Assembly: GCA_902826815.1 (NCBI GenBank)
Contig: CADEGF010000017.1
Coordinates: 43,576-107,575 of the forward strand
Source of the DNA: an uncultured Mycobacteriaceae bacterium
GTDB lineage: Bacteria > Actinomycetota > Actinomycetes > Mycobacteriales > Mycobacteriaceae
Length of the DNA stretch: 64,000 bases
Reading direction: 5' to 3'
Shown here: positions 1 through 64,000 of the stretch, one piece after another
How the letters are laid out: each line of letters begins with the position of its first letter
Numbering within the stretch: the first letter of the stretch is position 1
The notes under the pieces: model-generated
What the model saw: only the letters and a program-made list of their open reading frames with translations
Databases searched by the model: none
What the model was told of the DNA's origin: nothing
Translations under genes and position numbers: made by a program

Positions 1-152
1 CCGAACCCACCCCAGCCCCATTCCGAGATGTTCTTCGGGTAACCCGCATCAACCGACCCGACATCGGCATCGCCCCGCGTCACACGGATGTAGTCATCGC
101 CGGCAAAGAAAAAGCATTTTGAATTCGAGAACAACGCGGCGTCGATGGCCAT
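1..152 (-). CDS. hemopexin-like repeat protein, N-terminal part (cut by window edge)
   Basis: The first 50 codons of a minus-strand gene start at an ATG at 152 and run off the left edge without a stop. The translation has the spacing of a hemopexin repeat: a DAALF segment, then FFFAGDDYIRV, then GSVDAGYPKNISEWGWGGF. Hemopexin repeats are beta-propeller blades usually found in eukaryotic and scattered bacterial proteins; their bacterial role is mostly unknown. A purine-rich GGGAGGGGA lies just upstream of the ATG as a ribosome binding site. No signal peptide is present at the start, so a cytoplasmic protein is likely. Function beyond the fold cannot be told from this fragment. Confidence 0.6.
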   Translation of the reverse strand, partial: MAIDAALFSNSKCFFFAGDDYIRVTRGDADVGSVDAGYPKNISEWGWGGF

Positions 153-334
153 TTCCCCTCCCGCTGACCTAGGTCGCTGATGCCCTCGACAACCGTCCGG
201 CTGCGAATTATCACGACCGTCAACACGGAGTTTTGCAGCTTCGGCTCGGCGGCACCAGCACTTTCGCCGTCACCAAACGCAATGGGGTAGTGCACTACTC
301 GCGCGAAGAGGACTACGCGACTTGCGGAGGTGAG

Positions 335-697
335 CTACGGGCTGGAGCTGATGGTCGAGCGCGGAACCGGCTGCGGCCCCTCAGACTGCTGCTCCTCGGA
401 CAACCCGATGCAGGCACCGCTGTCGTGACCGGTGCACGGGACGCCGTCGATCTCCGGGATGTCGGGATTGGCCGCGTTCGTGGTGAATCCGCTGTCGTCG
501 GGTGAGTTGGGCACCATGAAGGGGACGCATGTCGTGGTGTAGACGTCCTCTTCCTCACCGCCCGTGCACGCCGCGAGCGGCGTCGAGACAGTCGCGCCTG
601 GCATCGCCATCACAGCCATCGCCGGGCCGCCGAGGACCGCCAAGCCGATTCCTGCAGCGAGGAAAAGCCGTCGAGCCTGAACCTGAATAACCGCCAT
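335..697 (-). CDS. small secreted four-cysteine protein, paralogue A
   Basis: A 120-residue exported protein. I chose the ATG at 697 rather than the upstream start at 829, because MAVIQVQARR begins a normal signal peptide (basic start, hydrophobic run to about residue 30). The mature part has four cysteines in the pattern ACTGGE, TTCVP, PCTGHDSG, ACIGL, and ends in the tail TISSSP. The same cysteine pattern and tail recur in the two tandem genes near 15.1-16.1 kb, so this is the third member of a local family. Four invariant cysteines suggest two disulfides outside the cell. I do not recognise a function. The next gene diverges from it. Confidence 0.75.
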   Translation of the reverse strand: MAVIQVQARRLFLAAGIGLAVLGGPAMAVMAMPGATVSTPLAACTGGEEEDVYTTTCVPFMVPNSPDDSGFTTNAANPDIPEIDGVPCTGHDSGACIGLSEEQQSEGPQPVPRSTISSSP

Positions 698-794
698 GGC
701 TACGAATCCTACGTCGACCTCGGGATGAATCGGCAACAGCGCAGCCGTTCTGGGCGGCAGGAAGCTGTATTCGAAGACAAATGGAAGGCACATC

Positions 795-1550
795 ATGCGC
801 ATCGTCGTCATCGGAGGAACCGGTCTCATCGGGTCAAAGGTGGTGAACGGCTTGACCGAGCACGGTCACGACGCCGTCGCCGCGGCACCGTCAACCGGTG
901 TGAACACCATTACCGGAGAGGGCCTTGCCGAGGTTCTGAAGGGCACATCCGCGGTCATCGACGTGTCGAACTCCCCGACACTCGACGGTGCGGCCAAGGA
1001 GTTCTTCAAGATCGCGACCACCAACCTGCTCAATGCCGAGGCCGAAGCGGGCGTCAGCCACCACGTCGCGCTGTCGGTGGTCGGGACCGACGAACTCGCA
1101 AAGGAGAGCGGGTACTTCGAGGCCAAGCTGGCGCAGGAGGAGCTGATCAGCGGCGGGCCGATCCCCTACACCATCGTGCACGCGACGCAGTTCTTCGAGT
1201 TCATCGGCAGGATCGCGGACTCGGCCGACGTCGAAGGCACGGTGCGTCTACCCAACGCCTTCATCCAGCCGATGGCCTCGGCCGATGTCGCGGAAGCGGT
1301 CGCCATCGCCGCGGTCAACGACCCGGTCAACGGCATCATCGAGGTGGGCGGACCGGAGCGGTTCCGCATGCCCGAACTCATCCGCACGGCGCTGGACGCC
1401 AGCGGCGACTCCCGCGAGGTCGTCCTCGATCCGAGTGCGGGCTACTGGGGCGTCCAGATCGACGAGACCACCCTGGTTCCGGATGAGGGCGCGACGCTCT
1501 TCGGCATCCGCTTCTCCGACTGGGCGCAAGAGGCCGCCGCCAAGGCATAA
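795..1550 (+). CDS. NmrA/atypical SDR-type NAD(P)-binding protein
   Basis: A 251-residue Rossmann-fold protein. The N-terminus MRIVVIGGTGLIGSKV carries the glycine-rich GGTGLIG loop that binds NAD(P). The classical SDR Tyr-x-x-x-Lys motif is not evident; the layout fits the NmrA-like atypical SDRs, which act as redox sensors or as oxidoreductases on small quinone or isoflavone-like substrates. The middle part (FEAKLAQEELI, then PYTIVHATQFFEF) matches that subfamily's usual sequence course. It stands alone, 64 bp before the large LuxR regulator on the same strand, which may control it. Substrate unknown. Confidence 0.8.
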   Translation: MRIVVIGGTGLIGSKVVNGLTEHGHDAVAAAPSTGVNTITGEGLAEVLKGTSAVIDVSNSPTLDGAAKEFFKIATTNLLNAEAEAGVSHHVALSVVGTDELAKESGYFEAKLAQEELISGGPIPYTIVHATQFFEFIGRIADSADVEGTVRLPNAFIQPMASADVAEAVAIAAVNDPVNGIIEVGGPERFRMPELIRTALDASGDSREVVLDPSAGYWGVQIDETTLVPDEGATLFGIRFSDWAQEAAAKA

Positions 1551-1623
1551 CCAGTTGGCCTCGACATAGGCTGCCACCAGTGCCGACCGGTATGGTCATG
1601 GCAAAAATGACGCGGTGGAGCCT

Positions 1624-4407
1624 ATGTCGAGCCAGGATCGGGGGATCAGTCTTCGCGGTCGCGACAGCGAATGCGAGACGCTTCGGGGGCTGATATCGAC
1701 CGTTCGGGCTGGAAGCTGCCAGGTGTTGGTGCTTCGCGGCGAGGCGGGCGTCGGCAAGACCGCACTGCTGCAATATGTCGCGGAACAGGCGTCGGGATTT
1801 CGGTGTATCGACGTGTCAGGCGTTGAGTCCGATATGGAACTCGCCTTCGCCGGCCTCCAGCAACTGTGCGCACCGATACTGAATCACCTCGACGAACTTC
1901 CAGAACCCCAGCGCGAAGCGCTCAATGTGGCGTTCGGACGCACGGGTGGAACCGCTCCTGATCGGTTTCTGGTCGGGCTGGCCGTGCTGAGCCTGATGGC
2001 CGCCGCCTCGGTCGAACGACCGTTGCTCTGCGTCGTCGACGACGCGCAATGGCTCGACCAGGTGTCAGTGCAGACCCTCGCCTTCGTGGCCCGCCGACTC
2101 CTGGCCGAACCGGTTGCGTTGGTCTTCGCGGCACGCGACAGCGGCGCCCAGGCGTTGGCAGGGCTTCCGGAGACAGTCGTCGAAGGGCTCTCCGACGGCG
2201 ACGCCCGCGATCTCCTGGAATCGGTGATGTTCGGCGGAATCGATCCCCTGGTTCGAGACCGCATCGTCGCCGAGACGCGCGGCGTGCCCCTGGCGATATT
2301 GGAGGTTCCGCGAAGCATCACCGCGACCGAGCTGGCCGGTGGATTCTGGATATCCGGGAAACGCTCGTCGACGGCCGCAATCGAGGAACAGTTCGTCCGT
2401 CGCATCAGATCGCTTCCGCGGGCAGCCCAGAGACTCCTGCTCATCGCCGCTGCCGAACCAGTCGGTGATGCCGCCCTGTACCTTGGCGCCGCAGCGGAAT
2501 TGGGCATTCCCACCGATGAACTCGCTCCGGCCGAAGCGGCGGGATTGATCGAGTTCGGCCCGCGGATGCGCTTCGCCCACCCGTTGATGCGGTCGGCCGC
2601 GTATCGCGCCGCCGACCTGACCGAACGCCGCGAGATCCATCGCGCACTCGCCGCCGTCACCGATCCGCAGTCGGATCCAGATCGTCGAGCATGGCACGCC
2701 GCCAACGCCGCGGCGGGCCCGGACGAAACGGTCGCCGCAGAGCTGGAGGCTTCGGCGGGCCGGGCGCAGAGCAGGGGTGGAGTCGCGGCGGCGGCGGCCT
2801 TCCTCGAGCGCGCGGCGATCCTCACGTCGGACCCGGCGGTTCGCGGCGCAAGGGCCATCGCCGCCGCCCATGCCAAACGCGAGGCGGCGGCCCCAGAGGC
2901 GGCCTACGAGCTGCTCGCGATCGCCGAACTCGCGCCACTGTCGACGCTGCAACAGGCTCAGGTCGCTCGAATGCGCGCCCAAATGGAGTTCCTTCGCAGC
3001 CGTGCCGGTGCGCCCGGCGCCGTGAAGACCGGCGAAGCAGCGGCGCTATTGCTCAGCGCCGCAAAGGGACTGGATGGTCTCGATGACGACATGGCTCGCG
3101 AGACGCATCTCGAGGCGCTCGCCGCCGCAATGTACGCGGGCAGGCTTGGCGCCCCGAATCTCTTGGCCGACGTGGCGACGGCCGGTCGCGCCGCGGTCGG
3201 CAGGCTGACGCAACCACGTCGACCGGTCGACTATCTGCTGAGCGGCGTGACGAGTCGGATTCTCGACGGACCGGGCGCCGGGTTCGCCCATATGCGGGCG
3301 GCGCTGGAGCTTTGGAACGCCCACGAGGAATCAAGCGACGCCAAGGACCGCAACTGGCCATTCCCCGTCGCGCAGGAATCCGCGGCGCACGAGTTGTGGG
3401 ACGACGCGGTGCTGCAGCAGATCGCCACCGAAACCGTCCGACGCGCCCGCGATGCAGGCGCGCTTGCCGCGTTGCCCCCCGCGCTCGCCTATCGCGCAGG
3501 CGTACATGTCTACATGGGCGAATTCAGGTCGGCGGCAAGGCTTCTCGAAGAGGTAGACGCCATCACCGCTTCGATCGGCTACGCGCCGAAGAAGTACCAC
3601 TCGCTGAACCTGGCCGCGTGGCGGGGCGTTGCGACCGAGGCGGTCGATCTCATCGCCTCTGCCGCCGCCGAGGGCGCCGCAAAGGGCGAAGGCCGGCTGG
3701 TCGGACTGACCAAGCTGCTCTCGGCGATCCTGTTCAACGGCCTCGGTCGCTACGACGAGGCGCTGGCAGCCGCGCGCGAGTGCTGCGAATACGAGGATCT
3801 CGGGTTTCACAGCTGGTGCCTCTACGAACTCGTCGAAGCCGCAGTCCACGCGGGCGACACCGGATCTGCGGCCTCGGCCCTGCAGCGATTCGAGCAGAGA
3901 GCAGGCGTCAGCGGCACCGACTGGGGGCTTGGCATGTTGGCGGCGGCCAAGGCCATGGTCGCCGACGACGAGACAGTGGAAGATTTGTTCGTCGAGGCCG
4001 TCGAGAGGCTCGAGCGGGCCAATGTCGCACTCCACGGCGCGCGGGTTCGGCTGTCCTACGGCGAGTGGCTACGGCGGGTGAACCGAAGGCTCGATGCTCG
4101 CGGGCACCTCAACACCGCATACGAGCTGTTCACCAAGATCGGCGCAGAGGGCTTCGCCGAAAGGGCGCGACGCGAGCTGGCCGCCACCGGGGAGAAGGTG
4201 CGCAAGCAGCCCGTCAAGTCCGGCGAGGAGCTGACGGCTCAGGAGGCACAGATCGCCAGGATGGCCGGGGACGGCCTGACCAACCAGGAGATCGGCGCGC
4301 AGCTCTTCATCAGCACCCACACCGTCGAATGGCATCTGCGGAAGGTCTTCGTCAAGCTCGGCATCACCTCACGGAGGCAGCTTCGCTCCGTCTCATGGGC
4401 GAGCTGA
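1624..4407 (+). CDS. LAL-type (large ATP-binding) LuxR-family transcriptional regulator
   Basis: A 927-residue STAND-type regulator. Near the N-terminus GEAGVGKT (about residues 39-46) is a Walker A motif, and LLCVVDDAQWLD is the Walker B region. A long alpha-helical middle resembles the TPR-like sensor part of MalT/LAL proteins. The C-terminus (about 866-923) is a LuxR DNA-binding domain with ELTAQEAQIARMAGDGLTN followed by the recognition helix around STHTVEWHLRKVF. I prefer ATG 1624 (MSSQDRG) over GTG 1615, although the purine stretch GGTGGAG is close to it, so either could be used. The signal it senses is unknown; the NmrA-like gene and the downstream sigma operon are candidate targets. 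Confidence 0.85.
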   Translation: MSSQDRGISLRGRDSECETLRGLISTVRAGSCQVLVLRGEAGVGKTALLQYVAEQASGFRCIDVSGVESDMELAFAGLQQLCAPILNHLDELPEPQREALNVAFGRTGGTAPDRFLVGLAVLSLMAAASVERPLLCVVDDAQWLDQVSVQTLAFVARRLLAEPVALVFAARDSGAQALAGLPETVVEGLSDGDARDLLESVMFGGIDPLVRDRIVAETRGVPLAILEVPRSITATELAGGFWISGKRSSTAAIEEQFVRRIRSLPRAAQRLLLIAAAEPVGDAALYLGAAAELGIPTDELAPAEAAGLIEFGPRMRFAHPLMRSAAYRAADLTERREIHRALAAVTDPQSDPDRRAWHAANAAAGPDETVAAELEASAGRAQSRGGVAAAAAFLERAAILTSDPAVRGARAIAAAHAKREAAAPEAAYELLAIAELAPLSTLQQAQVARMRAQMEFLRSRAGAPGAVKTGEAAALLLSAAKGLDGLDDDMARETHLEALAAAMYAGRLGAPNLLADVATAGRAAVGRLTQPRRPVDYLLSGVTSRILDGPGAGFAHMRAALELWNAHEESSDAKDRNWPFPVAQESAAHELWDDAVLQQIATETVRRARDAGALAALPPALAYRAGVHVYMGEFRSAARLLEEVDAITASIGYAPKKYHSLNLAAWRGVATEAVDLIASAAAEGAAKGEGRLVGLTKLLSAILFNGLGRYDEALAAARECCEYEDLGFHSWCLYELVEAAVHAGDTGSAASALQRFEQRAGVSGTDWGLGMLAAAKAMVADDETVEDLFVEAVERLERANVALHGARVRLSYGEWLRRVNRRLDARGHLNTAYELFTKIGAEGFAERARRELAATGEKVRKQPVKSGEELTAQEAQIARMAGDGLTNQEIGAQLFISTHTVEWHLRKVFVKLGITSRRQLRSVSWAS

Positions 4408-4547
4408 GTGTCCCGACTACGGACAACGGACTTTGACTACGGGTTTCCAAGGGTTCGCTTTGACCGCGCGGCCGCGAGGCTGAGTTCAGCAGCTCACACC
4501 GGGCTCTGAACCACCACGAACGCAACCGCAAAACTGGAGTGTTGATC

Positions 4548-5141
4548 ATGACGATTACGTCCGTACCCAGTACGTCCACGTGCGACCCGAACCTTGCCTC
4601 GCGTTTCGCCCGTGAGGCGGAGCCCCTTTTCGACGTCCTTTCGCGGAGGGCGCGCGGGCTGACCCGGTGCGAAGCCGACGCCGACGACCTCCTACAGGAT
4701 GCGCTGCTGCACGCGTACATGGGCTTCCACACATTTCAGCAAGGCAGCAATCTCAAGGCCTGGCTGTTCCGGATCCTCTACAACCGGTGGGTCAGTACCT
4801 ACCGTTCCAAGCAGCGCAGGCCCGCCGAAGTCTTCGTCGACCACGTCGCCGACTACGAATCGGCGGACGGTGCCCAACGGCTGCCAACCCGGATCCGCTC
4901 CGCCGAGGCCGAGGTGCTTGACGGGATGCCCGACAGCGAAATCAAGGCGGCGCTCATCGCGTTGCCTGCCGGCTTCGCGGCGTCGGTGTACTACGCAGAC
5001 ATCGTCGGCTACACCTACGCGGAGACCGCGGAGATTCTCGAGATCCCGATGGGCACGGTGATGTCGCGGGTGTCACGTGGCCGGGCGCGGCTGCGCATCG
5101 CATTGGCCCATCTGAACGTCGAGACCGGCGAGGCAGCGTAA
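4548..5141 (+). CDS. ECF sigma factor (SigH/SigR-like)
   Basis: A 197-residue sigma-70 family protein of the extracytoplasmic-function group. Region 2 contains DADDLLQDALLHAY and LKAWLFRILYNRWVSTYRSKQRRP-type sequence as in SigH/SigR; region 4 has the helix-turn-helix YTYAETAEILEIPMGTVMSR. ATG 4548 is chosen because CTGGAG sits 8 bases upstream; a GTG nine bases earlier overlaps that site. The stop overlaps the next ATG by one base (TAATG), so the SDR gene is translationally coupled. No zinc-binding anti-sigma gene follows, unlike classical sigH/rshA pairs, so control is not obvious. Confidence 0.85.
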   Translation: MTITSVPSTSTCDPNLASRFAREAEPLFDVLSRRARGLTRCEADADDLLQDALLHAYMGFHTFQQGSNLKAWLFRILYNRWVSTYRSKQRRPAEVFVDHVADYESADGAQRLPTRIRSAEAEVLDGMPDSEIKAALIALPAGFAASVYYADIVGYTYAETAEILEIPMGTVMSRVSRGRARLRIALAHLNVETGEAA

Positions 5142-5863
5142 TGGAACTGGCATACAAGAACGCGTTGATCACCGGCGGCACCGCGGGGATCGGCCTGGCG
5201 TGCGCACGGTTGATGGCCCACGAGGGCGCATCGGTGATCATCACCGGCCGAGACACCGAGCGCGGTGAGGCCGCCGCAGCGAGCATCGACGGCAGCGTGC
5301 GGTTCATCGCAGCCGACCTGGCCGATATCGAATCCGTTCGGTCGCTCGTCGAGCAGGCGGGTGCCGTCGACGTCCTTGTCAACAACGCGGCTGGCTTCCC
5401 GGCCGCGCTGACCCTCGACCAAGGGCTCGATGCCTTCGAGAAGACGTTCGACACCAACGTCCGCGGTACCTACTTTCTGACCGCCGGTCTGGTGCCGGGA
5501 ATGCTCGAACGGGGTCACGGCAGCATCGTCAACGTCACCACGATGGTCGCCAACAAGGGCGTGCCAGGCGCTGGTGCCTACAGCGCGTCCAAGGCCGCCG
5601 TGGAATCGCTCACCCGCACATGGGCCGCGGAGTTCGGTTCACGCCAGGTCCGGGTCAACAGCGTCGCACCCGGACCCACCAGAACCGAAGGTGTGCAGGC
5701 CGAATGGGGGGAGACGAACGAGGAACTGGGCCGCGCACTGCCATTGGGTCGCACCGCGAACCCGGAGGAGATCGCCCAAGCCGTGCTATTCCTGGCGGCA
5801 CCGCGCTCGACCTTCATCACCGGCTCGGTCTTGCACGTCGACGGCGGCGGAACCGCTGTCTGA
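5141..5863 (+). CDS. short-chain dehydrogenase/reductase with Thr in place of the catalytic Ser
   Basis: A 240-residue classical SDR. It shows the cofactor loop TGGTAGIG (about 11-18), NNAAG (about 81-85), and the active-site YSASK with Tyr147 and Lys151. The residue 13 before Tyr147, normally Ser, is Thr134 (NVTTM). Thr can sometimes substitute, so activity is likely but not certain. The C-terminal FITGSVLHVDGGG is typical of FabG-like members. It is coupled to the sigma factor by a one-base overlap and followed 22 bases later by a cupin gene, so the sigma factor probably belongs to the same response as this enzyme. Substrate unknown. Confidence 0.85.
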   Translation: MELAYKNALITGGTAGIGLACARLMAHEGASVIITGRDTERGEAAAASIDGSVRFIAADLADIESVRSLVEQAGAVDVLVNNAAGFPAALTLDQGLDAFEKTFDTNVRGTYFLTAGLVPGMLERGHGSIVNVTTMVANKGVPGAGAYSASKAAVESLTRTWAAEFGSRQVRVNSVAPGPTRTEGVQAEWGETNEELGRALPLGRTANPEEIAQAVLFLAAPRSTFITGSVLHVDGGGTAV

Positions 5864-5885
5864 ATCGCGATAGAAGGAGAATGAA

Positions 5886-6311
5886 ATGTCGAAGAACTAC
5901 GACAGCTCGTGGGAAGACGCGTTGACGGTCGTCGGAGAGGCGCAGCCGCCGTTCATACCGGAAGGCGCACACGCCATGACGGTCGTGATCGCCTATCCGC
6001 CGGGCAGCGCCGGTGCGCCACCGCACCGGCATCCGAGCGGGCCTGCGTTCGGCTACATGCTCGAAGGCGAGATGTTGTTCGAGCTGGAAGGTGAACCGCC
6101 GCGGGTCATTCGGGCGGGCGAGGCGTTCTGGGAACCGGGCGGCGACGTCATCCACTACTCCGATGGCAACAACAGAGACGACATGATGTGCCGGTTCACG
6201 GTCACGATGCTCTGCGTTCCCGGTAAGCCGATGCTCGAACTCGTCGACGAGAAAGAACTCGAAGAGCGCAAGCACCTGCGCGTGCCTGCCGAATCAGATG
6301 GCCAGGAGTGA
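5886..6311 (+). CDS. cupin-domain protein
   Basis: A 141-residue single-domain cupin. Motif 1 is represented by APPHRHPSGPAFGYMLEGEM (metal ligands His, His and Glu expected), and motif 2 by AGEAFWEPGGDVIHYS. A strong AAGGAG lies about 6 bases before the ATG. It sits in the sigma factor operon between the SDR and the GATase-like gene; its stop overlaps the upstream GTG of the next gene. Single-domain cupins of this size can be metal-dependent oxygenases, isomerases or small-molecule sensors, and nothing here decides which. Confidence 0.8.
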   Translation: MSKNYDSSWEDALTVVGEAQPPFIPEGAHAMTVVIAYPPGSAGAPPHRHPSGPAFGYMLEGEMLFELEGEPPRVIRAGEAFWEPGGDVIHYSDGNNRDDMMCRFTVTMLCVPGKPMLELVDEKELEERKHLRVPAESDGQE

Positions 6312-6316
6312 GCCCG

Positions 6317-7228
6317 ATGTCGAAGATCCTGCTTCAGACAACGATTCCCGAGTCTGCCGATGACTGGGATATCAGCCGCTTCTCGCTGCTCGCCGACGAG
6401 TTGCGCGCCGCGGGTCACGACGTGACCGCACGCAACCGCGGGGCGGAAGGATCCGACGACCCCGTTCTGAGCCACCTCGACGAGCTTGACTATGACCAGC
6501 TCTGGTTGCTTGCCGTCGATGTCGGTGGCGGACTCAGTTCTGCCGACGCCGCAGCGATAGGGCGGTTCCGCGAGAACGGTGGCGGGGTGCTCACCGCACG
6601 TGACCACCAGGACCTCGGCAGGTGCCTGGTCAGGCTCGGCTCGCTGGGAATCGTCAACCAGTTCCACGACGAGACGGTCGATCCGTCCACGATGTGTGAC
6701 GACCAGGACACACCCACCATCTCGTGGCCGAACTACCACTCCGGCTCCAACGGCGACTACCAACCGGCGCTCGCCTGTCGACCCGTACACGAGTTGCTGC
6801 GAACCACCCGCACCCAAAGCGGTCGGATCGAGTACTTCCCTGCGCATCCGCACGAGGGCTGGGTGTCGTCGGATCTGCCCTTCGCGACGGCGATCGCGCA
6901 GGGCGCAAGCACCGCAACGGGCAGACGGTTCAACCTTGCCGTCGCACTCGACGGTGAACGCTGCGCCGACGGCCGGGCCATGGGCCGGGCCATCGCCGAG
7001 TCGACATTCCATCACTTCGCCGACTACAACTGGGATCTCGACTGCGGGGCGCCGACCTTCGTCACCGAGCGGCCTGGCACTGGAATCAAATCCGACCCGA
7101 CGCATTTGGCGGTCTTCAAGGATTACGTACGCAATGCCGCGTCGTGGCTGCATCCATCCCAGAAGAAAATCGTTGACTTCGAGGACCAGATGGCCATACA
7201 TTTTTCGAGAAAGCGTCTAGTCATATAG
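6317..7228 (+). CDS. ThuA/GATase1-like protein of unknown function
   Basis: A 303-residue protein. The ATG at 6317 is chosen over the GTG at 6308 because AGGAG (6304-6308) lies 8 bases before it. The order of an N-terminal Rossmann-like strand (KILLQTTIP), the segment YDQLWLLAVDVGGGLS and ENGGGVLTARDHQD resembles the class I glutamine amidotransferase-like fold found in ThuA-type proteins. The nucleophile-elbow cysteine of true amidotransferases is not seen. It also carries several His residues (YHSG, FPAHPHEGW, FHHF). Last gene of the sigma factor operon. Function unknown. Confidence 0.65.
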   Translation: MSKILLQTTIPESADDWDISRFSLLADELRAAGHDVTARNRGAEGSDDPVLSHLDELDYDQLWLLAVDVGGGLSSADAAAIGRFRENGGGVLTARDHQDLGRCLVRLGSLGIVNQFHDETVDPSTMCDDQDTPTISWPNYHSGSNGDYQPALACRPVHELLRTTRTQSGRIEYFPAHPHEGWVSSDLPFATAIAQGASTATGRRFNLAVALDGERCADGRAMGRAIAESTFHHFADYNWDLDCGAPTFVTERPGTGIKSDPTHLAVFKDYVRNAASWLHPSQKKIVDFEDQMAIHFSRKRLVI

Positions 7229-7247
7229 CTGCCAGAATCGAGCGCGC

Positions 7248-8440
7248 ATGGCCGTCGATACCACCGCACCCAGCGTGTTCGAAGCCGGGCTGCCGAAGCT
7301 GCAGTACGACCCGTTCGCGAGTCCGGGCGAGGCGTACGACCACCTTCGGGCCGCGCAGCGGGCCGCGCCGATCGCCATCGGACCGCTCGGACCGGAGGTG
7401 CTGTCGTACGAGGCCGCGAGGGCGGTGATGCGCGACACCCGGTTCGCAATCCCGCCCGGCATCAACCTCACGGCAATGGGCGTCACATCGGGTCCGCTGT
7501 ACGACAAGGTCGTCGGCAGCCTGTTGTGCATGGAAGGCGCCGAACATCAACGGCTGCGCAAACTGGTGTCCAAGGCGTTCACGCCGCGCGCGACGTCGCG
7601 GCTGAACGAGACGATCGATGACGTCGTCAACGAGCTGATCGACGGTGTCGCCGCCGACGGCCGCTGTGATGTCGTCGTCGACATCGCGAGGCCGTACCCG
7701 ATCCCCGTCATCTGCGCTCTGCTCGGCGCTCCGCGCGAAGACTGGCAACGGTTCTCGGTGTGGGCCGAGGACATCTTCAAGGCGTTCAGCTTCAGCCCGA
7801 ATCTCGCCGACGAAGAACCGGGCGTCATGCGCGCCTGGGGTGAACTCGACGAGTACACCGAGCCGAGGACGACGGCGACAGGCTCACCTCCGAGGAGTTG
7901 CGTATGCTCGCGGCCAGCCTGTTGATGGCGGGAACCGATACCACGCGAAACCAATTGGCGGCCTCCATCCAGGTGCTCTGCGACCACCCCGACCAGTGGG
8001 CGGTCCTGCACGATCACCCCGAGTTGGCGATGCGGGCCGTCGAGGAGAGCATGCGTCATTCACCCGCCGTCTGCGGGACGCCGCGGACCGTCAACGCCGA
8101 CATCGAGTTCGGTGGCTACAGCTTTCCCAGGGGCACCTTCATCTTGGTGAATACTTTTGCGGCGAACCGCGATCCCGACGTCTACGACGACGCCGACCGA
8201 TTCGACATCACCCGTGAGGGTGCACCGGCCATCCTGACCTTCGGCGGCGGTGTGCACTACTGCCTCGGCGCAAACCTGGCACGCTTGGAGCTTGCCGAAG
8301 CACTCGGCATCCTTGCGCGACGGATGCCCGACCTGCACAGGGCAGGGCCCGCACCGTGGAAGCCAATGCTTGGCATGACCGGTCCGACCGGCCTTCCCAT
8401 GGAGTTCGACCCCGCGTCGGTGATCGGGGCTGATGCGTAG
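7248..8440 (+). pseudogene. cytochrome P450 broken by an internal frame-shifting deletion
   Basis: Two reading frames together make one P450. Frame one (7248 to about 7866) gives the N-terminal half through helices that end at WGELDEYT. Frame two then resumes with EDDGDRLTSEELRMLA, the I-helix AGTDTTRNQ, and the haem loop FGGGVHYCLGANLAR, ending at 8440. In related P450s about 20-25 residues (often with a MIAERRANP-like stretch) lie between those two points; here they are missing and the frame changes. The join lies in CCGAGCCGAG (about 7858-7867), a short direct repeat, so slippage or recombination between repeats is a simple cause. Either a real pseudogene or an assembly error. The TetR gene overlaps its end by 8 bases. 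Confidence 0.8.
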
Positions 8441-9095
8441 CCACGGCTGGTCGGGAAACACCCCGGCGTCCGACGAGGAAGCGATCAACAGGATCCTCGA
8501 CGCGGCCGACGACATCGTCGCCGAGCGCGGCGCGTCGCTGCGGATAGCCGACGTCGCCCGCACCCTCGGGGTGACTCGACAAACGGTGTATCGCTACTTC
8601 CCGACAGCCGAGGCGATTCTCGTCACCAGCACGATGCGCAACGCCGACGGCTTCATCGATCGCGTCGAAGAACACGTGCGCGGACTGACGGATCCAGTCG
8701 AGGCGATGGTGGAGAGCGTGGCCTTCGCGGTCGAGAACCTCTGCGGTGACCGGCAATTCGACAATCTGCTCACCCAGGGGGGGCGGGAAGGCGAGATGAC
8801 GTCACTGACATCCGATACCGCGCTGACGTTCGGCCGTGCCATCCTGCACCGATTCGACGTCGACTGGCAGCTGCACGGGTTCGACGATGCGACGCTCGAC
8901 GAACTTGCCGAGATAGGCCTGCGCACGTTGCACTCGCTTCTCATCGATCCGGGGGAACACACGCGCGACGGCGTCGCCCTGCGTCGCTTCGTGGCCCGTT
9001 GGCTGGCACCGGCGATTCGGGTTAGTGTTTTATCGACAGAACCGTTGGGTAGCCGTGTCTGGCGGAGTGCGAAGAGGCCCCGCCTGACGTTATAA
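8433..9095 (+). CDS. TetR-family transcriptional regulator
   Basis: A 220-residue regulator. Residues about 17-62 form a TetR DNA-binding domain: RILDAADDIVAERGASLRIADVARTLGVTRQTVYRYF. The rest is an alpha-helical ligand-binding domain of usual length, with a C-terminal extension rich in basic residues. Its start overlaps the end of the broken P450 gene by 8 bases, so it was probably part of the same operon and may have sensed a substrate of that enzyme. Regulator is intact although the P450 is not. Confidence 0.85.
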   Translation: MRSHGWSGNTPASDEEAINRILDAADDIVAERGASLRIADVARTLGVTRQTVYRYFPTAEAILVTSTMRNADGFIDRVEEHVRGLTDPVEAMVESVAFAVENLCGDRQFDNLLTQGGREGEMTSLTSDTALTFGRAILHRFDVDWQLHGFDDATLDELAEIGLRTLHSLLIDPGEHTRDGVALRRFVARWLAPAIRVSVLSTEPLGSRVWRSAKRPRLTL

Positions 9096-9120
9096 ATCCA
9101 GTGAGGGCGGTGGGGTCGAG

Positions 9121-9834
9121 TTGATCGTCATCAGTCGTGTTTTCGCAGCCGGTGGTGTAATCGCAGCTGCTCTGCTCAGTCCGTTCGTCACGATGCCAGC
9201 GGCGTCAGCCGCGCCGTGCCCGGACGTCGAGCTGGTCTTCGCGCGTGGCACCTTCGAGCCGCCGGGAGTCGGCGGGACAGGACAGGCGTTCGTCGACTCG
9301 CTGCGTTCGAAACTCGGCGACAAGTCCCTCGACGTGTATCCGGTGAACTACCCGGCGTCGCTGGATTTCCAGACGGCCGCCGAAGGTGTCATCGACGCCA
9401 GCAACAAGGTGCAGGCCACGGCCGCTGAGTGCCCGAACACGGAGGTCGTTCTCGGCGGCTTCTCGCAGGGCGCCGCCGTCGCCGGATACCTCACCGCTGA
9501 CTCGGTACCCGCCGGCTTCCAGATGCCCGCGGGCCTGGCCGGGCCGATGCCGCCATCGGTCGCCGACCACGTCGCCGCGGTCGCACTGTTCGGCAAACCC
9601 TCGAGCGGGTTCCTGCAGATGATCGCCAACACCGCGCCGCCGATCACCGTCGGACACCTCTACGCGGACAAGACGACGGACCTGTGCATCCCGGAGGACC
9701 CGATCTGCTCCCCGGCAGGCGGCGACAGCAATGCGCACAACCTCTACCCCGCGGACGGCCTGACAGATCAGGCGGCGGACTTCGTCGCGCAGAAGGTCGC
9801 AGCAGCGCCGAAAGCGCAGGACACCGCTAGGTAG
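9121..9834 (+). CDS. secreted cutinase-family serine esterase
   Basis: A 237-residue exported alpha/beta hydrolase of the mycobacterial cutinase-like (Culp/CFP21) family. It starts at a TTG; no better start is present before the signal peptide, which ends near ASAAPC (about residue 31). The nucleophile elbow GGFSQGA places Ser115; Asp193 in PEDPIC and His206 in NAHNLY complete the triad. Cys33/Cys104 and Cys189/Cys196 are the expected two disulfides. Such enzymes hydrolyse acyl esters or polyesters outside the cell. It is monocistronic and converges on the next gene with a 19-base gap. Confidence 0.9.
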   Translation: MIVISRVFAAGGVIAAALLSPFVTMPAASAAPCPDVELVFARGTFEPPGVGGTGQAFVDSLRSKLGDKSLDVYPVNYPASLDFQTAAEGVIDASNKVQATAAECPNTEVVLGGFSQGAAVAGYLTADSVPAGFQMPAGLAGPMPPSVADHVAAVALFGKPSSGFLQMIANTAPPITVGHLYADKTTDLCIPEDPICSPAGGDSNAHNLYPADGLTDQAADFVAQKVAAAPKAQDTAR

Positions 9835-9853
9835 GGTGGCCGCGCGCCCGACT

Positions 9854-10747
9854 TCAACGAGCCGTCCCTTCGACGATGACGCCTGCCGCGGCCTCGATGG
9901 GTTTGACGACGCAGGTGAAGTCGGAGTCCGGGCCCTCGTCGCGCAGAACCGATTCCCACACCCTGCCAACGGCTTCGGTTATCTCGGTCGGCAGGCCCAG
10001 TGCCGCGGCCTCCTCGAGGTACAGCCGCACGTCCTTGACCATCAGCCCGGTCGCGAACCCGTAGTCGAAGGTGCGCGGCAACACGGCGCGAGGGAACTTG
10101 TCCCGGCTGGCATGGGTGCCGCCAGAGCCCGCGTTGAGGACATCGATCATCACCTGCGCATCGAGTCCGGCCTTGACGCCCATCACAACAGCTTCGGCGG
10201 TGGTCGCCAGCGCGGTTGCGGCCAGCATGTTGTTCACCAGCTTCATCGTCTGTGCGGCGCCCGGTTTCTCGCTGACGAAGATCGGCTTGCCGATTGTCTC
10301 TAGTACCGGCTTGACGGTGTCGAAGGTGGCGCGCGGCCCTGACACCATCACCGCAAGGGCGCCCTTCTGCGCACCAGCCACCCCGCCGCTCACCGGGCAG
10401 TCCAGTGCGGCGATTCCGCGGCGGGCCAGCGCTTCTGACACCGTCGCAGCGGTGCGGCTCCCGACAGTGGAGAGGTCGACGAATCTCTGCACTGCGGCCC
10501 CGGCGACAACTCCGTCGGAACCGGTGGCGACGTCGACCGATGCCGCAAGGGAGGGCAAGCTCGCGAGCACCGTATCCACATGGTCTGCAACATCTTTGGG
10601 CGATTTCATCGCCCGCGCTCCCAACTCCACCGCGGCGTCGGTGACGTCGGCTCGCGTATCGCAGACGAAGACCTCATATCCGGCGGCAAGCAGCCTGCGA
10701 ACCATTGGGAAACCCATGCTCCCGAGGCCGACAAAGCCGATCTGCAT
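9854..10747 (-). CDS. 3-hydroxyisobutyrate dehydrogenase-like NAD(P)-dependent oxidoreductase
   Basis: A 297-residue beta-hydroxyacid dehydrogenase. The N-terminal GFVGLGSMGFPM is the dinucleotide-binding loop; the substrate-binding segment is DCPVSGGVAGAQKGAL, and the catalytic Lys lies in KLVNNML. The family also includes tartronate semialdehyde and 6-phosphogluconate-type reductases, so the exact hydroxyacid is open. It follows the carboxymuconolactone decarboxylase-like gene by 6 bases on the same strand, so the two are one operon and may act in degradation of an aromatic or hydroxyacid intermediate. Confidence 0.85.
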   Translation of the reverse strand: MQIGFVGLGSMGFPMVRRLLAAGYEVFVCDTRADVTDAAVELGARAMKSPKDVADHVDTVLASLPSLAASVDVATGSDGVVAGAAVQRFVDLSTVGSRTAATVSEALARRGIAALDCPVSGGVAGAQKGALAVMVSGPRATFDTVKPVLETIGKPIFVSEKPGAAQTMKLVNNMLAATALATTAEAVVMGVKAGLDAQVMIDVLNAGSGGTHASRDKFPRAVLPRTFDYGFATGLMVKDVRLYLEEAAALGLPTEITEAVGRVWESVLRDEGPDSDFTCVVKPIEAAAGVIVEGTAR

Positions 10748-10753
10748 CGCGTT

Positions 10754-11134
10754 TCAGCCCTGGTCCAGGTCGGCGAACACCTCACGGGCCGCACGGAAAC
10801 TGTCCACCGCCGCCGGCGCGCCTGCGTATATCCCGACCTGGAGGAAGATCTCGCGGATCTCCTCACGGGTGACCCCGTTGTTCAGCGCACCCCGCAGATG
10901 GGTGCGAAGCTCATGCGGCCGGTTGAGCACGGAGATCATCGCGAGGTTCAGCATGCTTCGCGTCTTGAGCGGCAGACCGTCACGTCCCCAGACGGCGCCC
11001 CAGCAGTACTCGGTGAGCAGGTCTTGAAGCGGTTGCGAGAACTCGTCGGCGTTTTGCATCGCCGCGGCCACATACTCCTCGCCGAGCACCGCCGTCCGAA
11101 CTTCCATGCCCTTGTCGTATGTGCGCTTGTCCAT
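10754..11134 (-). CDS. carboxymuconolactone decarboxylase family protein
   Basis: A 126-residue alpha-helical protein of the CMD/AhpD superfamily. PcaC-like features are YCWGAVWGRDGLPLKTRSMLNLAMI and LRGALNNGVTREEIREIFLQ. There is no CxxC pair, so it is of the decarboxylase type rather than the AhpD peroxidase type. AAGGAAA lies 7 bases before the ATG. It is the first intact gene of a two-gene operon with the hydroxyacid dehydrogenase. Substrate is probably a lactone or aromatic ring-cleavage product, but not proven by context. Confidence 0.8.
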   Translation of the reverse strand: MDKRTYDKGMEVRTAVLGEEYVAAAMQNADEFSQPLQDLLTEYCWGAVWGRDGLPLKTRSMLNLAMISVLNRPHELRTHLRGALNNGVTREEIREIFLQVGIYAGAPAAVDSFRAAREVFADLDQG

Positions 11135-11146
11135 CGCGATTTCCTT

Positions 11147-11267
11147 TCAGCGAAGGTCGATCAGACGGCGACTGAATTCGGTGAGCGGTGTGCAGCGTGT
11201 CATCGTCGATGTCGGGCACGAGCCTGCCGAGTTCACGCTCGGTCACGGCGATGACGATGTCGTCCGG
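11147..11267 (-). pseudogene. possible C-terminal remnant of a decayed gene
   Basis: Directly before the CMD-family gene, on the same strand, a 121-base open stretch reads PDDIVIAVTERELGRLVPDI and on to TLHTAHR, then changes frame to give EFSRRLIDLR and a TGA that lies 12 bases before the CMD start. The codon use fits coding DNA and the stop is where an operon neighbour would end. Upstream the frame is closed by a TAG at 11268-11270. I cannot name the family. It may instead be chance. Confidence 0.25.
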
Positions 11268-11305
11268 CTATCCAGACCGATTGACGTAGGCGCCGCGCTC
11301 AGGCG

Positions 11306-11539
11306 TTAGAGAAAGTGGGCATTGGATCTGGCGACCGTGTATCCCGCTGAGAAGGTTTTCTCGATCACCTGACACTTGTTGTCGTGCAGACACTCGAGTT
11401 CGAGGACGACGCCGCCGCCTGGGATCGGTCTGCTCTCCAGGACCTTGTAGTGCTGGCAACCACCATCGGCGTCGTAGATGGGGTCACCACAACGGACGTT
11501 CTCGATAGGCACTCGGTCCCCGTCGGGAGTTGAAGACAT
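11306..11539 (-). CDS. small conserved-looking hypothetical protein
   Basis: A 77-residue protein beginning MSSTPDGDRVPIENVRCGDP. The sequence alternates short beta-like segments (HYKVLESRPIPGG, VVLELECLHDNKCQVI) and has four cysteines, with no signal peptide or membrane segment. The composition is more protein-like than the shadow frames around it. It stands alone between the CMD operon and the DUF1905 gene. Function unknown. Confidence 0.45.
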   Translation of the reverse strand: MSSTPDGDRVPIENVRCGDPIYDADGGCQHYKVLESRPIPGGGVVLELECLHDNKCQVIEKTFSAGYTVARSNAHFL

Positions 11540-11608
11540 ATCGACGAGGGTAGGCGGAGCGCGGCGACGTCATGGTGGATTTCGCCTGCAACGCCCTATC
11601 TCCGCGAC

Positions 11609-12040
11609 CTATCCCAGCTTGACGACGATCGCCGCAATCCGACGGGCCCTCGTTTCCGCCGCGTTGGCGCCCTGCACGCCGTCGACGTGCGCCTTGCGGT
11701 TGCTGAAGGACAGCTTCTCCCAGGCCTCCGCCGCCATTGGCGCCGCGTCAAGCGCCGCCCGCAGATCCACGGGCACCTCGACCGTGCGCGGCGCCGTATC
11801 GAGGGTCAGATCGACGTCGATCGCATCGCCCCCCTTGATGCCCGATTCCTGCCTTCTCGCCGCACTGAACGGGATCAGAAATTTGCCACCCATCGGCGCG
11901 ACCGTCGAGCGGTATTCGAAGCCGTTGACGGTAACCGCCACGGGCGGACGCTTACCCGCGCCGAGGGCTTCCACGACATCGGCCGGAACCTCGATGCCGG
12001 TGTTGTTGCCATCCTGGAACATTCGCGTCGAGAACTTCAC
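11609..12040 (-). CDS. DUF1905 / YdeI-OmpD-associated family protein
   Basis: A 143-residue protein. I start it at GTG 12040 (VKFSTRMFQDGNNTGIEVPA), because family members begin with this beta strand; an upstream ATG at 12073 would add eleven unlike residues. The first part is the DUF1905 beta-barrel (NTGIEVPADVVEALGAGKRPPV, then GFEYRST). The C-terminal helices with AWEKLSFSNRKAHVDGV and ETRARRIAAIV match the YdeI/OmpD-associated domain. Members are small cytoplasmic proteins with no settled function. It diverges from the lipase-like gene. Confidence 0.8.
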   Translation of the reverse strand: MKFSTRMFQDGNNTGIEVPADVVEALGAGKRPPVAVTVNGFEYRSTVAPMGGKFLIPFSAARRQESGIKGGDAIDVDLTLDTAPRTVEVPVDLRAALDAAPMAAEAWEKLSFSNRKAHVDGVQGANAAETRARRIAAIVVKLG

Positions 12041-12139
12041 CCTTCCGGCATAGCACAAAAACCAGTGAAACATTCTCAGCCGCTGTGGGTTTGACTCGAC
12101 ACGTGTCGGGGTGTCGGTCGATGGGCGCATACTCGGCTG

Positions 12140-12996
12140 ATGGCCAAGCACAAACTGTTCTGTGTGCCGGGGACCTGGGAAGCGGTGGCGGCGGCAAACG
12201 GCAATCCGGGCGGAATCACGCCAGGCGCCGAGATCGGCATGCTGCGCGGCGTCACCGACCTCCTCAACCGCAACGTGTTCGACATCGTCTATGTGAACTA
12301 TCCGGCCAGCTTCGGCCCGATCCCCGGTGGCGGGGAGGATCTGCTGACCGCTCTCGGCAATCCGTCGTACCTGAAGTCGCGCGATATGGGTGTCGCCGAG
12401 GTGAAGCGTCTGATCTCCGAGCACCGGGGCTCGTTCGGCCTGCTCGGGTACAGCCAGGGTGGCGCGGTGGTCTCGCTGGTCGGACGGGAACTGGTGTCCG
12501 GATCACTGACATCGAGACAACGCGACTGCCGATGGCTGCACGCCGTCGCCTCACCGCACCGCGGGCGGGGCAGGACGTTCCATCTCGGAAACCAATTGGC
12601 GTACGAGGGCATCCCGGGGACAACATCGTCAACTCCGGAACCATCGACTGGTTCGACTACTGCCTGCCAGGGGACATCTACGGCAACGCGGACATCCGCG
12701 GCACCTATCTGAAGCAGGGCTACGACCTCGTCACGCCGCTTTCGCTGATGGACCCCTTCGCGATGATCGCCCAGATCGCGGCGAACCTCGTCCGCTGGCT
12801 GGAGTCCGGCGAGCTTGGCCCGCTGTCCATCTTCAGGGCCGTGAAGACGGGATTCGACCTCGGTGCCTTCCTGCGCGACAACCCGCACGACAAGTACGGG
12901 GTCGCCGACATCATCCCGGGGTTGACGGCGCTGCGGCACTCCGCGAACCACCTGAACTTCTGGGGCCCGCGGCTTCCCACCACCATCGACGTCTAG
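12140..12996 (+). pseudogene. cutinase/PE-PPE-type alpha/beta hydrolase with a one-base frameshift
   Basis: The gene reads MAKHKLFCVPGTWEAVAAAN and has the nucleophile elbow LLGYSQGGAV, so it belongs to the mycobacterial alpha/beta hydrolases related to cutinases and PE-PPE domain lipases. At the G-run 12616-12619 (CCCGGGGAC) the frame is lost; adding one G restores GIPGDNIVNSGTIDWFDYC and the rest to 12996. The second half keeps normal coding quality, so the change is recent or is a homopolymer sequencing error. No signal peptide is seen. It overlaps the end of the facing SDR gene by 4 bases. Confidence 0.75.
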
Positions 12997-13832
12997 GTCG
13001 CAACGACTCCACGTAGCCCGTCGGCGCCGAAGATCGGCTCGAGCATCGCCGAGTAGTCCGGGCCGCGCCGCACCAGGACGCCGCCGTCGACGTTGATGAC
13101 CTGCCCGGTGATGTAACTGGCGGCATCGCTGAGCAGAAAGAGCGCCGCATTGGCGATGTCTTCGACCTCACCCGCCCTCGGCAACGGCGTTATCGCTGCG
13201 TAGTCGGCACTCAGCTCGGGCGAATTCAGCACCGGCGCAACAAGTTCGGTTCGGATGAGACCCGGCCGGATGCAGTTGACGCGGACCCAGGACGGGCCGA
13301 GTTCGTCAGCGGCCAGCTGCATCAAGTGGTCGATGCCTGCCTTCGACACCCCGTAGGCGCCGAACCATCTGTGCGTATTGCTGGCCGCGATCGACGAGAT
13401 GCCGATGAAGGATCCCCCTCCGCCGCGGACCATCTCCCGCGCGGAGTGTTTCAGCACGTACATGGTGCCGTTGATGTTCAGGTCGACCGTGCGCCGCCAC
13501 GCCTCTGAGTCGATCTGGGTGACGGGGCCGATCGTCTCGCTGCCGCCCGCGCAGTGCACGACGCCGTGCAGCTTGCCTGTCCAGGCGGTCGCCGCGTCGA
13601 CGACCCGGCTGACCTCGTCTTCGTTCGTGACGTCGGCTGGCTCATAGCGCACCCCGCCGCCGTCGCCGACCTGTGGCTTGATCTCCTCGGCGGCCGCGGC
13701 GAGCCTGTCGGCGTTGCGTCCGACGAGCATGACCTTTGCGCCAGCCGCGGCGGCCACGGCCGCCACGCCCTTGCCGATGCCACTGCCACCGCCGGTGACC
13801 AGGACCGTCTTATCCGCCAACGAGAGCTGCAC
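12993..13832 (-). CDS. short-chain dehydrogenase/reductase, candidate KstR-regulated
   Basis: A 279-residue classical SDR with TGGGSGIG, the CAGG segment in place of NNAG, and the active site ISSIAAS...YGVSK with Ser, Tyr and Lys all present. The start is GTG 13832 with GAGGAG 5 bases upstream. A near-consensus KstR box (13853-13866) lies about 20 bases before the start, which suggests a role in steroid or fatty acyl metabolism, for example as a 3-hydroxyacyl-CoA or hydroxysteroid dehydrogenase. It follows an enoyl-CoA hydratase gene on the same strand, which supports a beta-oxidation role. The exact substrate is not known. Confidence 0.85.
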   Translation of the reverse strand: MQLSLADKTVLVTGGGSGIGKGVAAVAAAAGAKVMLVGRNADRLAAAAEEIKPQVGDGGGVRYEPADVTNEDEVSRVVDAATAWTGKLHGVVHCAGGSETIGPVTQIDSEAWRRTVDLNINGTMYVLKHSAREMVRGGGGSFIGISSIAASNTHRWFGAYGVSKAGIDHLMQLAADELGPSWVRVNCIRPGLIRTELVAPVLNSPELSADYAAITPLPRAGEVEDIANAALFLLSDAASYITGQVINVDGGVLVRRGPDYSAMLEPIFGADGLRGVVAT

Positions 13833-13852
13833 CGCTACTCCTCACACAAAAC

Positions 13853-13866
13853 TGGAACACGTTCTC
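13853..13866. promoter_or_regulatory. near-consensus KstR-type operator
   Basis: TGGAACACGTTCTC matches the KstR consensus TnnAACnnGTTnnA at all positions except the last (C for A). The core GAACACGTTC is a perfect palindrome. It lies between the stop of the enoyl-CoA hydratase gene and the start of the SDR, so it would control the SDR in particular. Confidence 0.5.
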
Positions 13867-13884
13867 GTTATGGAACCACGCACG

Positions 13885-14820
13885 TCAAGGGGTGTCACGA
13901 CGCGACGGCGTCGGGGCGCCGAGCGTGCGCCAGTCCGGGACGTCGGGCGGCAGACCGACGGGGTACCTGTTCTCGTTCGCGGCTGCCCAGTGCGCGTGGC
14001 CGAGCTCGTGGATGTGAAACGCGTGGCGCAGCGCTTCGGTGAAGCCCATCGCATCGGCGGCCGCGTTCACCGAGTCCTTCACCAGCAGGGCCGCCATCGT
14101 CGGTCGCTCGGCGATTCGACGTGCGAACTCCAGAGTCTTGTCCTCCAGCTGGGCGCGTGGAAAGACCTTGGACACCATGCCGAGACGGTATGCCTCGTCG
14201 GCATCGATCGAATCACCGGTCAGCAGAAGTTCTTTCGCCTTGCGCGCACCGAATTCCCATGGGTGCGCGTAATACTCGACGCCGGGCATACCCATCCGCA
14301 CCGCCACTACGTCACTGAACTTCGCATCGTCGGCGGCCACGATCAGATCGCACGCCCAGATCAGCATCAGGCCTGCGGAGATGGCGTTGCCCTGCACCTG
14401 CGCGATGGTGATCTTGCGCAGATCGCGCCACCTGCGCGTGTTCTCGAAGAAGTAGTGCCACTCCTGCAGATAGGTTCTCTCGGCGATACTGCTCATGTTC
14501 GAACCGTGCGTGCGAAACGTCGGATGCTGGGCGGGGCCCGGCTTGCGCTCGAGAAGCGCCTCCTCCGAACCGAGGTCGTGGCCCGCGGAGAAGTTCTTCC
14601 CGCGGCCGGCGAGGATCACCACCCGCACGTTGTCGTCCGCTTCGGCCCGGCCGAACGCCTCGTCCAACTGGACGAGAAGCGTGCGTGACTGCGCATTCTG
14701 CGCTCCTGGCCTGTTGAGCCAGATGCGGGCGATGCGGCCCTCGTCCAAGGTCTCGTAGGTCACCTGCGGGGCCGGCTCGTGCGGAACCGATTCGGCGTTG
14801 ATCTCCTGCGGGCTAGCCAC
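13885..14820 (-). CDS. enoyl-CoA hydratase/isomerase family protein
   Basis: A 311-residue crotonase-fold protein. I use GTG 14820 (VASPQEINAE), which has GAGG 8 bases upstream, rather than GTG 14829. The oxyanion-hole segments are GRGKNFSAGHDLGSEE and QGNAISAGLMLIWACD; the active-site region around the second has no clear Glu/Glu pair of classical hydratases, so an isomerase or other crotonase role is possible. It is longer than usual by about 40 residues in a loop after the first motif (KPGPAQHPTFRTHG). It lies upstream of the SDR on the same strand. Likely in degradation of a steroid or branched acyl-CoA, by context only. Confidence 0.8.
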   Translation of the reverse strand: MASPQEINAESVPHEPAPQVTYETLDEGRIARIWLNRPGAQNAQSRTLLVQLDEAFGRAEADDNVRVVILAGRGKNFSAGHDLGSEEALLERKPGPAQHPTFRTHGSNMSSIAERTYLQEWHYFFENTRRWRDLRKITIAQVQGNAISAGLMLIWACDLIVAADDAKFSDVVAVRMGMPGVEYYAHPWEFGARKAKELLLTGDSIDADEAYRLGMVSKVFPRAQLEDKTLEFARRIAERPTMAALLVKDSVNAAADAMGFTEALRHAFHIHELGHAHWAAANENRYPVGLPPDVPDWRTLGAPTPSRRDTP

Positions 14821-14955
14821 CGTACACACCTCGTTACGTTCGACGCGTCAGATGTAATGCACACTACTTCTCCTGCCCTGGCATTCACCCGGCGGGATCA
14901 GCCACGGTTGCCAGCCCCGGCACAGCAACCTACCAGATACCTCACAGATATGGCA

Positions 14956-14976
14956 CGAGCGAACCATATTCGCTCG
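14956..14976. repeat. inverted repeat in the intergenic region
   Basis: CGAGCGAA and TTCGCTCG form an 8-base inverted repeat around a 5-base centre, in the 323-base gap (14821-15143) between the divergent enoyl-CoA hydratase and secreted peptide genes. It is not placed as a terminator for either, so it may be an operator. I see nothing else clear in that gap. Confidence 0.35.
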
Positions 14977-15143
14977 CTATCAGCCAGTGCTTCTCGGTGG
15001 ACGAGAGTACGATTTCGATAGCATATGCCCAGTCCGGCGACAACTTCGGACGATGCATAGGCAGGGAATCGGATGACGGCAGTCAGTTGGCTGACAGTCT
15101 GAAATCGCTTCTCGGATGACACGGCCAGCAAACTAGAGAAAGC

Positions 15144-15506
15144 GTGATGATGGCGACCTTCCACCTTCCAATTCGACGACTGATCCTTGCGGGGGGATTC
15201 GCTGTCGCGATCGCTGCTGCTCCTGCGGTCGCAATGTTCGCCGTTTCGACCTCCGTCGGCTCGGCGCCGTCGATTTCGGCCTGCGCAGGCGGCGAAACCG
15301 AGGACCAATTCACCAATATCTGCGTGCCCGACATCGTGCCGAACTCACCCGATTTCAGCAGTACCGCCCCCGTCGGCGGGCTGCCCGAAGTCAGCGGCAT
15401 CCCGTGCACCGGCCACAACTCCGGCGAGTGCATCGGGCTGGGCGAGGAAGAGAACGCCGCGGGCCCGATCGCTGTGCCGCATTCGTCGGTCAGCTCTAGC
15501 CCGTAG
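15144..15506 (+). CDS. small secreted four-cysteine protein, paralogue B
   Basis: A 120-residue exported protein, second copy of the family seen at 335-697. GTG 15144, ATG 15147 and ATG 15150 are all in frame; by comparison with copy C the start at 15150 (MATFHLP) is the most likely. A signal peptide (IRRLILAGGFAVAIAAAPAV) precedes a mature region with CAGGE, ICVP, PCTGHNSG and ECIGL and the tail SSVSSSP. The leader AGAAAGCGTGATGATGGCGACC-like region is almost the same as that of copy C, so the two are a recent tandem duplication that kept the translation signals. Function unknown. Confidence 0.8.
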   Translation: MMMATFHLPIRRLILAGGFAVAIAAAPAVAMFAVSTSVGSAPSISACAGGETEDQFTNICVPDIVPNSPDFSSTAPVGGLPEVSGIPCTGHNSGECIGLGEEENAAGPIAVPHSSVSSSP

Positions 15507-15562
15507 AAAGCACATCTTTGACCGGCTGATCCGCCAAAACGGCGTGCCCCAGCCGGAAAACG

Positions 15563-15596
15563 CAGGGCCGGACACGTTTCTTCGTGTCCGGCCCTG
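15563..15596 (+). terminator. strong hairpin terminator-like element
   Basis: CAGGGCCGGACACG pairs perfectly with CGTGTCCGGCCCTG around the loop TTTCTT, a 14-base stem. It lies 57 bases after the stop of paralogue B and before paralogue C. There is no long U-tract after it, as is common for mycobacterial terminators. Confidence 0.7.
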
Positions 15597-15744
15597 TGCT
15601 TTGCAGCCTTACTTTGTCCGCTTGGCCTGCAGAAATCGCCGTAGTGATATTGACAGGAAACTTTGCGAACGCATGCAGATTCCGTTCAGTTTCCATACAA
15701 TCGCCCCGACGAGACCTTTTAGGGAATCTACAGAAAGCGTGACG

Positions 15745-16140
15745 ATGGCGACCATGAAGTTCCCAGCACGACGGATGATCATTGCCGGTGGATTCGCCGT
15801 CGCAGTAGCGGCAGCCCCGGCGATCGCCTTCGTCGCGACACCTGCACCCGCGGCCACGCCGCTGGCCCAGTGCCCTGGCGGCGAGGAGCACGACCTGTAC
15901 ACGTCCCTCTGCGTTCCGCACCTGGTGCCCAATGCGGGTGCGCCGTATTCGGCGATCGGCGGCAACCCCGACCTGGCCGCGGTGAACCTGCCCGGCGGCG
16001 GCGGCGCCATCCCATGCACCGGCCACAACTCGGGCCAGTGCATCGGCCTGTCAGAGGAGCAACAGGTCCCCGTGGTGACGCCTGAGTCGTCAGTCGGCAG
16101 CAGCCCGACGGTCACCGGATCCACCGGCACCATCGGCTGA
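15745..16140 (+). CDS. small secreted four-cysteine protein, paralogue C
   Basis: A 131-residue exported protein. ATG 15745 (MATMKFPARR) is chosen; a GTG two codons earlier is also possible. The signal peptide runs to about AAPAIAFVATPAPA. The mature part has QCPGGE, LCVP, IPCTGHNSG and QCIGL, as in copies A and B, but with a glycine-rich insert (NLPGGGGA) before the third cysteine and a longer C-terminal tail after SSVGSSP. It follows copy B after a terminator hairpin, and TACAAT at 15696-15701 could be its own -10 box. Function unknown. Confidence 0.8.
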   Translation: MATMKFPARRMIIAGGFAVAVAAAPAIAFVATPAPAATPLAQCPGGEEHDLYTSLCVPHLVPNAGAPYSAIGGNPDLAAVNLPGGGGAIPCTGHNSGQCIGLSEEQQVPVVTPESSVGSSPTVTGSTGTIG

Positions 16141-16178
16141 TCGGTCCGCCGGGGCCCCGGCGGATATATGGTGGTGTC

Positions 16179-16343
16179 ATGCCTGCAAAATCTGACCCCG
16201 CCGAGCTCGGCGACGTCGAGCCCCTAGCCGACAGCACCGCCCGCCAGGCCAGGCGCGTCGTCGCCGCCTACGCGACCGACGCAGACGAATGCCGCGTCTT
16301 CCTGTCGATGCTGGGTATTGGACCGGCAAAACAAGAGGCTTAG
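16179..16343 (+). CDS. 54-residue conserved-type protein directly upstream of otsA
   Basis: A short gene from ATG 16179 to TAG 16343, immediately followed by the GTG of otsA with no gap. It begins MPAKSDPAELGDVEPL and contains TARQARRVVAAYATDADECRVFLSMLGI. M. tuberculosis has, from memory, a small gene of about the same size (Rv3489) in the same place before otsA, which supports it being real. The amphipathic helix-rich sequence has no signal peptide or membrane segment. The back-to-back junction suggests coupled translation with trehalose-phosphate synthase. Its function is unknown. Confidence 0.7.
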   Translation: MPAKSDPAELGDVEPLADSTARQARRVVAAYATDADECRVFLSMLGIGPAKQEA

Positions 16344-17828
16344 GTGAGTCCGGGGGTCGGCTCCGGTAATTCTGACTTCGTCGTGGTGGCCAACCGGCTA
16401 CCCATCGACATGGAGCGGCTGCCCGACGGCACGACGCAGTGGAAGCGCAGTCCGGGCGGGTTGGTCACGGCGCTCGAACCGCTTCTTCGCCGCCGCAAAG
16501 GCGCATGGATCGGCTGGCCGGGCGTTCCCGACGCCGACGAAGATCCGATCGTCGAGGAAGATCTGACGCTGTACCCGGTGCGGCTGTCGACCGAAGACGT
16601 CGCGATGTACTACGAGGGTTTCTCCAACGCCACGCTGTGGCCGCTGTACCACGACGTCATCGTCAAGCCGATCTACCACCGCGCGTGGTGGGACCGCTAT
16701 GTCGAGGTGAATCGGCGCTTCGCCGAAGCCACTGCGCGCGCCGCCGCACAAGGCGCGACGGTGTGGGTTCAGGACTACCAACTCCAGCTCGTGCCGAAGA
16801 TGCTTCGGATGCTGCGGCCGGACCTCACCATCGGATTCTTTCTGCACATTCCGTTTCCACCGGTCGAGCTGTACATGCAGATGCCGTGGCGGACGGAGAT
16901 CATCGACGGGCTGCTCGGCGCGGACCTGGTCGGATTTCACCTGCCCGGCGGTGCGCAGAACTTCCTCATTCTGGCCCGGCGGCTGGTGGGCGCCAACACA
17001 TCACGCGCATCCGTCGGGGTGCGATCCCGGTTCGGCGAAGTGCAGACCGGGTTCCGTACCGTCAAGGTGGGCGCGTTTCCGATCTCCATCGACTCGGGAG
17101 CACTCGACGCCAAGGCCAGGGACAGAACCGTCCGCCAACGCGCAAAGCAGATCCGCAACGAGCTCGGCAACCCTCGCAAGATCCTGCTCGGCGTCGACCG
17201 GCTCGACTACACCAAGGGCATTGACGTTCGGCTGAAAGCCTTTTCGGAGTTACTCACCGAGGGCCGGGTCAAACCGGACGACACCGTGCTTGTCCAGCTC
17301 GCCACACCGAGCCGCGAACGCGTCGAGAGCTACAAGGAGATGCGCGAGGACATCGAGCGGCAGGTCGGCCACATCAACGGCGAGTTCGGTGAGATCGGCC
17401 ACCCGATCGTGCACTACATCCACCGCCCGGTCCCCCGCGACGAGCTGATCGCGTTCTTCGCGGCATCCGACGTCATGCTGGTGACGCCGCTGCGGGACGG
17501 TATGAACCTGGTGGCCAAGGAGTATGTCGCGTGCCGCGGCGACCTCGGCGGCGCGCTGGTGCTCAGCGAGTTCACCGGTGCGGCAGCAGAACTCAGCCAG
17601 GCCTACCTGACCAACCCGCACCACCTCGACGGTGTCAAGGACGCAATCGAGGAGGCGCTGAATCAGACGCCAGAAGAGGGTAGGCGCAGGATGCGCGCGC
17701 TGCGCCGACAGGTGCTCGTGCACGACGTCGATCGCTGGGCGCGGTCATTCCTCGACGCGCTGGCTTCGACAGCGTCCGCGGAGCGGACAATTCAATCCGA
17801 GCCGGCGGACTCCGTTAAATCGGGGTGA
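16344..17828 (+). CDS. otsA: alpha,alpha-trehalose-phosphate synthase (UDP/ADP-glucose-forming)
   Basis: A 494-residue GT20 glycosyltransferase that makes trehalose-6-phosphate from a nucleotide-glucose and glucose-6-phosphate, the first step of the OtsAB route. Visible family motifs are VVANRLPID at the start, [49 protein letters not shown], and [15 protein letters not shown] near the C-terminus. The start is GTG 16344, directly after the 54-residue gene. Its 3' end overlaps the facing mam4B gene by 14 bases. The otsA-mce4 neighbourhood is the same as in M. tuberculosis (Rv3490). Length is typical. Confidence 0.95.
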
Positions 17829-18309
17829 TGTAGTTGATCAGCCACTGGCCGTCGACCTTGACGTAGTCCACTTTCAGCCGACTCCCGTCGTAGACCGGCT
17901 GCTTGGACTTGTCGGTCACCGTGCGATTCAGATACACCATCACCGAGCCCGAGTTCCGCTGTGCGGCGAGCACACCCACGCCGACGGTGTTGGCCTGGCT
18001 GACCAGCTGCCGCTCCCGCGCCTGCGGAATGATGTCCTTGTTCGCGCGGTCCTCGAACTCCTGGCGGTAGCTCGGCGTCAGAAGCGGGTAGACGTCGTTG
18101 AGGCTGCGCTCGACCGTCTGGTAGTCGTAGCCGAAGACCTTGGGAATCTGTTCTGTCGCCTTGTCGGCAAGGACGGCGCGCGCATCCTTCTCACCCTGGA
18201 TCTCGACCCCGGACCAGTAGTACCAGCCGCCGACGCCTGCCAGCGCGACGAAACCGCACGCCAGCAGGATGGACACCACACCGATCAGCAAGGCCGTTTT
18301 CTTCGACAT
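17815..18309 (-). CDS. mam4B: Mce4-associated membrane protein B
   Basis: A 164-residue protein with one N-terminal membrane segment ([24 protein letters not shown]) and an extracytoplasmic domain of the Mce-associated (Mas/Mam) type, with [20 protein letters not shown] and a beta-rich C-terminus ending WLINYITPI. Such proteins help assemble or stabilise Mce lipid importers. It is the last gene of the mce4 operon, overlapping the preceding gene by one base, and corresponds to Rv3492c by position. Its end overlaps otsA on the other strand. Confidence 0.85.
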
Positions 18310-19001
18310 CAGTTTCCCCCGTCGGGGTACTTGAGGTCATAGAACGACATTTTGCCGTTGTCGTCCTCTGCCACCGTGACCCGAAGGCGGTAGGGCTTGG
18401 ACGGCTGGTTGTTCCCATCGATGTCGGTGACCGTAACCCGCACCGCCACAAGGACGTCGGCCCGATTGGCGAGGTCGTCGAACTTCTCCAGTGCGGCACC
18501 GTTGACGACGGCTTCTGCGCTGGCGTTGGTGTCGCGGAACAGCAGCTTGAGGTTCTCCGCGTTCTTACCCTGGCTCATCATGTCGCGCAACGGTCCGCTG
18601 GTGCTGTTGACGAACCGGTCGACGTCGGCGTCGATCGTCTCCTGGGTGTAGCTGAACATGTTCACCACGTACTGCGAGGCGGTGTCGACGAACAGTTGGG
18701 TCTGCGCGATATCGGCTTCCTCGCTGTCCTGGTGCCTCTGCGTCAGAAGGACGGCCACCCCGAGGGCAGCCACCACGACGACCGCCGTCGCCAACGACAC
18801 CCATGCGACCAACGCCCGGTGCGGTTGCCGCCGCGGCGGCGGACCCACCGGGTTGGACAACCGGACCTTGACGGTCTTCGGTGCATCGACGGACACGGCC
18901 GTCGACGTGCCAACCGCGCCGCTGGACGGCCCCGCCGCCCTCGACGCGCGACGTCGTACCGTCGGCTTCGGCGATTCCGTCGAAGCCCTTTCGTCTGCCA
19001 T
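18309..19001 (-). CDS. mam4A: Mce4-associated membrane protein A
   Basis: A 230-residue bitopic protein. A basic, proline-rich cytoplasmic N-terminus (TVRRRASRAAG, PPPRRQPHR) leads to one membrane helix (WVSLATAVVVVAALGVAVLLT, about 67-87). The outer domain has FSYTQETIDADVDRFVNSTSGPLRDM, the typical Mce-associated NTF2-like start. It follows mce4F without a gap and overlaps mam4B by one base. By position it is the Rv3493c equivalent. Likely role: support of the Mce4 cholesterol importer. Confidence 0.85.
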   Translation of the reverse strand: MADERASTESPKPTVRRRASRAAGPSSGAVGTSTAVSVDAPKTVKVRLSNPVGPPPRRQPHRALVAWVSLATAVVVVAALGVAVLLTQRHQDSEEADIAQTQLFVDTASQYVVNMFSYTQETIDADVDRFVNSTSGPLRDMMSQGKNAENLKLLFRDTNASAEAVVNGAALEKFDDLANRADVLVAVRVTVTDIDGNNQPSKPYRLRVTVAEDDNGKMSFYDLKYPDGGN

Positions 19002-20696
19002 CTACGCCTGCCTTGGAGCCAACATCAGATCTACCCAGTTTTCTGCGGGCGCCAGTGTGTCAGTTCCACCTGCGAACACGCCAGTTCCGCCGGCAGGGTC
19101 GATGAACTTGCCGTTCTGGTCGTAGGTCGCGCTTGCCATCGGGGGCGCTTCTGCGGGCAGCGGCGGTGGCGCATCCGCGGGCGGCTGACCAGGCAGCGGC
19201 AACGGTTCACCCGCCGGCGGCGGTGGCGGCGTCCTGCCGTACGGCGGCACCACCTGATCGGGCGGTGCGAAGAACGGCGCAGGCGGCGGCAGCGGGCCCG
19301 GCTCGTTCGGCGGCACCGGCAGCGGGAACGGCCCGTGCGGCGCGGGACCGGGCCCCGGCTGCACTCCGGGCGGTAGCGCCACCGCCGGCGCGCCCGGATC
19401 CGGATCCACCTGCGGCGGAATGAACGGGAACTTGTTCTGCGGCAGGGTCATCCGCGGATCGGTGATCGGCTCGCTGCCGTAGGGGATCGGCGGACCCCGC
19501 CAGGGATTGCTGCCGAGCGGCACGTACCCCTTGGGATCGCGGCACAGCTGGATGGTGGGCGCCCGCTTGCCGGGGAACTCCTGGCACGGATAGTTGCGCG
19601 CGCCGCGAACGACCGCCGGATCATTCTGCGCGGTCTTGCAGTACAGGTCGGGCGGGATGTCGCGCAGCGTGGTGTCGGCAGGCGACCGGATCTGGGTGGC
19701 CGGGATGAAGCCGGTGCTACACGGCGGCGGATCCTGCAGATGGACTTTGAAGTCGAGCTTGCCGCCTTCGTCGGATGGCACGCCACCGGCGACGGTGCCC
19801 AGCGCCGCGATCAGCGCGGGGAAGATGACCAGTGCCTGTTCCAGCGACTTGCTGTAGATCACGCCGATACGCCCGAAGTTCGCGAGGTTGGCCGCGAGCA
19901 CCGGGAAAGACGGCCGAATGCCGGTGAACGTTTCGTTCGCCGCCTCGGTGGCCCCCGGCACGGTCTGCAGCGTCGTCCGCAGCTGCGGGTCGGCGTTGGC
20001 GACTTCGCCGGTGAACCGGGCCAGACCGTCGGCGAGCGACTTGATGTCGTCGCCTCCCCGGATCTGCGCGTCGAGGAACGGACCCGCCTGATCGATCAGC
20101 TGGGTGGTCTGCCCGTAGTTGCTGTTCGCCTCGTCGACAAGCAGCCTGGACGATTCGATCAACCGCGCCAGTTCGGGCCCGGATCCGTTGAACGCCTTGA
20201 ACGTTTCGCGAAGCAGGTCCTGCAGCCGGGTGTCGCCGATGCTGGCGACAAGCTTCTCCGACTCGTCGAGCAGACCGGCGATGTCCTGGCCGATAGCCGT
20301 GCGGTCCTTGCCGATGTTCGCGCCGTCGCGCAGCTTCTCCGACGACGGGTTATCCGGCGGCACCAGGTCGATGTACTGCTCGCCGACGGCGGAGACGCTC
20401 TTCACCGTCGCGGTGACGTTGTCGGGTACCGGCGTGCCGCTGTTGAGCCGCATATGCGCGACGACGCCGTCGTTCGTCAGGCCGACGGACTCAACGCGGC
20501 CGACCGTGACGCCGCGGAAGGTCACGTTGGCGTTCTGGTAGATGCCGCCGCCCGCAACGAAATTCGCGTCGACCTTGTAGGCGCCGATGCCAACCGCCGC
20601 AGGCAGGTGCAGATAGAAGATCGAAATGGCGCTGACGGTGAGCACCGTGACGACCGCGAAGATCGTCAGCTGCAGGCGAGTCAACCGGTCCAGCAT
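19002..20696 (-). CDS. mce4F: Mce4F, MCE-family cholesterol importer subunit
   Basis: A 564-residue MlaD/MCE protein. An N-terminal membrane anchor (LTIFAVVTVLTVSAISIFYL) is followed by the MCE domain (NVTFRGVTVGRVESVGL) and a long helical part. The final third is extremely rich in proline (PPPAPFFAPPDQVVPP, PPPPPAGEPLPLPG), longer than needed for the fold, and probably spans or touches the cell wall. With MceA-E subunits it forms a lipid tunnel through the envelope. The start overlaps the mce4E stop by one base. Corresponds to Rv3494c. Confidence 0.95.
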   Translation of the reverse strand: MLDRLTRLQLTIFAVVTVLTVSAISIFYLHLPAAVGIGAYKVDANFVAGGGIYQNANVTFRGVTVGRVESVGLTNDGVVAHMRLNSGTPVPDNVTATVKSVSAVGEQYIDLVPPDNPSSEKLRDGANIGKDRTAIGQDIAGLLDESEKLVASIGDTRLQDLLRETFKAFNGSGPELARLIESSRLLVDEANSNYGQTTQLIDQAGPFLDAQIRGGDDIKSLADGLARFTGEVANADPQLRTTLQTVPGATEAANETFTGIRPSFPVLAANLANFGRIGVIYSKSLEQALVIFPALIAALGTVAGGVPSDEGGKLDFKVHLQDPPPCSTGFIPATQIRSPADTTLRDIPPDLYCKTAQNDPAVVRGARNYPCQEFPGKRAPTIQLCRDPKGYVPLGSNPWRGPPIPYGSEPITDPRMTLPQNKFPFIPPQVDPDPGAPAVALPPGVQPGPGPAPHGPFPLPVPPNEPGPLPPPAPFFAPPDQVVPPYGRTPPPPPAGEPLPLPGQPPADAPPPLPAEAPPMASATYDQNGKFIDPAGGTGVFAGGTDTLAPAENWVDLMLAPRQA

Positions 20697-21865
20697 CAGG
20701 GTCCCTCGTCGTGTTGTGTCGCGCTACCCGCCGGAATCTTGAATGGATCCGACGCCTGACCCGACAGGTTGGCGAGCGAACCGGTGAGGAAGTCCGGCGG
20801 GTTGATGATCTCGCTCATGTGAGCCATGTTGGTGTCCAGGCCCCACGCGGTGGTGAAGACCGACTCCCCGAGGCGACGCAACGTCAGATCGAACGTGGTG
20901 TAGACGTTGAGGTAATCGCCCCGAACGGCACGCTTCAGATACTTGTAGTGGAACGGGAACGTCGGCAGGAATTCGAGGTCCTTGATCAGGTAGTCGACGT
21001 TGTCGTTCAGCGACTTGATGACAGGGAACAGGTCCTTGAAGTCCGCGGCGAAGTCGTCCTTGGTCTTGGCCAGGATGTTGGACGCGATACCCGCGAACCG
21101 CTGCAGTGCGCCGAACGCGTCGACGATGTTGCCGCGGTTCTTGTTCAGCACGTCCAGTGCGGCGGGCAACGTGTCGAGGGTGCGGCCGAGGCTGTCCTTG
21201 CTGCTCGCCAGGATTCCGGCGAAGCGGTTCAGCCCTTCGGAGGCCGCAATGATGTCGCCCGTCTGCTGATCCAGCGATGTCGTCAGCTCGGCGAGCCGGG
21301 GCACCAGGTCGGTGAAACTGCCCTGGCGGCCGGCCACCGCGTTGTAGGTCTCATCGGTGATGTCCTGCAGCGCACCGAGATTGCCCTTGTTCACCACGAC
21401 ACCGAGGGACGACAGCACTTCCTCGGTGGTCGGGTACCGGCCGGTGCGGTCGAGCGGGATCTGTGAGCCGTTCTTGAGCTGACCGACCGCTTTCTCGTCG
21501 ACCGGCGCGGAAAGCTCGACATGCTGGGAGCCAAGCAGCGAGGTCTGCGCGACCCTTGCCGTCGCGTTCTCCGGGAGTTTGACGTCCTTGTCCAACGACA
21601 GCTGGACGGCCGCATAGAACGTGCCGTCCGAACGCTGAACCGCGTCGATCCCCGACACGCTGCCGACGGTGACATCGTCGACCATCACCGGTGAGTTCTG
21701 CGGAAGGGTCGCGACGTCGGGCAGTTGGACCGTGATCTTGTAGGCGCCCGACCCGTGGCCCGCCGTCCCCGGCATGTTCAGAGAGTTCAGCCCGCCGAAC
21801 GAGCAGCCGGCGAGCAAGGTTGCGCCCGCCGAGATCGCGACCGCGCGCAGGAGATTGCCCATCAT
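20696..21865 (-). CDS. lprN: Mce4E lipoprotein (LprN), MCE-family importer subunit
   Basis: A 389-residue MCE protein made as a lipoprotein: the signal peptide AVAISAGATLLAGC puts the lipidated Cys at about residue 21. The MCE domain follows (NSPVMVDDVTVGSVSGID, then TSLLGSQHVEL) and then a helical region with DGTFYAAVQ and FAGILASSKDSLGRTL. It is the lipid-anchored member of the Mce4 hexamer. It overlaps both neighbours by 1-4 bases, so the operon is translationally coupled. Corresponds to Rv3495c. Confidence 0.95.
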   Translation of the reverse strand: MMGNLLRAVAISAGATLLAGCSFGGLNSLNMPGTAGHGSGAYKITVQLPDVATLPQNSPVMVDDVTVGSVSGIDAVQRSDGTFYAAVQLSLDKDVKLPENATARVAQTSLLGSQHVELSAPVDEKAVGQLKNGSQIPLDRTGRYPTTEEVLSSLGVVVNKGNLGALQDITDETYNAVAGRQGSFTDLVPRLAELTTSLDQQTGDIIAASEGLNRFAGILASSKDSLGRTLDTLPAALDVLNKNRGNIVDAFGALQRFAGIASNILAKTKDDFAADFKDLFPVIKSLNDNVDYLIKDLEFLPTFPFHYKYLKRAVRGDYLNVYTTFDLTLRRLGESVFTTAWGLDTNMAHMSEIINPPDFLTGSLANLSGQASDPFKIPAGSATQHDEGP

Positions 21866-23271
21866 CCGCCTCCCCCGGCCGGAGGCGCTTCGACGGGCGG
21901 TTCACCCGGTGCCGCGGGCGCATTGGGATCGACCGGCCCGGGCGCGGGGGCCGCCTCGGGGCCGCCTGCATGCGACGTCGACTGCTCCGGTGGCACCATC
22001 AGCGAACTCAGATCGGTCGCGGCGGACGGTTTCGGCGGGTTCACACCCGGCGCGGGGTTCCACTGCAGATAGGGCACCGGCGTCTCCGCCTTCGCCTCGG
22101 TCTCCGGGGTGTCGTAGATGATCTGGCCCTTGTACGCGGTGATGCTGTTGATGGGGTGCAGCATCAGCGGCGGGAAGTTCATGGTGATACGCCGCAGCAC
22201 CGGACCCATTCGCTGCCTGCAGATTTCGGCCCGCTTGTAGTTGTCGGTCGAGGTGCCTGCATCGAATACGCCGCCGCAGATGAACTGGACCGGGTTGGCG
22301 AAGTTGGGCAGCGTGAGCAGACCGCCGACGGTGCCCTGCGCGGGGTTGTAGATGTTGTAGAAGTTCGCGAGGCCATTGGGCGTGATGTGCAGGATCTGCT
22401 CGATGTCATCGCTGTGCTCGGTCAGGATGGAAGTGAAGTCCGTCAGCTTGTTGACCTGTTTGATCAAGGCATCGTTGCTGTCGCTGAGGAAGCCGCGGAC
22501 GTCGCCGAGGGCCTGGTTCAGGGTGCCGAGCGTGTTGTCGAGATCCGCTGAGCTGTCGGCGAGCACCTGCGATACGGACGCGACATGGTTGGTGAACTGC
22601 ACGATCTGTTCGTTGCTGTTCGACAGCGCATTGACGAGCACCTGCAGATTCTTCACGGTGCCGAACAGGTCTGTACGCGAGTCGCCGAGCCGGCCCGCGG
22701 TCTGCGACAGCTCGCGCAGCGCCTGGCGGAACGAGTCGCCGTTTCCGTCGAAGGTGTCGGCGGCCTGGTTCACGAAGTTGCTCAGCGGGCCCTGCAGCGA
22801 TCCCTGCTGTGGCCCGAGTTCGCGGCTCAGTGCGGTCAGCTGCTCTTTGACCTCGTCCCATTCGACCGGCACGGCGGTGCGGTCCAACCCGATGCTGGAG
22901 TCGTCGGCCAGTGCCGGGCCTCCGGTGTAGGCGGGTGCAAGCTGAATGAACCGGGACGACACCAGGTTCGGCGAGATGATGAGCGCTTTGGCATCGTTGG
23001 CGACCTTCACATCGTCGTGGATGGTCATGGTGACCTTGACATCGCTTGCCCTTGGCTCGATCGAGTCGATCGTCCCGACGGGCACGCCGACGATGCGGAC
23101 GTCGTCACCGGGATACAGGCCCACTGTCGAGGTGAAGTACGCGACGACCTTGTTGCCGGTGCGCGACGGCCACACCAGGTATGCGCTGGCGGCCAGCATC
23201 GCGACGAGTGCGGTGGCCAGCGCAATCCGCAGCCAGCGGGTGCGGTCGGGGGCCGGGTTCGAGTTGGTCAT
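21862..23271 (-). CDS. mce4D: Mce4D, MCE-family cholesterol importer subunit
   Basis: A 469-residue MCE protein with an N-terminal membrane helix (IALATALVAMLAASAYLVW) and the MCE core GLYPGDDVRIVGVPVGTIDSIEP. A helical region follows, and the C-terminus is proline- and alanine-rich (GPEAAPAPGPVDPNAPAAPG, ending PPAGGGG). It overlaps mce4C and mce4E by 4 bases on each side. Part of the Mce4 sterol importer. Corresponds to Rv3496c. Confidence 0.95.
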   Translation of the reverse strand: MTNSNPAPDRTRWLRIALATALVAMLAASAYLVWPSRTGNKVVAYFTSTVGLYPGDDVRIVGVPVGTIDSIEPRASDVKVTMTIHDDVKVANDAKALIISPNLVSSRFIQLAPAYTGGPALADDSSIGLDRTAVPVEWDEVKEQLTALSRELGPQQGSLQGPLSNFVNQAADTFDGNGDSFRQALRELSQTAGRLGDSRTDLFGTVKNLQVLVNALSNSNEQIVQFTNHVASVSQVLADSSADLDNTLGTLNQALGDVRGFLSDSNDALIKQVNKLTDFTSILTEHSDDIEQILHITPNGLANFYNIYNPAQGTVGGLLTLPNFANPVQFICGGVFDAGTSTDNYKRAEICRQRMGPVLRRITMNFPPLMLHPINSITAYKGQIIYDTPETEAKAETPVPYLQWNPAPGVNPPKPSAATDLSSLMVPPEQSTSHAGGPEAAPAPGPVDPNAPAAPGEPPVEAPPAGGGG

Positions 23272-24326
23272 GGCGACTTCGGCCTGATGATCAGTCGCTC
23301 AGAGATGTATCCCTTGAGCATGTCGGAGAGGCTGTCAGGCAGCTTGCCCGGCTGGAAGTACGTGTCGAACAGCACTTCTGCGATCGGCGCAGGCGGAAGG
23401 CCGTACAGGTTGATCTGGAAGCCGGGACCCGAACCGACCACCTCACCAAGCGCCGTGGCGTAGGGCGGCAGCCTCTTGAGCGCCTCACCGATGTGCTCAC
23501 GCCGCTCGAGAAGGTTGTCCAGCACCAGGTTCAGCTTCTCAAGGGCCGGCTTGAACTCCTTACGGTTGTCGGCCACGAAGCCCGAAAGCTGCTCGCTGAC
23601 ATCGTCGATCCCCGCGATGAGGTTGCTCAGCGCCTGCCTGCGCTCGTCCAGTGCGGCGAAAAGCAGATTGCCATCGAGCACCAGCTGGTTCACCTGGCCC
23701 GCGCGTTGAGCCAGCGTGTCCGACACCTTCTTGGCATGTGCCAGAAGTTGATCGAGCGCCTCGTCACGCTTGTTGATGCTCTGCGAAAGCGCCGTGACAC
23801 CGTCGAGCGCGTTGCGCAGCTGCGGCGTAGCGTCCTTGAGTGAATCCGTGAGCGTCGACAGCGCCTGCTCGAAGCGCGGCTTGTCCAGCTCGCTGGTGTT
23901 CTGGCCGAGATCCTGCAGCGCCGTGTTCAGGGTGTACGGAGTCGTGGTGCGGCCCAACGGGATGACGGTCGACTGACCGGCGCCGCGGGGCGTCACGGCC
24001 AGCGACTTCTCACCGAGCACAGTGTCGGTCTTGATGGCGACCAGTGACTGGTCGCCGACCTTGACGTCCCGGTTCACGGTGAACGTCACCTTGGCCGAGT
24101 CGCCCGCGAGCGCCACCCCGGTGACCTTGCCGACGTTGATCCCTGACACGTTGACGTCGTTGCCGGGCGAGATGCCACCCGCGTCGGTGAAGTACGCCTC
24201 GTACGGCTTACCCTGCGGCCAGAACGGCAGGCTGGTGTAGCCGAACGACACCAGCACGAGGCACGCAACCAGGGCGATACCGAATATGCCTGTGCGTAGC
24301 GGGTTTCCGCCGTCCGGCCTAGCCAT
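23268..24326 (-). CDS. mce4C: Mce4C, MCE-family cholesterol importer subunit
   Basis: A 352-residue MCE protein. I start it at ATG 24326 (MARPDGGNPLRTGIFG), not at the far-upstream start 24386, because the N-terminal membrane helix (IFGIALVACLVLVSFGYTSL) follows at the normal distance and the overlap with mce4B is then only 8 bases. The MCE core reads GGISPGNDVNVSGINVGKVTGV. The C-terminal region has the usual long helices. Corresponds to Rv3497c. Confidence 0.93.
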   Translation of the reverse strand: MARPDGGNPLRTGIFGIALVACLVLVSFGYTSLPFWPQGKPYEAYFTDAGGISPGNDVNVSGINVGKVTGVALAGDSAKVTFTVNRDVKVGDQSLVAIKTDTVLGEKSLAVTPRGAGQSTVIPLGRTTTPYTLNTALQDLGQNTSELDKPRFEQALSTLTDSLKDATPQLRNALDGVTALSQSINKRDEALDQLLAHAKKVSDTLAQRAGQVNQLVLDGNLLFAALDERRQALSNLIAGIDDVSEQLSGFVADNRKEFKPALEKLNLVLDNLLERREHIGEALKRLPPYATALGEVVGSGPGFQINLYGLPPAPIAEVLFDTYFQPGKLPDSLSDMLKGYISERLIIRPKSP

Positions 24327-25353
24327 CGTCGCTGCACCTCCCCTTGGACGGATCAGGCGGCCCGCCGAACGGCACGAGAATGTCACTGCCCGCGGGGCCG
24401 TTGATCTTCAGCCGCGTCGAGCAGTAGAAGATGTTGAAGAACGAGCCGTACGCACCGAGTGCGTTGAGCCGCAGATAGTTCTCTGCGAGAGGCTCGATGA
24501 CCTTGTTGATATCGGCCTTGCGCACGTCCATCCGTTGCGCCATGGGACGGATGTTCTCGATCACCCCCTGGACCGGTCGACGCGACAGCTGCAGCATGTC
24601 GGTCAGATCGCTCGACGCGGACGCCAACGGCGGGATGGCGCCTGCGATCGGGTCGCGGCCCGCAGCCAGACCGGTGAGCAACTTCTGGAGCTGATCCACA
24701 CTGGCATTGAACTGGGCGCCCTTGTCGTCGACCGTTCCGAGCACCGTGTTCAGGTTGTTGATCACATCGCCGATCAGTTGGTCACGGGCCGCCAGGTTCT
24801 GGGTAAATGCGCTTGTCGTCGAGAGCAGATTGGACAGCGCCCCACCCTGGCCCTGAAGCAACTCCATGACGGCGCTGCTGACCTCGTTGATCTTGGCGCC
24901 GTCGAGACCCTTGAGGACGGGGCGCAGTCCGCCGAGCAGCGCATCCAGGTCGAGCGCGAGCTGCGTATTCTCCCGGGGGATGGTGCTGCCTGGCGGAATC
25001 TTGCGCAGTTCCCCTGGGCCCGCTGTGATTTCGAGATAGCGGTCGCCGACGAGGTTCTCGTAGCGGACCGCCGCACGCGTCGAGGTGTACAGCTGGTAGC
25101 GCTTGTCGACATCGAACGAGACGTCGACGGTGTTGTCCGGATTGAGCGTGACCGCACCGACCGAACCCACCGGAACGCCCGAGATGCGGACGTCCTGTCC
25201 GGCCTTCAGCCGCGAGGCGTCGAGGAACGTCGCGTGGTACTTGCTTTCCGACGTGAACCGGAACTCGCCGAAGACCACCACCAGCATGGCCGCCACAAGC
25301 AACATCGCGACGGTGAAGATGCCGACGTTCAGCAGGGTCCGATCACCCTTCAT
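24319..25353 (-). CDS. mce4B: Mce4B, MCE-family cholesterol importer subunit
   Basis: A 344-residue MCE protein with N-terminal membrane helix (VGIFTVAMLLVAAMLVVVFG) and MCE core SRLKAGQDVRISGVPVGSVG. Helical middle and a C-terminus with two cysteines (FYCSTRL and GRCSDDG). It shares one base with the end of mce4A and overlaps mce4C. Part of the Mce4 importer; corresponds to Rv3498c. Confidence 0.95.
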   Translation of the reverse strand: MKGDRTLLNVGIFTVAMLLVAAMLVVVFGEFRFTSESKYHATFLDASRLKAGQDVRISGVPVGSVGAVTLNPDNTVDVSFDVDKRYQLYTSTRAAVRYENLVGDRYLEITAGPGELRKIPPGSTIPRENTQLALDLDALLGGLRPVLKGLDGAKINEVSSAVMELLQGQGGALSNLLSTTSAFTQNLAARDQLIGDVINNLNTVLGTVDDKGAQFNASVDQLQKLLTGLAAGRDPIAGAIPPLASASSDLTDMLQLSRRPVQGVIENIRPMAQRMDVRKADINKVIEPLAENYLRLNALGAYGSFFNIFYCSTRLKINGPAGSDILVPFGGPPDPSKGRCSDDG

Positions 25354-26555
25354 CAGTACTCGTCCCTCTCCGCGAAGGCCCCGTTGAAGAGGAACTGCGC
25401 AGTCGACGGTGCGTCGAACTGCAACTCGGTGTTCGGCTGGTAGGGGATATAGGCGTTGTCGGTGACCAGGAACGGCGACCGGTACCAGGATCCGCCCAGC
25501 TGCTTGGTCGGAATGTCAGGCAGACCACGGCAGTTCGGACCGCCCGACGCATTCACGATCGGCAGGCTCTCCGGGTAGGTGTACGCGGGCGAGCCTGGCA
25601 GGAAGTTGGACGAGACGAACAGGCCAGGCCGCGTACCGCCGATGATCGGGGCGAAGAAGTCAACCGCCTTGCCGGTGCCCTCGAGGATGCAGCCGAACTC
25701 CGGGGAGTACTCGCCTGCCACCTTCAGCGGTGCCCGAAGCCGATTCACCGCGGCGATGTAGTCGTTCTCCGCCGGTTCAAGAGTGTCGGTTCCGTTGTTG
25801 GCCAGACCGGTTGCCGCCAACAGTGTCCGGTTCAAGTTGTCCTGCTCGTCGACGATGGTGTCGCTGATCGCAGGCGCATTGTCGAAGATCTTCGCGAAGT
25901 CCGGGCCTGCGTCGCCGTAGATGTTGGCCACCACCGCGGTCTTCTGGAAGTCCTGCTGAAGTGTCGGGAGCTTCGGATTCAGTTGCTGCAGATAGTAGTT
26001 CAGGCCGGCAAGCAGCGCTCCGAGGTCATCGCCGTGGCCGCGCAGGCCTTCTGCGAGCGCGCTCAGCGTTGCGTTCAGATGGACCGGGTCGACCTTGTGC
26101 AGCACGTCGGTCAACGTCTGGAAGAGCGTGTTCACCTCGAGCTGCACCGACGATGCCTGCACCTGGGCGCCGGGTCGCAGCCCGGTGCCCGACGGGTCGT
26201 CGGGCGGGATGAACTCGACGGACTTGGCGCCGAAAACCGTTGTGCTGGCGATGCGCACGATCGCGTTGGACGGGATGAACCGCATCTCGTTGCTGTCGAT
26301 CGCGAGCGTCAGTTTGGCTTGATCACCCGCGTACTCGATCGAGTCGACCTGGCCGATCTGGATACCGCGGTACTTCACCTTGGCGTCGCGGTCCATCACC
26401 AGACCGGCTCTCGGTGAGGTGACCGTGATCTTGTCGGTCGATGTGAAGGCGGCGGTGTACGCGAGGTAGGTGAACACGACGGCGGCGACAAGCAACGCGG
26501 TGAGGATCGCCGCGGCGATCCTCACGTGGCTGCGCTTGGCGCGCTCGTCGGACAT
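25353..26555 (-). CDS. mce4A: Mce4A, MCE-family cholesterol importer subunit
   Basis: A 400-residue MCE protein. The membrane helix (IAAAILTALLVAAVVFTYLAY) is followed by the MCE domain (RAGLVMDRDAKVKYRGIQIG and TTVFGAKSVEFIPP). The C-terminal part is helical, then a domain with two cysteines (FGCILEG and PNCRGLPD). It starts 10 bases after yrbE4B. First MCE subunit of the operon; corresponds to Rv3499c. Confidence 0.95.
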   Translation of the reverse strand: MSDERAKRSHVRIAAAILTALLVAAVVFTYLAYTAAFTSTDKITVTSPRAGLVMDRDAKVKYRGIQIGQVDSIEYAGDQAKLTLAIDSNEMRFIPSNAIVRIASTTVFGAKSVEFIPPDDPSGTGLRPGAQVQASSVQLEVNTLFQTLTDVLHKVDPVHLNATLSALAEGLRGHGDDLGALLAGLNYYLQQLNPKLPTLQQDFQKTAVVANIYGDAGPDFAKIFDNAPAISDTIVDEQDNLNRTLLAATGLANNGTDTLEPAENDYIAAVNRLRAPLKVAGEYSPEFGCILEGTGKAVDFFAPIIGGTRPGLFVSSNFLPGSPAYTYPESLPIVNASGGPNCRGLPDIPTKQLGGSWYRSPFLVTDNAYIPYQPNTELQFDAPSTAQFLFNGAFAERDEY

Positions 26556-26565
26556 GGTTCCCCGC

Positions 26566-27408
26566 CTATCCGGAAAGGTTGAAGTTGCCGGACGCGCCGT
26601 ATACGGCGAGTGAGATGAACAGGGTGATGGTGACGACCACGATCAGCGAGGTGCGCACGGCCTGACCGACCGCGATGCCGACGCCGACCGGACCGCCGGA
26701 AGCGTTGTACCCGTAGTAGGTGTGTACCAGCATCACGGCGATCGCCATGACGATGGCCTGCAGAAACGACCACAACAGGTCGGTGGGCACAAGGAAGGTG
26801 TTGAAGTAGTGGTCGTAGAGGCCCGCCGACTGGTTGTTGATGAAGACCGTCGTGAATCGGGCCGCGAAGAACGCGGCGAGCACCGAAAGCGAGTACAGCG
26901 GGATGATCGCGATCATCCCGGCGATGAGCCGGGTGGACACCAGGTACGACACCGAGTGCACGGCCATCGATTCGACCGCGTCGATCTCCTCTGCGACCCG
27001 CATGGCGCCCAGTTGCGCCGTGGTACCGGCGCCGATGGTCGCGGCCAGCGCGATGCCCGCAATCACCGGCGCGACGATGCGGACGTTGAGGAATGCCGAA
27101 AGGAAGCCGGTGAGCGCCTCGATGCCGATGTTGCCAAGCGACGAGTAGCCCTGTACGGCGATCACGCCGCCGGAGGCCAGCGTCAGGAACGCCGCGACGC
27201 CGACGGTGCCGCCGATCATCACCAGCGCGCCGGTGCCCATCGTCATCTCGGCGATGTTGCGGATGGTCTCCTTGCGATACCGGGTGAGCGCGTTCGGGAT
27301 GTAGCGGATCGTCTCGCCGTAGAACAGCGCCTGCTCGCCGATGGTGTCGACGGCCTTCGGCACCCCGCGGAACGCGCGCCGGAAACGGAGGGATAAGTCG
27401 TAGCTCAT
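26566..27408 (-). CDS. yrbE4B: YrbE4B, MlaE-family permease of the Mce4 importer
   Basis: A 280-residue integral membrane protein of the MlaE/YrbE family with about five to six hydrophobic helices. The family motif around GAGTTAQLGAMRVAEEIDAVESM is present, which includes the conserved coupling segment that meets the ATPase (MceG/Mkl, encoded elsewhere). It forms with YrbE4A the inner-membrane part of the cholesterol importer. It shares one base with the end of yrbE4A. Corresponds to Rv3500c. Confidence 0.95.
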   Translation of the reverse strand: MSYDLSLRFRRAFRGVPKAVDTIGEQALFYGETIRYIPNALTRYRKETIRNIAEMTMGTGALVMIGGTVGVAAFLTLASGGVIAVQGYSSLGNIGIEALTGFLSAFLNVRIVAPVIAGIALAATIGAGTTAQLGAMRVAEEIDAVESMAVHSVSYLVSTRLIAGMIAIIPLYSLSVLAAFFAARFTTVFINNQSAGLYDHYFNTFLVPTDLLWSFLQAIVMAIAVMLVHTYYGYNASGGPVGVGIAVGQAVRTSLIVVVTITLFISLAVYGASGNFNLSG

Positions 27409-28172
27409 CAGCGCACCAGCACCCGAACCCCGACCGCCGTCATGATCACGTTGATCACGAACAGGCAGATGAAGGCGTAGACGACGGTTTCGTTCACGGC
27501 GGTGCCGACGCCCTTGGGCCCCCCCTGCACCGTCAGGCCGCGGTAGCAGCCCACCAGCCCGGCCACTACGCCGAACAGCAAAGCCTTTATGAAGGCGAGT
27601 ACCAACTCACCGAGGCCGGTGAGCACGGTCAGGCCGTTGATGAAGGCGCCAGGGTTGACGCCCTGGAGGAAGACCGAGAAGACGTAGCCGCCGGCCAGTC
27701 CGATCGCACACACGAGGCCGTTGAGCAGAAGCGCCACGAACATCGACGCCAGCACGCGCGGTACGACGAGCCGCTGGATCGGGTCGATGCCCAGCACCCG
27801 CATCGCGTCGATCTCCTCGCGGATGGTGCGGGCGCCGAGGTCGGCGCAGATCGCGGTCGCACCGGCACCTGCCACCACCAAAACGGTCACCACCGGACCC
27901 AACTGGGTGATCGTGCCGAACGCGGTGCCCGCACCGGACAGGTCGGCGGCACCGATCTCGCGCAGCAGGATGTTCAGCGTGAAGGCGACGAGAACGGTGA
28001 ACGGAATAGCGACGAGCAGCGTCGGGACCAGCGAGACGCGCGCGATCATCCATGTCTGTTCGAGGAACTCGCGGAACTGGAAAGGCCTGCGGAAGATCTT
28101 GACGAACGTGTCGATGGACATCTCGACGAACCCGCCCACGGCCCGCGCCGGGACCGCAAGCTGTTCGATCAA
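27408..28172 (-). CDS. yrbE4A: YrbE4A, MlaE-family permease of the Mce4 importer
   Basis: A 254-residue integral membrane protein of the MlaE/YrbE family. The coupling motif appears as GATAICADLGARTIREEIDAMRVLGIDP. The hydrophobic segments around TLLVAIPFTVLVAFTLNILL and FVALLLNGLVCAIGLAGGYV are clear. It is the first gene of the mce4 operon, and its upstream region (28173-28434) carries two KstR boxes, so it should be induced by cholesterol catabolites. Corresponds to Rv3501c. Confidence 0.95.
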   Translation of the reverse strand: MIEQLAVPARAVGGFVEMSIDTFVKIFRRPFQFREFLEQTWMIARVSLVPTLLVAIPFTVLVAFTLNILLREIGAADLSGAGTAFGTITQLGPVVTVLVVAGAGATAICADLGARTIREEIDAMRVLGIDPIQRLVVPRVLASMFVALLLNGLVCAIGLAGGYVFSVFLQGVNPGAFINGLTVLTGLGELVLAFIKALLFGVVAGLVGCYRGLTVQGGPKGVGTAVNETVVYAFICLFVINVIMTAVGVRVLVR

Positions 28173-28300
28173 CCTCGGCTCCGTTCTCGGGCGGGGCTTC
28201 GTGAGTTATCCGCCACGGCGAAGCTCTCGAAACCGCTTGCCGTGGCGACTTTTCCACCCCTGCGTCGCACACAAATCTTAGTGAGCCGGATCATACTAAC

Positions 28301-28314
28301 TAGAACGTGTTCGC
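28301..28314. promoter_or_regulatory. KstR box, proximal copy upstream of yrbE4A
   Basis: TAGAACGTGTTCGC matches TnnAACnnGTTnnA except for the final base. It is about 130 bases upstream of the yrbE4A start, in the 262-base gap between yrbE4A and hsd4A. KstR is the TetR-family repressor of sterol catabolism in mycobacteria. Confidence 0.75.
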
Positions 28315-28388
28315 ACTGTCAAAGGTCACGGATTGAGACAGTAATGCCGTTTATATCCAGGTCAGAAAGGGTGTGACTCAGATCATTC

Positions 28389-28402
28389 TAGAACGTGTTC
28401 TA
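28389..28402. promoter_or_regulatory. KstR box, distal copy upstream of yrbE4A
   Basis: TAGAACGTGTTCTA matches the KstR consensus fully and extends to the palindrome CTAGAAC-GT-GTTCTAG. It lies 88 bases from the first box, 33 bases after the hsd4A stop, so the mce4 promoter may be under two-site control. Confidence 0.85.
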
Positions 28403-28434
28403 GCTACCGATGTTATCCGACCTTCAGCCGTCTC

Positions 28435-29367
28435 TTAGGAATTTCCCATCAGGTTGGTGGCCGAGAATCCGCGCTCGAGGTCACGGCCAGCAAAGAAATC
28501 GCGGAGCGTACCGCTGAGCTCTGCGGGCACCCACGCAGCACCGTCGGCGGTGAACTGCTGCTCCACTGTCGGCGCCGCCACCAGCGTCACAGTCGGACCG
28601 TACACGATGAACACCTGCCCGCTGACGCCGTCGGATCCCGGCGATGCGAGGAAGCGGACCAACGAGACGACGTGCTCTGGAGAGAGACTGTCGATCTCGC
28701 CTTCGGACAGCTCCGGTGCATCCCCGAACACGTCTGCCGTCATCGCCGTCCTGGCCCTCGGGCAGATGGCGTTCGCGCGTACCCCGTAGCGCTCGAGGGC
28801 GCGGGCGGCGGTCAGTGTCAGCGCGGTGATACCCGCCTTCGCAGCGCCGTAGTTGGCCTGGCCCACCGGGCCGACGAGCCCGGCTTCCGACGACGTGTTG
28901 ATGAGCCTGCCGTAGACCTGCCCTTTTTGACTACCGTCGGCTTCCTTGGCCTTGGCACGCCAGTACGTCGCCGCGTTGCGGGTCAAGAGGAAATGCCCGC
29001 GCAGGTGCACGGCGATGACGGCGTCCCAGTCCTCGTCGGACATGTTGAACAGCATCTTGTCGCGGGTGATGCCCGCGTTGTTGACGACGATGTGGAGCCC
29101 GCCGAGGCCTTCGGCGGTGGCGACCAGTTCGTCGGCGGTACTGCGCGCGCTGATGTCACCCTCGACTGCGACGGCCTTCGAGCCTGCCGCGGCGATCTCG
29201 TCGAAGACGTCCGACCGGTCGAGGGCCGCGGCCATGTCGTTCACCACGATCGTGGCACCCGAGCGGGCGAGGCCGATTGCCTCTGCCCTGCCAAGGCCCG
29301 CGGCCGCGCCGGTCACCACTGCAACTCGGCCCGACAGATCGGTCAGGTCATCGTGTTGTGCGCTCAC
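28435..29367 (-). CDS. hsd4A: steroid 17-beta-hydroxysteroid / 3-hydroxyacyl-CoA dehydrogenase-type SDR
   Basis: A 310-residue SDR orthologous by position and sequence to Rv3502c/Hsd4A. Motifs are TGAAAGLG, NNAGITRDKMLFNM, SSEAGLVGPVGQANYGAAK with Ser, Tyr and Lys. The C-terminal 60 residues after the usual SDR end (VAAPTVEQQFTADGAAW) are the extension seen in MFE-2-like dehydrogenases. Known relatives act on 17-hydroxysteroids and on 22-hydroxy steroid side-chain CoA esters. GTG start at 29367. It is 12 bases after fdxD, transcribed with it. Confidence 0.88.
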   Translation of the reverse strand: MSAQHDDLTDLSGRVAVVTGAAAGLGRAEAIGLARSGATIVVNDMAAALDRSDVFDEIAAAGSKAVAVEGDISARSTADELVATAEGLGGLHIVVNNAGITRDKMLFNMSDEDWDAVIAVHLRGHFLLTRNAATYWRAKAKEADGSQKGQVYGRLINTSSEAGLVGPVGQANYGAAKAGITALTLTAARALERYGVRANAICPRARTAMTADVFGDAPELSEGEIDSLSPEHVVSLVRFLASPGSDGVSGQVFIVYGPTVTLVAAPTVEQQFTADGAAWVPAELSGTLRDFFAGRDLERGFSATNLMGNS

Positions 29368-29379
29368 TTATGAATACCT

Positions 29380-29571
29380 CTAGTCCTTGCGAAGCAACGC
29401 TGCGCGCGGGCATTCGGCGATGGACTGCTCGGCCAGATCCTCCTGGTCGGCCGCCACCGGGTCCTGCTTCACCACCGCGTAATCCTCGTCATCGAGATCG
29501 AATAGGTCTGGCGCGATTCCCACGCAGACGGCGTTACCTTCACACCGATCGCGATCTACTTCAACTCGCAC
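29380..29571 (-). CDS. fdxD: [3Fe-4S] ferredoxin
   Basis: A 63-residue ferredoxin with three cluster cysteines in CEGNAVC and ECPRA, the pattern of mycobacterial [3Fe-4S] ferredoxins that supply electrons to P450s and other oxygenases. It matches Rv3503c in length and place. A KstR box (29677-29690) lies 106 bases upstream, between it and the divergent fadE26. Its partner in this locus is not known; CYP142 or CYP125 are candidates. Confidence 0.9.
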   Translation of the reverse strand: MRVEVDRDRCEGNAVCVGIAPDLFDLDDEDYAVVKQDPVAADQEDLAEQSIAECPRAALLRKD

Positions 29572-29676
29572 GACAACCTCCTTGTGTTCAGTTCCGGCGG
29601 GCTGTTACCGGAGCACGACCCACAATACGACCAGGTCGGCAGGCTACCCGAGACAACCACCGCTGGACCCCAAGAC

Positions 29677-29690
29677 TAGAACGTGTTACA
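29677..29690. promoter_or_regulatory. KstR box between fdxD and fadE26
   Basis: TAGAACGTGTTACA matches TnnAACnnGTTnnA at every fixed position. It sits in the 175-base divergent region 29572-29746 and could repress both fdxD-hsd4A and fadE26-fadE27-fadD17. Confidence 0.85.
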
Positions 29691-29746
29691 ACCGGGGTGG
29701 CAGATTGGGTCTGCTTCTCAGTTGACCAGACGTTAAGGACGAGGCG

Positions 29747-30928
29747 ATGCGGATCGGCTACACCCCCGAGCAAGAGGAGTTGCGCCGCGAACTGCGGGCC
29801 TACTTCACCAAGCTCATGACCCCCGAGCGCGCCGCGGCGCTTGCGTCGAACGACGGCGAGATGGGGCGCGGCACCGTGTACCGCGACACCGTCGCGCAGA
29901 TGGGTAAGGACGGCTGGCTGACCCTGTCGTGGCCGAAGGAGTTCGGTGGGCAGGCGCGCCCTCCGATGGACGGCCTGATCTTCAACGACGAGGCATCCAT
30001 CGCAGGAGTCCCCGTCCCGTTCCTGACGATCAACAGCGTCGCGCCGACGATCATGGGGTTCGGCACCGAGGAGCAGAAGAAGTTCTTCCTGCCCAAGATC
30101 GCCGCAGGCGAACTGCACTTCTCGATCGGCTACTCCGAGCCAGGTGCGGGCACCGACCTTGCCGCCCTGCGCACCACCGCGGTTCACGACGGTGACGACT
30201 ACGTCGTCAACGGTCAGAAGATGTGGACCAGCCTGATCGCCTACGCCGACTACGTGTGGCTGGCCGTCCGCACCAACCCAGAGGCGAAGAAACACCGTGG
30301 CATCTCGATGTTGATCGTGCCGACCACGGCCGAGGGCTTCTCGTGGACACCGGTCCACACCATGTCGGGTATCGACACCAGCGCCACCTACTACCAGGAC
30401 GTCCGGGTTCCGAAGACCGCACTCGTCGGCGAGGAGAACGGCGGCTGGAAGCTCGTCACCAATCAGCTCAACCACGAGCGCGTCGCGTTGGTCTCCGCAC
30501 AACCGATCTTCTCGGCGCTCGACGGGGTCCGCGAGTGGGCGCAGAACACCAAGGATGCGCACGGCAGGCGGCTGATCGACTCGGAGTGGGTGCAGCTCAA
30601 CCTCGCTCGCGTGCACGCCAAGGCCGAGGTGCTCAAGCTGATCAACTGGGAGCTGGCCTCAACGACCGACGCCGCCCCCTCGCCTGCGGATGCGTCGGCG
30701 GCCAAGGTGTACGGCACCGAACTGGCCACCGAGGCATACCGGCTGTTGATGGAGGTGCTCGGCACCGCCGCAACCGTGCGCACCGACTCCCCCGGCGCCC
30801 TGCTGCGCGGTCGCATCGAGAGGATGCACCGCTCATGCCTGATCCTCACCTTCGGCGGCGGCACCAACGAGATTCAGCGCGACATCATCGGCATGGTCGC
30901 GCTCGGCCTGCCCCGAGTGAACCGGTAA
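29747..30928 (+). CDS. fadE26: steroid side-chain acyl-CoA dehydrogenase, large partner (ChsE4-type)
   Basis: A 393-residue acyl-CoA dehydrogenase. FAD and substrate motifs are visible: FSIGYSEPGAGTDLAALRT, VNGQKMWTSL, and the C-terminal GGTNEIQRDIIG. In M. tuberculosis FadE26 pairs with FadE27 as ChsE4-ChsE5, an alpha2-beta2 enzyme that dehydrogenates 3-oxo-cholest-4-en-26-oyl-CoA and related esters. The fadE27 gene follows after 17 bases, as expected of a heteromeric enzyme. KstR box upstream. Corresponds to Rv3504. Confidence 0.93.
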   Translation: MRIGYTPEQEELRRELRAYFTKLMTPERAAALASNDGEMGRGTVYRDTVAQMGKDGWLTLSWPKEFGGQARPPMDGLIFNDEASIAGVPVPFLTINSVAPTIMGFGTEEQKKFFLPKIAAGELHFSIGYSEPGAGTDLAALRTTAVHDGDDYVVNGQKMWTSLIAYADYVWLAVRTNPEAKKHRGISMLIVPTTAEGFSWTPVHTMSGIDTSATYYQDVRVPKTALVGEENGGWKLVTNQLNHERVALVSAQPIFSALDGVREWAQNTKDAHGRRLIDSEWVQLNLARVHAKAEVLKLINWELASTTDAAPSPADASAAKVYGTELATEAYRLLMEVLGTAATVRTDSPGALLRGRIERMHRSCLILTFGGGTNEIQRDIIGMVALGLPRVNR

Positions 30929-30945
30929 GGGAGCGGAGACTTCAC

Positions 30946-32043
30946 ATGGACTTCACCACGACCGAAGCCGCCGACGACCTCGGCGGTCTGGTGCGTACCA
31001 TCACCGAGTCGGTGTGCACGCCGGAGCGCCAGCGCGAGCTCGACGGGCTCGACGAACGCTTCGACAGCGAGCTGTGGGCCAAGCTGCGCGACGCCGACAT
31101 CCTGTCCACCACCGCACCGGAGTCGTTGGGCGGCGGCGGTTTCGGCGTGCTTGAACAGGTAGCTGTCTTGACCGCTTTGGGCAGGCAGCTGGCAGCGGTG
31201 CCTTACCTCGAGTCGGCTGTACTCGCCGCGGGCGCGCTCGCCGAATTCGGCTCCGAGGATCTGCAGAAGGCTTGGGCCGTGCCCGCGATCAACGGCGACA
31301 AGATCGTCGCGGTCGCACTGGACGGGGATATGGGCGAAGGTCCCGTGCAGGCGACCGCCAACGGCGCCGCGTACCGGCTGACCGGCGCGCGCACGCAGGT
31401 GTTCTACGGACCCGTCGCCGACGCATTCCTTGTGCCCGCCGAAACCGGTTCGGGCACCAAGGTGTTCGTGGTTGCCAAGGACGACGCGAGCGTAACGGTC
31501 ACCTCCCTGGACACCACCGGCCTCGGCAGCGTCGGACATCTCGAACTACGGGGAGTCGAACTCGGAGCCGACCGGGTCGTCGGGGGCAGCGACGTCGTCA
31601 CCTGGTTGACGACGCACGGCACGTTGGGCCGCAGCGCATTTCAGCTCGGGGTAGTCGAGCGGGCACTGGAGCTCACCGCTGAGTACGCCCGCGAGCGCGA
31701 GCAGTTCGACCGGCCGATCGGCAGCTTCCAGGCCGTGTCGTCGCGGTTGGCGGACGGCTACATCGACATCAAGGGCCTGCGCCTGACCGTCACGCAGGCG
31801 GCGTGGCGGCTGTCCGAAGACCAGCCCGCAGACGTCGACGTCAACACCGCGGCGTTCTGGGCCGCCGAGGCGGGACACCGCGTCGCGCACACCACGGTGC
31901 ACGTCCACGGAGGCGTCGGCATCGACACCGACCATCCGGTGCACCGATACTTCCTGGCGGCCAAGCAGACGGAGTTCGCGGTCGGCGGTGCCACCGGGCA
32001 GCTGCTGCACATCGGCCGGGAACTGGCTGACACACCGGCCTGA
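30946..32043 (+). CDS. fadE27: steroid side-chain acyl-CoA dehydrogenase, small partner (ChsE5-type)
   Basis: A 365-residue acyl-CoA dehydrogenase starting at ATG 30946 (MDFTTTEAADD). It is shorter and more diverged than FadE26, as for the partner subunit in ChsE heterotetramers, with AEYAREREQFDRPIGSFQAV and HVHGGVGIDTDHPVHRYFL in the C-terminal domain. The catalytic Glu usually belongs to only one of the two subunits. Corresponds to Rv3505. Followed by fadD17 on the same strand. Confidence 0.92.
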   Translation: MDFTTTEAADDLGGLVRTITESVCTPERQRELDGLDERFDSELWAKLRDADILSTTAPESLGGGGFGVLEQVAVLTALGRQLAAVPYLESAVLAAGALAEFGSEDLQKAWAVPAINGDKIVAVALDGDMGEGPVQATANGAAYRLTGARTQVFYGPVADAFLVPAETGSGTKVFVVAKDDASVTVTSLDTTGLGSVGHLELRGVELGADRVVGGSDVVTWLTTHGTLGRSAFQLGVVERALELTAEYAREREQFDRPIGSFQAVSSRLADGYIDIKGLRLTVTQAAWRLSEDQPADVDVNTAAFWAAEAGHRVAHTTVHVHGGVGIDTDHPVHRYFLAAKQTEFAVGGATGQLLHIGRELADTPA

Positions 32044-32059
32044 GTTGCAATCCGCGGAC

Positions 32060-33592
32060 GTGAGGAGCATCGATAAGGCAGAGCCCGGGAGCGAGCTTCC
32101 CACCGTCACCTCGCTGATCACACCGCTGATCGACGTCGACGACCGCGGCGTGCACTTCGAGGAGTCGTTCACGTCGTGGCGCGACCATATCGAGCAGGGC
32201 GCCGCGATTGCCGCGGCCCTTCGGGCGCGAATGGATCCCGATAAGCCACCACACGTGGGCGTGCTGCTGCAGAACACGCCCTTCTTCTCGGCGCTGCTCA
32301 TCGCCGCGGGACTAACGGGGATCGTCCCGGTCGGCCTCAACCCCATCCGTCGCGGCGCAGCGCTGAAACGCGATATCCAGCACGCGGATTGCCAAGTCGT
32401 CCTTGCTGATTCGGCGTCTGCCGCGGTGGTGGGCGACATCGACCACATCGATGTGGACTCAGCGGGTTGGGCGGCCGAGGTGGCGGCGCACGGCGGTGCA
32501 CCGGTGACACCGCAAGCGGCAGAACCCACCGACACGTTCATGCTGATCTATACGTCCGGCACCAGCGGCGACCCCAAGGCGGTGATCTGCAGCCACGGCA
32601 AGGTCGCGATCGCAGGCGTGATGATGTCCGAGCGCTTCGGGCTCGGCGCAGATGACATCTGTTATGTCTCCATGCCGCTGTTCCACTCGAACGCGGTGCT
32701 GGTCGGCTGGGCGGTGTCACTGGCCTGCCGCGGCTCGATGGTGTTGCGGCGCAAGTTCTCTGCGTCCCAGTTTCTTCCCGACGTCCGGCGCTACCGCGCG
32801 ACTTACGCCAACTATGTCGGCAAACCGCTGTCGTATGTGCTGGCGACTCCGGAACGGAGCGACGACGCCGACAATCCGCTTCGGGCGGTGTACGGCAACG
32901 AGGGGGCACCCGCCGACGTCGACCGCTTCGCCGCCAGGTTCGACACCGTGGTCGTCGACGGGTTCGGCTCCACCGAGGGCGGCGTCGCGATCGGGCGGAC
33001 ACCGGACACACCGCCTGGAGCGCTGGGCCCGCTGCCCGAGGGCACCGAGATCGTCGACGTGCACACCGGAGAACCGTGCCCGCCCGGCGTCACCGGCGAG
33101 ATCGTGAACACGGCGGGCGCGGGACGTTTCGAGGGCTACTACAACGATCCCGGTGCCGACGAGGAGCGCATGCGCGGCGGTGTCTACCACAGCGGCGACC
33201 TCGGCTACCGCGACGAGAACGGCTATGCGTACTTCGCAGGCAGGCTCGGCGACTGGATGCGCGTCGACGGCGAGAACCTCGGTGCCGCACCGATCGAGCG
33301 GGTGCTGCTGCGGCACCCCGACGTCATCGAGGTCGCCGTGTACGGAATACCGGCACCCGACGTCGGCGACCAGGTGATGGCGGCGCTTCTGCTGGCCGAC
33401 GGCGCGACCTTCGATGCCGACGCGTTTCGCGAATTCCTGGCCGAGCAGCTCGACCTCGGCCCCAAACAGTGGCCGTCGTTGGTGCGGATCGCCGCCGAAC
33501 TGCCCAGAACCGAGTCGTTCAAGGTGATCAAGCGCCAGCTCGCGGCACAGCGCACCGACTGCGCGGACGCGGTATATCCGATTCGGCGGTAA
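32060..33592 (+). CDS. fadD17: steroid side-chain CoA ligase FadD17
   Basis: A 510-residue adenylate-forming ligase. I start at GTG 32060, 16 bases after fadE27, rather than at 31988 inside that gene. Motifs are LIYTSGTSGDPKAV (P-loop), DGFGSTEGG, YHSGDLGYRDENGY, and the C-terminal catalytic Lys region ESFKVIKRQL. FadD17 of M. tuberculosis activates shortened (C5) steroid side chains. It matches Rv3506 over its whole length by eye. End of the fadE26 operon. Confidence 0.92.
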   Translation: MRSIDKAEPGSELPTVTSLITPLIDVDDRGVHFEESFTSWRDHIEQGAAIAAALRARMDPDKPPHVGVLLQNTPFFSALLIAAGLTGIVPVGLNPIRRGAALKRDIQHADCQVVLADSASAAVVGDIDHIDVDSAGWAAEVAAHGGAPVTPQAAEPTDTFMLIYTSGTSGDPKAVICSHGKVAIAGVMMSERFGLGADDICYVSMPLFHSNAVLVGWAVSLACRGSMVLRRKFSASQFLPDVRRYRATYANYVGKPLSYVLATPERSDDADNPLRAVYGNEGAPADVDRFAARFDTVVVDGFGSTEGGVAIGRTPDTPPGALGPLPEGTEIVDVHTGEPCPPGVTGEIVNTAGAGRFEGYYNDPGADEERMRGGVYHSGDLGYRDENGYAYFAGRLGDWMRVDGENLGAAPIERVLLRHPDVIEVAVYGIPAPDVGDQVMAALLLADGATFDADAFREFLAEQLDLGPKQWPSLVRIAAELPRTESFKVIKRQLAAQRTDCADAVYPIRR

Positions 33593-33603
33593 CGTCGATT
33601 CGC

Positions 33604-34329
33604 ATGTGCTACCGCGATTTCCCACCGCCGCCGCACCTGCGCGAGCTCATCGAATGCGCATGGGTGGTGGACGGCCCACCTGAACCGGTCCGTGTCCTTC
33701 CCGACGGCTGCATGGACCTCATCGAGATGTCCGGCCGCATCGTGGTGGCTGGGCCCGACACCGTTTCGTCGGTGAGCCAACGCGGTCGGGAAAGGTTTGT
33801 GGGCCTGAGGTTTCGGCCTGGCGCACTGCCCCGGCTGCTGGGCGTGCCCGCGTCGGAGTTGCGCGACGACAGAGTCCCGTTGGCGGATCTCGGCGTCAAG
33901 AGCGCGCGCGATCGCTCGCTCATCGAGCTGGCCACGACGCTCGCCGCCGACGAGCCTGCTCGGGAGACGGCGCCGTGGGCGGTAAACCAGCTGCACCACA
34001 TCACCGAACGCCTTGACGGTGGTGCCACAGTGGCCGAGGTGGCTGGTGAGACAGGCTGGTCGGTCCGCACGCTGCAGCGCCAGTGCGCTGCCGTCTACGG
34101 CTACGGGCCCGCGACGCTGCGTCGGATCCTTCGGTTCCGCCTGGCGGTGCGACTGCTCGAGGACGGCGTCAGCACCGCTGACGCGGCCGCAACGGCCGGC
34201 TTCTCCGACCAGCCGCACCTGCACCGCGAGGTCCGCGACCTGACCGGCATGTCGCTCGCGGCGCTGCGTCAGGACAGCGGGCAGAACAGGTCGATCGACG
34301 TGCCGTCCGGATCCGTGACGGTCGCATAG
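33604..34329 (+). CDS. AraC-family transcriptional regulator
   Basis: A 241-residue regulator. The N-terminal half (MCYRDFPPPPHLRELIECAW, VRVLPDGCMDLIEM) matches the DUF6597-type sensor that precedes AraC domains. The C-terminal half has two helix-turn-helix motifs: ATVAEVAGETGWSVRTLQRQ and STADAAATAGFSDQPHLHREV. It begins 11 bases after fadD17 and converges with the VOC gene with a 61-base overlap. AraC/VOC gene pairs are common and the regulator may control its neighbour. Confidence 0.85.
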   Translation: MCYRDFPPPPHLRELIECAWVVDGPPEPVRVLPDGCMDLIEMSGRIVVAGPDTVSSVSQRGRERFVGLRFRPGALPRLLGVPASELRDDRVPLADLGVKSARDRSLIELATTLAADEPARETAPWAVNQLHHITERLDGGATVAEVAGETGWSVRTLQRQCAAVYGYGPATLRRILRFRLAVRLLEDGVSTADAAATAGFSDQPHLHREVRDLTGMSLAALRQDSGQNRSIDVPSGSVTVA

Positions 34330-34661
34330 CGCTGGCCCCACGGGGCATCGAACGGTTTCAGTGCGCCCGGATGCCCTGCGCCCGTTATCAGTTCGTACAA
34401 CGCATCGACCGCCACGGAATCGCTCACCTTGAATGCCAGCGCGACCCGGCCCTGCTGCGTCGGCGGTGTCCAACCGGGGTGCATACCCGCGATGATCTTT
34501 TCGTCGTCGAAGGCCAGCGTGTTGCCGCCGGGCAGTTCGACTTCGATGTGCGGGCCCTCCGGTTCGGGAATGTCCAGCCCAAGCAGTCGATAGAAGTCGA
34601 GCGCACGCTGCATGTCACTTGTGGCGATCTCGACGACGGTCGATGTCACTCGAATGTCCAT
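34269..34661 (-). CDS. VOC (glyoxalase/dioxygenase-fold) protein
   Basis: A 130-residue single VOC-domain pair: TSTVVEIATSDMQRALDFYRLLGLDIP, then VTDPDGTSIDLFCP at the end. Family members bind a metal and act as glyoxalases, dioxygenases, or antibiotic-binding proteins; the usual metal His at the start is replaced here, so it may be a binding protein. Its 3' end overlaps the AraC gene by 61 bases in the opposite sense. Confidence 0.8.
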   Translation of the reverse strand: MDIRVTSTVVEIATSDMQRALDFYRLLGLDIPEPEGPHIEVELPGGNTLAFDDEKIIAGMHPGWTPPTQQGRVALAFKVSDSVAVDALYELITGAGHPGALKPFDAPWGQRYATVTDPDGTSIDLFCPLS

Positions 34662-34923
34662 GCCTGCACGTTAGGTCGTCGTCTGGGGTCGCGTCGTGAA
34701 CAAATCGGACACGAGTTCCGTCGAAGACATCGAGCCGAGCCCCACGCTCGCAGGCCGCCGCTGACCCGAGCCGCGCGGGTCATATCGATCGACGTTTCGC
34801 AGACGTCTTCTCGCACTTTCCCTGCAAAACGTTGATCGATGGGATCTGTCGGTGCGTGCGTGCACCACGCCGGTACGGCTGAAGTGTTCTTCGGCGAACC
34901 CCAGGTCGCCGTCGCCGACGACG
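34662..34923. other. intergenic region, no feature seen
   Basis: A 262-base gap between the VOC gene and the amidohydrolase gene, both on the minus strand. I see no RNA gene, KstR box or convincing ORF in it. It should hold the VOC promoter. Confidence 0.4.
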
Positions 34924-35751
34924 TTACCGGCCCAGTTTGAAGACACGTTCGGCATTGCCGTGCAGGTAATCCTGCACGGCTTCGTCGTTCAAGCCCAACT
35001 CATCGAGACCGACAAGTGCATGCTGGTGTCCGATCATCGGGTAGTTGGTGCCGAAGAGAACCTTGCGTTGCCCGGTCCGGGTGCGCATGAACCGCACCAA
35101 TTCCTCTGGCAGGCGCTTCGTCGTGTAGGCGGAGGTGTCGATGTAGACGTTCGGGTGCTTGCGCGCGACCGCGACCATCTCCTCCGTCCACGGGTATCCG
35201 ACGTGGCCGCAGACGATTTCGAGTTCGGGGAAGTCCAGCGCTACCTCGTCGATGTACGGGATGGGTCGGCCGGTCTCGGAACGCCGCATCGGCCCGGTAT
35301 GGCCGACCTGGGTGCAGAACGGCACACCCAACTCGACGCACTCGGCGAACAGCGGATAGTAGCGGCGATCGGTCGGCGGCAGCCCCCACAGCCACGGCAC
35401 GATGCGCAGACCGACGAAGCCGTCGTCACGGACCCGGCGGCGCAGCTCCCGAACGGCCGCCATCGGGGTATCGAGATCCACCGTCGCAAGCCCGGCGAAC
35501 TTATTGGGGTACTGCGCGACCCATGCGGCGACCTCGTCGTTGGAGACCAGGTCGAGACCGTTGGGTCCGCGCCACGCCGACAGCAATCCGAAGTCCACCC
35601 CCGCCGCGTCCATCGAGGCCACCGTCGCTTCGATGGGGACGTCGGAGTCCTTCTCGGGCATCGCGCCGCCGGTCCAGCGCCTCAGCGAGGCCAGCATGTC
35701 GTGACCGAGAAACCGAACGGTGGGGTGCTGCATCCAGACGTCGACGGTCAT
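34924..35751 (-). CDS. amidohydrolase (ACMSD-like, amidohydro_2 family)
   Basis: A 275-residue TIM-barrel metal hydrolase or decarboxylase. FCTQVGHTG, CGHVGYPW, and FGTNYPMIGHQHAL mark the metal and acid positions. The N-terminal HxH normally found on strand 1 is not evident, so the metal site may be reduced. It is encoded with the nitronate monooxygenase and fadD19, and a related gene is near fadD17/fadD19 in M. tuberculosis (Rv3510c from memory). A role in steroid metabolism is likely from context only. Confidence 0.8.
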   Translation of the reverse strand: MTVDVWMQHPTVRFLGHDMLASLRRWTGGAMPEKDSDVPIEATVASMDAAGVDFGLLSAWRGPNGLDLVSNDEVAAWVAQYPNKFAGLATVDLDTPMAAVRELRRRVRDDGFVGLRIVPWLWGLPPTDRRYYPLFAECVELGVPFCTQVGHTGPMRRSETGRPIPYIDEVALDFPELEIVCGHVGYPWTEEMVAVARKHPNVYIDTSAYTTKRLPEELVRFMRTRTGQRKVLFGTNYPMIGHQHALVGLDELGLNDEAVQDYLHGNAERVFKLGR

Positions 35752-35781
35752 GTCTGCCGACTGTACGAGACTGATTGGGCG

Positions 35782-36903
35782 CTAGCTCCCGCGGATCTCG
35801 TCGAGGCGGTTGGTAGCTTCCTCGAATCCCGTGACCAGCTCGGCGATGATGTCGGCGACCGGGCGGATCTCGTTCATCCGGCCGACGATCTGGCCGACGG
35901 GCATGGCCACCGTTGACGGATCGGTCGACTCGTTCATCCGCTGATGCGCCTCGCTGACGAGGATGTTCTGCAGCGGCATCGGCAGCGGATCCGGCGCATC
36001 GGTGGCGTCCCACGCGTCCGTCCACTTGCTCTTGAGCAGCCGCGCCGGCTTGCCCGTGTAGATGCGCCGACGCACGGTGTCCGCCGACGTCGCGGCAAGA
36101 AGCGCTTCCTGAATGGTGGAACGGCCGCTGTCCTTGCGGTGACCAAGGTCGTATTCGGCGGAGGTCAAAAACGCCGAACCCATCCACACGCCCTGCGCAC
36201 CGAGTGCCAGCGCGGCGGCGACCTGCCGGCCCGTGCCGATACCGCCTGCAGCGAGGACAGGGGCCCGACCATCAAGGGCATCAACGATTTCCGGCCACAG
36301 CACCATCGAGCCGATCTCACCGGTGTGCCCACCGGCCTCGTGGCCCTGTGCGACCACGATGTCGACGCCGTTGTCGACGTGGCGCTGTGCGTGTTTGGAG
36401 CTGCCCGCGAGCGCAGCGACCGGTACGCCCGCCTCGTGCACCTGATCGATGACATCCTTCGGCGGCGAACCGAGTGCGTTGGCGATCAACTTGATCGGGT
36501 GTTTGAGCGCCACCTCGACGTGGGAGCGGGCCACCGAGTGCAGCCAGCCGAGTACACCGGCGGAGCGTTCCTCGTCATCGGGCAGCGGCGGGACACCGAG
36601 GTCGGCGAGCGTCTTGTCGACGAAGTCGCGATGCGCCTGCGGGATCAGCTTGTTGATGTCGGCGCTTGTGCCCTCGGTCGGGACCTTGGCGGGCATGACG
36701 ACGTCGACGCCGTAGGGCAAGCCGTCGGTGTTCTCGTCCATCCAGTTGAGGACGCCATCGAGTTCGTCGGGGTCGTTGAACCGGACGCAGCCGAGCACGC
36801 CGAGGCCGCCCGCCTTGCTGACCGCGGCGGCGACCTTCTCCGAGGGGGTGAAGACAAAGATCGGATAGGTGATGCCGAAGCGGTCACAAAGCTCGGTATG
36901 CAT
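35782..36903 (-). CDS. nitronate monooxygenase / 2-nitropropane dioxygenase family
   Basis: A 373-residue FMN-dependent TIM-barrel protein. The family signature appears as VVAQGHEAGGHTGEIGSMVL, and phosphate binding in AGGIGTGRQVAAALALGAQGVWMGSAFL. Some family members in steroid clusters (such as Rv3553-type proteins) are thought to be enoyl or keto reductases rather than true nitronate enzymes. It shares one base with the end of fadD19, so it belongs to that operon and likely acts on a sterol intermediate. Confidence 0.85.
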   Translation of the reverse strand: MHTELCDRFGITYPIFVFTPSEKVAAAVSKAGGLGVLGCVRFNDPDELDGVLNWMDENTDGLPYGVDVVMPAKVPTEGTSADINKLIPQAHRDFVDKTLADLGVPPLPDDEERSAGVLGWLHSVARSHVEVALKHPIKLIANALGSPPKDVIDQVHEAGVPVAALAGSSKHAQRHVDNGVDIVVAQGHEAGGHTGEIGSMVLWPEIVDALDGRAPVLAAGGIGTGRQVAAALALGAQGVWMGSAFLTSAEYDLGHRKDSGRSTIQEALLAATSADTVRRRIYTGKPARLLKSKWTDAWDATDAPDPLPMPLQNILVSEAHQRMNESTDPSTVAMPVGQIVGRMNEIRPVADIIAELVTGFEEATNRLDEIRGS

Positions 36904-38570
36904 TACGCCTGTGCCCCAGCGTGGTTAGCGTGCACGTCGTCGGCGGGACGTTCCTCGGTGGTGTCCTTGGCCCAGCGGTAATCGGGCTTACCCGCGGGCG
37001 AGCGCTTTACCTCGTCGACCAGCCACAGGCTGCGTGGCACCTTGTAGCCTGCGATCTCGCTGCGGACGAACGCGTCGAGGTCGGCCAGCGCAGGACGGGT
37101 GCCCTCGCGCGGCTGCACCACCGCCGCGACGTGCTGACCGAAGCGCGGATCCGGCACGCCGACGACCAGTGCGTCGAACACGTCCGGGTGTCCCTTGAGC
37201 GCCGCTTCCACCTCTTCTGGGTAGATCTTCTCGCCGCCGCTGTTGATCGACACCGAGCCGCGGCCGAGCATCGTCACCGTGCCGTCGGCCTCGACCTCGG
37301 CGTAGTCGCCGGGGATCGCATAGCGAATTCCGTTGAAGGTTCGGAAGGTCTGCCGGGTTTTTTCATCGTCCTTGAAGTACCCGACCGGGATGTGGCCCCG
37401 CTTGGCGATGACGCCGCGAACCCCCGAACCGGGCACGACCTCGTTACCGTCCTCGTCGAGCACAACGGTCGTCTTGTCGATGGTGACGCGCGGACCACCG
37501 GTGTGTGACTGGCCTTTCGCGACGACGCTGGTTCCGCCGAAGCCCGTCTCCGACGAGCCGATCGAGTCGGTGATGATGCGGTTGGGCAGCAGTTCGAGGA
37601 ACTTCTCCTTGATGCTGGTGGAGAACAGCGCGGCGGTGCTGGCGAGCAGGAACAGGCTCGAGAGGTCGTACGCCTCCCCCTCGGCACCGGGTTCCTGTGA
37701 TGCGAGAAGAGCATCGAGCAGCGGCCGCGCCATCGCATCGCCGGTGAAGAACAACAGGTTTACCTTGTGCTGGTGGATCATCCGCCAGACTTCGTCGGCG
37801 TCGAATTCCGGTGTCAGCACGACGGTGTGGCCGGAGAACAGCGCCATCCACGTCGCCGACTGGGTCGCGCCGTGGATCATCGGCGGGATGGGCAGCCGGA
37901 TCATCGGTGCGTTCTCTGCGGCCGCTTTCGCGAGGTCGTACTCGTCGGCGACCGGTTCGCCGGTCGCAAAGTCGGTGCCGCCGAACAGGACCCGGTAGAT
38001 GTCCTCGTGGCGCCACATGACTCCCTTGGGGAAGCCCGTGGTGCCGCCGGTGTACAGCAGGTAGATGTCGTCGGCGCTGCGCGGGCCGAAATCGCGCTCG
38101 GGCGAACCCTGCTCGAGCGCGGAGTAGAACTCGACGCCGCCGTAGCGCTCGTAGTCGTCTTCTGTACCGTCCTCGACCACAAGGACGGTCTTCACGTTCG
38201 TCGTCTCCGGCAGCACGTTGGCAACCCGGTCGGCGTAGCGACGCTCGTGCACAAGCGCGACCATGTCGGAGTTGTCGAACAGGTACTTGAGTTCGCCCTC
38301 GACGTAGCGGAAGTTGACGTTGACCAGGATGGCGCCTGCCTTCACGATGCCGAGCATCGCGATGACGATCTCGATGCGGTTGCGGCAGTACAGGCCGACC
38401 TTGTCGTCCTTCTTGACGCCCCGGTCGATGAGGTAATGCGCGAGGCGGTTGGCCTTCTCCTCCAACTGGGCATAGGTCAGCTGCTCGTCGCCGCCGACAA
38501 GGGCGACGCGGTCAGGTACGGCGTCGATGGCGTGCTCGGCGAGGTCTGCGATGTTCAGGGCCACGAACAC
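36903..38570 (-). CDS. fadD19: steroid-26-oyl-CoA ligase FadD19
   Basis: A 555-residue adenylate-forming ligase very close to M. tuberculosis FadD19 (Rv3515c), which activates C8 cholesterol side chains. Motifs: YLLYTGGTTGFPKGVMW, SIGSSETGFGG, GRGSVSINSGGEKIYPEEVE, and RSPAGKPDYRW near the end with the catalytic Lys. I use GTG 38570, giving VFVALNIADLAEHAID, which fits the family start. The KstR box begins only 5 bases upstream, so the mRNA is probably leaderless. Confidence 0.95.
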   Translation of the reverse strand: MFVALNIADLAEHAIDAVPDRVALVGGDEQLTYAQLEEKANRLAHYLIDRGVKKDDKVGLYCRNRIEIVIAMLGIVKAGAILVNVNFRYVEGELKYLFDNSDMVALVHERRYADRVANVLPETTNVKTVLVVEDGTEDDYERYGGVEFYSALEQGSPERDFGPRSADDIYLLYTGGTTGFPKGVMWRHEDIYRVLFGGTDFATGEPVADEYDLAKAAAENAPMIRLPIPPMIHGATQSATWMALFSGHTVVLTPEFDADEVWRMIHQHKVNLLFFTGDAMARPLLDALLASQEPGAEGEAYDLSSLFLLASTAALFSTSIKEKFLELLPNRIITDSIGSSETGFGGTSVVAKGQSHTGGPRVTIDKTTVVLDEDGNEVVPGSGVRGVIAKRGHIPVGYFKDDEKTRQTFRTFNGIRYAIPGDYAEVEADGTVTMLGRGSVSINSGGEKIYPEEVEAALKGHPDVFDALVVGVPDPRFGQHVAAVVQPREGTRPALADLDAFVRSEIAGYKVPRSLWLVDEVKRSPAGKPDYRWAKDTTEERPADDVHANHAGAQA

Positions 38571-38575
38571 CAAAC

Positions 38576-38589
38576 TAGAACGTGTTACA
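38576..38589. promoter_or_regulatory. KstR box between fadD19 and echA19
   Basis: TAGAACGTGTTACA matches the consensus fully and is identical to the box before fadE26. It covers the divergent start region, 5 bases from the fadD19 GTG and 46 bases from the echA19 GTG, so one site can repress both. Confidence 0.88.
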
Positions 38590-38635
38590 TTTCGTGACAA
38601 GTCTGAGGCATCGATGCAGGAAGGCGGACGGATCC

Positions 38636-39445
38636 GTGAGCGACGGTGAAAATACTGCGAAAGCCCCCGACGCCCTCATTGAGCAGCGCGGACACACCCT
38701 GATCTTGACGCTCAACCGTCCAGAGGCACGCAACGCGCTTTCCACCGAGATGCTCTCGATCATGGTCGACGCCTGGGACCGCGTCGACAGCGATCCCGAG
38801 ATCAGGAGCTGCATCCTGACCGGGGCGGGCGGCTATTTCTGCGCGGGCATGGACCTCAAGGCGGCGACGGCCAAGCCGCCGGGCGACTCGTTCGCCGACG
38901 GCAGCTACGACCCGTCGCGCATCGACGCCCTGCTGAAGGGGCGCAGGCTGACCAAGCCGCTCATCGCGGCCGTCGAAGGGCCCGCGATCGCCGGTGGCAC
39001 CGAGATCCTGCAGGGCACCGATATCCGCGTCGCAGGCGAGAGTGCCAAGTTCGGCATCTCGGAGGCCAAGTGGAGCCTTTATCCGATGGGCGGCTCGGCC
39101 GTGCGGTTGGTCCGGCAGATCCCCTATACGGTCGCATGCGATCTGCTGCTGACCGGCCGCCACATCACCGCGGCCGAGGCCAAGGACATGGGCCTTGTCG
39201 GATATGTGGTGCCCGACGGCACGGCGCTGGAGAAGGCGCTGGAGATCGCCGAGGTCATCAACAACAACGGCCCGCTCGCGGTGCAGGCGATCCTGAAGAC
39301 GATCCACGAGACCGAGGGCCTGCACGAGAACGACGCCTTCAAGCTGGACACCAAGACCGGCATCGCGGTGTTCCTGTCCGACGACGCCAAGGAAGGCCCG
39401 AGGGCGTTCAAGGAGAAGCGCGCCCCCAACTTCCAGATGAAGTGA
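38636..39445 (+). CDS. echA19: steroid enoyl-CoA hydratase EchA19
   Basis: A 269-residue crotonase very similar to M. tuberculosis EchA19 (Rv3516), which hydrates unsaturated steroid side-chain CoA esters. Motifs: [20 protein letters not shown] and [20 protein letters not shown] with the oxyanion-hole residues; the C-terminus [18 protein letters not shown] is typical. GTG 38636 is chosen, with AGGAAGG 11 bases upstream; the earlier start at 38582 falls inside the KstR box. In M. tuberculosis cyp142 follows shortly; here it is about 22 kb away. Confidence 0.95.
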
Positions 39446-39457
39446 CTGTCCGCTTCT

Positions 39458-39835
39458 TCAGGACAGGACCGTGACGGCGGTGATCAGGTAGCCCACCGTC
39501 AGCATGACGAACCCGGCGCGGTCGAGCCAGTTCAACGGCCGGCAGTCGGCGAGCGACGCGTTCCACGCCAGCGGGAAGAACAACAGCGGGGCGATCCAGG
39601 ATCCGACGATGATGAGGACGGTCGCCACGGCCGGCAGGTGCAGATCCGCAGCGCCGAGCGCGACCAGGATGGCGCCCATGATGAGAAGGTCCAGATGACC
39701 CTGCCGGATGCGCCGGGTGTCGGTCATCCGCAGCCGGGTTCGCCAGCGATCGGAGCCGGCCGCCACCATGAGCCAGCCGGTCAGCACGCCAGCCGTTAGC
39801 TCGAGAGCCCCCGCGGTGACAAGCGCATTCATCAA
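39458..39835 (-). CDS. small integral membrane protein of unknown function
   Basis: A 125-residue protein with about four hydrophobic helices (ALELTAGVLTGWLMVAA, HLDLLIMGAILVALGAADL, VATVLIIVGSWIAPLLFFPLAW, AGFVMLTVGYLITAVTVL). Its ATG overlaps the stop of the upstream APC permease by 4 bases, so it is made with that transporter. I do not recognise the family. It may be an accessory subunit of the permease. First gene after the break in the sterol region. Confidence 0.6.
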   Translation of the reverse strand: MMNALVTAGALELTAGVLTGWLMVAAGSDRWRTRLRMTDTRRIRQGHLDLLIMGAILVALGAADLHLPAVATVLIIVGSWIAPLLFFPLAWNASLADCRPLNWLDRAGFVMLTVGYLITAVTVLS

Positions 39836-41292
39836 CCCACGCTCGTTGGCTCATCCGGCCGAACCGTGGCGAGTTGCTGGTAGATCGTGGGCCGGCGGGC
39901 ACGCAGGATGCGAGCGACGATCAGCCCGACGACGAACGTCAGGGGAAGCACCAGGATCAGCGCCGCATTGGCGGCGGCTCCGGCCCCGGTGAGCAGGTCG
40001 TAGTTGAAGACGATGAGGATCAGCGTGCCGGTCAGGGCAACGGTGGCGATTGCCGGGGCGATGAGCCGAGTGAAGACACCGTCGCCGTGGGGATCTCGCC
40101 GGAAGAAGGCCACCACCGCGGCCGAGCACAGGGCCTGCAAGCCGATGATGCCGGGGATGCCGATCGCGTTGAGCCAGATGAACGTGTGGGTGTAGGGATC
40201 GGCGCCGGCAAGGGCGAAGGCGATGACGATGACGGCAGCTACCGCGGACACGGCGAGGCTGGCTGCGCCGGGCGAGCCGGACGGTGAGCGGCGGCCGAGC
40301 CAGGACGGCAGCGCCTGCTCGTTGGCCAGGGCCGACAGGTAGCGCGCGCTGGCGTTGTGGAAGGCCAGCGCGGCGGCCAGTGCGCTGGTGACGATCAGCA
40401 CGTGCATGACGTTGGCGACGGGTGCACCCACCCACTGCTCGGTCGCGGTGAAGAACATGCCTGTCGGGTCCTCGGTCGCCACCACCACAGCCCGCTCCGG
40501 GCCGTACGCCATGATCGCCGCCCACAGCACGACGGTGTAGAACAGCGCTAGGAAGCCGACGGCGATGTAAGTCGCCTGCGGCACTGTGCGTTTCGGATCC
40601 TTGGCCTCCTCGCTGTAGATCGCGGTCGACTCGAATCCGAGGAAGGCTCCGAACGCCAGCACGAAAAGCGCGCCGACACCGGCACCGAACACGTTGCCCG
40701 GGTTGAAACTACCGAAGCTGAGCCCCTCGGCACCGCCCTGAACGATGATCGGCACCGCGAAGACCACCAGCACCAGAACCTCCAGACCCAGTAGTACGCC
40801 GAGGACTTTGGCGCTGAGGGTGATGTTCAGGTAGCCGAGGACACCGACAGCAAGCCAGCCGGCGATCGCCCAGATCTGCCACGGAATGTCCAAACCGGTC
40901 AGTGACAAGGCGGTGTCGTGGGCGAACACGCCGATGGCCGGGACGAAGCTGACGGCGATGAGGACATAGGACAACACCGCGACGAAGGCCGCGCCCAATC
41001 CGACGGTGCGGCCCAATCCACGGGATATGTATGCGTAGAACGCGCCTGGGTTCTCGACGTGGCGGCTCATTGCCGTGAATCCGACGGCGAACACTGCCAT
41101 CACGATTCCACCCAACAGATAGCCGCCGGGGGCGCCGACACCACCGAACATCACGGCCAGCGGTGCGACACCGGACATCACCGCGAGTGGCGCCGCCGCG
41201 GCGACGACGAAGAACACCAGTCCCCACACTCCGATGGACCGGCGCGGAGTCGAACGTCCCTCTGTGGAAACAGATTTGGTACGGTCGGTCAT
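39832..41292 (-). CDS. APC-superfamily amino acid/amine permease
   Basis: A 486-residue transporter with about 12 membrane helices. The first helices read GLVFFVVAAAAPLAVMSGVAPLAV, and GFESTAIYSEEAKDPKRTVP is the APC signature loop between helices 6 and 7. Substrates of the superfamily are amino acids, polyamines or other amines taken up with cations. It overlaps the upstream amidohydrolase by 4 bases and the downstream small membrane gene by 4. The divergent LacI gene likely controls the three. Confidence 0.88.
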   Translation of the reverse strand: MTDRTKSVSTEGRSTPRRSIGVWGLVFFVVAAAAPLAVMSGVAPLAVMFGGVGAPGGYLLGGIVMAVFAVGFTAMSRHVENPGAFYAYISRGLGRTVGLGAAFVAVLSYVLIAVSFVPAIGVFAHDTALSLTGLDIPWQIWAIAGWLAVGVLGYLNITLSAKVLGVLLGLEVLVLVVFAVPIIVQGGAEGLSFGSFNPGNVFGAGVGALFVLAFGAFLGFESTAIYSEEAKDPKRTVPQATYIAVGFLALFYTVVLWAAIMAYGPERAVVVATEDPTGMFFTATEQWVGAPVANVMHVLIVTSALAAALAFHNASARYLSALANEQALPSWLGRRSPSGSPGAASLAVSAVAAVIVIAFALAGADPYTHTFIWLNAIGIPGIIGLQALCSAAVVAFFRRDPHGDGVFTRLIAPAIATVALTGTLILIVFNYDLLTGAGAAANAALILVLPLTFVVGLIVARILRARRPTIYQQLATVRPDEPTSVG

Positions 41293-42950
41293 CGGATATC
41301 CTCTCGGTGAACGATCTCGCCGTCGACGACGGTGAGTGGAATCGGTAGGTCGATCAGATCGTCGGGATCCACCCGAACCGGATCCTCGGCGAATGCCGTC
41401 AGGTCGGCCCTGGCACCGACCCGGATGCGGCCGCGATCGGTGTCGCCGAGCGCGTCGGCTGCCCAGGCGGTGTAGCCGAGCAGCGCCTGCTCACCCGAGA
41501 GTCGTTGCTCCGGCTCGAAGACATGCCCGTCGCGATCGCCGGGACGACGACGAAGCCGCGCCCACGCCATCCCGTACCTCGGATCACCATCGGCGACGGG
41601 CCAGTCCGAGCCGAGGCACACCGGCGCTCCCGCAGCCAACACGTCGGCGACCCGGAAGGCCTTCGCGGCGCGGCGGCGTCCGAGTCGCCGGGCGAAGGAG
41701 TCGCTGTGGTCGGCTTGTCGCCACTGCATGTGTAGGGGCTGCATCGACGCGGTGATCTGCAGGTCGGCCAGCCGTTTCACGTCGTCGTCCTCGAGCAGTT
41801 CCAGATGCTCCAGCCGGTGGCGCACGGTGCCGCCACCCGCGTCGCGGTAGCAGTCCAGGACGAACGAGACGGCCTGGTCACCGACCGCGTGGATCGCGAG
41901 TTGTATTCCGGCCGCGGTGTATTGGGCGATCACGTCCCGAAGGCGTTCGGGGTCTGGCCAGAATGGATGAGATCCGCATCCGCAGGTGTCGGGCTCGCGC
42001 AGCCATGCGGTCCCGGTGTCGATCACTCCGTCGCTGAAGATCTTGATCAGCCCTGAGCGCCAGCGAAGGCCGCTGCGCGCGGCGAGCTTGACGAACTCGG
42101 CGATTCCCGCGTCGTCTCGGTCGGGGTGATGCCACAGGGCGGTGACGAGACGCACTGACAGCCGATCCGCATCGTCGAGCGCGGCGTAGGTGTCGAGGTC
42201 GGCGGCACTGGCGTCCATGACCACACCACCGGTCACACCGCACCGGTTGAGCCTGCCAAGGACCTCGGCCAGCCGATCCAGGACGGCCGTCGTATCCGTC
42301 TCGGCCTGCGCCGTGGTCAGCGGTTGGTACGCCGAGGGTTCCTTCATTTCGCCGGTCGGCCGACCCGCGTCGTCGACGACGACGGTCGCACCGTCGGGGA
42401 AGGTCTCGCGGCCGGTCAGGTTGCTCTCACGTATCGCCGCGCTCGAGACCAGCGCGGTGTGCAGGTCGTAGAAGACCCCGATGAAGGGCCGGCCGTTGAC
42501 CGCGTCGTCGATCAGCTCGGCGTGTATGCCGGTTTGCGAGAAGGCGGCGTAGTCGAGGTTCCAGGCGCGGACCCACCGGCCGGCAGGCGTCCTCGCGGCC
42601 TCGGCGCTCAGTGCCGCACGAGCCTGTTCGAGGGTGGTGTGCCCGGCCAGGTCCGCACCCCGGGACAGCTCGGCGCCCCAGGCCGGGTGGAGGTGGGAGT
42701 CGATCAGACCAGGAGTCAGGGCCGCGCCGCGCAGATCGAGGGGTTCGGCTCCGGCGGGGGCGGCGGCCAGCACCTCGGCGTTGGTGCCGACGACGGTGAT
42801 CCTGCCGTCGACCCAACTGACTGCCTCGGCTCTCGGCCGGCCGACGTCCAGAGTGCGGATATCGGCGTTAAGGATCAACCCCGAACCAGATGTGATTGGC
42901 AGCACATGCTCCACGCCGAGAAATCGTAGGCCCAAATCGATTTGTGTCAA
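41289..42950 (-). CDS. YtcJ-like metal-dependent amidohydrolase
   Basis: A 553-residue amidohydrolase of the YtcJ/exoenzyme regulatory protein type. The metal-site HxH occurs in LIDSHLHPAWGAE, further ligands in LAIHAVGDQAV, and the catalytic Asp in CLGSDWPVADG. It starts at 42950 or at a GTG about 14 residues later. It is the first gene of a three-gene operon with an APC permease, so it probably hydrolyses an imported amide, carbamate or N-acyl compound. A palindrome (42933-42944) lies at its start, facing the LacI gene. Confidence 0.85.
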   Translation of the reverse strand: MTQIDLGLRFLGVEHVLPITSGSGLILNADIRTLDVGRPRAEAVSWVDGRITVVGTNAEVLAAAPAGAEPLDLRGAALTPGLIDSHLHPAWGAELSRGADLAGHTTLEQARAALSAEAARTPAGRWVRAWNLDYAAFSQTGIHAELIDDAVNGRPFIGVFYDLHTALVSSAAIRESNLTGRETFPDGATVVVDDAGRPTGEMKEPSAYQPLTTAQAETDTTAVLDRLAEVLGRLNRCGVTGGVVMDASAADLDTYAALDDADRLSVRLVTALWHHPDRDDAGIAEFVKLAARSGLRWRSGLIKIFSDGVIDTGTAWLREPDTCGCGSHPFWPDPERLRDVIAQYTAAGIQLAIHAVGDQAVSFVLDCYRDAGGGTVRHRLEHLELLEDDDVKRLADLQITASMQPLHMQWRQADHSDSFARRLGRRRAAKAFRVADVLAAGAPVCLGSDWPVADGDPRYGMAWARLRRRPGDRDGHVFEPEQRLSGEQALLGYTAWAADALGDTDRGRIRVGARADLTAFAEDPVRVDPDDLIDLPIPLTVVDGEIVHREDIR

Positions 42951-42967
42951 GCCCGTAACGATTTGGG
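42931..42967. promoter_or_regulatory. LacI-type operator region between amidohydrolase and lacI-like genes
   Basis: CAAATCGATTTG (42933-42944) is a 12-base perfect palindrome with a central CG, as in many LacI/GalR operators. CCCAAATCG (42931-42939) is repeated inverted as CGATTTGGG (42959-42967), so a second half site exists closer to the regulator gene. The first palindrome touches the 5' end of the amidohydrolase ORF, which supports a later start for that gene. Confidence 0.6.
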
Positions 42968-43016
42968 TCGTTCATTCAACGCAGTCCGGAGAGATCCAGC
43001 GGAGTAAAGTGAGCCC

Positions 43017-44039
43017 GTGGCGCGCGCCCGAGTGACCATCCACGATGTGGCCGATGCCGTCGGCGTCTCGGCAACCACGGTCTCTCACGCGCTGAACGGC
43101 AAGGGCGAGGTCAGCCCGGTAACCGTCGAACGTGTGCGGGCCGCGGCGCATCGGCTCGGCTACCGACCCAGCGCGACAGCTCGCGCCCTGCGGCGAGGCC
43201 GGAACGGCTCGTTGGTCCTGATCCTGCCGCGCGAGGACGGCCGAGAGGTTGCCCGTCAAATCGTGGCGCTCGATTACTACATGGCCATCGCCGCCACCGC
43301 GGCGTCGGCGGCCTTCGAACACCAGCGGGCGCTTGTCCTACCGCCGGAGCTCACCACCGCCGAAGACTGGGAGTCGATCGATCCCGAGGGGGTGCTCCTG
43401 TGCGATCCGATCGCGTCCGATCCTCAAATCGAACTCCTGGAGAGCATCGGGATTCCCGTCGTGTCGATCGAGCGCGACGCGGGTAGGCCCGATCGGGTCG
43501 ACTTCGTATCCGGCGACAACACCGCCAACACCCGACTGGTGCTCGAGCACCTTCGGTCTCAGGGCGCTCGACGCATCGCCCTGCTCACGACAGCCTGGAC
43601 CCGCGCCTGGTCGATCGATATCGATGACGCGTACTCGGCGTGGTGCACGGAAACGGGGTTCGCGGACCTGCGAGTCCGGGTGCCGGTGCAGTTCGACCAT
43701 CGAGCCGCGTACCAGGCAGCCTGCCAGTTGTTCGACGGTGCCGAGCCGCCGGACGCGATTTATGCGCCGGCCGAGGGGTACACCAGCGGCGTGGTGGCCG
43801 CCTGCCGCGATCGGGGGTTGCGGATCCCGCAGGACGTTCTGGTGGTGGGTGGCATCGACGGGCGCGAGGCCCGTGAGAGCGAGCCGGCCGTCACGGCACT
43901 CGACTTGCACCCCGATCGGCAAGCCGAGGCTGCGGTGGAACTTCTGATCAGCCGCATCGACGGTCGCAACGTTCGGGAGCCGGTCTATGTGCCCAGCACG
44001 CTACGGGTGCGCGCGAGTTCAGCACGTCAGTCGACGTGA
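43017..44039 (+). CDS. LacI/GalR-family transcriptional regulator
   Basis: A 340-residue regulator starting at GTG 43017. The HTH and hinge helix are clear: TIHDVADAVGVSATTVSHALNGKGEVS and RAAAHRLGYRPSATARALRR. The remainder is the periplasmic-binding-protein fold with FVSGDNTANTRLVLEHL and VVGGIDGREARESEPAVTAL. LacI proteins usually sense sugars, but divergence from an amidohydrolase-APC operon suggests an amine or amide-type ligand. It probably binds the palindromes at 42931-42967 and represses both directions. Confidence 0.88.
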   Translation: MARARVTIHDVADAVGVSATTVSHALNGKGEVSPVTVERVRAAAHRLGYRPSATARALRRGRNGSLVLILPREDGREVARQIVALDYYMAIAATAASAAFEHQRALVLPPELTTAEDWESIDPEGVLLCDPIASDPQIELLESIGIPVVSIERDAGRPDRVDFVSGDNTANTRLVLEHLRSQGARRIALLTTAWTRAWSIDIDDAYSAWCTETGFADLRVRVPVQFDHRAAYQAACQLFDGAEPPDAIYAPAEGYTSGVVAACRDRGLRIPQDVLVVGGIDGREARESEPAVTALDLHPDRQAEAAVELLISRIDGRNVREPVYVPSTLRVRASSARQST

Positions 44040-44073
44040 GGTGTGCCACCGCTAGCGAGGGCAAGCACCCACT

Positions 44074-44119
44074 TGGCCGCTTTGGACATCTACGACCATT
44101 CCTCTGTCCGTTTCGGCCA
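44074..44119. promoter_or_regulatory. inverted repeat upstream of the aminotransferase operon
   Basis: TGGCCG-CTTT-GGACA (44074-44088) is mirrored by TGTCC-GTTT-CGGCCA (44105-44119), with 11 of 15 positions paired and a 16-base centre. It ends 36 bases before the aminotransferase ATG and is a candidate operator, for the PucR or GntR regulator of this block or another protein. Confidence 0.4.
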
Positions 44120-44155
44120 TCGGCCGATCCGAGTCTTTAGCCCTACGCTCGTCTC

Positions 44156-45508
44156 ATGACGGACACCATGATGGGCGGGCTCGAACTGCAGCAATGCCGC
44201 CGAATCGTCACCGAGATTCCCGGCCCCCGATCGCTCGCGCTGGCCGCCAGGCGCAGGGCCGCGCTCCCTGCGGGCCTGGTCAGTAGCGCGGGGATATACG
44301 CCGCAGCGGCGGGCGGCGGCGTCGTCGTCGACGTGGACGGCAACTCGTTCATCGATCTCGGTAGCGGCATCGCCGTCACGACTGTCGGCAACGCCGCCCC
44401 TGCGGTGGTCACCCGCGCCGCCGATCAGTTGGCGCGCTACACCCACACCTGCTTCCTGGCCACACCCTACGAGCCGTACCTGGAGGTCGCTGAAACGCTG
44501 AACCAGCTGACCCCCGGCACACACGAGAAGCGCACCGCGCTGTTCAACACCGGCAGTGAAGCTGTCGAGAACGCGGTCAAATATGCCCGCGCCGCCACCG
44601 GCCGATCCGCGGTCGTGGTGTTCGATCACGCGTTTCACGGCCGCTCGCTGCTCACCATGTCCATGACCGCCAAGAACCAGCCCTACAAGCGCGGTTTCGG
44701 TCCCTTCGCCCCCGAGGTGTACCGCGCACCGATGGCCTACCCGTTGCGGTGGCCGTCGGGTCCCGACAACTGCGCAGCCGAGGCCTTCAGCCAGTTCACT
44801 CAACTCGTGGACTCCCAACTCGGCGCCGACGCGGTCGCCTGTGTCGTCGTCGAACCCATCCAGGGCGAAGGCGGATTCATCGTGCCCGCAGACGGATTCC
44901 TGCGTTCGGTCGCCGACTTCTGTCGCGACCGCGGGATCCTTCTTGTCGCCGACGAAGTGCAGACCGGCATCGCCCGCACTGGCGCCTGGTTCGCCTGCGA
45001 GCACGAAGGCATCGTGCCCGATCTCATCACCACGGCAAAGGGATTGGCCGGTGGACTGCCGCTGGCCGCGGTCACCGGCCGCGCCGACGTCATGGATGCC
45101 GCGCACGCCGGCGGAATCGGCGGCACCTACAGCGGCAACCCCGTCGCGTGCGCGGCAGCCCTCGGCGCGATCGAGGAGATCGAGAGGGGTGATCTCCTCG
45201 CCCGCGCCCGCACCATCGGTGACGTGATGGTGCACGAACTTCAAAGCATCGCCGCCACCACCGACGTGATCGGCGAGATCCGCGGCCGCGGTGCAATGAT
45301 CGCGGCCGAGTTGATCGTGCGGGGTACCTGCGAGCCCAACCGCGATGCCGTTGCAGCGCTAACGCGCCACTGCCACGATAATGGCGTATTGACTTTGACC
45401 GCAGGCACTTTCGGCAACATCCTGCGGTTCCTGCCGCCACTGTCCATCTCCGACGAACTACTCATCGACGCCTTCGACGTTCTGCGCCAGGCCTTCGCGA
45501 CGCTCTGA
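44156..45508 (+). CDS. class III omega-aminotransferase (GABA / 5-aminovalerate type)
   Basis: A 450-residue PLP enzyme of the GabT family. Substrate and cofactor motifs are FNTGSEAVENAVKYARAAT, VVVFDHAFHGRSLLTMSMT, EPIQGEGGFIVP, LVADEVQTGIARTG, and the PLP lysine in TTAKGLAGGLPL. It converts an omega-amino acid such as GABA or 5-aminovalerate to the semialdehyde, with 2-oxoglutarate as acceptor. The next three genes (glutaryl-CoA dehydrogenase, aldehyde dehydrogenase, CoA-transferase) make 5-aminovalerate the better guess here. It opens a four-gene operon. Confidence 0.88.
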   Translation: MTDTMMGGLELQQCRRIVTEIPGPRSLALAARRRAALPAGLVSSAGIYAAAAGGGVVVDVDGNSFIDLGSGIAVTTVGNAAPAVVTRAADQLARYTHTCFLATPYEPYLEVAETLNQLTPGTHEKRTALFNTGSEAVENAVKYARAATGRSAVVVFDHAFHGRSLLTMSMTAKNQPYKRGFGPFAPEVYRAPMAYPLRWPSGPDNCAAEAFSQFTQLVDSQLGADAVACVVVEPIQGEGGFIVPADGFLRSVADFCRDRGILLVADEVQTGIARTGAWFACEHEGIVPDLITTAKGLAGGLPLAAVTGRADVMDAAHAGGIGGTYSGNPVACAAALGAIEEIERGDLLARARTIGDVMVHELQSIAATTDVIGEIRGRGAMIAAELIVRGTCEPNRDAVAALTRHCHDNGVLTLTAGTFGNILRFLPPLSISDELLIDAFDVLRQAFATL

Positions 45509-45526
45509 CACCTTAGGAGTTCAACC

Positions 45527-46723
45527 ATGACACTCACCACCGCACCGGCTGCGAAGAAGGCCACATACGCACCGCTGGAACTGTTCGACACCGACAGGTT
45601 GCTCGACGCCGATGAACGCGATATCGCGGCCACCGTCCGCAAGTTCGTCGAAACCCGGCTGAAGCCCAACATCGATGACTGGTTCGAATCAGCCACGCTG
45701 CCACGAGAACTGGCCAAGGAGTTCGGCGACCTCGGCGTGCTGGGGATGCATCTCGACGGCTACGGGTGCGCCGGAACCAACGCCGTAAGCTACGGCTTGG
45801 CGTGCATGGAACTGGAAGCGGGCGACAGCGGCTTTCGCAGCTTCGTATCGGTACAGGGCTCGTTATCGATGTTCTCCATCCACCGATATGGCTCTGAAGA
45901 ACAGAAGAACGAGTGGCTGCCGCGCCTGGCCACAGGCGATGCGATCGGCTGCTTCGGCCTGACCGAACCCGACTTCGGCTCCAACCCCGCAGGCATGCGC
46001 ACGCGCGCCCGCCGCGACGGGACCGACTGGGTGCTGGGCGGCACCAAGATGTGGATCACCAACGGCAACCTCGCCGACGTGGCCACGGTGTGGGCACAGA
46101 CCGACGACGGTATCCGTGGCTTCCTGGTACCCACTGACACACCGGGCTTCACCGCCAACGAGATTCACCGCAAGCTGTCGTTGCGCGCCTCGGTGACCTC
46201 CGAACTGGTACTCGACAACGTGCGACTACCGGCATCGGCGCAGCTGCCCCATGCCAGTGGCTTGTCCGCCCCACTGTCGTGTCTGAACGAGGCCCGTTTC
46301 GGTATCGTGTTCGGAGCCTTGGGCGCCGCCCGCGACAGCCTGGAGACCGCCATCGCCTACGCGCAGTCACGCGATGTGTTCGACAAGCCACTGACCGGCT
46401 ACCAGCTCACGCAGGAGAAGCTGGCCAATATGGCCCTCGAACTCGGCAAGGGGCTGTTGCTGGCCATCCATTTGGGCCGCATCAAGGACGCCGAGGGTGT
46501 GCGACCCGAACAGGTCAGCCTTGGCAAGCTCAATAACGTACGCGAAGCAGTCGCGATCGCCCGCGAATGCCGAACGCTGTTGGGCGGCAGCGGAATCACG
46601 CTGGAGTACTCACCTCTGCGGCACGCCAACAACCTGGAGTCCGTGCTGACCTACGAAGGCACCTCCGAGATGCACCTGCTGGCCATCGGCAAGGCACTCA
46701 CGGGCATTGCGGCGTTCCGCTGA
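45527..46723 (+). CDS. glutaryl-CoA dehydrogenase-like acyl-CoA dehydrogenase
   Basis: A 398-residue acyl-CoA dehydrogenase of the GCDH subfamily. GSEEQKNEWLPRLATGDAIG, CFGLTEPDFGSNPAGMRTRA, WITNGNLADVATVWAQTDDG, and IRHKLSLRASVT-type sequence match GCDH; the catalytic Glu is in VLTYEGTSEMH. GCDH oxidises and decarboxylates glutaryl-CoA to crotonyl-CoA. Its place between an omega-aminotransferase and a CaiB-type CoA-transferase fits a glutarate pathway. Starts at ATG 45527 with TTAGGAG upstream. Confidence 0.88.
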   Translation: MTLTTAPAAKKATYAPLELFDTDRLLDADERDIAATVRKFVETRLKPNIDDWFESATLPRELAKEFGDLGVLGMHLDGYGCAGTNAVSYGLACMELEAGDSGFRSFVSVQGSLSMFSIHRYGSEEQKNEWLPRLATGDAIGCFGLTEPDFGSNPAGMRTRARRDGTDWVLGGTKMWITNGNLADVATVWAQTDDGIRGFLVPTDTPGFTANEIHRKLSLRASVTSELVLDNVRLPASAQLPHASGLSAPLSCLNEARFGIVFGALGAARDSLETAIAYAQSRDVFDKPLTGYQLTQEKLANMALELGKGLLLAIHLGRIKDAEGVRPEQVSLGKLNNVREAVAIARECRTLLGGSGITLEYSPLRHANNLESVLTYEGTSEMHLLAIGKALTGIAAFR

Positions 46724-46754
46724 TGAGCGCTTGCGCGAAGAAGAGACAGCGCTG

Positions 46755-48215
46755 ATGACCGGGACACTGCAGCACCTGGTTGCCGGCCGCTGGTTCTCGG
46801 GTACCGGCGACACGCTGGTCAGCCTGAATCCCGCCCGCCCTGCACTCACCGTTGCCGAGGGCGCGGTGGCCGGGGCCACCGACGTCGACGACGCCGTCGC
46901 TGCCGCTACCGCTGCCGGCTCGTCGTGGGCCGCCACCCCGATCCACCAGCGGGGCGCGGTGTTGTCTGCTGCCGCAGACATCGTGGAGCGCCACGCCGAA
47001 TCGTGGGGTGTCGAGCTGGCCACCGAGGAAGGCAAGACCAAGGCCGAAGCGGTCGGCGAGGTGCGTCGGGCCGCGCAGATCCTGCGTTACTACGGCAACG
47101 AGGGTGACCGGCAGACCGGCGAAATCTTCGCCTCCCCCCGCGCCGGCGAGCAGATCCTGGTGACGCGCAAACCCGTCGGCGTCGTCGGCGTCATCACCCC
47201 GTTCAACTTCCCCATCGCGATCCCCGCTTGGAAAATCGGACCCGCACTCGTCTACGGCAACACGGTGGTGTGGAAGCCCGCCAGCACCGTTCCTCTGCTG
47301 GCCACTCGGCTCGCACAGGCACTGTGCGACGCCGGGCTGCCCGCCGGAGTGCTGAACCTGCTCATCGGCGGCGCCGATATCGGCGACGCGATCGTCGGCC
47401 ACGCGGGAGTCGATGCCGTCACCTTCACCGGGTCCACCGGAATCGGCCGACGCATCGCTTCGTCCGCTGCGGCCCGCGGCGTGCCGGTTCAGGCCGAGAT
47501 GGGCGGTAAGAACGCGGCGGTGGTCCTCGACGACGCCGATCTGGATCTGGCCGTCGACCAGGTCATGCTGGGTGCGTTTCGCTCTGCCGGCCAAAAGTGC
47601 ACCGCCACTTCACGATTGATCATCACCGACGGCATCGCCGAGGCGTTCCTGGATTCGCTGACCGAACGAGCGCGTGCCCTGGCAATCGGGAATCCGACAG
47701 ACGAAGCGACCCAGATGGGTCCGGTGATCAGCGAGACGGCGTTGACGTCGATCCAAGCCGGTATCGAGGCGGCCAGCGCGCAGGGAGCCACGATGGTGAC
47801 CGGTGGGGAGCCGTACACCGAGGGCCCGTTGGCCGAAGGCTACTTCGTCACCCCTACCGTCCTCGAAATCGACGGCAGGCCCGCCGACGTCTGGACCGAC
47901 GAGTTGTTCGGACCCGTTCTCGTGGTGCGTCGGGTAGCCGACGCCGACGCGGCGTTCGCCCTGGCCAACGACAGCGAGTTCGGGCTGTCGGCGGCGGTAT
48001 TCACCCGGGATCTCACCCGGGCATTGCAAGCCGTCGATCAGATCGACGTCGGTGTGCTGCACGTCAATTCCGAATCGGCGGGCGCTGACCCCCATGTTCC
48101 GTTCGGCGGCGCCAAAAAGAGCGGGCTCGGCCCAAAGGAGCAGGGCGGCGCGGCACGCGAGTTCTTCACCCACACCACCACGGTGTACCTGCGCGGCGGA
48201 AGTCCGCAGGCATGA
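46755..48215 (+). CDS. aldehyde dehydrogenase family protein
   Basis: A 486-residue NAD(P)-dependent aldehyde dehydrogenase. ATG 46755 (MTGTLQHLVAGRWFSG) is chosen; the longer ORF start overlaps the previous gene. Motifs: GVITPFNFPIAIPAWKIGPA, TFTGSTGIGRRIA, EMGGKNAAVVLDDADLD with the general base Glu, and RSAGQKCTATSR with the catalytic Cys. It could oxidise glutarate semialdehyde, succinate semialdehyde, or a gamma-glutamyl aminoaldehyde. It lies 31 bases after the GCDH gene. Confidence 0.88.
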   Translation: MTGTLQHLVAGRWFSGTGDTLVSLNPARPALTVAEGAVAGATDVDDAVAAATAAGSSWAATPIHQRGAVLSAAADIVERHAESWGVELATEEGKTKAEAVGEVRRAAQILRYYGNEGDRQTGEIFASPRAGEQILVTRKPVGVVGVITPFNFPIAIPAWKIGPALVYGNTVVWKPASTVPLLATRLAQALCDAGLPAGVLNLLIGGADIGDAIVGHAGVDAVTFTGSTGIGRRIASSAAARGVPVQAEMGGKNAAVVLDDADLDLAVDQVMLGAFRSAGQKCTATSRLIITDGIAEAFLDSLTERARALAIGNPTDEATQMGPVISETALTSIQAGIEAASAQGATMVTGGEPYTEGPLAEGYFVTPTVLEIDGRPADVWTDELFGPVLVVRRVADADAAFALANDSEFGLSAAVFTRDLTRALQAVDQIDVGVLHVNSESAGADPHVPFGGAKKSGLGPKEQGGAAREFFTHTTTVYLRGGSPQA

Positions 48216-49327
48216 CAGCCGCGGCGCTTGGCGGTATCCGCGTCGTCGACTTCAGTAGGGTGCTCGCCGGACCGTACGCGACCATGATGCTGGGCGACTT
48301 CGGCGCTGACGTCATCAAGATCGAGCGACCGATCACCGGCGACGACACCCGTCACTGGGGTCCGCCGCACGACTCAAACAGTGTTGCAACATATTTCAAC
48401 GCCGTTAACCGCAACAAGCAGTCGGTCGTGCTGGACCTCATTGACCCCGACGACGCGCAGAGGGCACGTGACCTTGTCGCGGGGGCCGACGTGGTGGTGG
48501 AGAACTTCCGGCCAGGCACCATGGAGAAGCTCGGCCTCGGATACGACGACCTGCGCGCCATCCGACCCGACATCGTTTACTGCTCGATCACCGGATTCGG
48601 CCGTGACGGCGGGGCCGAGCTACCGGGTTATGACCTGCTGGTGCAGGCTGTCGGCGGGCTGATGAGTGTCACCGGTACCGAGCCCGGTGACCCCACCAAA
48701 GCTGGTGTGGCAGTGGTGGATGTGCTGGCCGGACTGCATGCGCTGAGCGGCATCCTTGCCGCGCTGGTGCACCGCGACCGAACCGGAGAGGGGCAGCGGG
48801 TGGACACCAACCTGCTCTCAGTCCTGCTGTCCTCCATGGTGAATCAAGCCTCTGGATATCTTGGGGCGGGCGTGGTTCCCGGCATCATGGGCAACCGGCA
48901 TCCGAGTATCACCCCTTACCAGACTTTCGAGACCGCCGATCGACCCATCGCGGTAGCCGTCGGCAACGACAAGCAGTTCAGGGCGTTCGCCTCCGCGATA
49001 GGTCGACCCGAGCTCGCCGACGAGCCGCGGTTCCTCACCAACCCGCTGCGCGTGACCAACCGGGATGCCCTGTGCGACTTGATCGAACCCGCCCTGAAGG
49101 TCGACGGCGCCGACCGCTGGTATGCGAAGTTGACCGCTGCGGGCGTCCCCGCCGGACCCATCAACGATCTAGCCGAAGCCTTCGCGTTCGCCCGCGGGCT
49201 CGGGATCGAGGCGGCGGTCACAGTCCCAGACAGCGTCACCCCTCAGGTCGCCAATCCGGTAACCCTGTCAGCCACGCCCGTCACCTACCGCAACGGCCCG
49301 CCGCGACTCGGGGATACGCCGTCATGA
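48212..49327 (+). CDS. CaiB/BaiF family (class III) CoA-transferase
   Basis: A 371-residue class III CoA-transferase. RVVDFSRVLAGPYATMMLGDFGADVIKIE and NRNKQSVVLDLIDPDD are the N-terminal signatures, and RTGEGQRVDTNLLSVLL holds the conserved Asp region. Class III enzymes include the succinyl-CoA:glutarate CoA-transferase, which would supply glutaryl-CoA to the neighbouring dehydrogenase. It overlaps the ALDH stop by 4 bases and ends 6 bases into the convergent PucR gene. End of the aminotransferase operon. Confidence 0.87.
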   Translation: MTAAALGGIRVVDFSRVLAGPYATMMLGDFGADVIKIERPITGDDTRHWGPPHDSNSVATYFNAVNRNKQSVVLDLIDPDDAQRARDLVAGADVVVENFRPGTMEKLGLGYDDLRAIRPDIVYCSITGFGRDGGAELPGYDLLVQAVGGLMSVTGTEPGDPTKAGVAVVDVLAGLHALSGILAALVHRDRTGEGQRVDTNLLSVLLSSMVNQASGYLGAGVVPGIMGNRHPSITPYQTFETADRPIAVAVGNDKQFRAFASAIGRPELADEPRFLTNPLRVTNRDALCDLIEPALKVDGADRWYAKLTAAGVPAGPINDLAEAFAFARGLGIEAAVTVPDSVTPQVANPVTLSATPVTYRNGPPRLGDTPS

Positions 49328-50812
49328 ACTGGTTCTGATCGCCAACAGCTTCCGCGCGTGGATGGCTAGCCAGAGTTGGGTCCGCGTATCTGCCGACTGC
49401 AGGTCGTCGGCCAACAGGTCACTGATGCGTTGGAAACGATTGCGCATCGTGTGGCGGTGGACACCCAGCGCCGCAGCGGCTGCTTCGATCTGACCGTTGT
49501 GGCCCAGGAAGGCCGCCAACGTGTCGACCAGGTCCTCGCCCTGCTCGGCAAGCGGATCCAATGCCGCTGCCAGCACACGTAGCTCAGCGGTAGTGCGACC
49601 ACCGAGCATGATGCCGAACGCCCCGAGGTCGGCGAATTCGCCGAATGCTCCGGCGGCACTCGACCGGGCGGCTATGCGGGCCTGCTCCAACCCCACGTCC
49701 AGATCGCCGAAGCGCACAGGCCTACTCGCACCGCCGCGGCACCCGTCGAGCTCGGTGAGAACGCCCACGATCCGCCGTTTGCCTCCGGCGGCAGGCACGA
49801 CGATCACCACCTCGTCGTCGATCGGAGCCATCAGGTAGGGACCCGATGCGGCCAGCGCTCGGCCCAGGTCCTGTTCGGCAGCCAGTAGCGGACCCGCGTT
49901 GTCAAGTGACACCACCAGCACATCACCGTTGGGTTCGAAACCGAAGTACCTCAGCACACCGCTGTCGACGGTGCCTGCGCCGCCAAGCGTCTCGCGCGTC
50001 ACCGCCGTACGCAGGCGCTGCTCGGCGTCGACCACACGGGCGGGCTTTTCGAGCGCGAGCGAAATCAGCGATACCGCGTGCGCCACGAGCAAGCGGTTGG
50101 AGTTGTCCAGCGGCTGGGCCGACCGCACCGCGAGATGGCCGCGAATGGGTTGGGCAGCACGGAGTTTCTGCACAACGATAAACGCGTCTCCGTCGGTGGT
50201 GACGATCCCGGCGTGTTGCGATGTCCCTGGTAGGTCACCCAGAACGGCGTCGAGCCGATCCTGCTCGGATCCGCCGCCGGCCAACAGCCGACCATCGGTG
50301 TCGGCCACCGCCACCGTCGCGCCAAGGCAGTCGGCCAATGCGCGGACGACGCCGGGGATACCGCCCCGCAATGTCGCTCGTGCGAGTATCTCCTGTTGAT
50401 CCACCACCTGCTGCACGGATCGCAGCTCGTCGGCTTTCAGTGCGTCGACGACCACACGTGCGATCGCGATGAACGGCGTCGACGCTGGCACCTCGAGTAC
50501 GGGCAGCCCCAGTTCGTCGCCTGCGCCGAGCACGCCTGCGGGGACCGCAGTGAAGGTGGTTCCGGTGTCGACCGCCAGCGCAGCGGTACCTGCAGAAACG
50601 AGGCGCGATACGTAATCGAACTGTGCCTCATCGTCGACACCGAGGTTGATACCTGTGGTCATCACCAGCTCGCCACCGTCGAGATACGGTGTGGGATCAG
50701 TTAACTCGATGGCGTGGGCCCACGTGATGTCCCGGTCGGAGGCGGGTACCCCTGCGACCAGTGACAGACGAAGGTCCTCGACGTGAGCCAGGCCCCGCGC
50801 GGTGATCGCCAT
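49322..50812 (-). CDS. PucR-family transcriptional regulator
   Basis: A 496-residue regulator starting at ATG 50812 (MAITARGLAHVEDLRLSLVAG), not at the far-upstream 51292. It has the N-terminal PucR domain (ITWAHAIELTDPTPYLDGGELVM), a central CdaR GGDEF-like part, and the C-terminal HTH (LAAFLGHNGQIEAAAAALGVHRHTMRNRF). PucR proteins often control catabolism of nitrogenous compounds. It is the last gene of a long minus-strand operon with gamma-glutamyl and P450 genes. It probably regulates both operons of this block. Confidence 0.9.
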   Translation of the reverse strand: MAITARGLAHVEDLRLSLVAGVPASDRDITWAHAIELTDPTPYLDGGELVMTTGINLGVDDEAQFDYVSRLVSAGTAALAVDTGTTFTAVPAGVLGAGDELGLPVLEVPASTPFIAIARVVVDALKADELRSVQQVVDQQEILARATLRGGIPGVVRALADCLGATVAVADTDGRLLAGGGSEQDRLDAVLGDLPGTSQHAGIVTTDGDAFIVVQKLRAAQPIRGHLAVRSAQPLDNSNRLLVAHAVSLISLALEKPARVVDAEQRLRTAVTRETLGGAGTVDSGVLRYFGFEPNGDVLVVSLDNAGPLLAAEQDLGRALAASGPYLMAPIDDEVVIVVPAAGGKRRIVGVLTELDGCRGGASRPVRFGDLDVGLEQARIAARSSAAGAFGEFADLGAFGIMLGGRTTAELRVLAAALDPLAEQGEDLVDTLAAFLGHNGQIEAAAAALGVHRHTMRNRFQRISDLLADDLQSADTRTQLWLAIHARKLLAIRTSS

Positions 50813-50828
50813 GCCGCTATGGTGCCAG

Positions 50829-51620
50829 CTACGCGACGCGGCCCTGCCGTGATTGCTCGGCCGCTTCGACGAATGCGCTGAACAGGCGCATCCGGTCCTC
50901 GTACGATCCGTTCTCGTCTTCGGGGTGCCACTGTATGCCGAGGAACCAGCGCGCAGGGTCCTCGATGCTCTCGACCATGCCGTCCAGTGCGCGCCCCCCG
51001 ACCACCAGTCGCTCCCCCACGCGGTCCACCGCCTGGTGGTGACCGGTGCGCCCGATGACGCGATCCGCATCGAGGATGGCCGCCAGCCGGGTGCCCCGGG
51101 CGATGTCGATGGTTTCGTCGACGAATATCGGCTCGCCGGGCGCGCCGTGGTGCAACGCATAGTCGACGATGTCGATGGTGCCGCCACGTGAGACGTTGAG
51201 CAGCTGGATTCCGCGGCAGATGCCGAAGATCGGGATGTCGGCGGCCTCAGCGGCCGCGATCGCGGCGAACGCATCGCGATCGGCGCGCGCATCGACGCCG
51301 TAAGTGGTCGGATTCGGGGTGGTGACGCCGTAGCATGCGCCGTCGATGTCGCCGCCGCCGAGCATCAGCAGCCCGTCGAACGCCGCAGCGTCAGAGGGGT
51401 TCTCGAGCTCCTCAGTCGTGTCCCACAGTTCGTAGGACGCACCGAGTTCGAGCAAGGTTGTCAGCGCTGTCCGGGTGAACCGCCTCACGATCTCGATGTC
51501 GTCGGTCTTCATGTCCGGATAGTTGAGCGACCCCAGGACACAGATGTGAGCGCGCGTCGTCTCCGGCATTTCGCGATCAGGGATCACATCTGACTGGAGC
51601 ACCCGATCATCGGCGGTCAC
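50829..51620 (-). CDS. gamma-glutamyl-gamma-aminobutyrate hydrolase-like (PuuD) class I GATase, copy 1
   Basis: A 263-residue class I glutamine amidotransferase-fold hydrolase. I start at GTG 51620, whose GTGA overlaps the stop of copy 2. Catalytic Cys is in FGICRGIQLLNVSRGG; the His-Glu pair is in GIQWHPEDENG. PuuD relatives cut the gamma-glutamyl group from gamma-glutamyl-GABA or similar amides. It is paired with a second copy and with a glutamine-synthetase-like ligase, so the two ends of a glutamylation-deglutamylation cycle are present. Confidence 0.88.
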   Translation of the reverse strand: MTADDRVLQSDVIPDREMPETTRAHICVLGSLNYPDMKTDDIEIVRRFTRTALTTLLELGASYELWDTTEELENPSDAAAFDGLLMLGGGDIDGACYGVTTPNPTTYGVDARADRDAFAAIAAAEAADIPIFGICRGIQLLNVSRGGTIDIVDYALHHGAPGEPIFVDETIDIARGTRLAAILDADRVIGRTGHHQAVDRVGERLVVGGRALDGMVESIEDPARWFLGIQWHPEDENGSYEDRMRLFSAFVEAAEQSRQGRVA

Positions 51621-52330
51621 GTCGAGTCCTTTCTCTTGCGGGCACGGTCGACCAGGTCGGCGAAGAGTGCCGCGTCGCTGTCCGACGTCGCGTGGCAGTC
51701 CTCCGGGTGCCACTGCACGGCGACGATATCGGCGCGTTGGTGCTCGACCGCTTCGACGAGATCGTCGGCCGCCACCGCGCTCACCGCCAATCCGGCGCCC
51801 AATCGGTCGATGGCCTGATGGTGGTAGGACGACACGTCGATGTTCTCGGTGCCGACGATGGCATGCAGTCGCGAGCCGACTGTCACCCCTACCTGATGGA
51901 TTGCGTTGTGGTGCGCAGTGCTCGTCTCGCGCACGTGCTGCACAAGCGTTCCCCCCAGCGCGACGTTGAGGATCTGCATGCCCCGGCAGATCGCCAACAT
52001 CGGTAGGTCGGCGTCGACTACGGCCAGGGTGACGCCGATGTCGAGGTCATCCTGGAAGGCCACGATGTCGGTGCTGCGCGGATCGGGCTCGGCACCGTAT
52101 CTACGCGGGTCGATATCGGCACCACCGGGCATCAGCACACCGTCGAAATTGGCTAGCCGCGCTGGCAATTCGCTCAGTGGATCGGCGGCAGGCCCGTGCA
52201 GTACCACCGGTTCGCCGCCCGCGGCCAACACCGCTTCGCAGATCGCTTCGGCGGCAAGGGTGGCCGAGAACCGCAGGATCGGCACCTGCGCGGCGCGCCG
52301 TCCGATGACCGCAACGAGGGGCCGACTCAT
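51617..52330 (-). CDS. gamma-glutamyl-gamma-aminobutyrate hydrolase-like (PuuD) class I GATase, copy 2
   Basis: A 237-residue hydrolase of the same family as copy 1. The nucleophile motif is LAICRGMQILNVALGGTLVQH, and the His-Glu pair is in AVQWHPEDCH. GGADIDPRRYG matches the PuuD substrate-loop region. The two copies differ in sequence along their length, so they may have different specificity or form a hetero-oligomer. Its start follows the solute-binding gene by 3 bases. Confidence 0.88.
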   Translation of the reverse strand: MSRPLVAVIGRRAAQVPILRFSATLAAEAICEAVLAAGGEPVVLHGPAADPLSELPARLANFDGVLMPGGADIDPRRYGAEPDPRSTDIVAFQDDLDIGVTLAVVDADLPMLAICRGMQILNVALGGTLVQHVRETSTAHHNAIHQVGVTVGSRLHAIVGTENIDVSSYHHQAIDRLGAGLAVSAVAADDLVEAVEHQRADIVAVQWHPEDCHATSDSDAALFADLVDRARKRKDST

Positions 52331-52333
52331 CGC

Positions 52334-53041
52334 TCACACCTCGTCGAACGGGTAGTCGAGGGTCGGCAGCCACTCCTTCCACACCTCGCGAAGGCGCCCG
52401 TTGGAGACGACACGTCCCAGCGCTGCGTCGATTTCGGCGAGGGTGTCGGGTCGGTCCTTGGACACCGCGATTCCCCACTTGTTCGCGGTCTGCACGGTGA
52501 ACGCGAGTTCGTAGTCGGGGTGTGTCGCGCCGAGCGGGACGAACACGACATCGTCGTCGACTACAGCGTCCACCTGCTCGGTAAGCAACGCCGCCAGCAT
52601 GTCGGCGTAGACATCGTCGGATCCCGCCCCGAAGGCCACCGGCACTGCGCCGGTGAAGGTTTCGGCGAGCGCCATATTGGTGCTGTCCTCGATGGCGGCG
52701 ACCTTGCGCCCCACCAGATCCTGCGGGCCGTTGATCTCGGCGCCACGGCGGACAAGTACGCCCTCGTGGAAGACGGCGTAGGGCCGGGTGAAGTCGACCT
52801 GGGCGAGTCGCTCGGCGGTGATGCCCTGACCGCACAGGACGGCGTCGGCGTCGCCGCGCTGCACCGCCGGGATCATGTCGACCCACGGCACCCTGACCCA
52901 TTCGACGGAGCGGCCGAGTTCGGCGCCAAGGGCTTCGGCGACCCCCGGCTCATAGCCCCGCCGACCGTGATCACGGGTCCACAGCGAGAACAGCGGAGGC
53001 GCTTCGGCATCCAGACACGCCAGCCGCAGAGAGTCGCTCAC
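52334..53041 (-). CDS. solute-binding-domain protein (SBP_bac_3 type) without signal peptide
   Basis: A 235-residue protein with the fold of amino acid ABC-transporter binding proteins: LRLACLDAEAPPLFSLW, GYEPGVAEALGAELGRSVEWV, MIPAVQRGDADAVLCGQGIT, and IDAALGRVVSNGRLREVWKEW. There is no signal peptide or lipobox: the protein begins MSDSLRLACLD, at the first strand of the domain. No ABC permease or ATPase genes are near. It lies between the GATase and the GS-like genes with a 4-base overlap to the latter, so it may act in the cytosol as a binding or enzyme-like (cyclohexadienyl-dehydratase-type) protein. Confidence 0.8.
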   Translation of the reverse strand: MSDSLRLACLDAEAPPLFSLWTRDHGRRGYEPGVAEALGAELGRSVEWVRVPWVDMIPAVQRGDADAVLCGQGITAERLAQVDFTRPYAVFHEGVLVRRGAEINGPQDLVGRKVAAIEDSTNMALAETFTGAVPVAFGAGSDDVYADMLAALLTEQVDAVVDDDVVFVPLGATHPDYELAFTVQTANKWGIAVSKDRPDTLAEIDAALGRVVSNGRLREVWKEWLPTLDYPFDEV

Positions 53042-54423
53042 GGGGCATCATTCCAATACATTTCGCGCTCCCAATCGGTGACGTGACCACAGAACCGAGC
53101 CCATTCGTCGGTATGGAAATCGATCAGCAACTCCGAAAGCGTCGGCCCGAAGGCCCCTGTCAGCACTTTGTCGGTACGGAAGGCGCTGATCGCCTCCCCC
53201 AGCGTCAGCGGTAACGCCGGGAACCGGTCGTCGTGCGGGGTGTCGTAGGACGAACCCTTCGTCGGCTCGCCGGGGTCGGTCGCGTTCTTCATGCCGTCCT
53301 CGCACGCCGCCAGGATCACCGCATGGGACAGGTACGGGTTGACGCTGGCGTCGGGCAGCTTGTACTCCAGGCGTCCGTTGGCCGAAAGCCGGACGGTGCA
53401 GGTCTTGTTGTCCAGCCCCCAGTTGATCCGCGACGGCGCGAATTGTCCTGCGTCCCAATAACGTTTATAGGAGTTCACGGTCGACCCGTTGACGAGCATG
53501 GCGCCCGCGGAATGGCACAACAGCCCGCCGAGGGCATGCTTGCCGATCTCGGAAAGGTGCAGTTCGGTTACTCCTGGGTCGATGAGGACGTTCACGTCAT
53601 CGCGCCAGAGGCTGAAGTTGTGGTGACAACCGTTACCCATCTGGCCGGTCGCAGGCTTGGGCATGAAGCTCGCCTCGATGCCGAGTTCGCGTGCGACCTG
53701 CTTGCAAATCTGGCGATAGGTGGTGAGTCGATCGGCGGTGAGATCGGCACGGTCGTACATGAAGTTGAGTTCCACCTGGAACTCATCCTCATAGTCGCCT
53801 TCGATCATGTCGAGACCGAGTGCCTGCGCGTATTCGATGACCTTCTTGACGATCGGCCGGTTCCGCTCGAGGTGTTCGATGTGATACGCGGGACTGGAAC
53901 CCGGCCGGAACTGGGCTTCGAGTCCTTCACCCTGCCAGGTCATTTCGGGCTCACAGCCGGTACGCAGCTCCAACCCGGTCCGATCGGTGAACCGGGCATG
54001 CATACGACGAAGCAGCCCACGGCTGTCACAGGCGAATTCGGCTCCTGCCCCTTGCGCCAGATGGTCGGGTTCGTAGAGCCGGCAGAACACCCTGGCGTAG
54101 CTGGTGTCCCACGGCAGCACGGCGAAAGTGTCGAGATCCGGTACCGCGGTGTACTCGGGGGCGTGCACTCCACCTGCGAGCAGTACACCCTCCCGGGTGC
54201 CCTGCAGGTTGGCGACCGCAGTCTGGTGCTGCTGAACGCCTTTGGCGGCCAGGCGGGCGAAGTGCCGCGCGGGCACCACCTTGCCGACGACGCGGCCGGT
54301 GATGGTGACTGCCTGGAAGTACACGAATTCCACGCCGCGTTCGGCGATCGCCGTCAACGCCGCCTCGAGTTCGGGTCCCGTGGCGTTCCCCTGCCGGTGC
54401 GCGTCCAGTGCTGTCGTGGACAT
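53038..54423 (-). CDS. glutamine-synthetase-family gamma-glutamyl-amine ligase (PuuA/GlnA3-like)
   Basis: A 461-residue GS-fold ligase starting at ATG 54423 (MSTTALDAHR). Metal and substrate motifs are MIEGDYEDEFQVELNFMY, GNGCHHNFSLW, and INWGLDNKTCTVRLSANGRLEYKLPD. The N-terminal part lacks the usual start of GlnA type I and fits the group that glutamylates amines (putrescine, ethanolamine, isopropylamine). It is encoded 4 bases after a ferredoxin and P450, and from memory a GS-like gene lies near the P450 genes for morpholine and piperidine use in mycobacteria. It would form gamma-glutamyl amides that the two PuuD-like hydrolases cut. Confidence 0.87.
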   Translation of the reverse strand: MSTTALDAHRQGNATGPELEAALTAIAERGVEFVYFQAVTITGRVVGKVVPARHFARLAAKGVQQHQTAVANLQGTREGVLLAGGVHAPEYTAVPDLDTFAVLPWDTSYARVFCRLYEPDHLAQGAGAEFACDSRGLLRRMHARFTDRTGLELRTGCEPEMTWQGEGLEAQFRPGSSPAYHIEHLERNRPIVKKVIEYAQALGLDMIEGDYEDEFQVELNFMYDRADLTADRLTTYRQICKQVARELGIEASFMPKPATGQMGNGCHHNFSLWRDDVNVLIDPGVTELHLSEIGKHALGGLLCHSAGAMLVNGSTVNSYKRYWDAGQFAPSRINWGLDNKTCTVRLSANGRLEYKLPDASVNPYLSHAVILAACEDGMKNATDPGEPTKGSSYDTPHDDRFPALPLTLGEAISAFRTDKVLTGAFGPTLSELLIDFHTDEWARFCGHVTDWEREMYWNDAP

Positions 54424-54427
54424 CGGA

Positions 54428-54616
54428 TCAGTCCTCGATGAGGATGGCCTGGGCCGGGCAGACGTCCGCGGCCTCCTCGACGTTGCCGCGCTCCGAGTCG
54501 TCGGGATTGCCGTTGTATTCCAGCTTTCCGTCGTCGTCCAGGTTGAACACAAGTGGGGCGGCGATGGCGCACTGACCGTGATCCTGGCATTTCGCGAGAT
54601 CGACTGTGACACGCAT
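54428..54616 (-). CDS. [3Fe-4S]-type ferredoxin
   Basis: A 62-residue ferredoxin. CQDHGQC and the later VCPAQAI give three cluster cysteines, as in P450-linked [3Fe-4S] ferredoxins. It lies between the P450 gene (35 bases upstream) and the GS-like gene (4 bases downstream) and should be the electron donor of that P450. No ferredoxin reductase gene is in the operon, so a shared cellular reductase would be needed. Confidence 0.9.
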   Translation of the reverse strand: MRVTVDLAKCQDHGQCAIAAPLVFNLDDDGKLEYNGNPDDSERGNVEEAADVCPAQAILIED

Positions 54617-54651
54617 TTTTCAAGGATCCTTTCCTGGGCTGTTGGGTGGGA

Positions 54652-55854
54652 TCAGGGGGCTGGTGTGAAACCGATGGGCAGTCGGATCGGGCCGGTGTTG
54701 CCGGAGTCGGGCAGCCATTGTGCGCCGGGCAGCTCGTACGGATCGGGCATCCGCCTGGCGAGCAGCGGGAGTGCCTCGCTCATGTCGGAACGGGCCACGA
54801 AGTGGCCGAGGCAGTGGTGCGCTCCGCCGCCGAAACCGAAGTGCGGCTTGCGTTCTGCGGTGATATCGAAGCCGGAGTCGAAGACGCGGGGGTCGGTGCC
54901 TGCGGACTCGCTGTAGAGGTGCACGGTGGTGCCCGCCTCGAGCAGCAGACCGTCGTAGGTGAAATCCTCCAACACCTCGCGGGTGACCCATCGGACGGTC
55001 GGATTCACCCGCATGACCTCCTCGACGGCTTTACCGCCGAGGTCGGGACGCGCCGCGAGCAGTCGCCACTGGTCGGTGTTGGCCATGAACGTCTGCATGG
55101 CCAGACCCAGCTGATTGCGGGTGGTGTCGAAACCACCGAAGATGAGCAGCACCATGGCATCTCGGAGTTCGGTGTCGGACATCCGGCCGTCTTCCGGTCG
55201 CGATGCGTTCACCAACGCGGTGACGAAATCGTCGCGCGGATTGGCCCGGCGATCGGCGATCATCTCGTCGCTGTAGTCGTAGAGCCGTTGCAGGGCCGTC
55301 TCGATCTTGGGCAGGTCCTCGCGCAGCGTGACGCCCATCGCAAGACCGATCGTGGCCGACTCGGTCGAGATGACCTTCCACTCCCCCTCGGGAATCCCGA
55401 GCATGATCGCGATGACGCGGGCCGCATAGGGTTCGGCGAACTCGCTGACGAACTCGCAGCGATCGGGCTCGGCGAAACCGTCGATGAGCTCGTTGCCAAG
55501 GGCCTGGAACCTCGGCACAAGTGAACCGATGAGCTTGTGCGAAAAGGCCGGGTTCATCAGCCGGCGCAACCGGTGGTGCTCCTCGCCTTCTTTGTTGAGG
55601 ATCCAGCTGGCGAACCAGGCGGCGAAGGGCCCATCGGTGACGCCGTTGTGGGCGGGCCAGGCGACGCTGCCCTGCCGCAGCTTCGGATGCTTGAGCAGAC
55701 GGCTCACCTGTTCGTAACGCAGGACGGCGATGCCGTACGGCGTGGTGGCGTACCAGCTTCGCTCCCGGGCCTGATGGACCTCGTCGGAGGTGATCGCGAA
55801 CGACGGGTCGGCGACGTCGAACGCGGGAACCGGACCGACGGTGAGAGACGACAT
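54652..55854 (-). CDS. cytochrome P450, candidate CYP151-like amine monooxygenase
   Basis: A 400-residue soluble P450. The I-helix reads LLIFGGFDTTRNQ with the acid-alcohol pair; the ExxR is EEVMR; the haem loop FGFGGGAHHCLGHF gives the ligand Cys348. GGAGG lies 8 bases before the ATG at 55854. The gene order GntR regulator, P450, small ferredoxin, GS-like ligase is like the pip/mor genes of mycobacteria that use piperidine, pyrrolidine or morpholine, where CYP151 hydroxylates the carbon next to nitrogen. That assignment is by context and length, not by alignment. Confidence 0.85.
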   Translation of the reverse strand: MSSLTVGPVPAFDVADPSFAITSDEVHQARERSWYATTPYGIAVLRYEQVSRLLKHPKLRQGSVAWPAHNGVTDGPFAAWFASWILNKEGEEHHRLRRLMNPAFSHKLIGSLVPRFQALGNELIDGFAEPDRCEFVSEFAEPYAARVIAIMLGIPEGEWKVISTESATIGLAMGVTLREDLPKIETALQRLYDYSDEMIADRRANPRDDFVTALVNASRPEDGRMSDTELRDAMVLLIFGGFDTTRNQLGLAMQTFMANTDQWRLLAARPDLGGKAVEEVMRVNPTVRWVTREVLEDFTYDGLLLEAGTTVHLYSESAGTDPRVFDSGFDITAERKPHFGFGGGAHHCLGHFVARSDMSEALPLLARRMPDPYELPGAQWLPDSGNTGPIRLPIGFTPAP

Positions 55855-55893
55855 AGGCGCTACCTCCAGGCAGGATTCAACTGGCTGCGCTTA

Positions 55894-55923
55894 AATCCTC
55901 TAGAAGTAGGTGTTATTTGTCAA
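55894..55923 (-). promoter_or_regulatory. promoter candidate for the P450-ferredoxin-GS operon
   Basis: On the minus strand TTGACA (55918-55923) is a perfect -35 box, and 17 bases later GAGGAT (55895-55900) is a weak -10. It lies about 40 bases before the P450 ATG. The stretch between them includes the small palindrome TCTAGA, a possible operator. Confidence 0.4.
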
Positions 55924-55955
55924 GGGGCCGTCGGTCGGCCGCCGCCCGGTGTCCC

Positions 55956-56675
55956 CTATGGCCACGCGACAGCAAGCACCCAACCGGTGCCAAGCGGCAT
56001 CTCAACGACCTCCCGGAACGCGGTCGGGTCTGCCGACGGGCCTGCCGTCGGCAGCTGGGGCAGCCGCGCACCGACCATCCACCTGGAGGTGTTGGCGGTG
56101 ATGACACGACGTTCGGCGCTGACGACGACGGCGTCCTCTGGCGTCTGCCGCAAGGCCGCGAGTAGTCGGTGCTCGACTTCGGCAACCACCAGATCGGCGC
56201 CGGCGATGCCAAGGAAAACTCCGTCAGCAAGGACGGGGATCGTGGCGGTGATCGTGTACATATCCGATCCGCTGTAGTCCACGTAGGGCCCGTAGGCCAC
56301 CCGGGCCTGTCCGCGCAGTGCCAGCTGATACCAGTCCATCTGGAGGTAGTCGTAGACATCGACGCTGGCCGGGTCGAAGTTGAGCCGCAGGCGGGCAACG
56401 CGCTCACCGTGCCGCTGCCACCACATCAAGTAACGTTCTCTGCCCTCCACCACCGATGGCGCCGCGATGAAGCCCATCCCCCACACCGCCATTTCCTCGC
56501 CGATGAAGTCCACAAGCAGGCGTTGCAACGGCTTGAGTTGCGCCTCGGTGAGCGACGACCGCTCGGGCCTGACCCGAATCACCTCATCGGCGATGCGGCC
56601 AAGCCGCTGATAGATCGGTTCGATGGCTTGCGATGCCCGCTCGGCAAGCTGGCGGGCCTGCGTTTCGCCACTCAT
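55956..56675 (-). CDS. soluble cache-domain protein coupled to a GntR regulator
   Basis: A 239-residue protein with no signal peptide or membrane helix. The second half has the cache (PDC-sensor) pattern: YDYLQMDWYQLALRG, GPYVDYSGSDMYTITATIPV, and GVFLGIAGADLVVAEVEHRL. Cache domains are normally outside the membrane and bind amines, amino acids or carboxylates. The N-terminal half is helical. Its ATG overlaps the stop of the GntR gene by 4 bases, so the two are made together. It may bind the same inducer as the GntR protein or act as a cytoplasmic sensor. Confidence 0.75.
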   Translation of the reverse strand: MSGETQARQLAERASQAIEPIYQRLGRIADEVIRVRPERSSLTEAQLKPLQRLLVDFIGEEMAVWGMGFIAAPSVVEGRERYLMWWQRHGERVARLRLNFDPASVDVYDYLQMDWYQLALRGQARVAYGPYVDYSGSDMYTITATIPVLADGVFLGIAGADLVVAEVEHRLLAALRQTPEDAVVVSAERRVITANTSRWMVGARLPQLPTAGPSADPTAFREVVEMPLGTGWVLAVAWP

Positions 56676-57412
56676 GCCATGAGTCCTTCGGTCGAGAGCT
56701 CGAGATTCACTTCTGTCAGCCGCCCGAGTTGGCCCATCACGTGCTCTTCGGCCAGCCGACGCGCGACGTCGGCGTTCTCGGAGGCGATGGCCGTGGCGAT
56801 CGCGTGCTTCTCTTCGATATAGGCGGCCACGTCTACACCGGGGGTGACCGGTAGCCAGACGAAGCCGGAGATCTCGGCCTGCAGGTTGGCTTCACGCCTG
56901 GCCAGCCGACTGGACTGGGAGGCGACAGCCACCTGGATGTGAAATCTGCTGTCGGCGCGGATGCGCTCGCCGAGCGACGAGGCCGAGCCCAGTTGATCGG
57001 TCAGCGCGAACAGTCTCCGAACGGCGTAGGGCGCGGCCCGCTCAGCTGCCAGACGTGCCGACTGCCCGGCGATCGCCGTGTGCTCGTCGAACAGATCGCG
57101 CAAATCGGATGGGCTCAGGTCGGCCAGCCTCGCCGTCAGCGCCTCGACGGGCGGACTTGCGGGCCTTCGCACGAACGAGCCGCCGCTGCGGCCGCGGCGG
57201 GTCTCCACCAGACCCTGGCCACGCAAAGTTGCCAAGGCCTCACGAACCGTCATGGGCGCGACGCCGAACTGGGCCGCGAGGTCGAGCTCGACCGGCAGGC
57301 GTTCGCCGTCATCGAGCAGTCCGAGGTGAATGGCCTCGGTGACACGCTGCACGATTTCGTCCGCACGTCCAAGCGGCGATTCGGACGCGACGAGCGGCGA
57401 CAACGACGACAT
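56672..57412 (-). CDS. GntR-family (FadR-type) transcriptional regulator
   Basis: A 246-residue regulator starting at ATG 57412 (MSSLSPLVASE). The winged HTH is EIVQRVTEAIHLGLLDDGER and VAPMTVREALATLRGQGLVETRRGRSGGSF. The C-terminal FCD-type helical domain shows DLFDEHTAIAGQSARLAA and DSRFHIQVAVASQS. It is two genes upstream of the P450 and divergent from an APC permease. Mycobacterial pip genes are controlled by a GntR protein (PipR), which supports a role in controlling the P450 operon and the permease. Confidence 0.88.
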   Translation of the reverse strand: MSSLSPLVASESPLGRADEIVQRVTEAIHLGLLDDGERLPVELDLAAQFGVAPMTVREALATLRGQGLVETRRGRSGGSFVRRPASPPVEALTARLADLSPSDLRDLFDEHTAIAGQSARLAAERAAPYAVRRLFALTDQLGSASSLGERIRADSRFHIQVAVASQSSRLARREANLQAEISGFVWLPVTPGVDVAAYIEEKHAIATAIASENADVARRLAEEHVMGQLGRLTEVNLELSTEGLMA

Positions 57413-57457
57413 CCCGGCCCCTCTCCGTGCGCCCGACGTCGGCAATTTACCCGATTT

Positions 57458-57474
57458 ACGGCCAATTCTGCCGT
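57458..57474. promoter_or_regulatory. inverted repeat in the GntR-permease divergent region
   Basis: ACGGC and GCCGT flank CAATTCT in the 141-base region 57413-57553 between the GntR gene and the permease. A looser pair, CGGCAATT and AATTCTGCCG, overlaps it. Either could be the GntR operator. Confidence 0.35.
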
Positions 57475-57553
57475 TTTGGTTGCCGCTTAAACAATAAGAA
57501 TGTAGTTTTCCGCACAGCTCGCAACCCACCCAACCCCTGGAGGAGAGCCGCCC

Positions 57554-59062
57554 ATGTCAACAGCCCGCGCGGACGACGGCTATCACGAAATTCAAGACGA
57601 GGACGACGCATCGCACCTGCACGCGCTCGGCTACACGTCGGAGTTCAGGCGCGAGATGAGCCCGTGGGCCAACTTCTCCCTCGGATTCACCTACCTCTCG
57701 CCCGTCGTCGGCATCTACACATTGTTCGCCTTCGCCCTGGCCACCGGCGGTCCGCCGATGATCTGGAGTCTCGTCATCGTCGGCCTTGGACAGCTCCTGG
57801 TGGCGCTGAGCTTCAGCGAGATCGTCGCGCAGTTCCCCGTGGCCGGCGGTGTGTATCCGTGGGCGCGGCGACTGTGGGGCCGTCGATATGCGTGGATGAC
57901 CGGGTGGGTCTACATGGTGGCGCTACTGGTGACGATCGCTTCGGTCGTCTACGGCGGCGGCCCGTTCGTCGCAGCCGCGCTCGGCTTCGAGGCGACGGTG
58001 AACAACACCATCGCGTTCGCCCTTGTCCTGCTGGCGTTGGCCACGTTCATCAATTTCCTCGGCACGAAAGTGCTTGCAAAAGCGGCGATTATCGGTTTCA
58101 CCGCGGAGATCATCGGCGCCCTCGTCGTCGGCGGATGGCTGCTCATCGCGCATCGCGAACACAACCTCGGCATCCTGTTCGACAGTTTCGGCACCGGTGG
58201 CGACGGCAATTACCTGTGGGCATTCGCCGCCGCGGCGCTCATCGGCATCTACCAGTACTACGGGTTCGAGGCTTGCGGCGATGTCGCCGAGGAGGTTCCG
58301 GACCCGGGCCGCCTCATCCCGAAGGCCATGCGCAGGACCATCTACGTAGGTGGTGCCGCGGCCACGTTCGTCTGTCTGGCCCTCGTGCTCGCGGTGGCCG
58401 ACATCCCTGCCGTCATCGCAGGCGAGGACACCGATCCGGTCAGCACCGTCCTCAACGAAGCCTTCGGTCCGGTGGGTGCCAAGGTAATCCTGCTCATCGT
58501 CCTCATCTCGTTCCTGTCCTGCGCCATGAGCCTGCAGGCCGCCGCAAGCCGGCTGGCCTACTCGTACGGCCGCGACGACATGATCATGGGCAGTTCGCTG
58601 TTGAAGAAGTTCTCCGCGACCCGGCACGTCCCTCCGTATGCGCTGGTGCTCGCCGCCCTGGTGCCTGCCGTGATCGTCATCGGGTCGAAGTTCTCGACCG
58701 ATGCCATCACCAAGATCATCAGCTTCGCCGCCTTCGGTATCTACCTGGCGTTCCAGATGGTCGTGCTCGCCGCACTGCGCGCACGGCTGAAGGGCTGGGT
58801 CCCCAGCGGTAAGTACCAGCTTGGGAAGTGGGGCCTTGGGGTCAACATTGCCGCTCTGGCCTACGGCATCACCGCCATGATCAACATGGCGTGGCCGCGG
58901 ACCCCGGATGCGCCGTGGTACGACAATTGGATCGTCGCGATCTCGGCCGGCGTCGTCGTCATCGTCGGACTGGTGTACATGACCATTCACCCGCTGCACG
59001 ACCGCAGCACGGCCCCGTACGACGACGCCATCCCCAAGGGGTCTGACGCGCCCCGCAGGTGA
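57554..59062 (+). CDS. APC-superfamily amino acid/amine permease
   Basis: A 502-residue transporter with about 12 membrane helices. ANFSLGFTYLSPVVGIYTLFAFA, and the signature loop GFEACGDVAEEVPDPGRLIPKAMRR, place it in the amino acid/choline (ACT) group that includes GABA permeases. It has a hydrophilic, acidic N-terminus. A strong GGAGGAGA precedes the ATG. It is divergent from the GntR regulator, so it is a likely uptake system for the substrate of the P450 operon or for an omega-amino acid. Confidence 0.88.
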   Translation: MSTARADDGYHEIQDEDDASHLHALGYTSEFRREMSPWANFSLGFTYLSPVVGIYTLFAFALATGGPPMIWSLVIVGLGQLLVALSFSEIVAQFPVAGGVYPWARRLWGRRYAWMTGWVYMVALLVTIASVVYGGGPFVAAALGFEATVNNTIAFALVLLALATFINFLGTKVLAKAAIIGFTAEIIGALVVGGWLLIAHREHNLGILFDSFGTGGDGNYLWAFAAAALIGIYQYYGFEACGDVAEEVPDPGRLIPKAMRRTIYVGGAAATFVCLALVLAVADIPAVIAGEDTDPVSTVLNEAFGPVGAKVILLIVLISFLSCAMSLQAAASRLAYSYGRDDMIMGSSLLKKFSATRHVPPYALVLAALVPAVIVIGSKFSTDAITKIISFAAFGIYLAFQMVVLAALRARLKGWVPSGKYQLGKWGLGVNIAALAYGITAMINMAWPRTPDAPWYDNWIVAISAGVVVIVGLVYMTIHPLHDRSTAPYDDAIPKGSDAPRR

Positions 59063-59133
59063 GGACAGCCCTACCCTCAAGACGCCGGCACACCGGATCG
59101 GCGCTGGACCGAGCACGCCCTAGCGTCTAAGGC

Positions 59134-60423
59134 GTGACCACGACCGCAACGGGAACGCCCAACCGCAACGGCTTCCTCCGCCAGTTGGGCATCGACACCG
59201 CCTACACGCTGCTCGGTTTCCCGCTTGCCCTAGCGAGTTTCGTCGTCGTCGTCACCGGTCTTTCCGTCGGGCTCGGGACGCTGGTCATTGTCGTCGGCGT
59301 GCCCATCCTCGTCGCCACCGTATTGCTCGCGCGCCTGTTCGCCGACATCGAACGGCTGCGCATCGGTCCGGTGTTGCGAAGGCCACGGACTCGCCCCATC
59401 TACCGGACGCCCGATCCGGGCGCCGGAATCTGGAAGCGGATGATCATGCCGCTCGCGCAGACACAGGGCTGGCTCGATTTGACGCACGCTGTCCTGTGTT
59501 TTCCGATCGCCGTCTTCACCTTCTGCGTCGTCGTCACGTGGTGGGTGACGGCGATCGGTGGAACGCTTACCGTGCTGTGGGACTGGAGCATTCCGCGCGG
59601 ACCCGACAATCATTCGCTCGCCGAGCTGATCGGGCTCGGCGACGGCACATTCGCGCGGATCGGTTTTCAGACCGCAGTCGGCCTGATCGGACTTGTCACG
59701 CTCCCGTTCGTGGTCCGGGGCTGCGCACTGCTGTCGGCCGGCTTCAGCCGGGTACTGCTGATCAGCCTCGCGGAGATGCGCCAGACGATCAGCGTGCTGA
59801 GCGCGCAGAAGGCGGCGGCGGTGTCCGCGGAGGCAACCGCACTTCGCCGGCTGGAGCGAGACATCCACGACGGTCCGCAACAACGCCTGATCCGCCTCGC
59901 GATGGACCTGAGCCGGGCCCGGCAGCAGGTGGACACCGCCCCGGACGCACTCACGCAAACACTGGACGAGGCGATCGGCCAGACCCGGGAGGCGTTGGAC
60001 GAACTGCGGGCGCTGTCGCGCGGGATCGCGCCACCTGTGCTCGCCGACCGCGGACTACCGAGTGCGCTGACGGCATTGGCCAGCCGGTGCACGGTGCCTG
60101 TCGAGCTGGCCGTCGACCCCGAGCTCGGGGCGCCGAAGGGCAGGCTCGACCCTGCGGTCGAGAACACGGCGTACTTCGCCGTGGCTGAGGCCCTGACCAA
60201 CGTCGCCAAGCACAGCGGCGCGGCGAACTGCTGGGTGACCGTCGCGAATGGGCCGGGCAAGGTCGGAGTCCGGGTCGTCGACGACGGCGACGGCGGAGCG
60301 CACGTCGCCAAGGGGCATGGGCTGGCGGGCATGGCCGACCGGGTCCGGGCCACGGGTGGCACGCTGTCGGTGACCAGCCCGGCCGGGGGGCCGACCGAGA
60401 TCATGGTGGAGGTGCCGAGTTGA
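59134..60423 (+). CDS. sensor histidine kinase (HisKA_3 type)
   Basis: A 429-residue kinase starting at GTG 59134. The N-terminal half is a membrane domain of the 'putative sensor' type with four hydrophobic segments (YTLLGFPLALASFVVVVTGL and others), then RTGPIY-like cytosolic loop, then the second pair. The phospho-acceptor His is in RRLERDIHDGPQQRLIRLAMD, and the ATPase domain shows NVAKHSGAANCWV, VVDDGDGGA and GHGLAGMADRVRATGG. Its stop overlaps the TTG start of the response regulator. It belongs to the NarL-type pairs. Confidence 0.9.
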   Translation: MTTTATGTPNRNGFLRQLGIDTAYTLLGFPLALASFVVVVTGLSVGLGTLVIVVGVPILVATVLLARLFADIERLRIGPVLRRPRTRPIYRTPDPGAGIWKRMIMPLAQTQGWLDLTHAVLCFPIAVFTFCVVVTWWVTAIGGTLTVLWDWSIPRGPDNHSLAELIGLGDGTFARIGFQTAVGLIGLVTLPFVVRGCALLSAGFSRVLLISLAEMRQTISVLSAQKAAAVSAEATALRRLERDIHDGPQQRLIRLAMDLSRARQQVDTAPDALTQTLDEAIGQTREALDELRALSRGIAPPVLADRGLPSALTALASRCTVPVELAVDPELGAPKGRLDPAVENTAYFAVAEALTNVAKHSGAANCWVTVANGPGKVGVRVVDDGDGGAHVAKGHGLAGMADRVRATGGTLSVTSPAGGPTEIMVEVPS

Positions 60424-61064
60424 GAGTCGTGGTGGCCGACGACTCAGTACTCCTGCGGGAGGGCCTCATCCGGCTGTTGGAAGAGAACGGCCATCAGGTG
60501 GTCGCCGCAGTCGGCGACGGACCGTCGTTGGTGCAAGCCGTCGAGGAACACCGGCCCGATGTCTCGGTGGTCGATGTCCGGATGCCGCCGTCGCATACCG
60601 ACGAGGGGCTGCGGGCCGCGGTCGAGGCCCGCAGACTGGTGCCGCGCTCTCCGGTACTGGTGCTCTCTCAGTACGTCGAAGTGTCGTATGCCGACGACCT
60701 GCTTGCCGACCGGGCAGGCGCGGTGGGCTATTTACTCAAGGACCGGGTCGCAGCGATCGCCGAATTCCTGGACGCGCTCGACCGCGTCGCCGCGGGCGGC
60801 TCGGTGCTCGACCCGGAGGTCGTCGCACAGCTGTTGGTGCGCCGCCGCCGCGACGACCAGCTGGGCCAACTGACCCCGCGCGAGCGGGAGGTGCTCGCGC
60901 TGATGGCCGAGGGCCGCTCGAACACCAATATCGCGCGCACCCTTGTGGTCAGCGACGGCGCTGTGGAAAAGCACGTGCGCAACATCTTCGCGAAGTTGGC
61001 GCTGCCGCCCGACGACGAGCAGCACCGCCGGGTGCTCGCCGTGCTGGCTTACCTGAGCGGATAG
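60420..61064 (+). CDS. NarL/LuxR-family response regulator
   Basis: A 214-residue response regulator starting at TTG 60420, which overlaps the kinase stop as TTGA. The receiver domain has VVVADDSVLLREG with the acidic pocket, SVVDVRMPP with the phospho-Asp, and GYLLKDRVA with the Lys. The C-terminal HTH is LTPREREVLALMAEGRSNTNIARTL and VSDGAVEKHVRNIFAKL. It acts with the upstream kinase. Targets are unknown; the nearby nitroreductase or permease are candidates. Confidence 0.9.
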   Translation: MRVVVADDSVLLREGLIRLLEENGHQVVAAVGDGPSLVQAVEEHRPDVSVVDVRMPPSHTDEGLRAAVEARRLVPRSPVLVLSQYVEVSYADDLLADRAGAVGYLLKDRVAAIAEFLDALDRVAAGGSVLDPEVVAQLLVRRRRDDQLGQLTPREREVLALMAEGRSNTNIARTLVVSDGAVEKHVRNIFAKLALPPDDEQHRRVLAVLAYLSG

Positions 61065-61134
61065 CCGCGTTGGAATTAAACGGTTGTTGAAATCGTTTCG
61101 CCTGGTGTATACATCGCAAGTCAGGAGGTCGTCG

Positions 61135-61788
61135 ATGTATGACTTGGAACAGGCGATCACGGAGCGCCGGTCGACGCGAATGTTTCTGCGCGACAAGCCC
61201 GTACCAATCGACCTCGTCAACGAGGCGCTGACGCTCGCGATGCGGGCGCCGTCGAACTCGAACATCCAGCCTTGGCACCTCGTGCTGGCCTCCGGGCCTG
61301 CCAGAGACCGGCTCGTCGAGGCACTCCTCGAGGTGGCCGCGGTCGAGTCGCCTGCCGTGCCGGTGCTGCCGGAGGCGTTCGCACACATGCGGCGCGATCT
61401 CGGCGCGTTGGTGTACGGCTCGATGGGAATCGACAGGGGCGACACCGAGGCGCGACGACTCGCGGTGCTGCGCAACTGGGAATTCTTCCGAGCGCCTCTG
61501 GCGGGCATCGTCTGCATGGACCGAGATCTCGGCAACGTCGACGCGATGGGCGTCGGCATGTTCCTGCAGACGCTCGTGCTGGCCTTGACCGCGCGGGGGC
61601 TCGGCACCTGCGTTCAGGTGTCGATCGCCGGCTACCCCGACGTCATCCGCGAACAGTTGAACATCGGTGAGGACATGCGAATCCTGTGCGGGCTTGCGAT
61701 CGGCTACCCGGATCCGACGTTCCCGGGAAACAACCTGTGGGTGCCGAGAAACCCCGTCGAAAGCAATGTGGTGTTCCTCGACCAATAG
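61135..61788 (+). CDS. nitroreductase family protein
   Basis: A 217-residue FMN-dependent oxidoreductase. ATG 61135 is chosen because CAGGAGG lies 6 bases upstream; the TTG at 61084 would add a poor leader. The N-terminal ITERRSTRMFLRDKPVP and MRAPSNSNIQPWHLVLASG are the FMN-binding signatures, and LTARGLGTCVQVSIAGYPDV plus GLAIGYPDP lie in the C-terminal half. Family members reduce nitro groups, quinones or flavins with NAD(P)H. It converges on cyp142 across a palindromic repeat. Confidence 0.87.
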   Translation: MYDLEQAITERRSTRMFLRDKPVPIDLVNEALTLAMRAPSNSNIQPWHLVLASGPARDRLVEALLEVAAVESPAVPVLPEAFAHMRRDLGALVYGSMGIDRGDTEARRLAVLRNWEFFRAPLAGIVCMDRDLGNVDAMGVGMFLQTLVLALTARGLGTCVQVSIAGYPDVIREQLNIGEDMRILCGLAIGYPDPTFPGNNLWVPRNPVESNVVFLDQ

Positions 61789-61790
61789 TG

Positions 61791-61854
61791 CCGCGAGCGT
61801 GCGTAGTTGTACACCTGTCCGCGGCGTGTCGTGTGCAAACGCGCTCGCTCGCGG
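61791..61854. repeat. palindromic intergenic repeat between convergent genes
   Basis: CCGCGAGCG (61791-61799) is mirrored by CGCTCGCGG (61846-61854) with GTGCGTAGTTGTACACC and GTGTGCAAACGCG-like arms between. I remember similar CCGCGAGCGTGCG elements being common between genes in mycobacterial genomes. It lies in the 94-base gap between the nitroreductase and cyp142 stops, where a two-way terminator would be expected. Confidence 0.55.
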
Positions 61855-61882
61855 TGCAAGGTGCCCTGCGACGGCGCGACGG

Positions 61883-63079
61883 CTAGACGTTGAGCGGCTT
61901 GGTCGGGGTGAATGTCACCGGCATCTGCTCGAGGCCGCTGACGAAATTGGCTGGGCGAAGCGGGAATTGCGCACCGGAGACCAGGGCCAGATCGGGCAGC
62001 CGCTTGCACAGTCGCTCCTGCATCAGCGAGAGCTCGAGGCGGGCAAGCTGGTTGCCGAGGCAGAAGTGGGTGCCGAAGCCGAACGCCAGGTGATTGTTCG
62101 GATAGCGGGTGATGTCGAACTGCTCGGGATCGGTGAACACCGCCCCGTCGAAGTTGGCCGACTCGAAGAGCAGGATCATCTTCTCGCCCTCCTTCAGCGC
62201 CGTGCCGTGAAACTCCGTGTCGGCGGTGACGGTGCGCGCCATGTTCTTCACCGGCGCGGTCCAGCGCAGCATCTCTTCAATTGCGTTGGGCAGCAGGCCC
62301 AAATCGTTCCTCAGCCGCTCATGCTGATCGGGATGGCTCAGAAGCTGCCTGGTGCCGCCCGACAACGTGTGGCGGGTGGTTTCGTCGCCGCCGATCAGAA
62401 GCAGCAGCACCTCGGTGACGATCTGGTGGTCCTCGAGTTTCTCGCCTTCCACCTCGGCGTGCACGAGGACGCTGACCAGATCGTCGGTGGGATCGGTCTT
62501 TCGCTCGGCGATCATGCCGGTCATGTACGCGCTGTACGCCGCGAAGGCGTCCATCGTGACCTGCATCTTCTCCGGATCCGCTGTGCTGCTCAACGCGCCG
62601 ACCAGATCATCGGACCACCGCAGGAACATCGCTCGCTCCTCGGGACGCACCCCGAGCATGTCGCCGATGACCGCCATCGGCAGCGGTGCGGCGAGATCCC
62701 ACACGAAGTCGCATTCGCCGCGCTCGCAGACCGCGTCGATCAGCGTGTCGCACAGCGAGATGATCGATCCCTCAAGGTCTTTCACACGCTTGCGGGTGAA
62801 GCCGGAGTTGACGAGCTTGCGCCGCAACAGATGCTGCGGGTCGTCCATTTCGATCATCATCTCGACGCCCGGCTGGTCGGGCCGGATGCCGCCCGCATTG
62901 GAGAACAGCTCCGGGGTGCGCTCGGCCTCGATGACGGCCGCGTAGCTGGCGGCGGCGGCGAGCCCATTGCGATCGCGGAACACCGGCTCGTTCTCGCGCA
63001 TCCACTGGTAAATGGAGCGGGAGTCGCCCGCGTAGAAGTCGCCGTCGGTCAGGTCAACGTCTGGTCTGGTAAGGGTCAT
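61883..63079 (-). CDS. cyp142: cytochrome P450 CYP142, cholesterol/cholestenone 26(27)-hydroxylase
   Basis: A 398-residue P450 that matches M. tuberculosis CYP142 (Rv3518c) closely, from memory: YQWMRENEPVFRDRNGLAAA, LFSNAGGIRPDQPG, LLIGGDETTRHTLSGG in the I-helix, and the haem loop AFGFGTHFCLGNQLARLEL with Cys340. It oxidises the end of the cholesterol side chain, a step shared with CYP125, before CoA activation by FadD19. ATG 63079 follows GGAGGCAGG. The longer ORF upstream is rejected. I see no KstR box directly in front of it. Confidence 0.93.
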   Translation of the reverse strand: MTLTRPDVDLTDGDFYAGDSRSIYQWMRENEPVFRDRNGLAAAASYAAVIEAERTPELFSNAGGIRPDQPGVEMMIEMDDPQHLLRRKLVNSGFTRKRVKDLEGSIISLCDTLIDAVCERGECDFVWDLAAPLPMAVIGDMLGVRPEERAMFLRWSDDLVGALSSTADPEKMQVTMDAFAAYSAYMTGMIAERKTDPTDDLVSVLVHAEVEGEKLEDHQIVTEVLLLLIGGDETTRHTLSGGTRQLLSHPDQHERLRNDLGLLPNAIEEMLRWTAPVKNMARTVTADTEFHGTALKEGEKMILLFESANFDGAVFTDPEQFDITRYPNNHLAFGFGTHFCLGNQLARLELSLMQERLCKRLPDLALVSGAQFPLRPANFVSGLEQMPVTFTPTKPLNV

Positions 63080-63152
63080 GCCTGCCTCCATCGGTTGATA
63101 AGCGAATGTAGACGACCCGTCAACCACCCGATCTGCATTACCGTGATCCGGC

Positions 63153-63668
63153 ATGACCGTCAGCAGAACCGCATTCGCATTCGTCGTGTTCGCAACGGCC
63201 CTCACGCTCGCAGGATGCGGCGGCGACAAGCCCGCGGCCTCGGAGTCCGAAACACAGTCCAGCGGCCCGCCTGCCCCCGGCACCCCCATCGATGCGTGCA
63301 AGCTCATCAGCCCCGAGGACATCTCGAAGTTGCTGGGTAAGCCGATCGAGGGCAGGTCGATCGGCGGCGGACCGGACACCCCCGCCTGCACCTGGGAGAA
63401 CCGCGATACCTACGAATCGGTCACCGTGGAGATCGGCAACCCGGGCACGGCGGTCAACGGCACGCTGCCGCCGCCCGAGGCGGGCTTCCCCGAGGTCGGC
63501 ACCCCCGGCCCGGACGGGATTCGGTTCCTCGCCAGCGGCATGGTCGAGTTCCCCGCAGGCGGTCGCTCGAACACCGTGCAGGTCGCGGTTCTCGCCCTGA
63601 TGGGACAGGACGCCGACAACGCCGCCGTCGATCTCGCCCACAAGATCGGGCCGCAACTGCCGCAGTAA
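63153..63668 (+). CDS. DUF3558-family lipoprotein
   Basis: A 171-residue lipoprotein. The signal peptide ends with the lipobox LTLAGC, lipidated at about Cys22. The mature part has a Ser/Pro-rich linker and then the DUF3558 domain (DACKLISPEDISKLLGKPI, ACTWENRD), with two conserved cysteines. DUF3558 lipoproteins are common in actinobacteria and have no settled function. It is divergent from cyp142 and 19 bases from the next gene, so may be exported in the same conditions. Confidence 0.85.
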   Translation: MTVSRTAFAFVVFATALTLAGCGGDKPAASESETQSSGPPAPGTPIDACKLISPEDISKLLGKPIEGRSIGGGPDTPACTWENRDTYESVTVEIGNPGTAVNGTLPPPEAGFPEVGTPGPDGIRFLASGMVEFPAGGRSNTVQVAVLALMGQDADNAAVDLAHKIGPQLPQ

Positions 63669-63687
63669 CCGAACTACAGTGACGGGC

Positions 63688-64000
63688 ATGGCGGGTTTGT
63701 CCAAGTCCCAATTCACCATCGCAGGCACCGTGCTGACCATGCCGATCCGCGTCCGCGAGGCCGACGTGCACAGCGCGATGTTCACCGTCGACGCCGATGC
63801 CGCACAGCGCGTCATCGACTACAGCGGGCTGCGGGCCTTCGAGCTAAGGCCGGGTCGCGCCGTGGTCAACCTTCTGCTGACCCGGTTCGTCGACTGCGAC
63901 CTCGGGCAGTACAACGAGTTCTCGTTCTGCGTGATGGTGGCGCCGCCCGGATCGGACGTGCGCGGCCTGCGGGCGTTCGGCGAGGCGGGCACCTTCGTGC
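63688..64000 (+). CDS. Rv3519-like, acetoacetate decarboxylase-fold protein (cut by window edge)
   Basis: The first 104 codons of a gene from ATG 63688 that runs off the right edge. MPIRVREADVHSAMFTVDAD and VIDYSGLRAFELRPGRAVVN, then DLGQYNEFSFCVMV, resemble the acetoacetate decarboxylase-like proteins next to cyp142 in M. tuberculosis (Rv3519, from memory). The catalytic Lys of true decarboxylases would lie beyond the window. Likely a steroid-pathway accessory protein by context. Confidence 0.7.
   Translation, partial: MAGLSKSQFTIAGTVLTMPIRVREADVHSAMFTVDADAAQRVIDYSGLRAFELRPGRAVVNLLLTRFVDCDLGQYNEFSFCVMVAPPGSDVRGLRAFGEAGTFV

What the first reader, a model, noticed from the sequence alone, without database searches (positions are those of the whole stretch)
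50829..57412. A candidate P450-dependent cyclic-amine pathway with gamma-glutamyl protection
Seven genes on one strand (GntR, soluble cache protein, P450, [3Fe-4S] ferredoxin, GS-like ligase, binding protein, two PuuD-like hydrolases) end with a PucR regulator. Known: mycobacterial pip/mor genes use CYP151 P450s, a small ferredoxin and a GntR regulator for piperidine, pyrrolidine or morpholine, and a GS-like gene is nearby. Inferred: the P450 opens the ring, the ligase glutamylates the freed amine so the aminoaldehyde cannot recyclise, and the hydrolases remove the glutamate later. The amine oxidase (PuuB-type) of normal gamma-glutamyl pathways is absent, so the P450 may fill that step.
Basis: partly seen in the sequence, partly recalled or inferred. 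Interest (0 to 1): 0.85.

Follow-up and report, generated by a model that had tools for sequence, protein, structure and literature searches.

The report
P450-started pathway that degrades ring amines
A soil mycobacterium carries a conserved set of genes that probably opens nitrogen rings such as piperidine with a P450 enzyme, tags the unstable product with glutamate while it is oxidised, and feeds the carbon into the glutarate pathway; the P450 core is a known kind, the tagging half and its helper proteins are not worked out.

Summary
The operon is real (window 57412 to 49322, minus strand; nine genes, not seven) and recurs far beyond mycobacteria. In 56 kept loci with the P450 and a GS-like gene (50% identity or more), the binding protein and first PuuD-like hydrolase are present in 56 of 56. 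P450 and GS occur in the same 17 of 148 same-genus genomes. The GS has lost the ammonium-site residues but keeps the metal and glutamate residues, so an amine ligase is likelier than an ammonia assimilator. Three aldehyde dehydrogenases tested from inside related clusters score best with PuuC, below its cut-off. The convergent operon looks like a 5-aminovalerate/glutarate route, which points to piperidine. Two proteins were under-read: the 'binding protein' is cytosolic and keeps amino-acid-binding residues; the cache protein is a soluble sensor that has lost the carboxylate-binding Arg. A conserved operator-like site occurs once in the genome. Step order, substrate and the strict CYP151 name remain unproved, a published lactam route for a related ring is a live rival, and the window operon itself has no PuuC. 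New variant of a known kind.

The parts
56672..57412 (-). GntR/FCD regulator (246 aa)
   Evidence: Pfam GntR 57.8 bits, FCD 54.8 bits; overlaps the Cache start by 4 nt
55956..56675 (-). Soluble dCache sensor protein (239 aa), probable partner of GntR
   Evidence: MCP-like_PDC_1 41.6 bits; no membrane-like stretch (19-residue hydropathy 1.6 or more) in the first 60 residues of 58 relatives; model pLDDT 94.3; dCache folds in PDB
54652..55854 (-). Cytochrome P450, CYP151-like (400 aa)
   Evidence: p450 74.4 bits; best PDB match 3p3l (AurH) 231 bits, 35.5% identity; heme Cys C348 in 93 of 93 relatives
54428..54616 (-). Ferredoxin, 62 aa, CxxHxxC...CP
   Evidence: Fer4_15 46.4 bits; motif in 68 of 68 relatives of 45% identity or more
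53038..54423 (-). GS-like ligase (461 aa), probably gamma-glutamyl-amine forming
   Evidence: Gln-synt_C 235.9 bits; closest PDB sequence glutamate-methylamine ligase 9qur, 206.7 bits; ammonium-site residues replaced
52334..53041 (-). Cytosolic family-3 binding protein (235 aa, GTG start)
   Evidence: SBP_bac_3 86.5 bits; starts at the mature domain, as do its relatives; model pLDDT 93.4; R78, D162, D163 in 76 of 76
51617..52330 (-). PuuD-like hydrolase 1 (237 aa)
   Evidence: Peptidase_C26 181.6 bits; C115 and E210 in 75 of 75, H208 in 74 of 75
50829..51569 (-). PuuD-like hydrolase 2 (246 aa)
   Evidence: Peptidase_C26 113.2 bits (longer start used); C118, H215, E217 in 69 of 69
49322..50812 (-). 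PucR-type regulator (496 aa)
   Evidence: PucR 93.8 bits, HTH_30 68.1 bits
57489..57509 (+). Operator-like element AAACAATAAGAATGTAGTTTT in the GntR/permease spacer
   Evidence: 35 of 50 distinct spacers with up to 4 substitutions, simple shuffles 0.05 of 50; one site in the window and one in the genome
57554..59062 (+). Divergent APC-type permease, probable amine uptake
   Evidence: AA_permease_2 143.3 bits; a relative in the same stretch in 54 of 56 loci
44156..45508 (+). GabT-type transaminase (glutarate module)
   Evidence: NCBIfam PRK06058 4-aminobutyrate transaminase 708.7 bits, cut-off 639
45527..46723 (+). Glutaryl-CoA dehydrogenase (glutarate module)
   Evidence: 3swo glutaryl-CoA dehydrogenase 821.8 bits; no NCBIfam model over its cut-off
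46755..48215 (+). Semialdehyde dehydrogenase (glutarate module)
   Evidence: best NCBIfam alpha-ketoglutaric semialdehyde DH 500 bits, below cut-off 770
48212..49327 (+). Family III CoA transferase, glutarate type
   Evidence: best NCBIfam succinate-glutarate CoA-transferase 366 bits, below cut-off 750

Best explanation
A pip/mor-type catabolic operon for a cyclic secondary amine, most likely piperidine. The permease imports the amine. The P450, fed by the operon's ferredoxin, hydroxylates the carbon next to nitrogen; the hemiaminal opens to an aminoaldehyde (5-aminopentanal for piperidine). The GS-like ligase couples the freed amine to the gamma-carboxyl of glutamate with ATP, so the aldehyde cannot close to the cyclic imine. 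An aldehyde dehydrogenase makes the acid. A PuuD-type hydrolase releases glutamate and 5-aminovalerate, which the convergent operon turns into glutarate semialdehyde, glutarate, glutaryl-CoA and crotonyl-CoA. The cytosolic binding protein probably holds a gamma-glutamyl intermediate; the soluble cache protein probably senses the amine for GntR. Shown by sequence: gene content, active-site state, conservation, linkage. Inferred: order of steps, substrate, the roles of the two binding proteins.
For: P450+GS+SBP+PuuD1 together in 56 of 56 kept loci. P450 (57% identity or more; split over two frames in G009 and G055) and GS (53% or more) in the same 17 of 148 same-genus genomes. GS: D50->H 79/79, S53->A 73/79, E327->F 79/79, with E129, E131, E212, E220, H269, R321, E357 kept 79/79 (numbering recalled from Salmonella GS; some loci appear twice). 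Closest solved relative by sequence is glutamate-methylamine ligase. Both hydrolases keep Cys/His/Glu. Embedded dehydrogenases in three clusters tested score best with PuuC (602, 595, 564 bits), all below its cut-off of 850. Glutarate module adjacent here; GcdH or CaiB relatives inside 28 of 56 stretches, in different arrangements. PMC9477822 (section 8 read): MorA with its partners oxidises free morpholine, pipA is induced on piperidine, and a GS transcript listed as GMOLON4_438/3052, tags next to the P450s 437 and 3051, is overexpressed on the cyclic-amine herbicide molinate.
Against: No PuuC-like gene in this operon; the genome's two best PuuC-like genes lie on other contigs (C38, and C11 in a second P450 cluster), and two of four other genomes tested (G097, G617) have none at 1e-150. 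PMC9477822 proposes a different fate for the azepane ring (dehydrogenation to caprolactam, then hydrolysis; a hydrolase acting on caprolactam was shown), reads the GS as ammonium assimilation, and found pipA itself not significantly overexpressed, unlike the related bioI. P450 is only 35.5% identical to AurH, the one CYP151-labelled sequence at hand. The transaminase passes a GABA transaminase model, so a C4 ring (pyrrolidine) is not excluded. R339 and R359 equivalents are Lys in 68 and 69 of 79 operon GS, an odd change. GcdH or CaiB was not seen in 28 of 56 stretches (flanks cut at 10 kb).
Confidence: 0.58

Rival explanations
1. Ligase first: the GS glutamylates the ring amine itself to a gamma-glutamyl amide, and the P450 then oxidises that amide, as in the gamma-glutamylanilide route of aniline degradation (recalled). 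The hydrolases finish.
For: The GS site is altered away from ammonia; oxygenase + GS-like + GATase-like is the same set as recalled for aniline; the order of steps cannot be read from sequence.
Against: PMC9477822 (section 8) states that MorA with ferredoxin and reductase oxidises free morpholine. PuuC-like dehydrogenases in related clusters fit a gamma-glutamyl aminoaldehyde.
Confidence: 0.15
2. Side branch: the P450 and dehydrogenases run the whole ring opening, and the GS/PuuD pair only scavenges or detoxifies the amine or 5-aminovalerate.
For: No PuuC in this operon; the glutarate module can handle free 5-aminovalerate.
Against: Constant linkage of GS, SBP and PuuD1 to the P450 (56 of 56) and the identical set of 17 of 148 genomes suggest a main-path role.
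Confidence: 0.11
3. Lactam route: the 2-hydroxy amine is dehydrogenated to a lactam, which a hydrolase opens to the amino acid; no aminoaldehyde needs protection.
For: Proposed for the azepane ring of molinate in Gulosibacter, where an overexpressed hydrolase (chnC) degraded caprolactam in resting cells (PMC9477822, section 8).
Against: None of the nine genes or the permease is an alcohol dehydrogenase or lactamase by Pfam, and the route leaves the GS and PuuD genes without a task.
Confidence: 0.08
4. The GS is an ordinary ammonia-assimilating enzyme co-induced because the amine is a nitrogen source.
For: This is how PMC9477822 reads GS overexpression.
Against: Ammonium-site Asp, Ser and flap Glu are replaced in 79, 73 and 79 of 79 operon GS; of seven other own-genome GS-like proteins aligned there, two (L001, L002) keep all three.
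Confidence: 0.03
5. A linear polyamine pathway (putrescine or cadaverine) in which the P450 is incidental.
For: A GS-like enzyme starts polyamine glutamylation in Streptomyces coelicolor (PMC5403932, abstract and passages); the transaminase is of the GABA type.
Against: No PuuB-type amine oxidase in the nine genes; in the genus the GS is found only where the P450 is found (17 of 148 genomes for both).
Confidence: 0.05

Closest known systems
pip genes of Mycobacterium smegmatis and mor genes of Mycobacterium sp. HE5 (CYP151 P450 systems)
   Same: GntR-type regulator, P450, small ferredoxin, GS-like gene in that order (gene order recalled; function lines from PMC9477822, section 8). A ferredoxin reductase follows the ferredoxin in many relatives, as recalled for mor.
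   Different: The window has no reductase gene between ferredoxin and GS. As I recall, the published clusters end in a truncated GS, so SBP, two PuuD and PucR go beyond what was described. Identity to PipA/MorA not measured.
Puu gamma-glutamyl putrescine pathway (PuuA, PuuB, PuuC, PuuD)
   Same: GS-type ligase, PuuC-like dehydrogenase in related clusters, PuuD-type hydrolases, GABA-type transaminase and semialdehyde dehydrogenase next door.
   Different: Oxidation comes from a P450 rather than the flavin oxidase PuuB, and probably before the glutamylation rather than after. The window operon has no PuuC.
Gamma-glutamylanilide route of aniline degradation (recalled)
   Same: GS-like plus GATase-like enzymes with an oxygenase.
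   Different: There the ligase acts first and the oxygenase is a Rieske dioxygenase; here a P450.
Plasmid pGKT2 of Gordonia sp. KTR9 (RDX locus, recalled)
   Same: GntR/FCD, cache protein, P450 (69% identical) and GS (73%) in the same order.
   Different: The GS is part of an 814-aa frame that runs through an annotated FAD-dependent oxidoreductase; a second P450 follows; no SBP or PuuD match in the 25-kb stretch.
dCache_1AM amine sensors (PMC10104139)
   Same: Aromatic residues and the Asp of the site kept; carboxylate-binding Arg lost.
   Different: Soluble stand-alone protein encoded with a GntR; several AM-motif positions not tested.

Membership tests
CYP151 P450s (PipA/MorA) | About 40% identity or more to a named CYP151 member (rule recalled) | tested here: inconclusive
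   PipA and MorA sequences not available; 35.5% to AurH, which PMC7369989 lists as CYP151A; 69% to the KTR9 plasmid P450, recalled as CYP151C
CYP151 P450s (PipA/MorA) | Neighbouring GntR, small ferredoxin and GS | tested here: met
CYP151 P450s (PipA/MorA) | Oxidises cyclic secondary amines | not testable with these tools
   needs assay
Gamma-glutamyl amine ligases (GS-like) | Metal and glutamate residues kept, ammonium site lost | tested here: met
Gamma-glutamyl amine ligases (GS-like) | Reaches the cut-off of a named NCBIfam model | tested here: not met
   286.1 of 469.6 bits (type III), 216.9 of 429.15 (GlnA), 196.3 of 650 (GGputSyn)
PuuD gamma-glutamyl hydrolases | Peptidase_C26 with Cys-His-Glu | tested here: met
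PuuD gamma-glutamyl hydrolases | NCBIfam PRK11366 cut-off | tested here: not met
   76.7 and 52.9 of 266 bits
Puu pathway | PuuB flavin oxidase in the operon | tested here: not met
   no such domain in the nine genes
Puu pathway | PuuC dehydrogenase in the operon | tested here: not met
   none among the nine genes; PuuC-like in three related clusters
ABC-transporter binding proteins, family 3 | Signal peptide and export | tested here: not met
   75 of 76 relatives start 3-16 residues before the first conserved strand (the one other, L089, was called as starting at it); no hydrophobic N-terminal stretch
ABC-transporter binding proteins, family 3 | Fold and Arg/Asp of the amino-acid site | tested here: met
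dCache_1AM sensors | Loss of R126; aromatic pair and terminal Asp kept | tested here: met
   R126 position Met in 54 of 58 (Arg in 1); W115 in 55 of 58; Y or F116 in 58 of 58; D161 in 58 of 58 (PctA alignment; motif from PMC10104139 passages)
dCache_1AM sensors | Arg-Asp pair above the site (R103/D133 of PctD), W155, M215, S217 | not tested
   no PctD alignment made

The most novel reading that the evidence does not exclude
The operon is a gamma-glutamyl pathway in which a P450 takes the place of the amine oxidase, and it carries two sensor-fold proteins moved into the cytosol: a binding protein, co-translated with the ligase, that shelters or channels the reactive gamma-glutamyl aminoaldehyde (or catalyses a step on it), and a stand-alone dCache protein that reports the free ring amine to GntR.
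Probability: 0.33. Interest if true: 0.78.

Novelty: new variant of a known kind. Interest (0 to 1): 0.6.

Why it matters
Piperidine, pyrrolidine and morpholine rings are common in drugs, pesticides and industrial chemicals. The P450 that starts their breakdown is known, but what happens to the aminoaldehyde is not worked out in anything I could read. If the glutamate tag is the answer, it explains why a GS-like gene lies beside these P450s, gives a complete testable route to glutaryl-CoA, and shows a general trick for keeping aminoaldehydes open. The cytosolic binding protein and soluble cache sensor would be unusual uses of two large sensor families.

Tried and rejected
Tried and led nowhere or weak: (1) Getting the PipA or MorA sequence. 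One search (GcdH chain of 3swo against 396 genomes) gave 98% and 97% relatives (G344, G076) but no exact match, so M. smegmatis was not identified; one search gave G344's P450 at 87%. The 1999 pip paper is not held. (2) PuuC for the window operon: absent from it; C38's PuuC-like gene sits near a flavin oxidoreductase, a LysR regulator and an M20 peptidase, so it is not claimed as a part. The ALDH beside the permease in L044 is nearest succinate-semialdehyde dehydrogenases, not PuuC. (3) Cytosolic SBP without the P450: one search covered 246 class-wide genomes at E <= 1e-45; 2 matched (G000 and G617). G617's contig has the length of L105's, so it is probably the same locus; I fetched it and did not analyse it further. 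(4) Literature: nine searches. None listed a paper on gamma-glutamylation in pip/mor degradation; PMC9397018, a review of polyamine and ethanolamine use, has no occurrence of P450, piperidine or morpholine. The library holds only open-licence papers, so this is not proof of absence. (5) Exact inverted repeats with 6-bp arms in the spacer: none shared; the conserved element is an imperfect palindrome by eye only. (6) The second P450 of the window (61883-63091) is not claimed as a part: 31% to AurH, beyond the divergent permease, kinase and nitroreductase.

Rows dropped before counts: one search kept 56 of 77 loci (window plus 76): P450 coverage over 70% and GS at 50% or more. The 21 dropped are 19 whose best GS match is 39-42% (L106-L122, L126, L130) and two with a partial or split P450 but a GS of 85-88% (L131, L133). 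Six of the eight loci counted without a cache protein do have a match, below the 70% coverage limit. Operator: 15 of 50 spacers had no match. Odds: after rereading PMC9477822 I added the lactam rival and lowered the best explanation from 0.62 to 0.58.
Full report
What is there. The window lies on a 6.87-Mb genome whose nearest named P450 relatives are Mycolicibacterium. Nine genes run on the minus strand from 57412 to 49322: GntR, cache protein, P450, ferredoxin, GS-like ligase, family-3 binding protein (SBP), two PuuD-like hydrolases and PucR. Gaps are -4 to 101 nt. A permease is divergent (57554-59062), and a convergent operon on the plus strand (44156-49327) encodes a GabT-type transaminase, glutaryl-CoA dehydrogenase, a semialdehyde dehydrogenase and a family III CoA transferase.

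Conservation. One scan of species genomes with the P450 gave 76 loci, in Mycolicibacterium, Nocardioides, Streptomyces, Intrasporangium, Arthrobacter, Brevibacterium and others, and in Alphaproteobacteria. Of 56 loci (window included) with the P450 and a GS at 50% or more, SBP is in 56, PuuD1 in 56, PuuD2 in 53, GntR in 54, cache in 48 (six more have shorter matches), permease in 54, ferredoxin in 44. In 33 of the 44 with ferredoxin there is a gap of 1.19-1.45 kb between ferredoxin and GS. The gene in it is a Pyr_redox_2 reductase in the three of these tested (L059, L077, L082), and the gene after the ferredoxin is one too in the two alphaproteobacterial clusters tested (L106, L114). The window has none. 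Where both are found, GntR and cache stay side by side even when they switch side or strand. In the same genus, P450 (57% or more; split over two frames in two genomes) and GS (53% or more) occur in the same 17 of 148 genomes.

The ligase. Its best NCBIfam models are type III GS, GlnA and gamma-glutamylputrescine synthetase, all under their cut-offs; its nearest PDB sequence is glutamate-methylamine ligase. Against the own-genome GS on L001, the ammonium-site Asp50 is His in 79 of 79, Ser53 is Ala in 73 of 79 and flap Glu327 is Phe in 79 of 79, while E129, E131, E212, E220, H269, R321, R344 and E357 are kept in all 79; R339 and R359 are Lys in 68 and 69 (residue names recalled). This fits an amine ligase.

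Hydrolases and dehydrogenases. Both PuuD proteins keep Cys, His and Glu, with one exception in 144 proteins. In the Streptomyces loci an aldehyde dehydrogenase lies between PuuD1 and PuuD2. Three embedded dehydrogenases tested (Streptomyces brasiliensis L082, Xanthobacter agilis L114, and the second P450 cluster of the own genome) all score best with PuuC (602, 595, 564 bits; cut-off 850). In L082 and L114 the genes from the P450 to the last hydrolase are accounted for and none is a PuuB-type oxidase; other clusters were not scanned for one. Against: the window's own operon has no PuuC, and two of four other genomes tested have none at 1e-150; here the semialdehyde dehydrogenase at 46755 may do both oxidations (inference).

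The ring size. The adjacent glutarate module (3swo glutaryl-CoA dehydrogenase 821.8 bits; succinate-glutarate CoA-transferase as best model, below cut-off) suits 5-aminovalerate, hence piperidine. The transaminase passes a GABA model, so pyrrolidine is not excluded. Relatives of GcdH or CaiB occur in 28 of 56 stretches, in different orders in Streptomyces, Humibacillus, Nocardioides and Arthrobacter. Flanks end at 10 kb, so 28 is a lower bound; still, half show none.

The binding protein. Of 76 relatives, 75 start 3-16 residues before the first conserved strand (in L089 the start was called at it); only one (L098) has a 19-residue stretch of hydropathy 1.6 or more in the first 60, at residues 39-57, not at the N-terminus. 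The invariant C9 lies in that first strand, too close to the start for a lipobox (inference). The model (pLDDT 93.4) matches amino-acid and opine binding proteins, including SocA with deoxyfructosyl-glutamine. Arg78 and Asp163, which align with the alpha-carboxylate and alpha-amino contacts of the family (roles recalled), are kept in 76 of 76. A cytosolic protein that binds an alpha-amino acid, overlapping the gene of a glutamate ligase, suggests a gamma-glutamyl ligand. This is inference. It was not seen by tblastn in the 19 alphaproteobacterial-type clusters, so it is not needed for the chemistry everywhere.

The cache protein. In 58 relatives no 19-residue stretch of the first 60 residues reaches hydropathy 1.6; 31 of 58 have one further in, which in the window (146-164) is the core of the modelled domain around D161, so a soluble protein is the likelier reading. 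It folds as dCache (pLDDT 94.3; hits include the amine sensors CqsR, McpU, TlpQ, PctD and also amino-acid receptors). Aligned to PctA, the carboxylate-binding R126 is Met in 54 of 58, while D161 is kept in 58 of 58. PMC10104139 (passages) reports the same loss in amine sensors. Other positions of that motif were not tested.

The operator. The element AAACAATA-N4-TGTAGTTTT lies in the GntR/permease spacer at 57489-57509. With spacing 4-6 and up to four substitutions it is found in 35 of 50 distinct spacers, against a mean of 0.05 of 50 in 20 rounds of simple letter shuffles; once in the window and once in the genome, both at up to three mismatches. The spacers are related, so the count overstates independence; six Streptomyces spacers with 2-4 substitutions argue against mere recency. 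Fifteen spacers lack it.

Known and new. PMC9477822 (section 8 read whole; passages) reports that M. smegmatis pipA is induced on piperidine, that MorA with its partners oxidises morpholine, that two P450s of Gulosibacter (bioI, pipA) are 52-53% identical to them, that bioI but not pipA was strongly overexpressed on molinate, and that a GS listed as GMOLON4_438/3052, tags next to those P450s (437, 3051), was overexpressed. It reads the GS as ammonium assimilation and proposes a lactam route for the ring; the lost ammonium site here argues against the first, and the second stands as a rival. CYP151 is reported only from saprophytes among the mycobacteria of PMC5018878 (passage) and occurs in Alphaproteobacteria (subfamily C, PMC8197338, passage). 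The 1999 description of pipR-pipA-ferredoxin-GS is recalled. I found no paper on the gamma-glutamyl half.

Verdict. New variant of a known kind; interest 0.6.

Noticed in passing
L134 10482-17493 (Gordonia sp. KTR9 plasmid pGKT2): The plasmid recalled as carrying RDX degradation has GntR, cache, P450 (69%), then an 814-aa frame that begins as a GS (73%) and runs through an annotated FAD oxidoreductase, then a second P450: the start of this operon with other genes attached.
   Followed up: partly
L039 and L040 (own genome, contig C11): A second P450 (61%) amine cluster with GS, SBP, PuuD, PuuC-like ALDH, enoyl-CoA hydratase and CoA transferase; a 1349-bp stretch with the GS occurs twice, 100% identical, about 15 kb apart (real duplication or assembly artefact).
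   Followed up: partly
L116-L122 and L130 (Rhizobium, Ciceribacter, Allorhizobium and others): No separate ferredoxin is seen beside the P450; the P450 frame is 959-969 aa in seven loci and 656 in L122. The one tested (L120) is fused to a flavodoxin/FAD/NAD reductase, an architecture like CYP102.
   Followed up: partly
L114 (Xanthobacter), probably L106 and others: Two adjacent GS-like genes follow P450, ferredoxin and reductase, in place of the GS plus SBP of actinobacteria (both GS-like genes confirmed in L114 only).
   Followed up: partly
L072, L075, L079, L080, L090-L095, L097, L124: 12 of 56 loci have no recognisable ferredoxin gene (45% identity or more) in the stretch; another ferredoxin may serve.
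   Followed up: no
L024/L131 (M. litorale F4) and L025/L056 (G055): The P450 match is split over two frames; sequencing error or decay, not resolved.
   Followed up: no
window 59134-63815: Beyond the permease: sensor kinase, LuxR-type response regulator, nitroreductase, another P450 (61883-63091), and a 225-aa frame without a Pfam match.
   Followed up: partly
own genome: 13 GS-like matches in one genome, suggesting several separate amine ligase routes.
   Followed up: no
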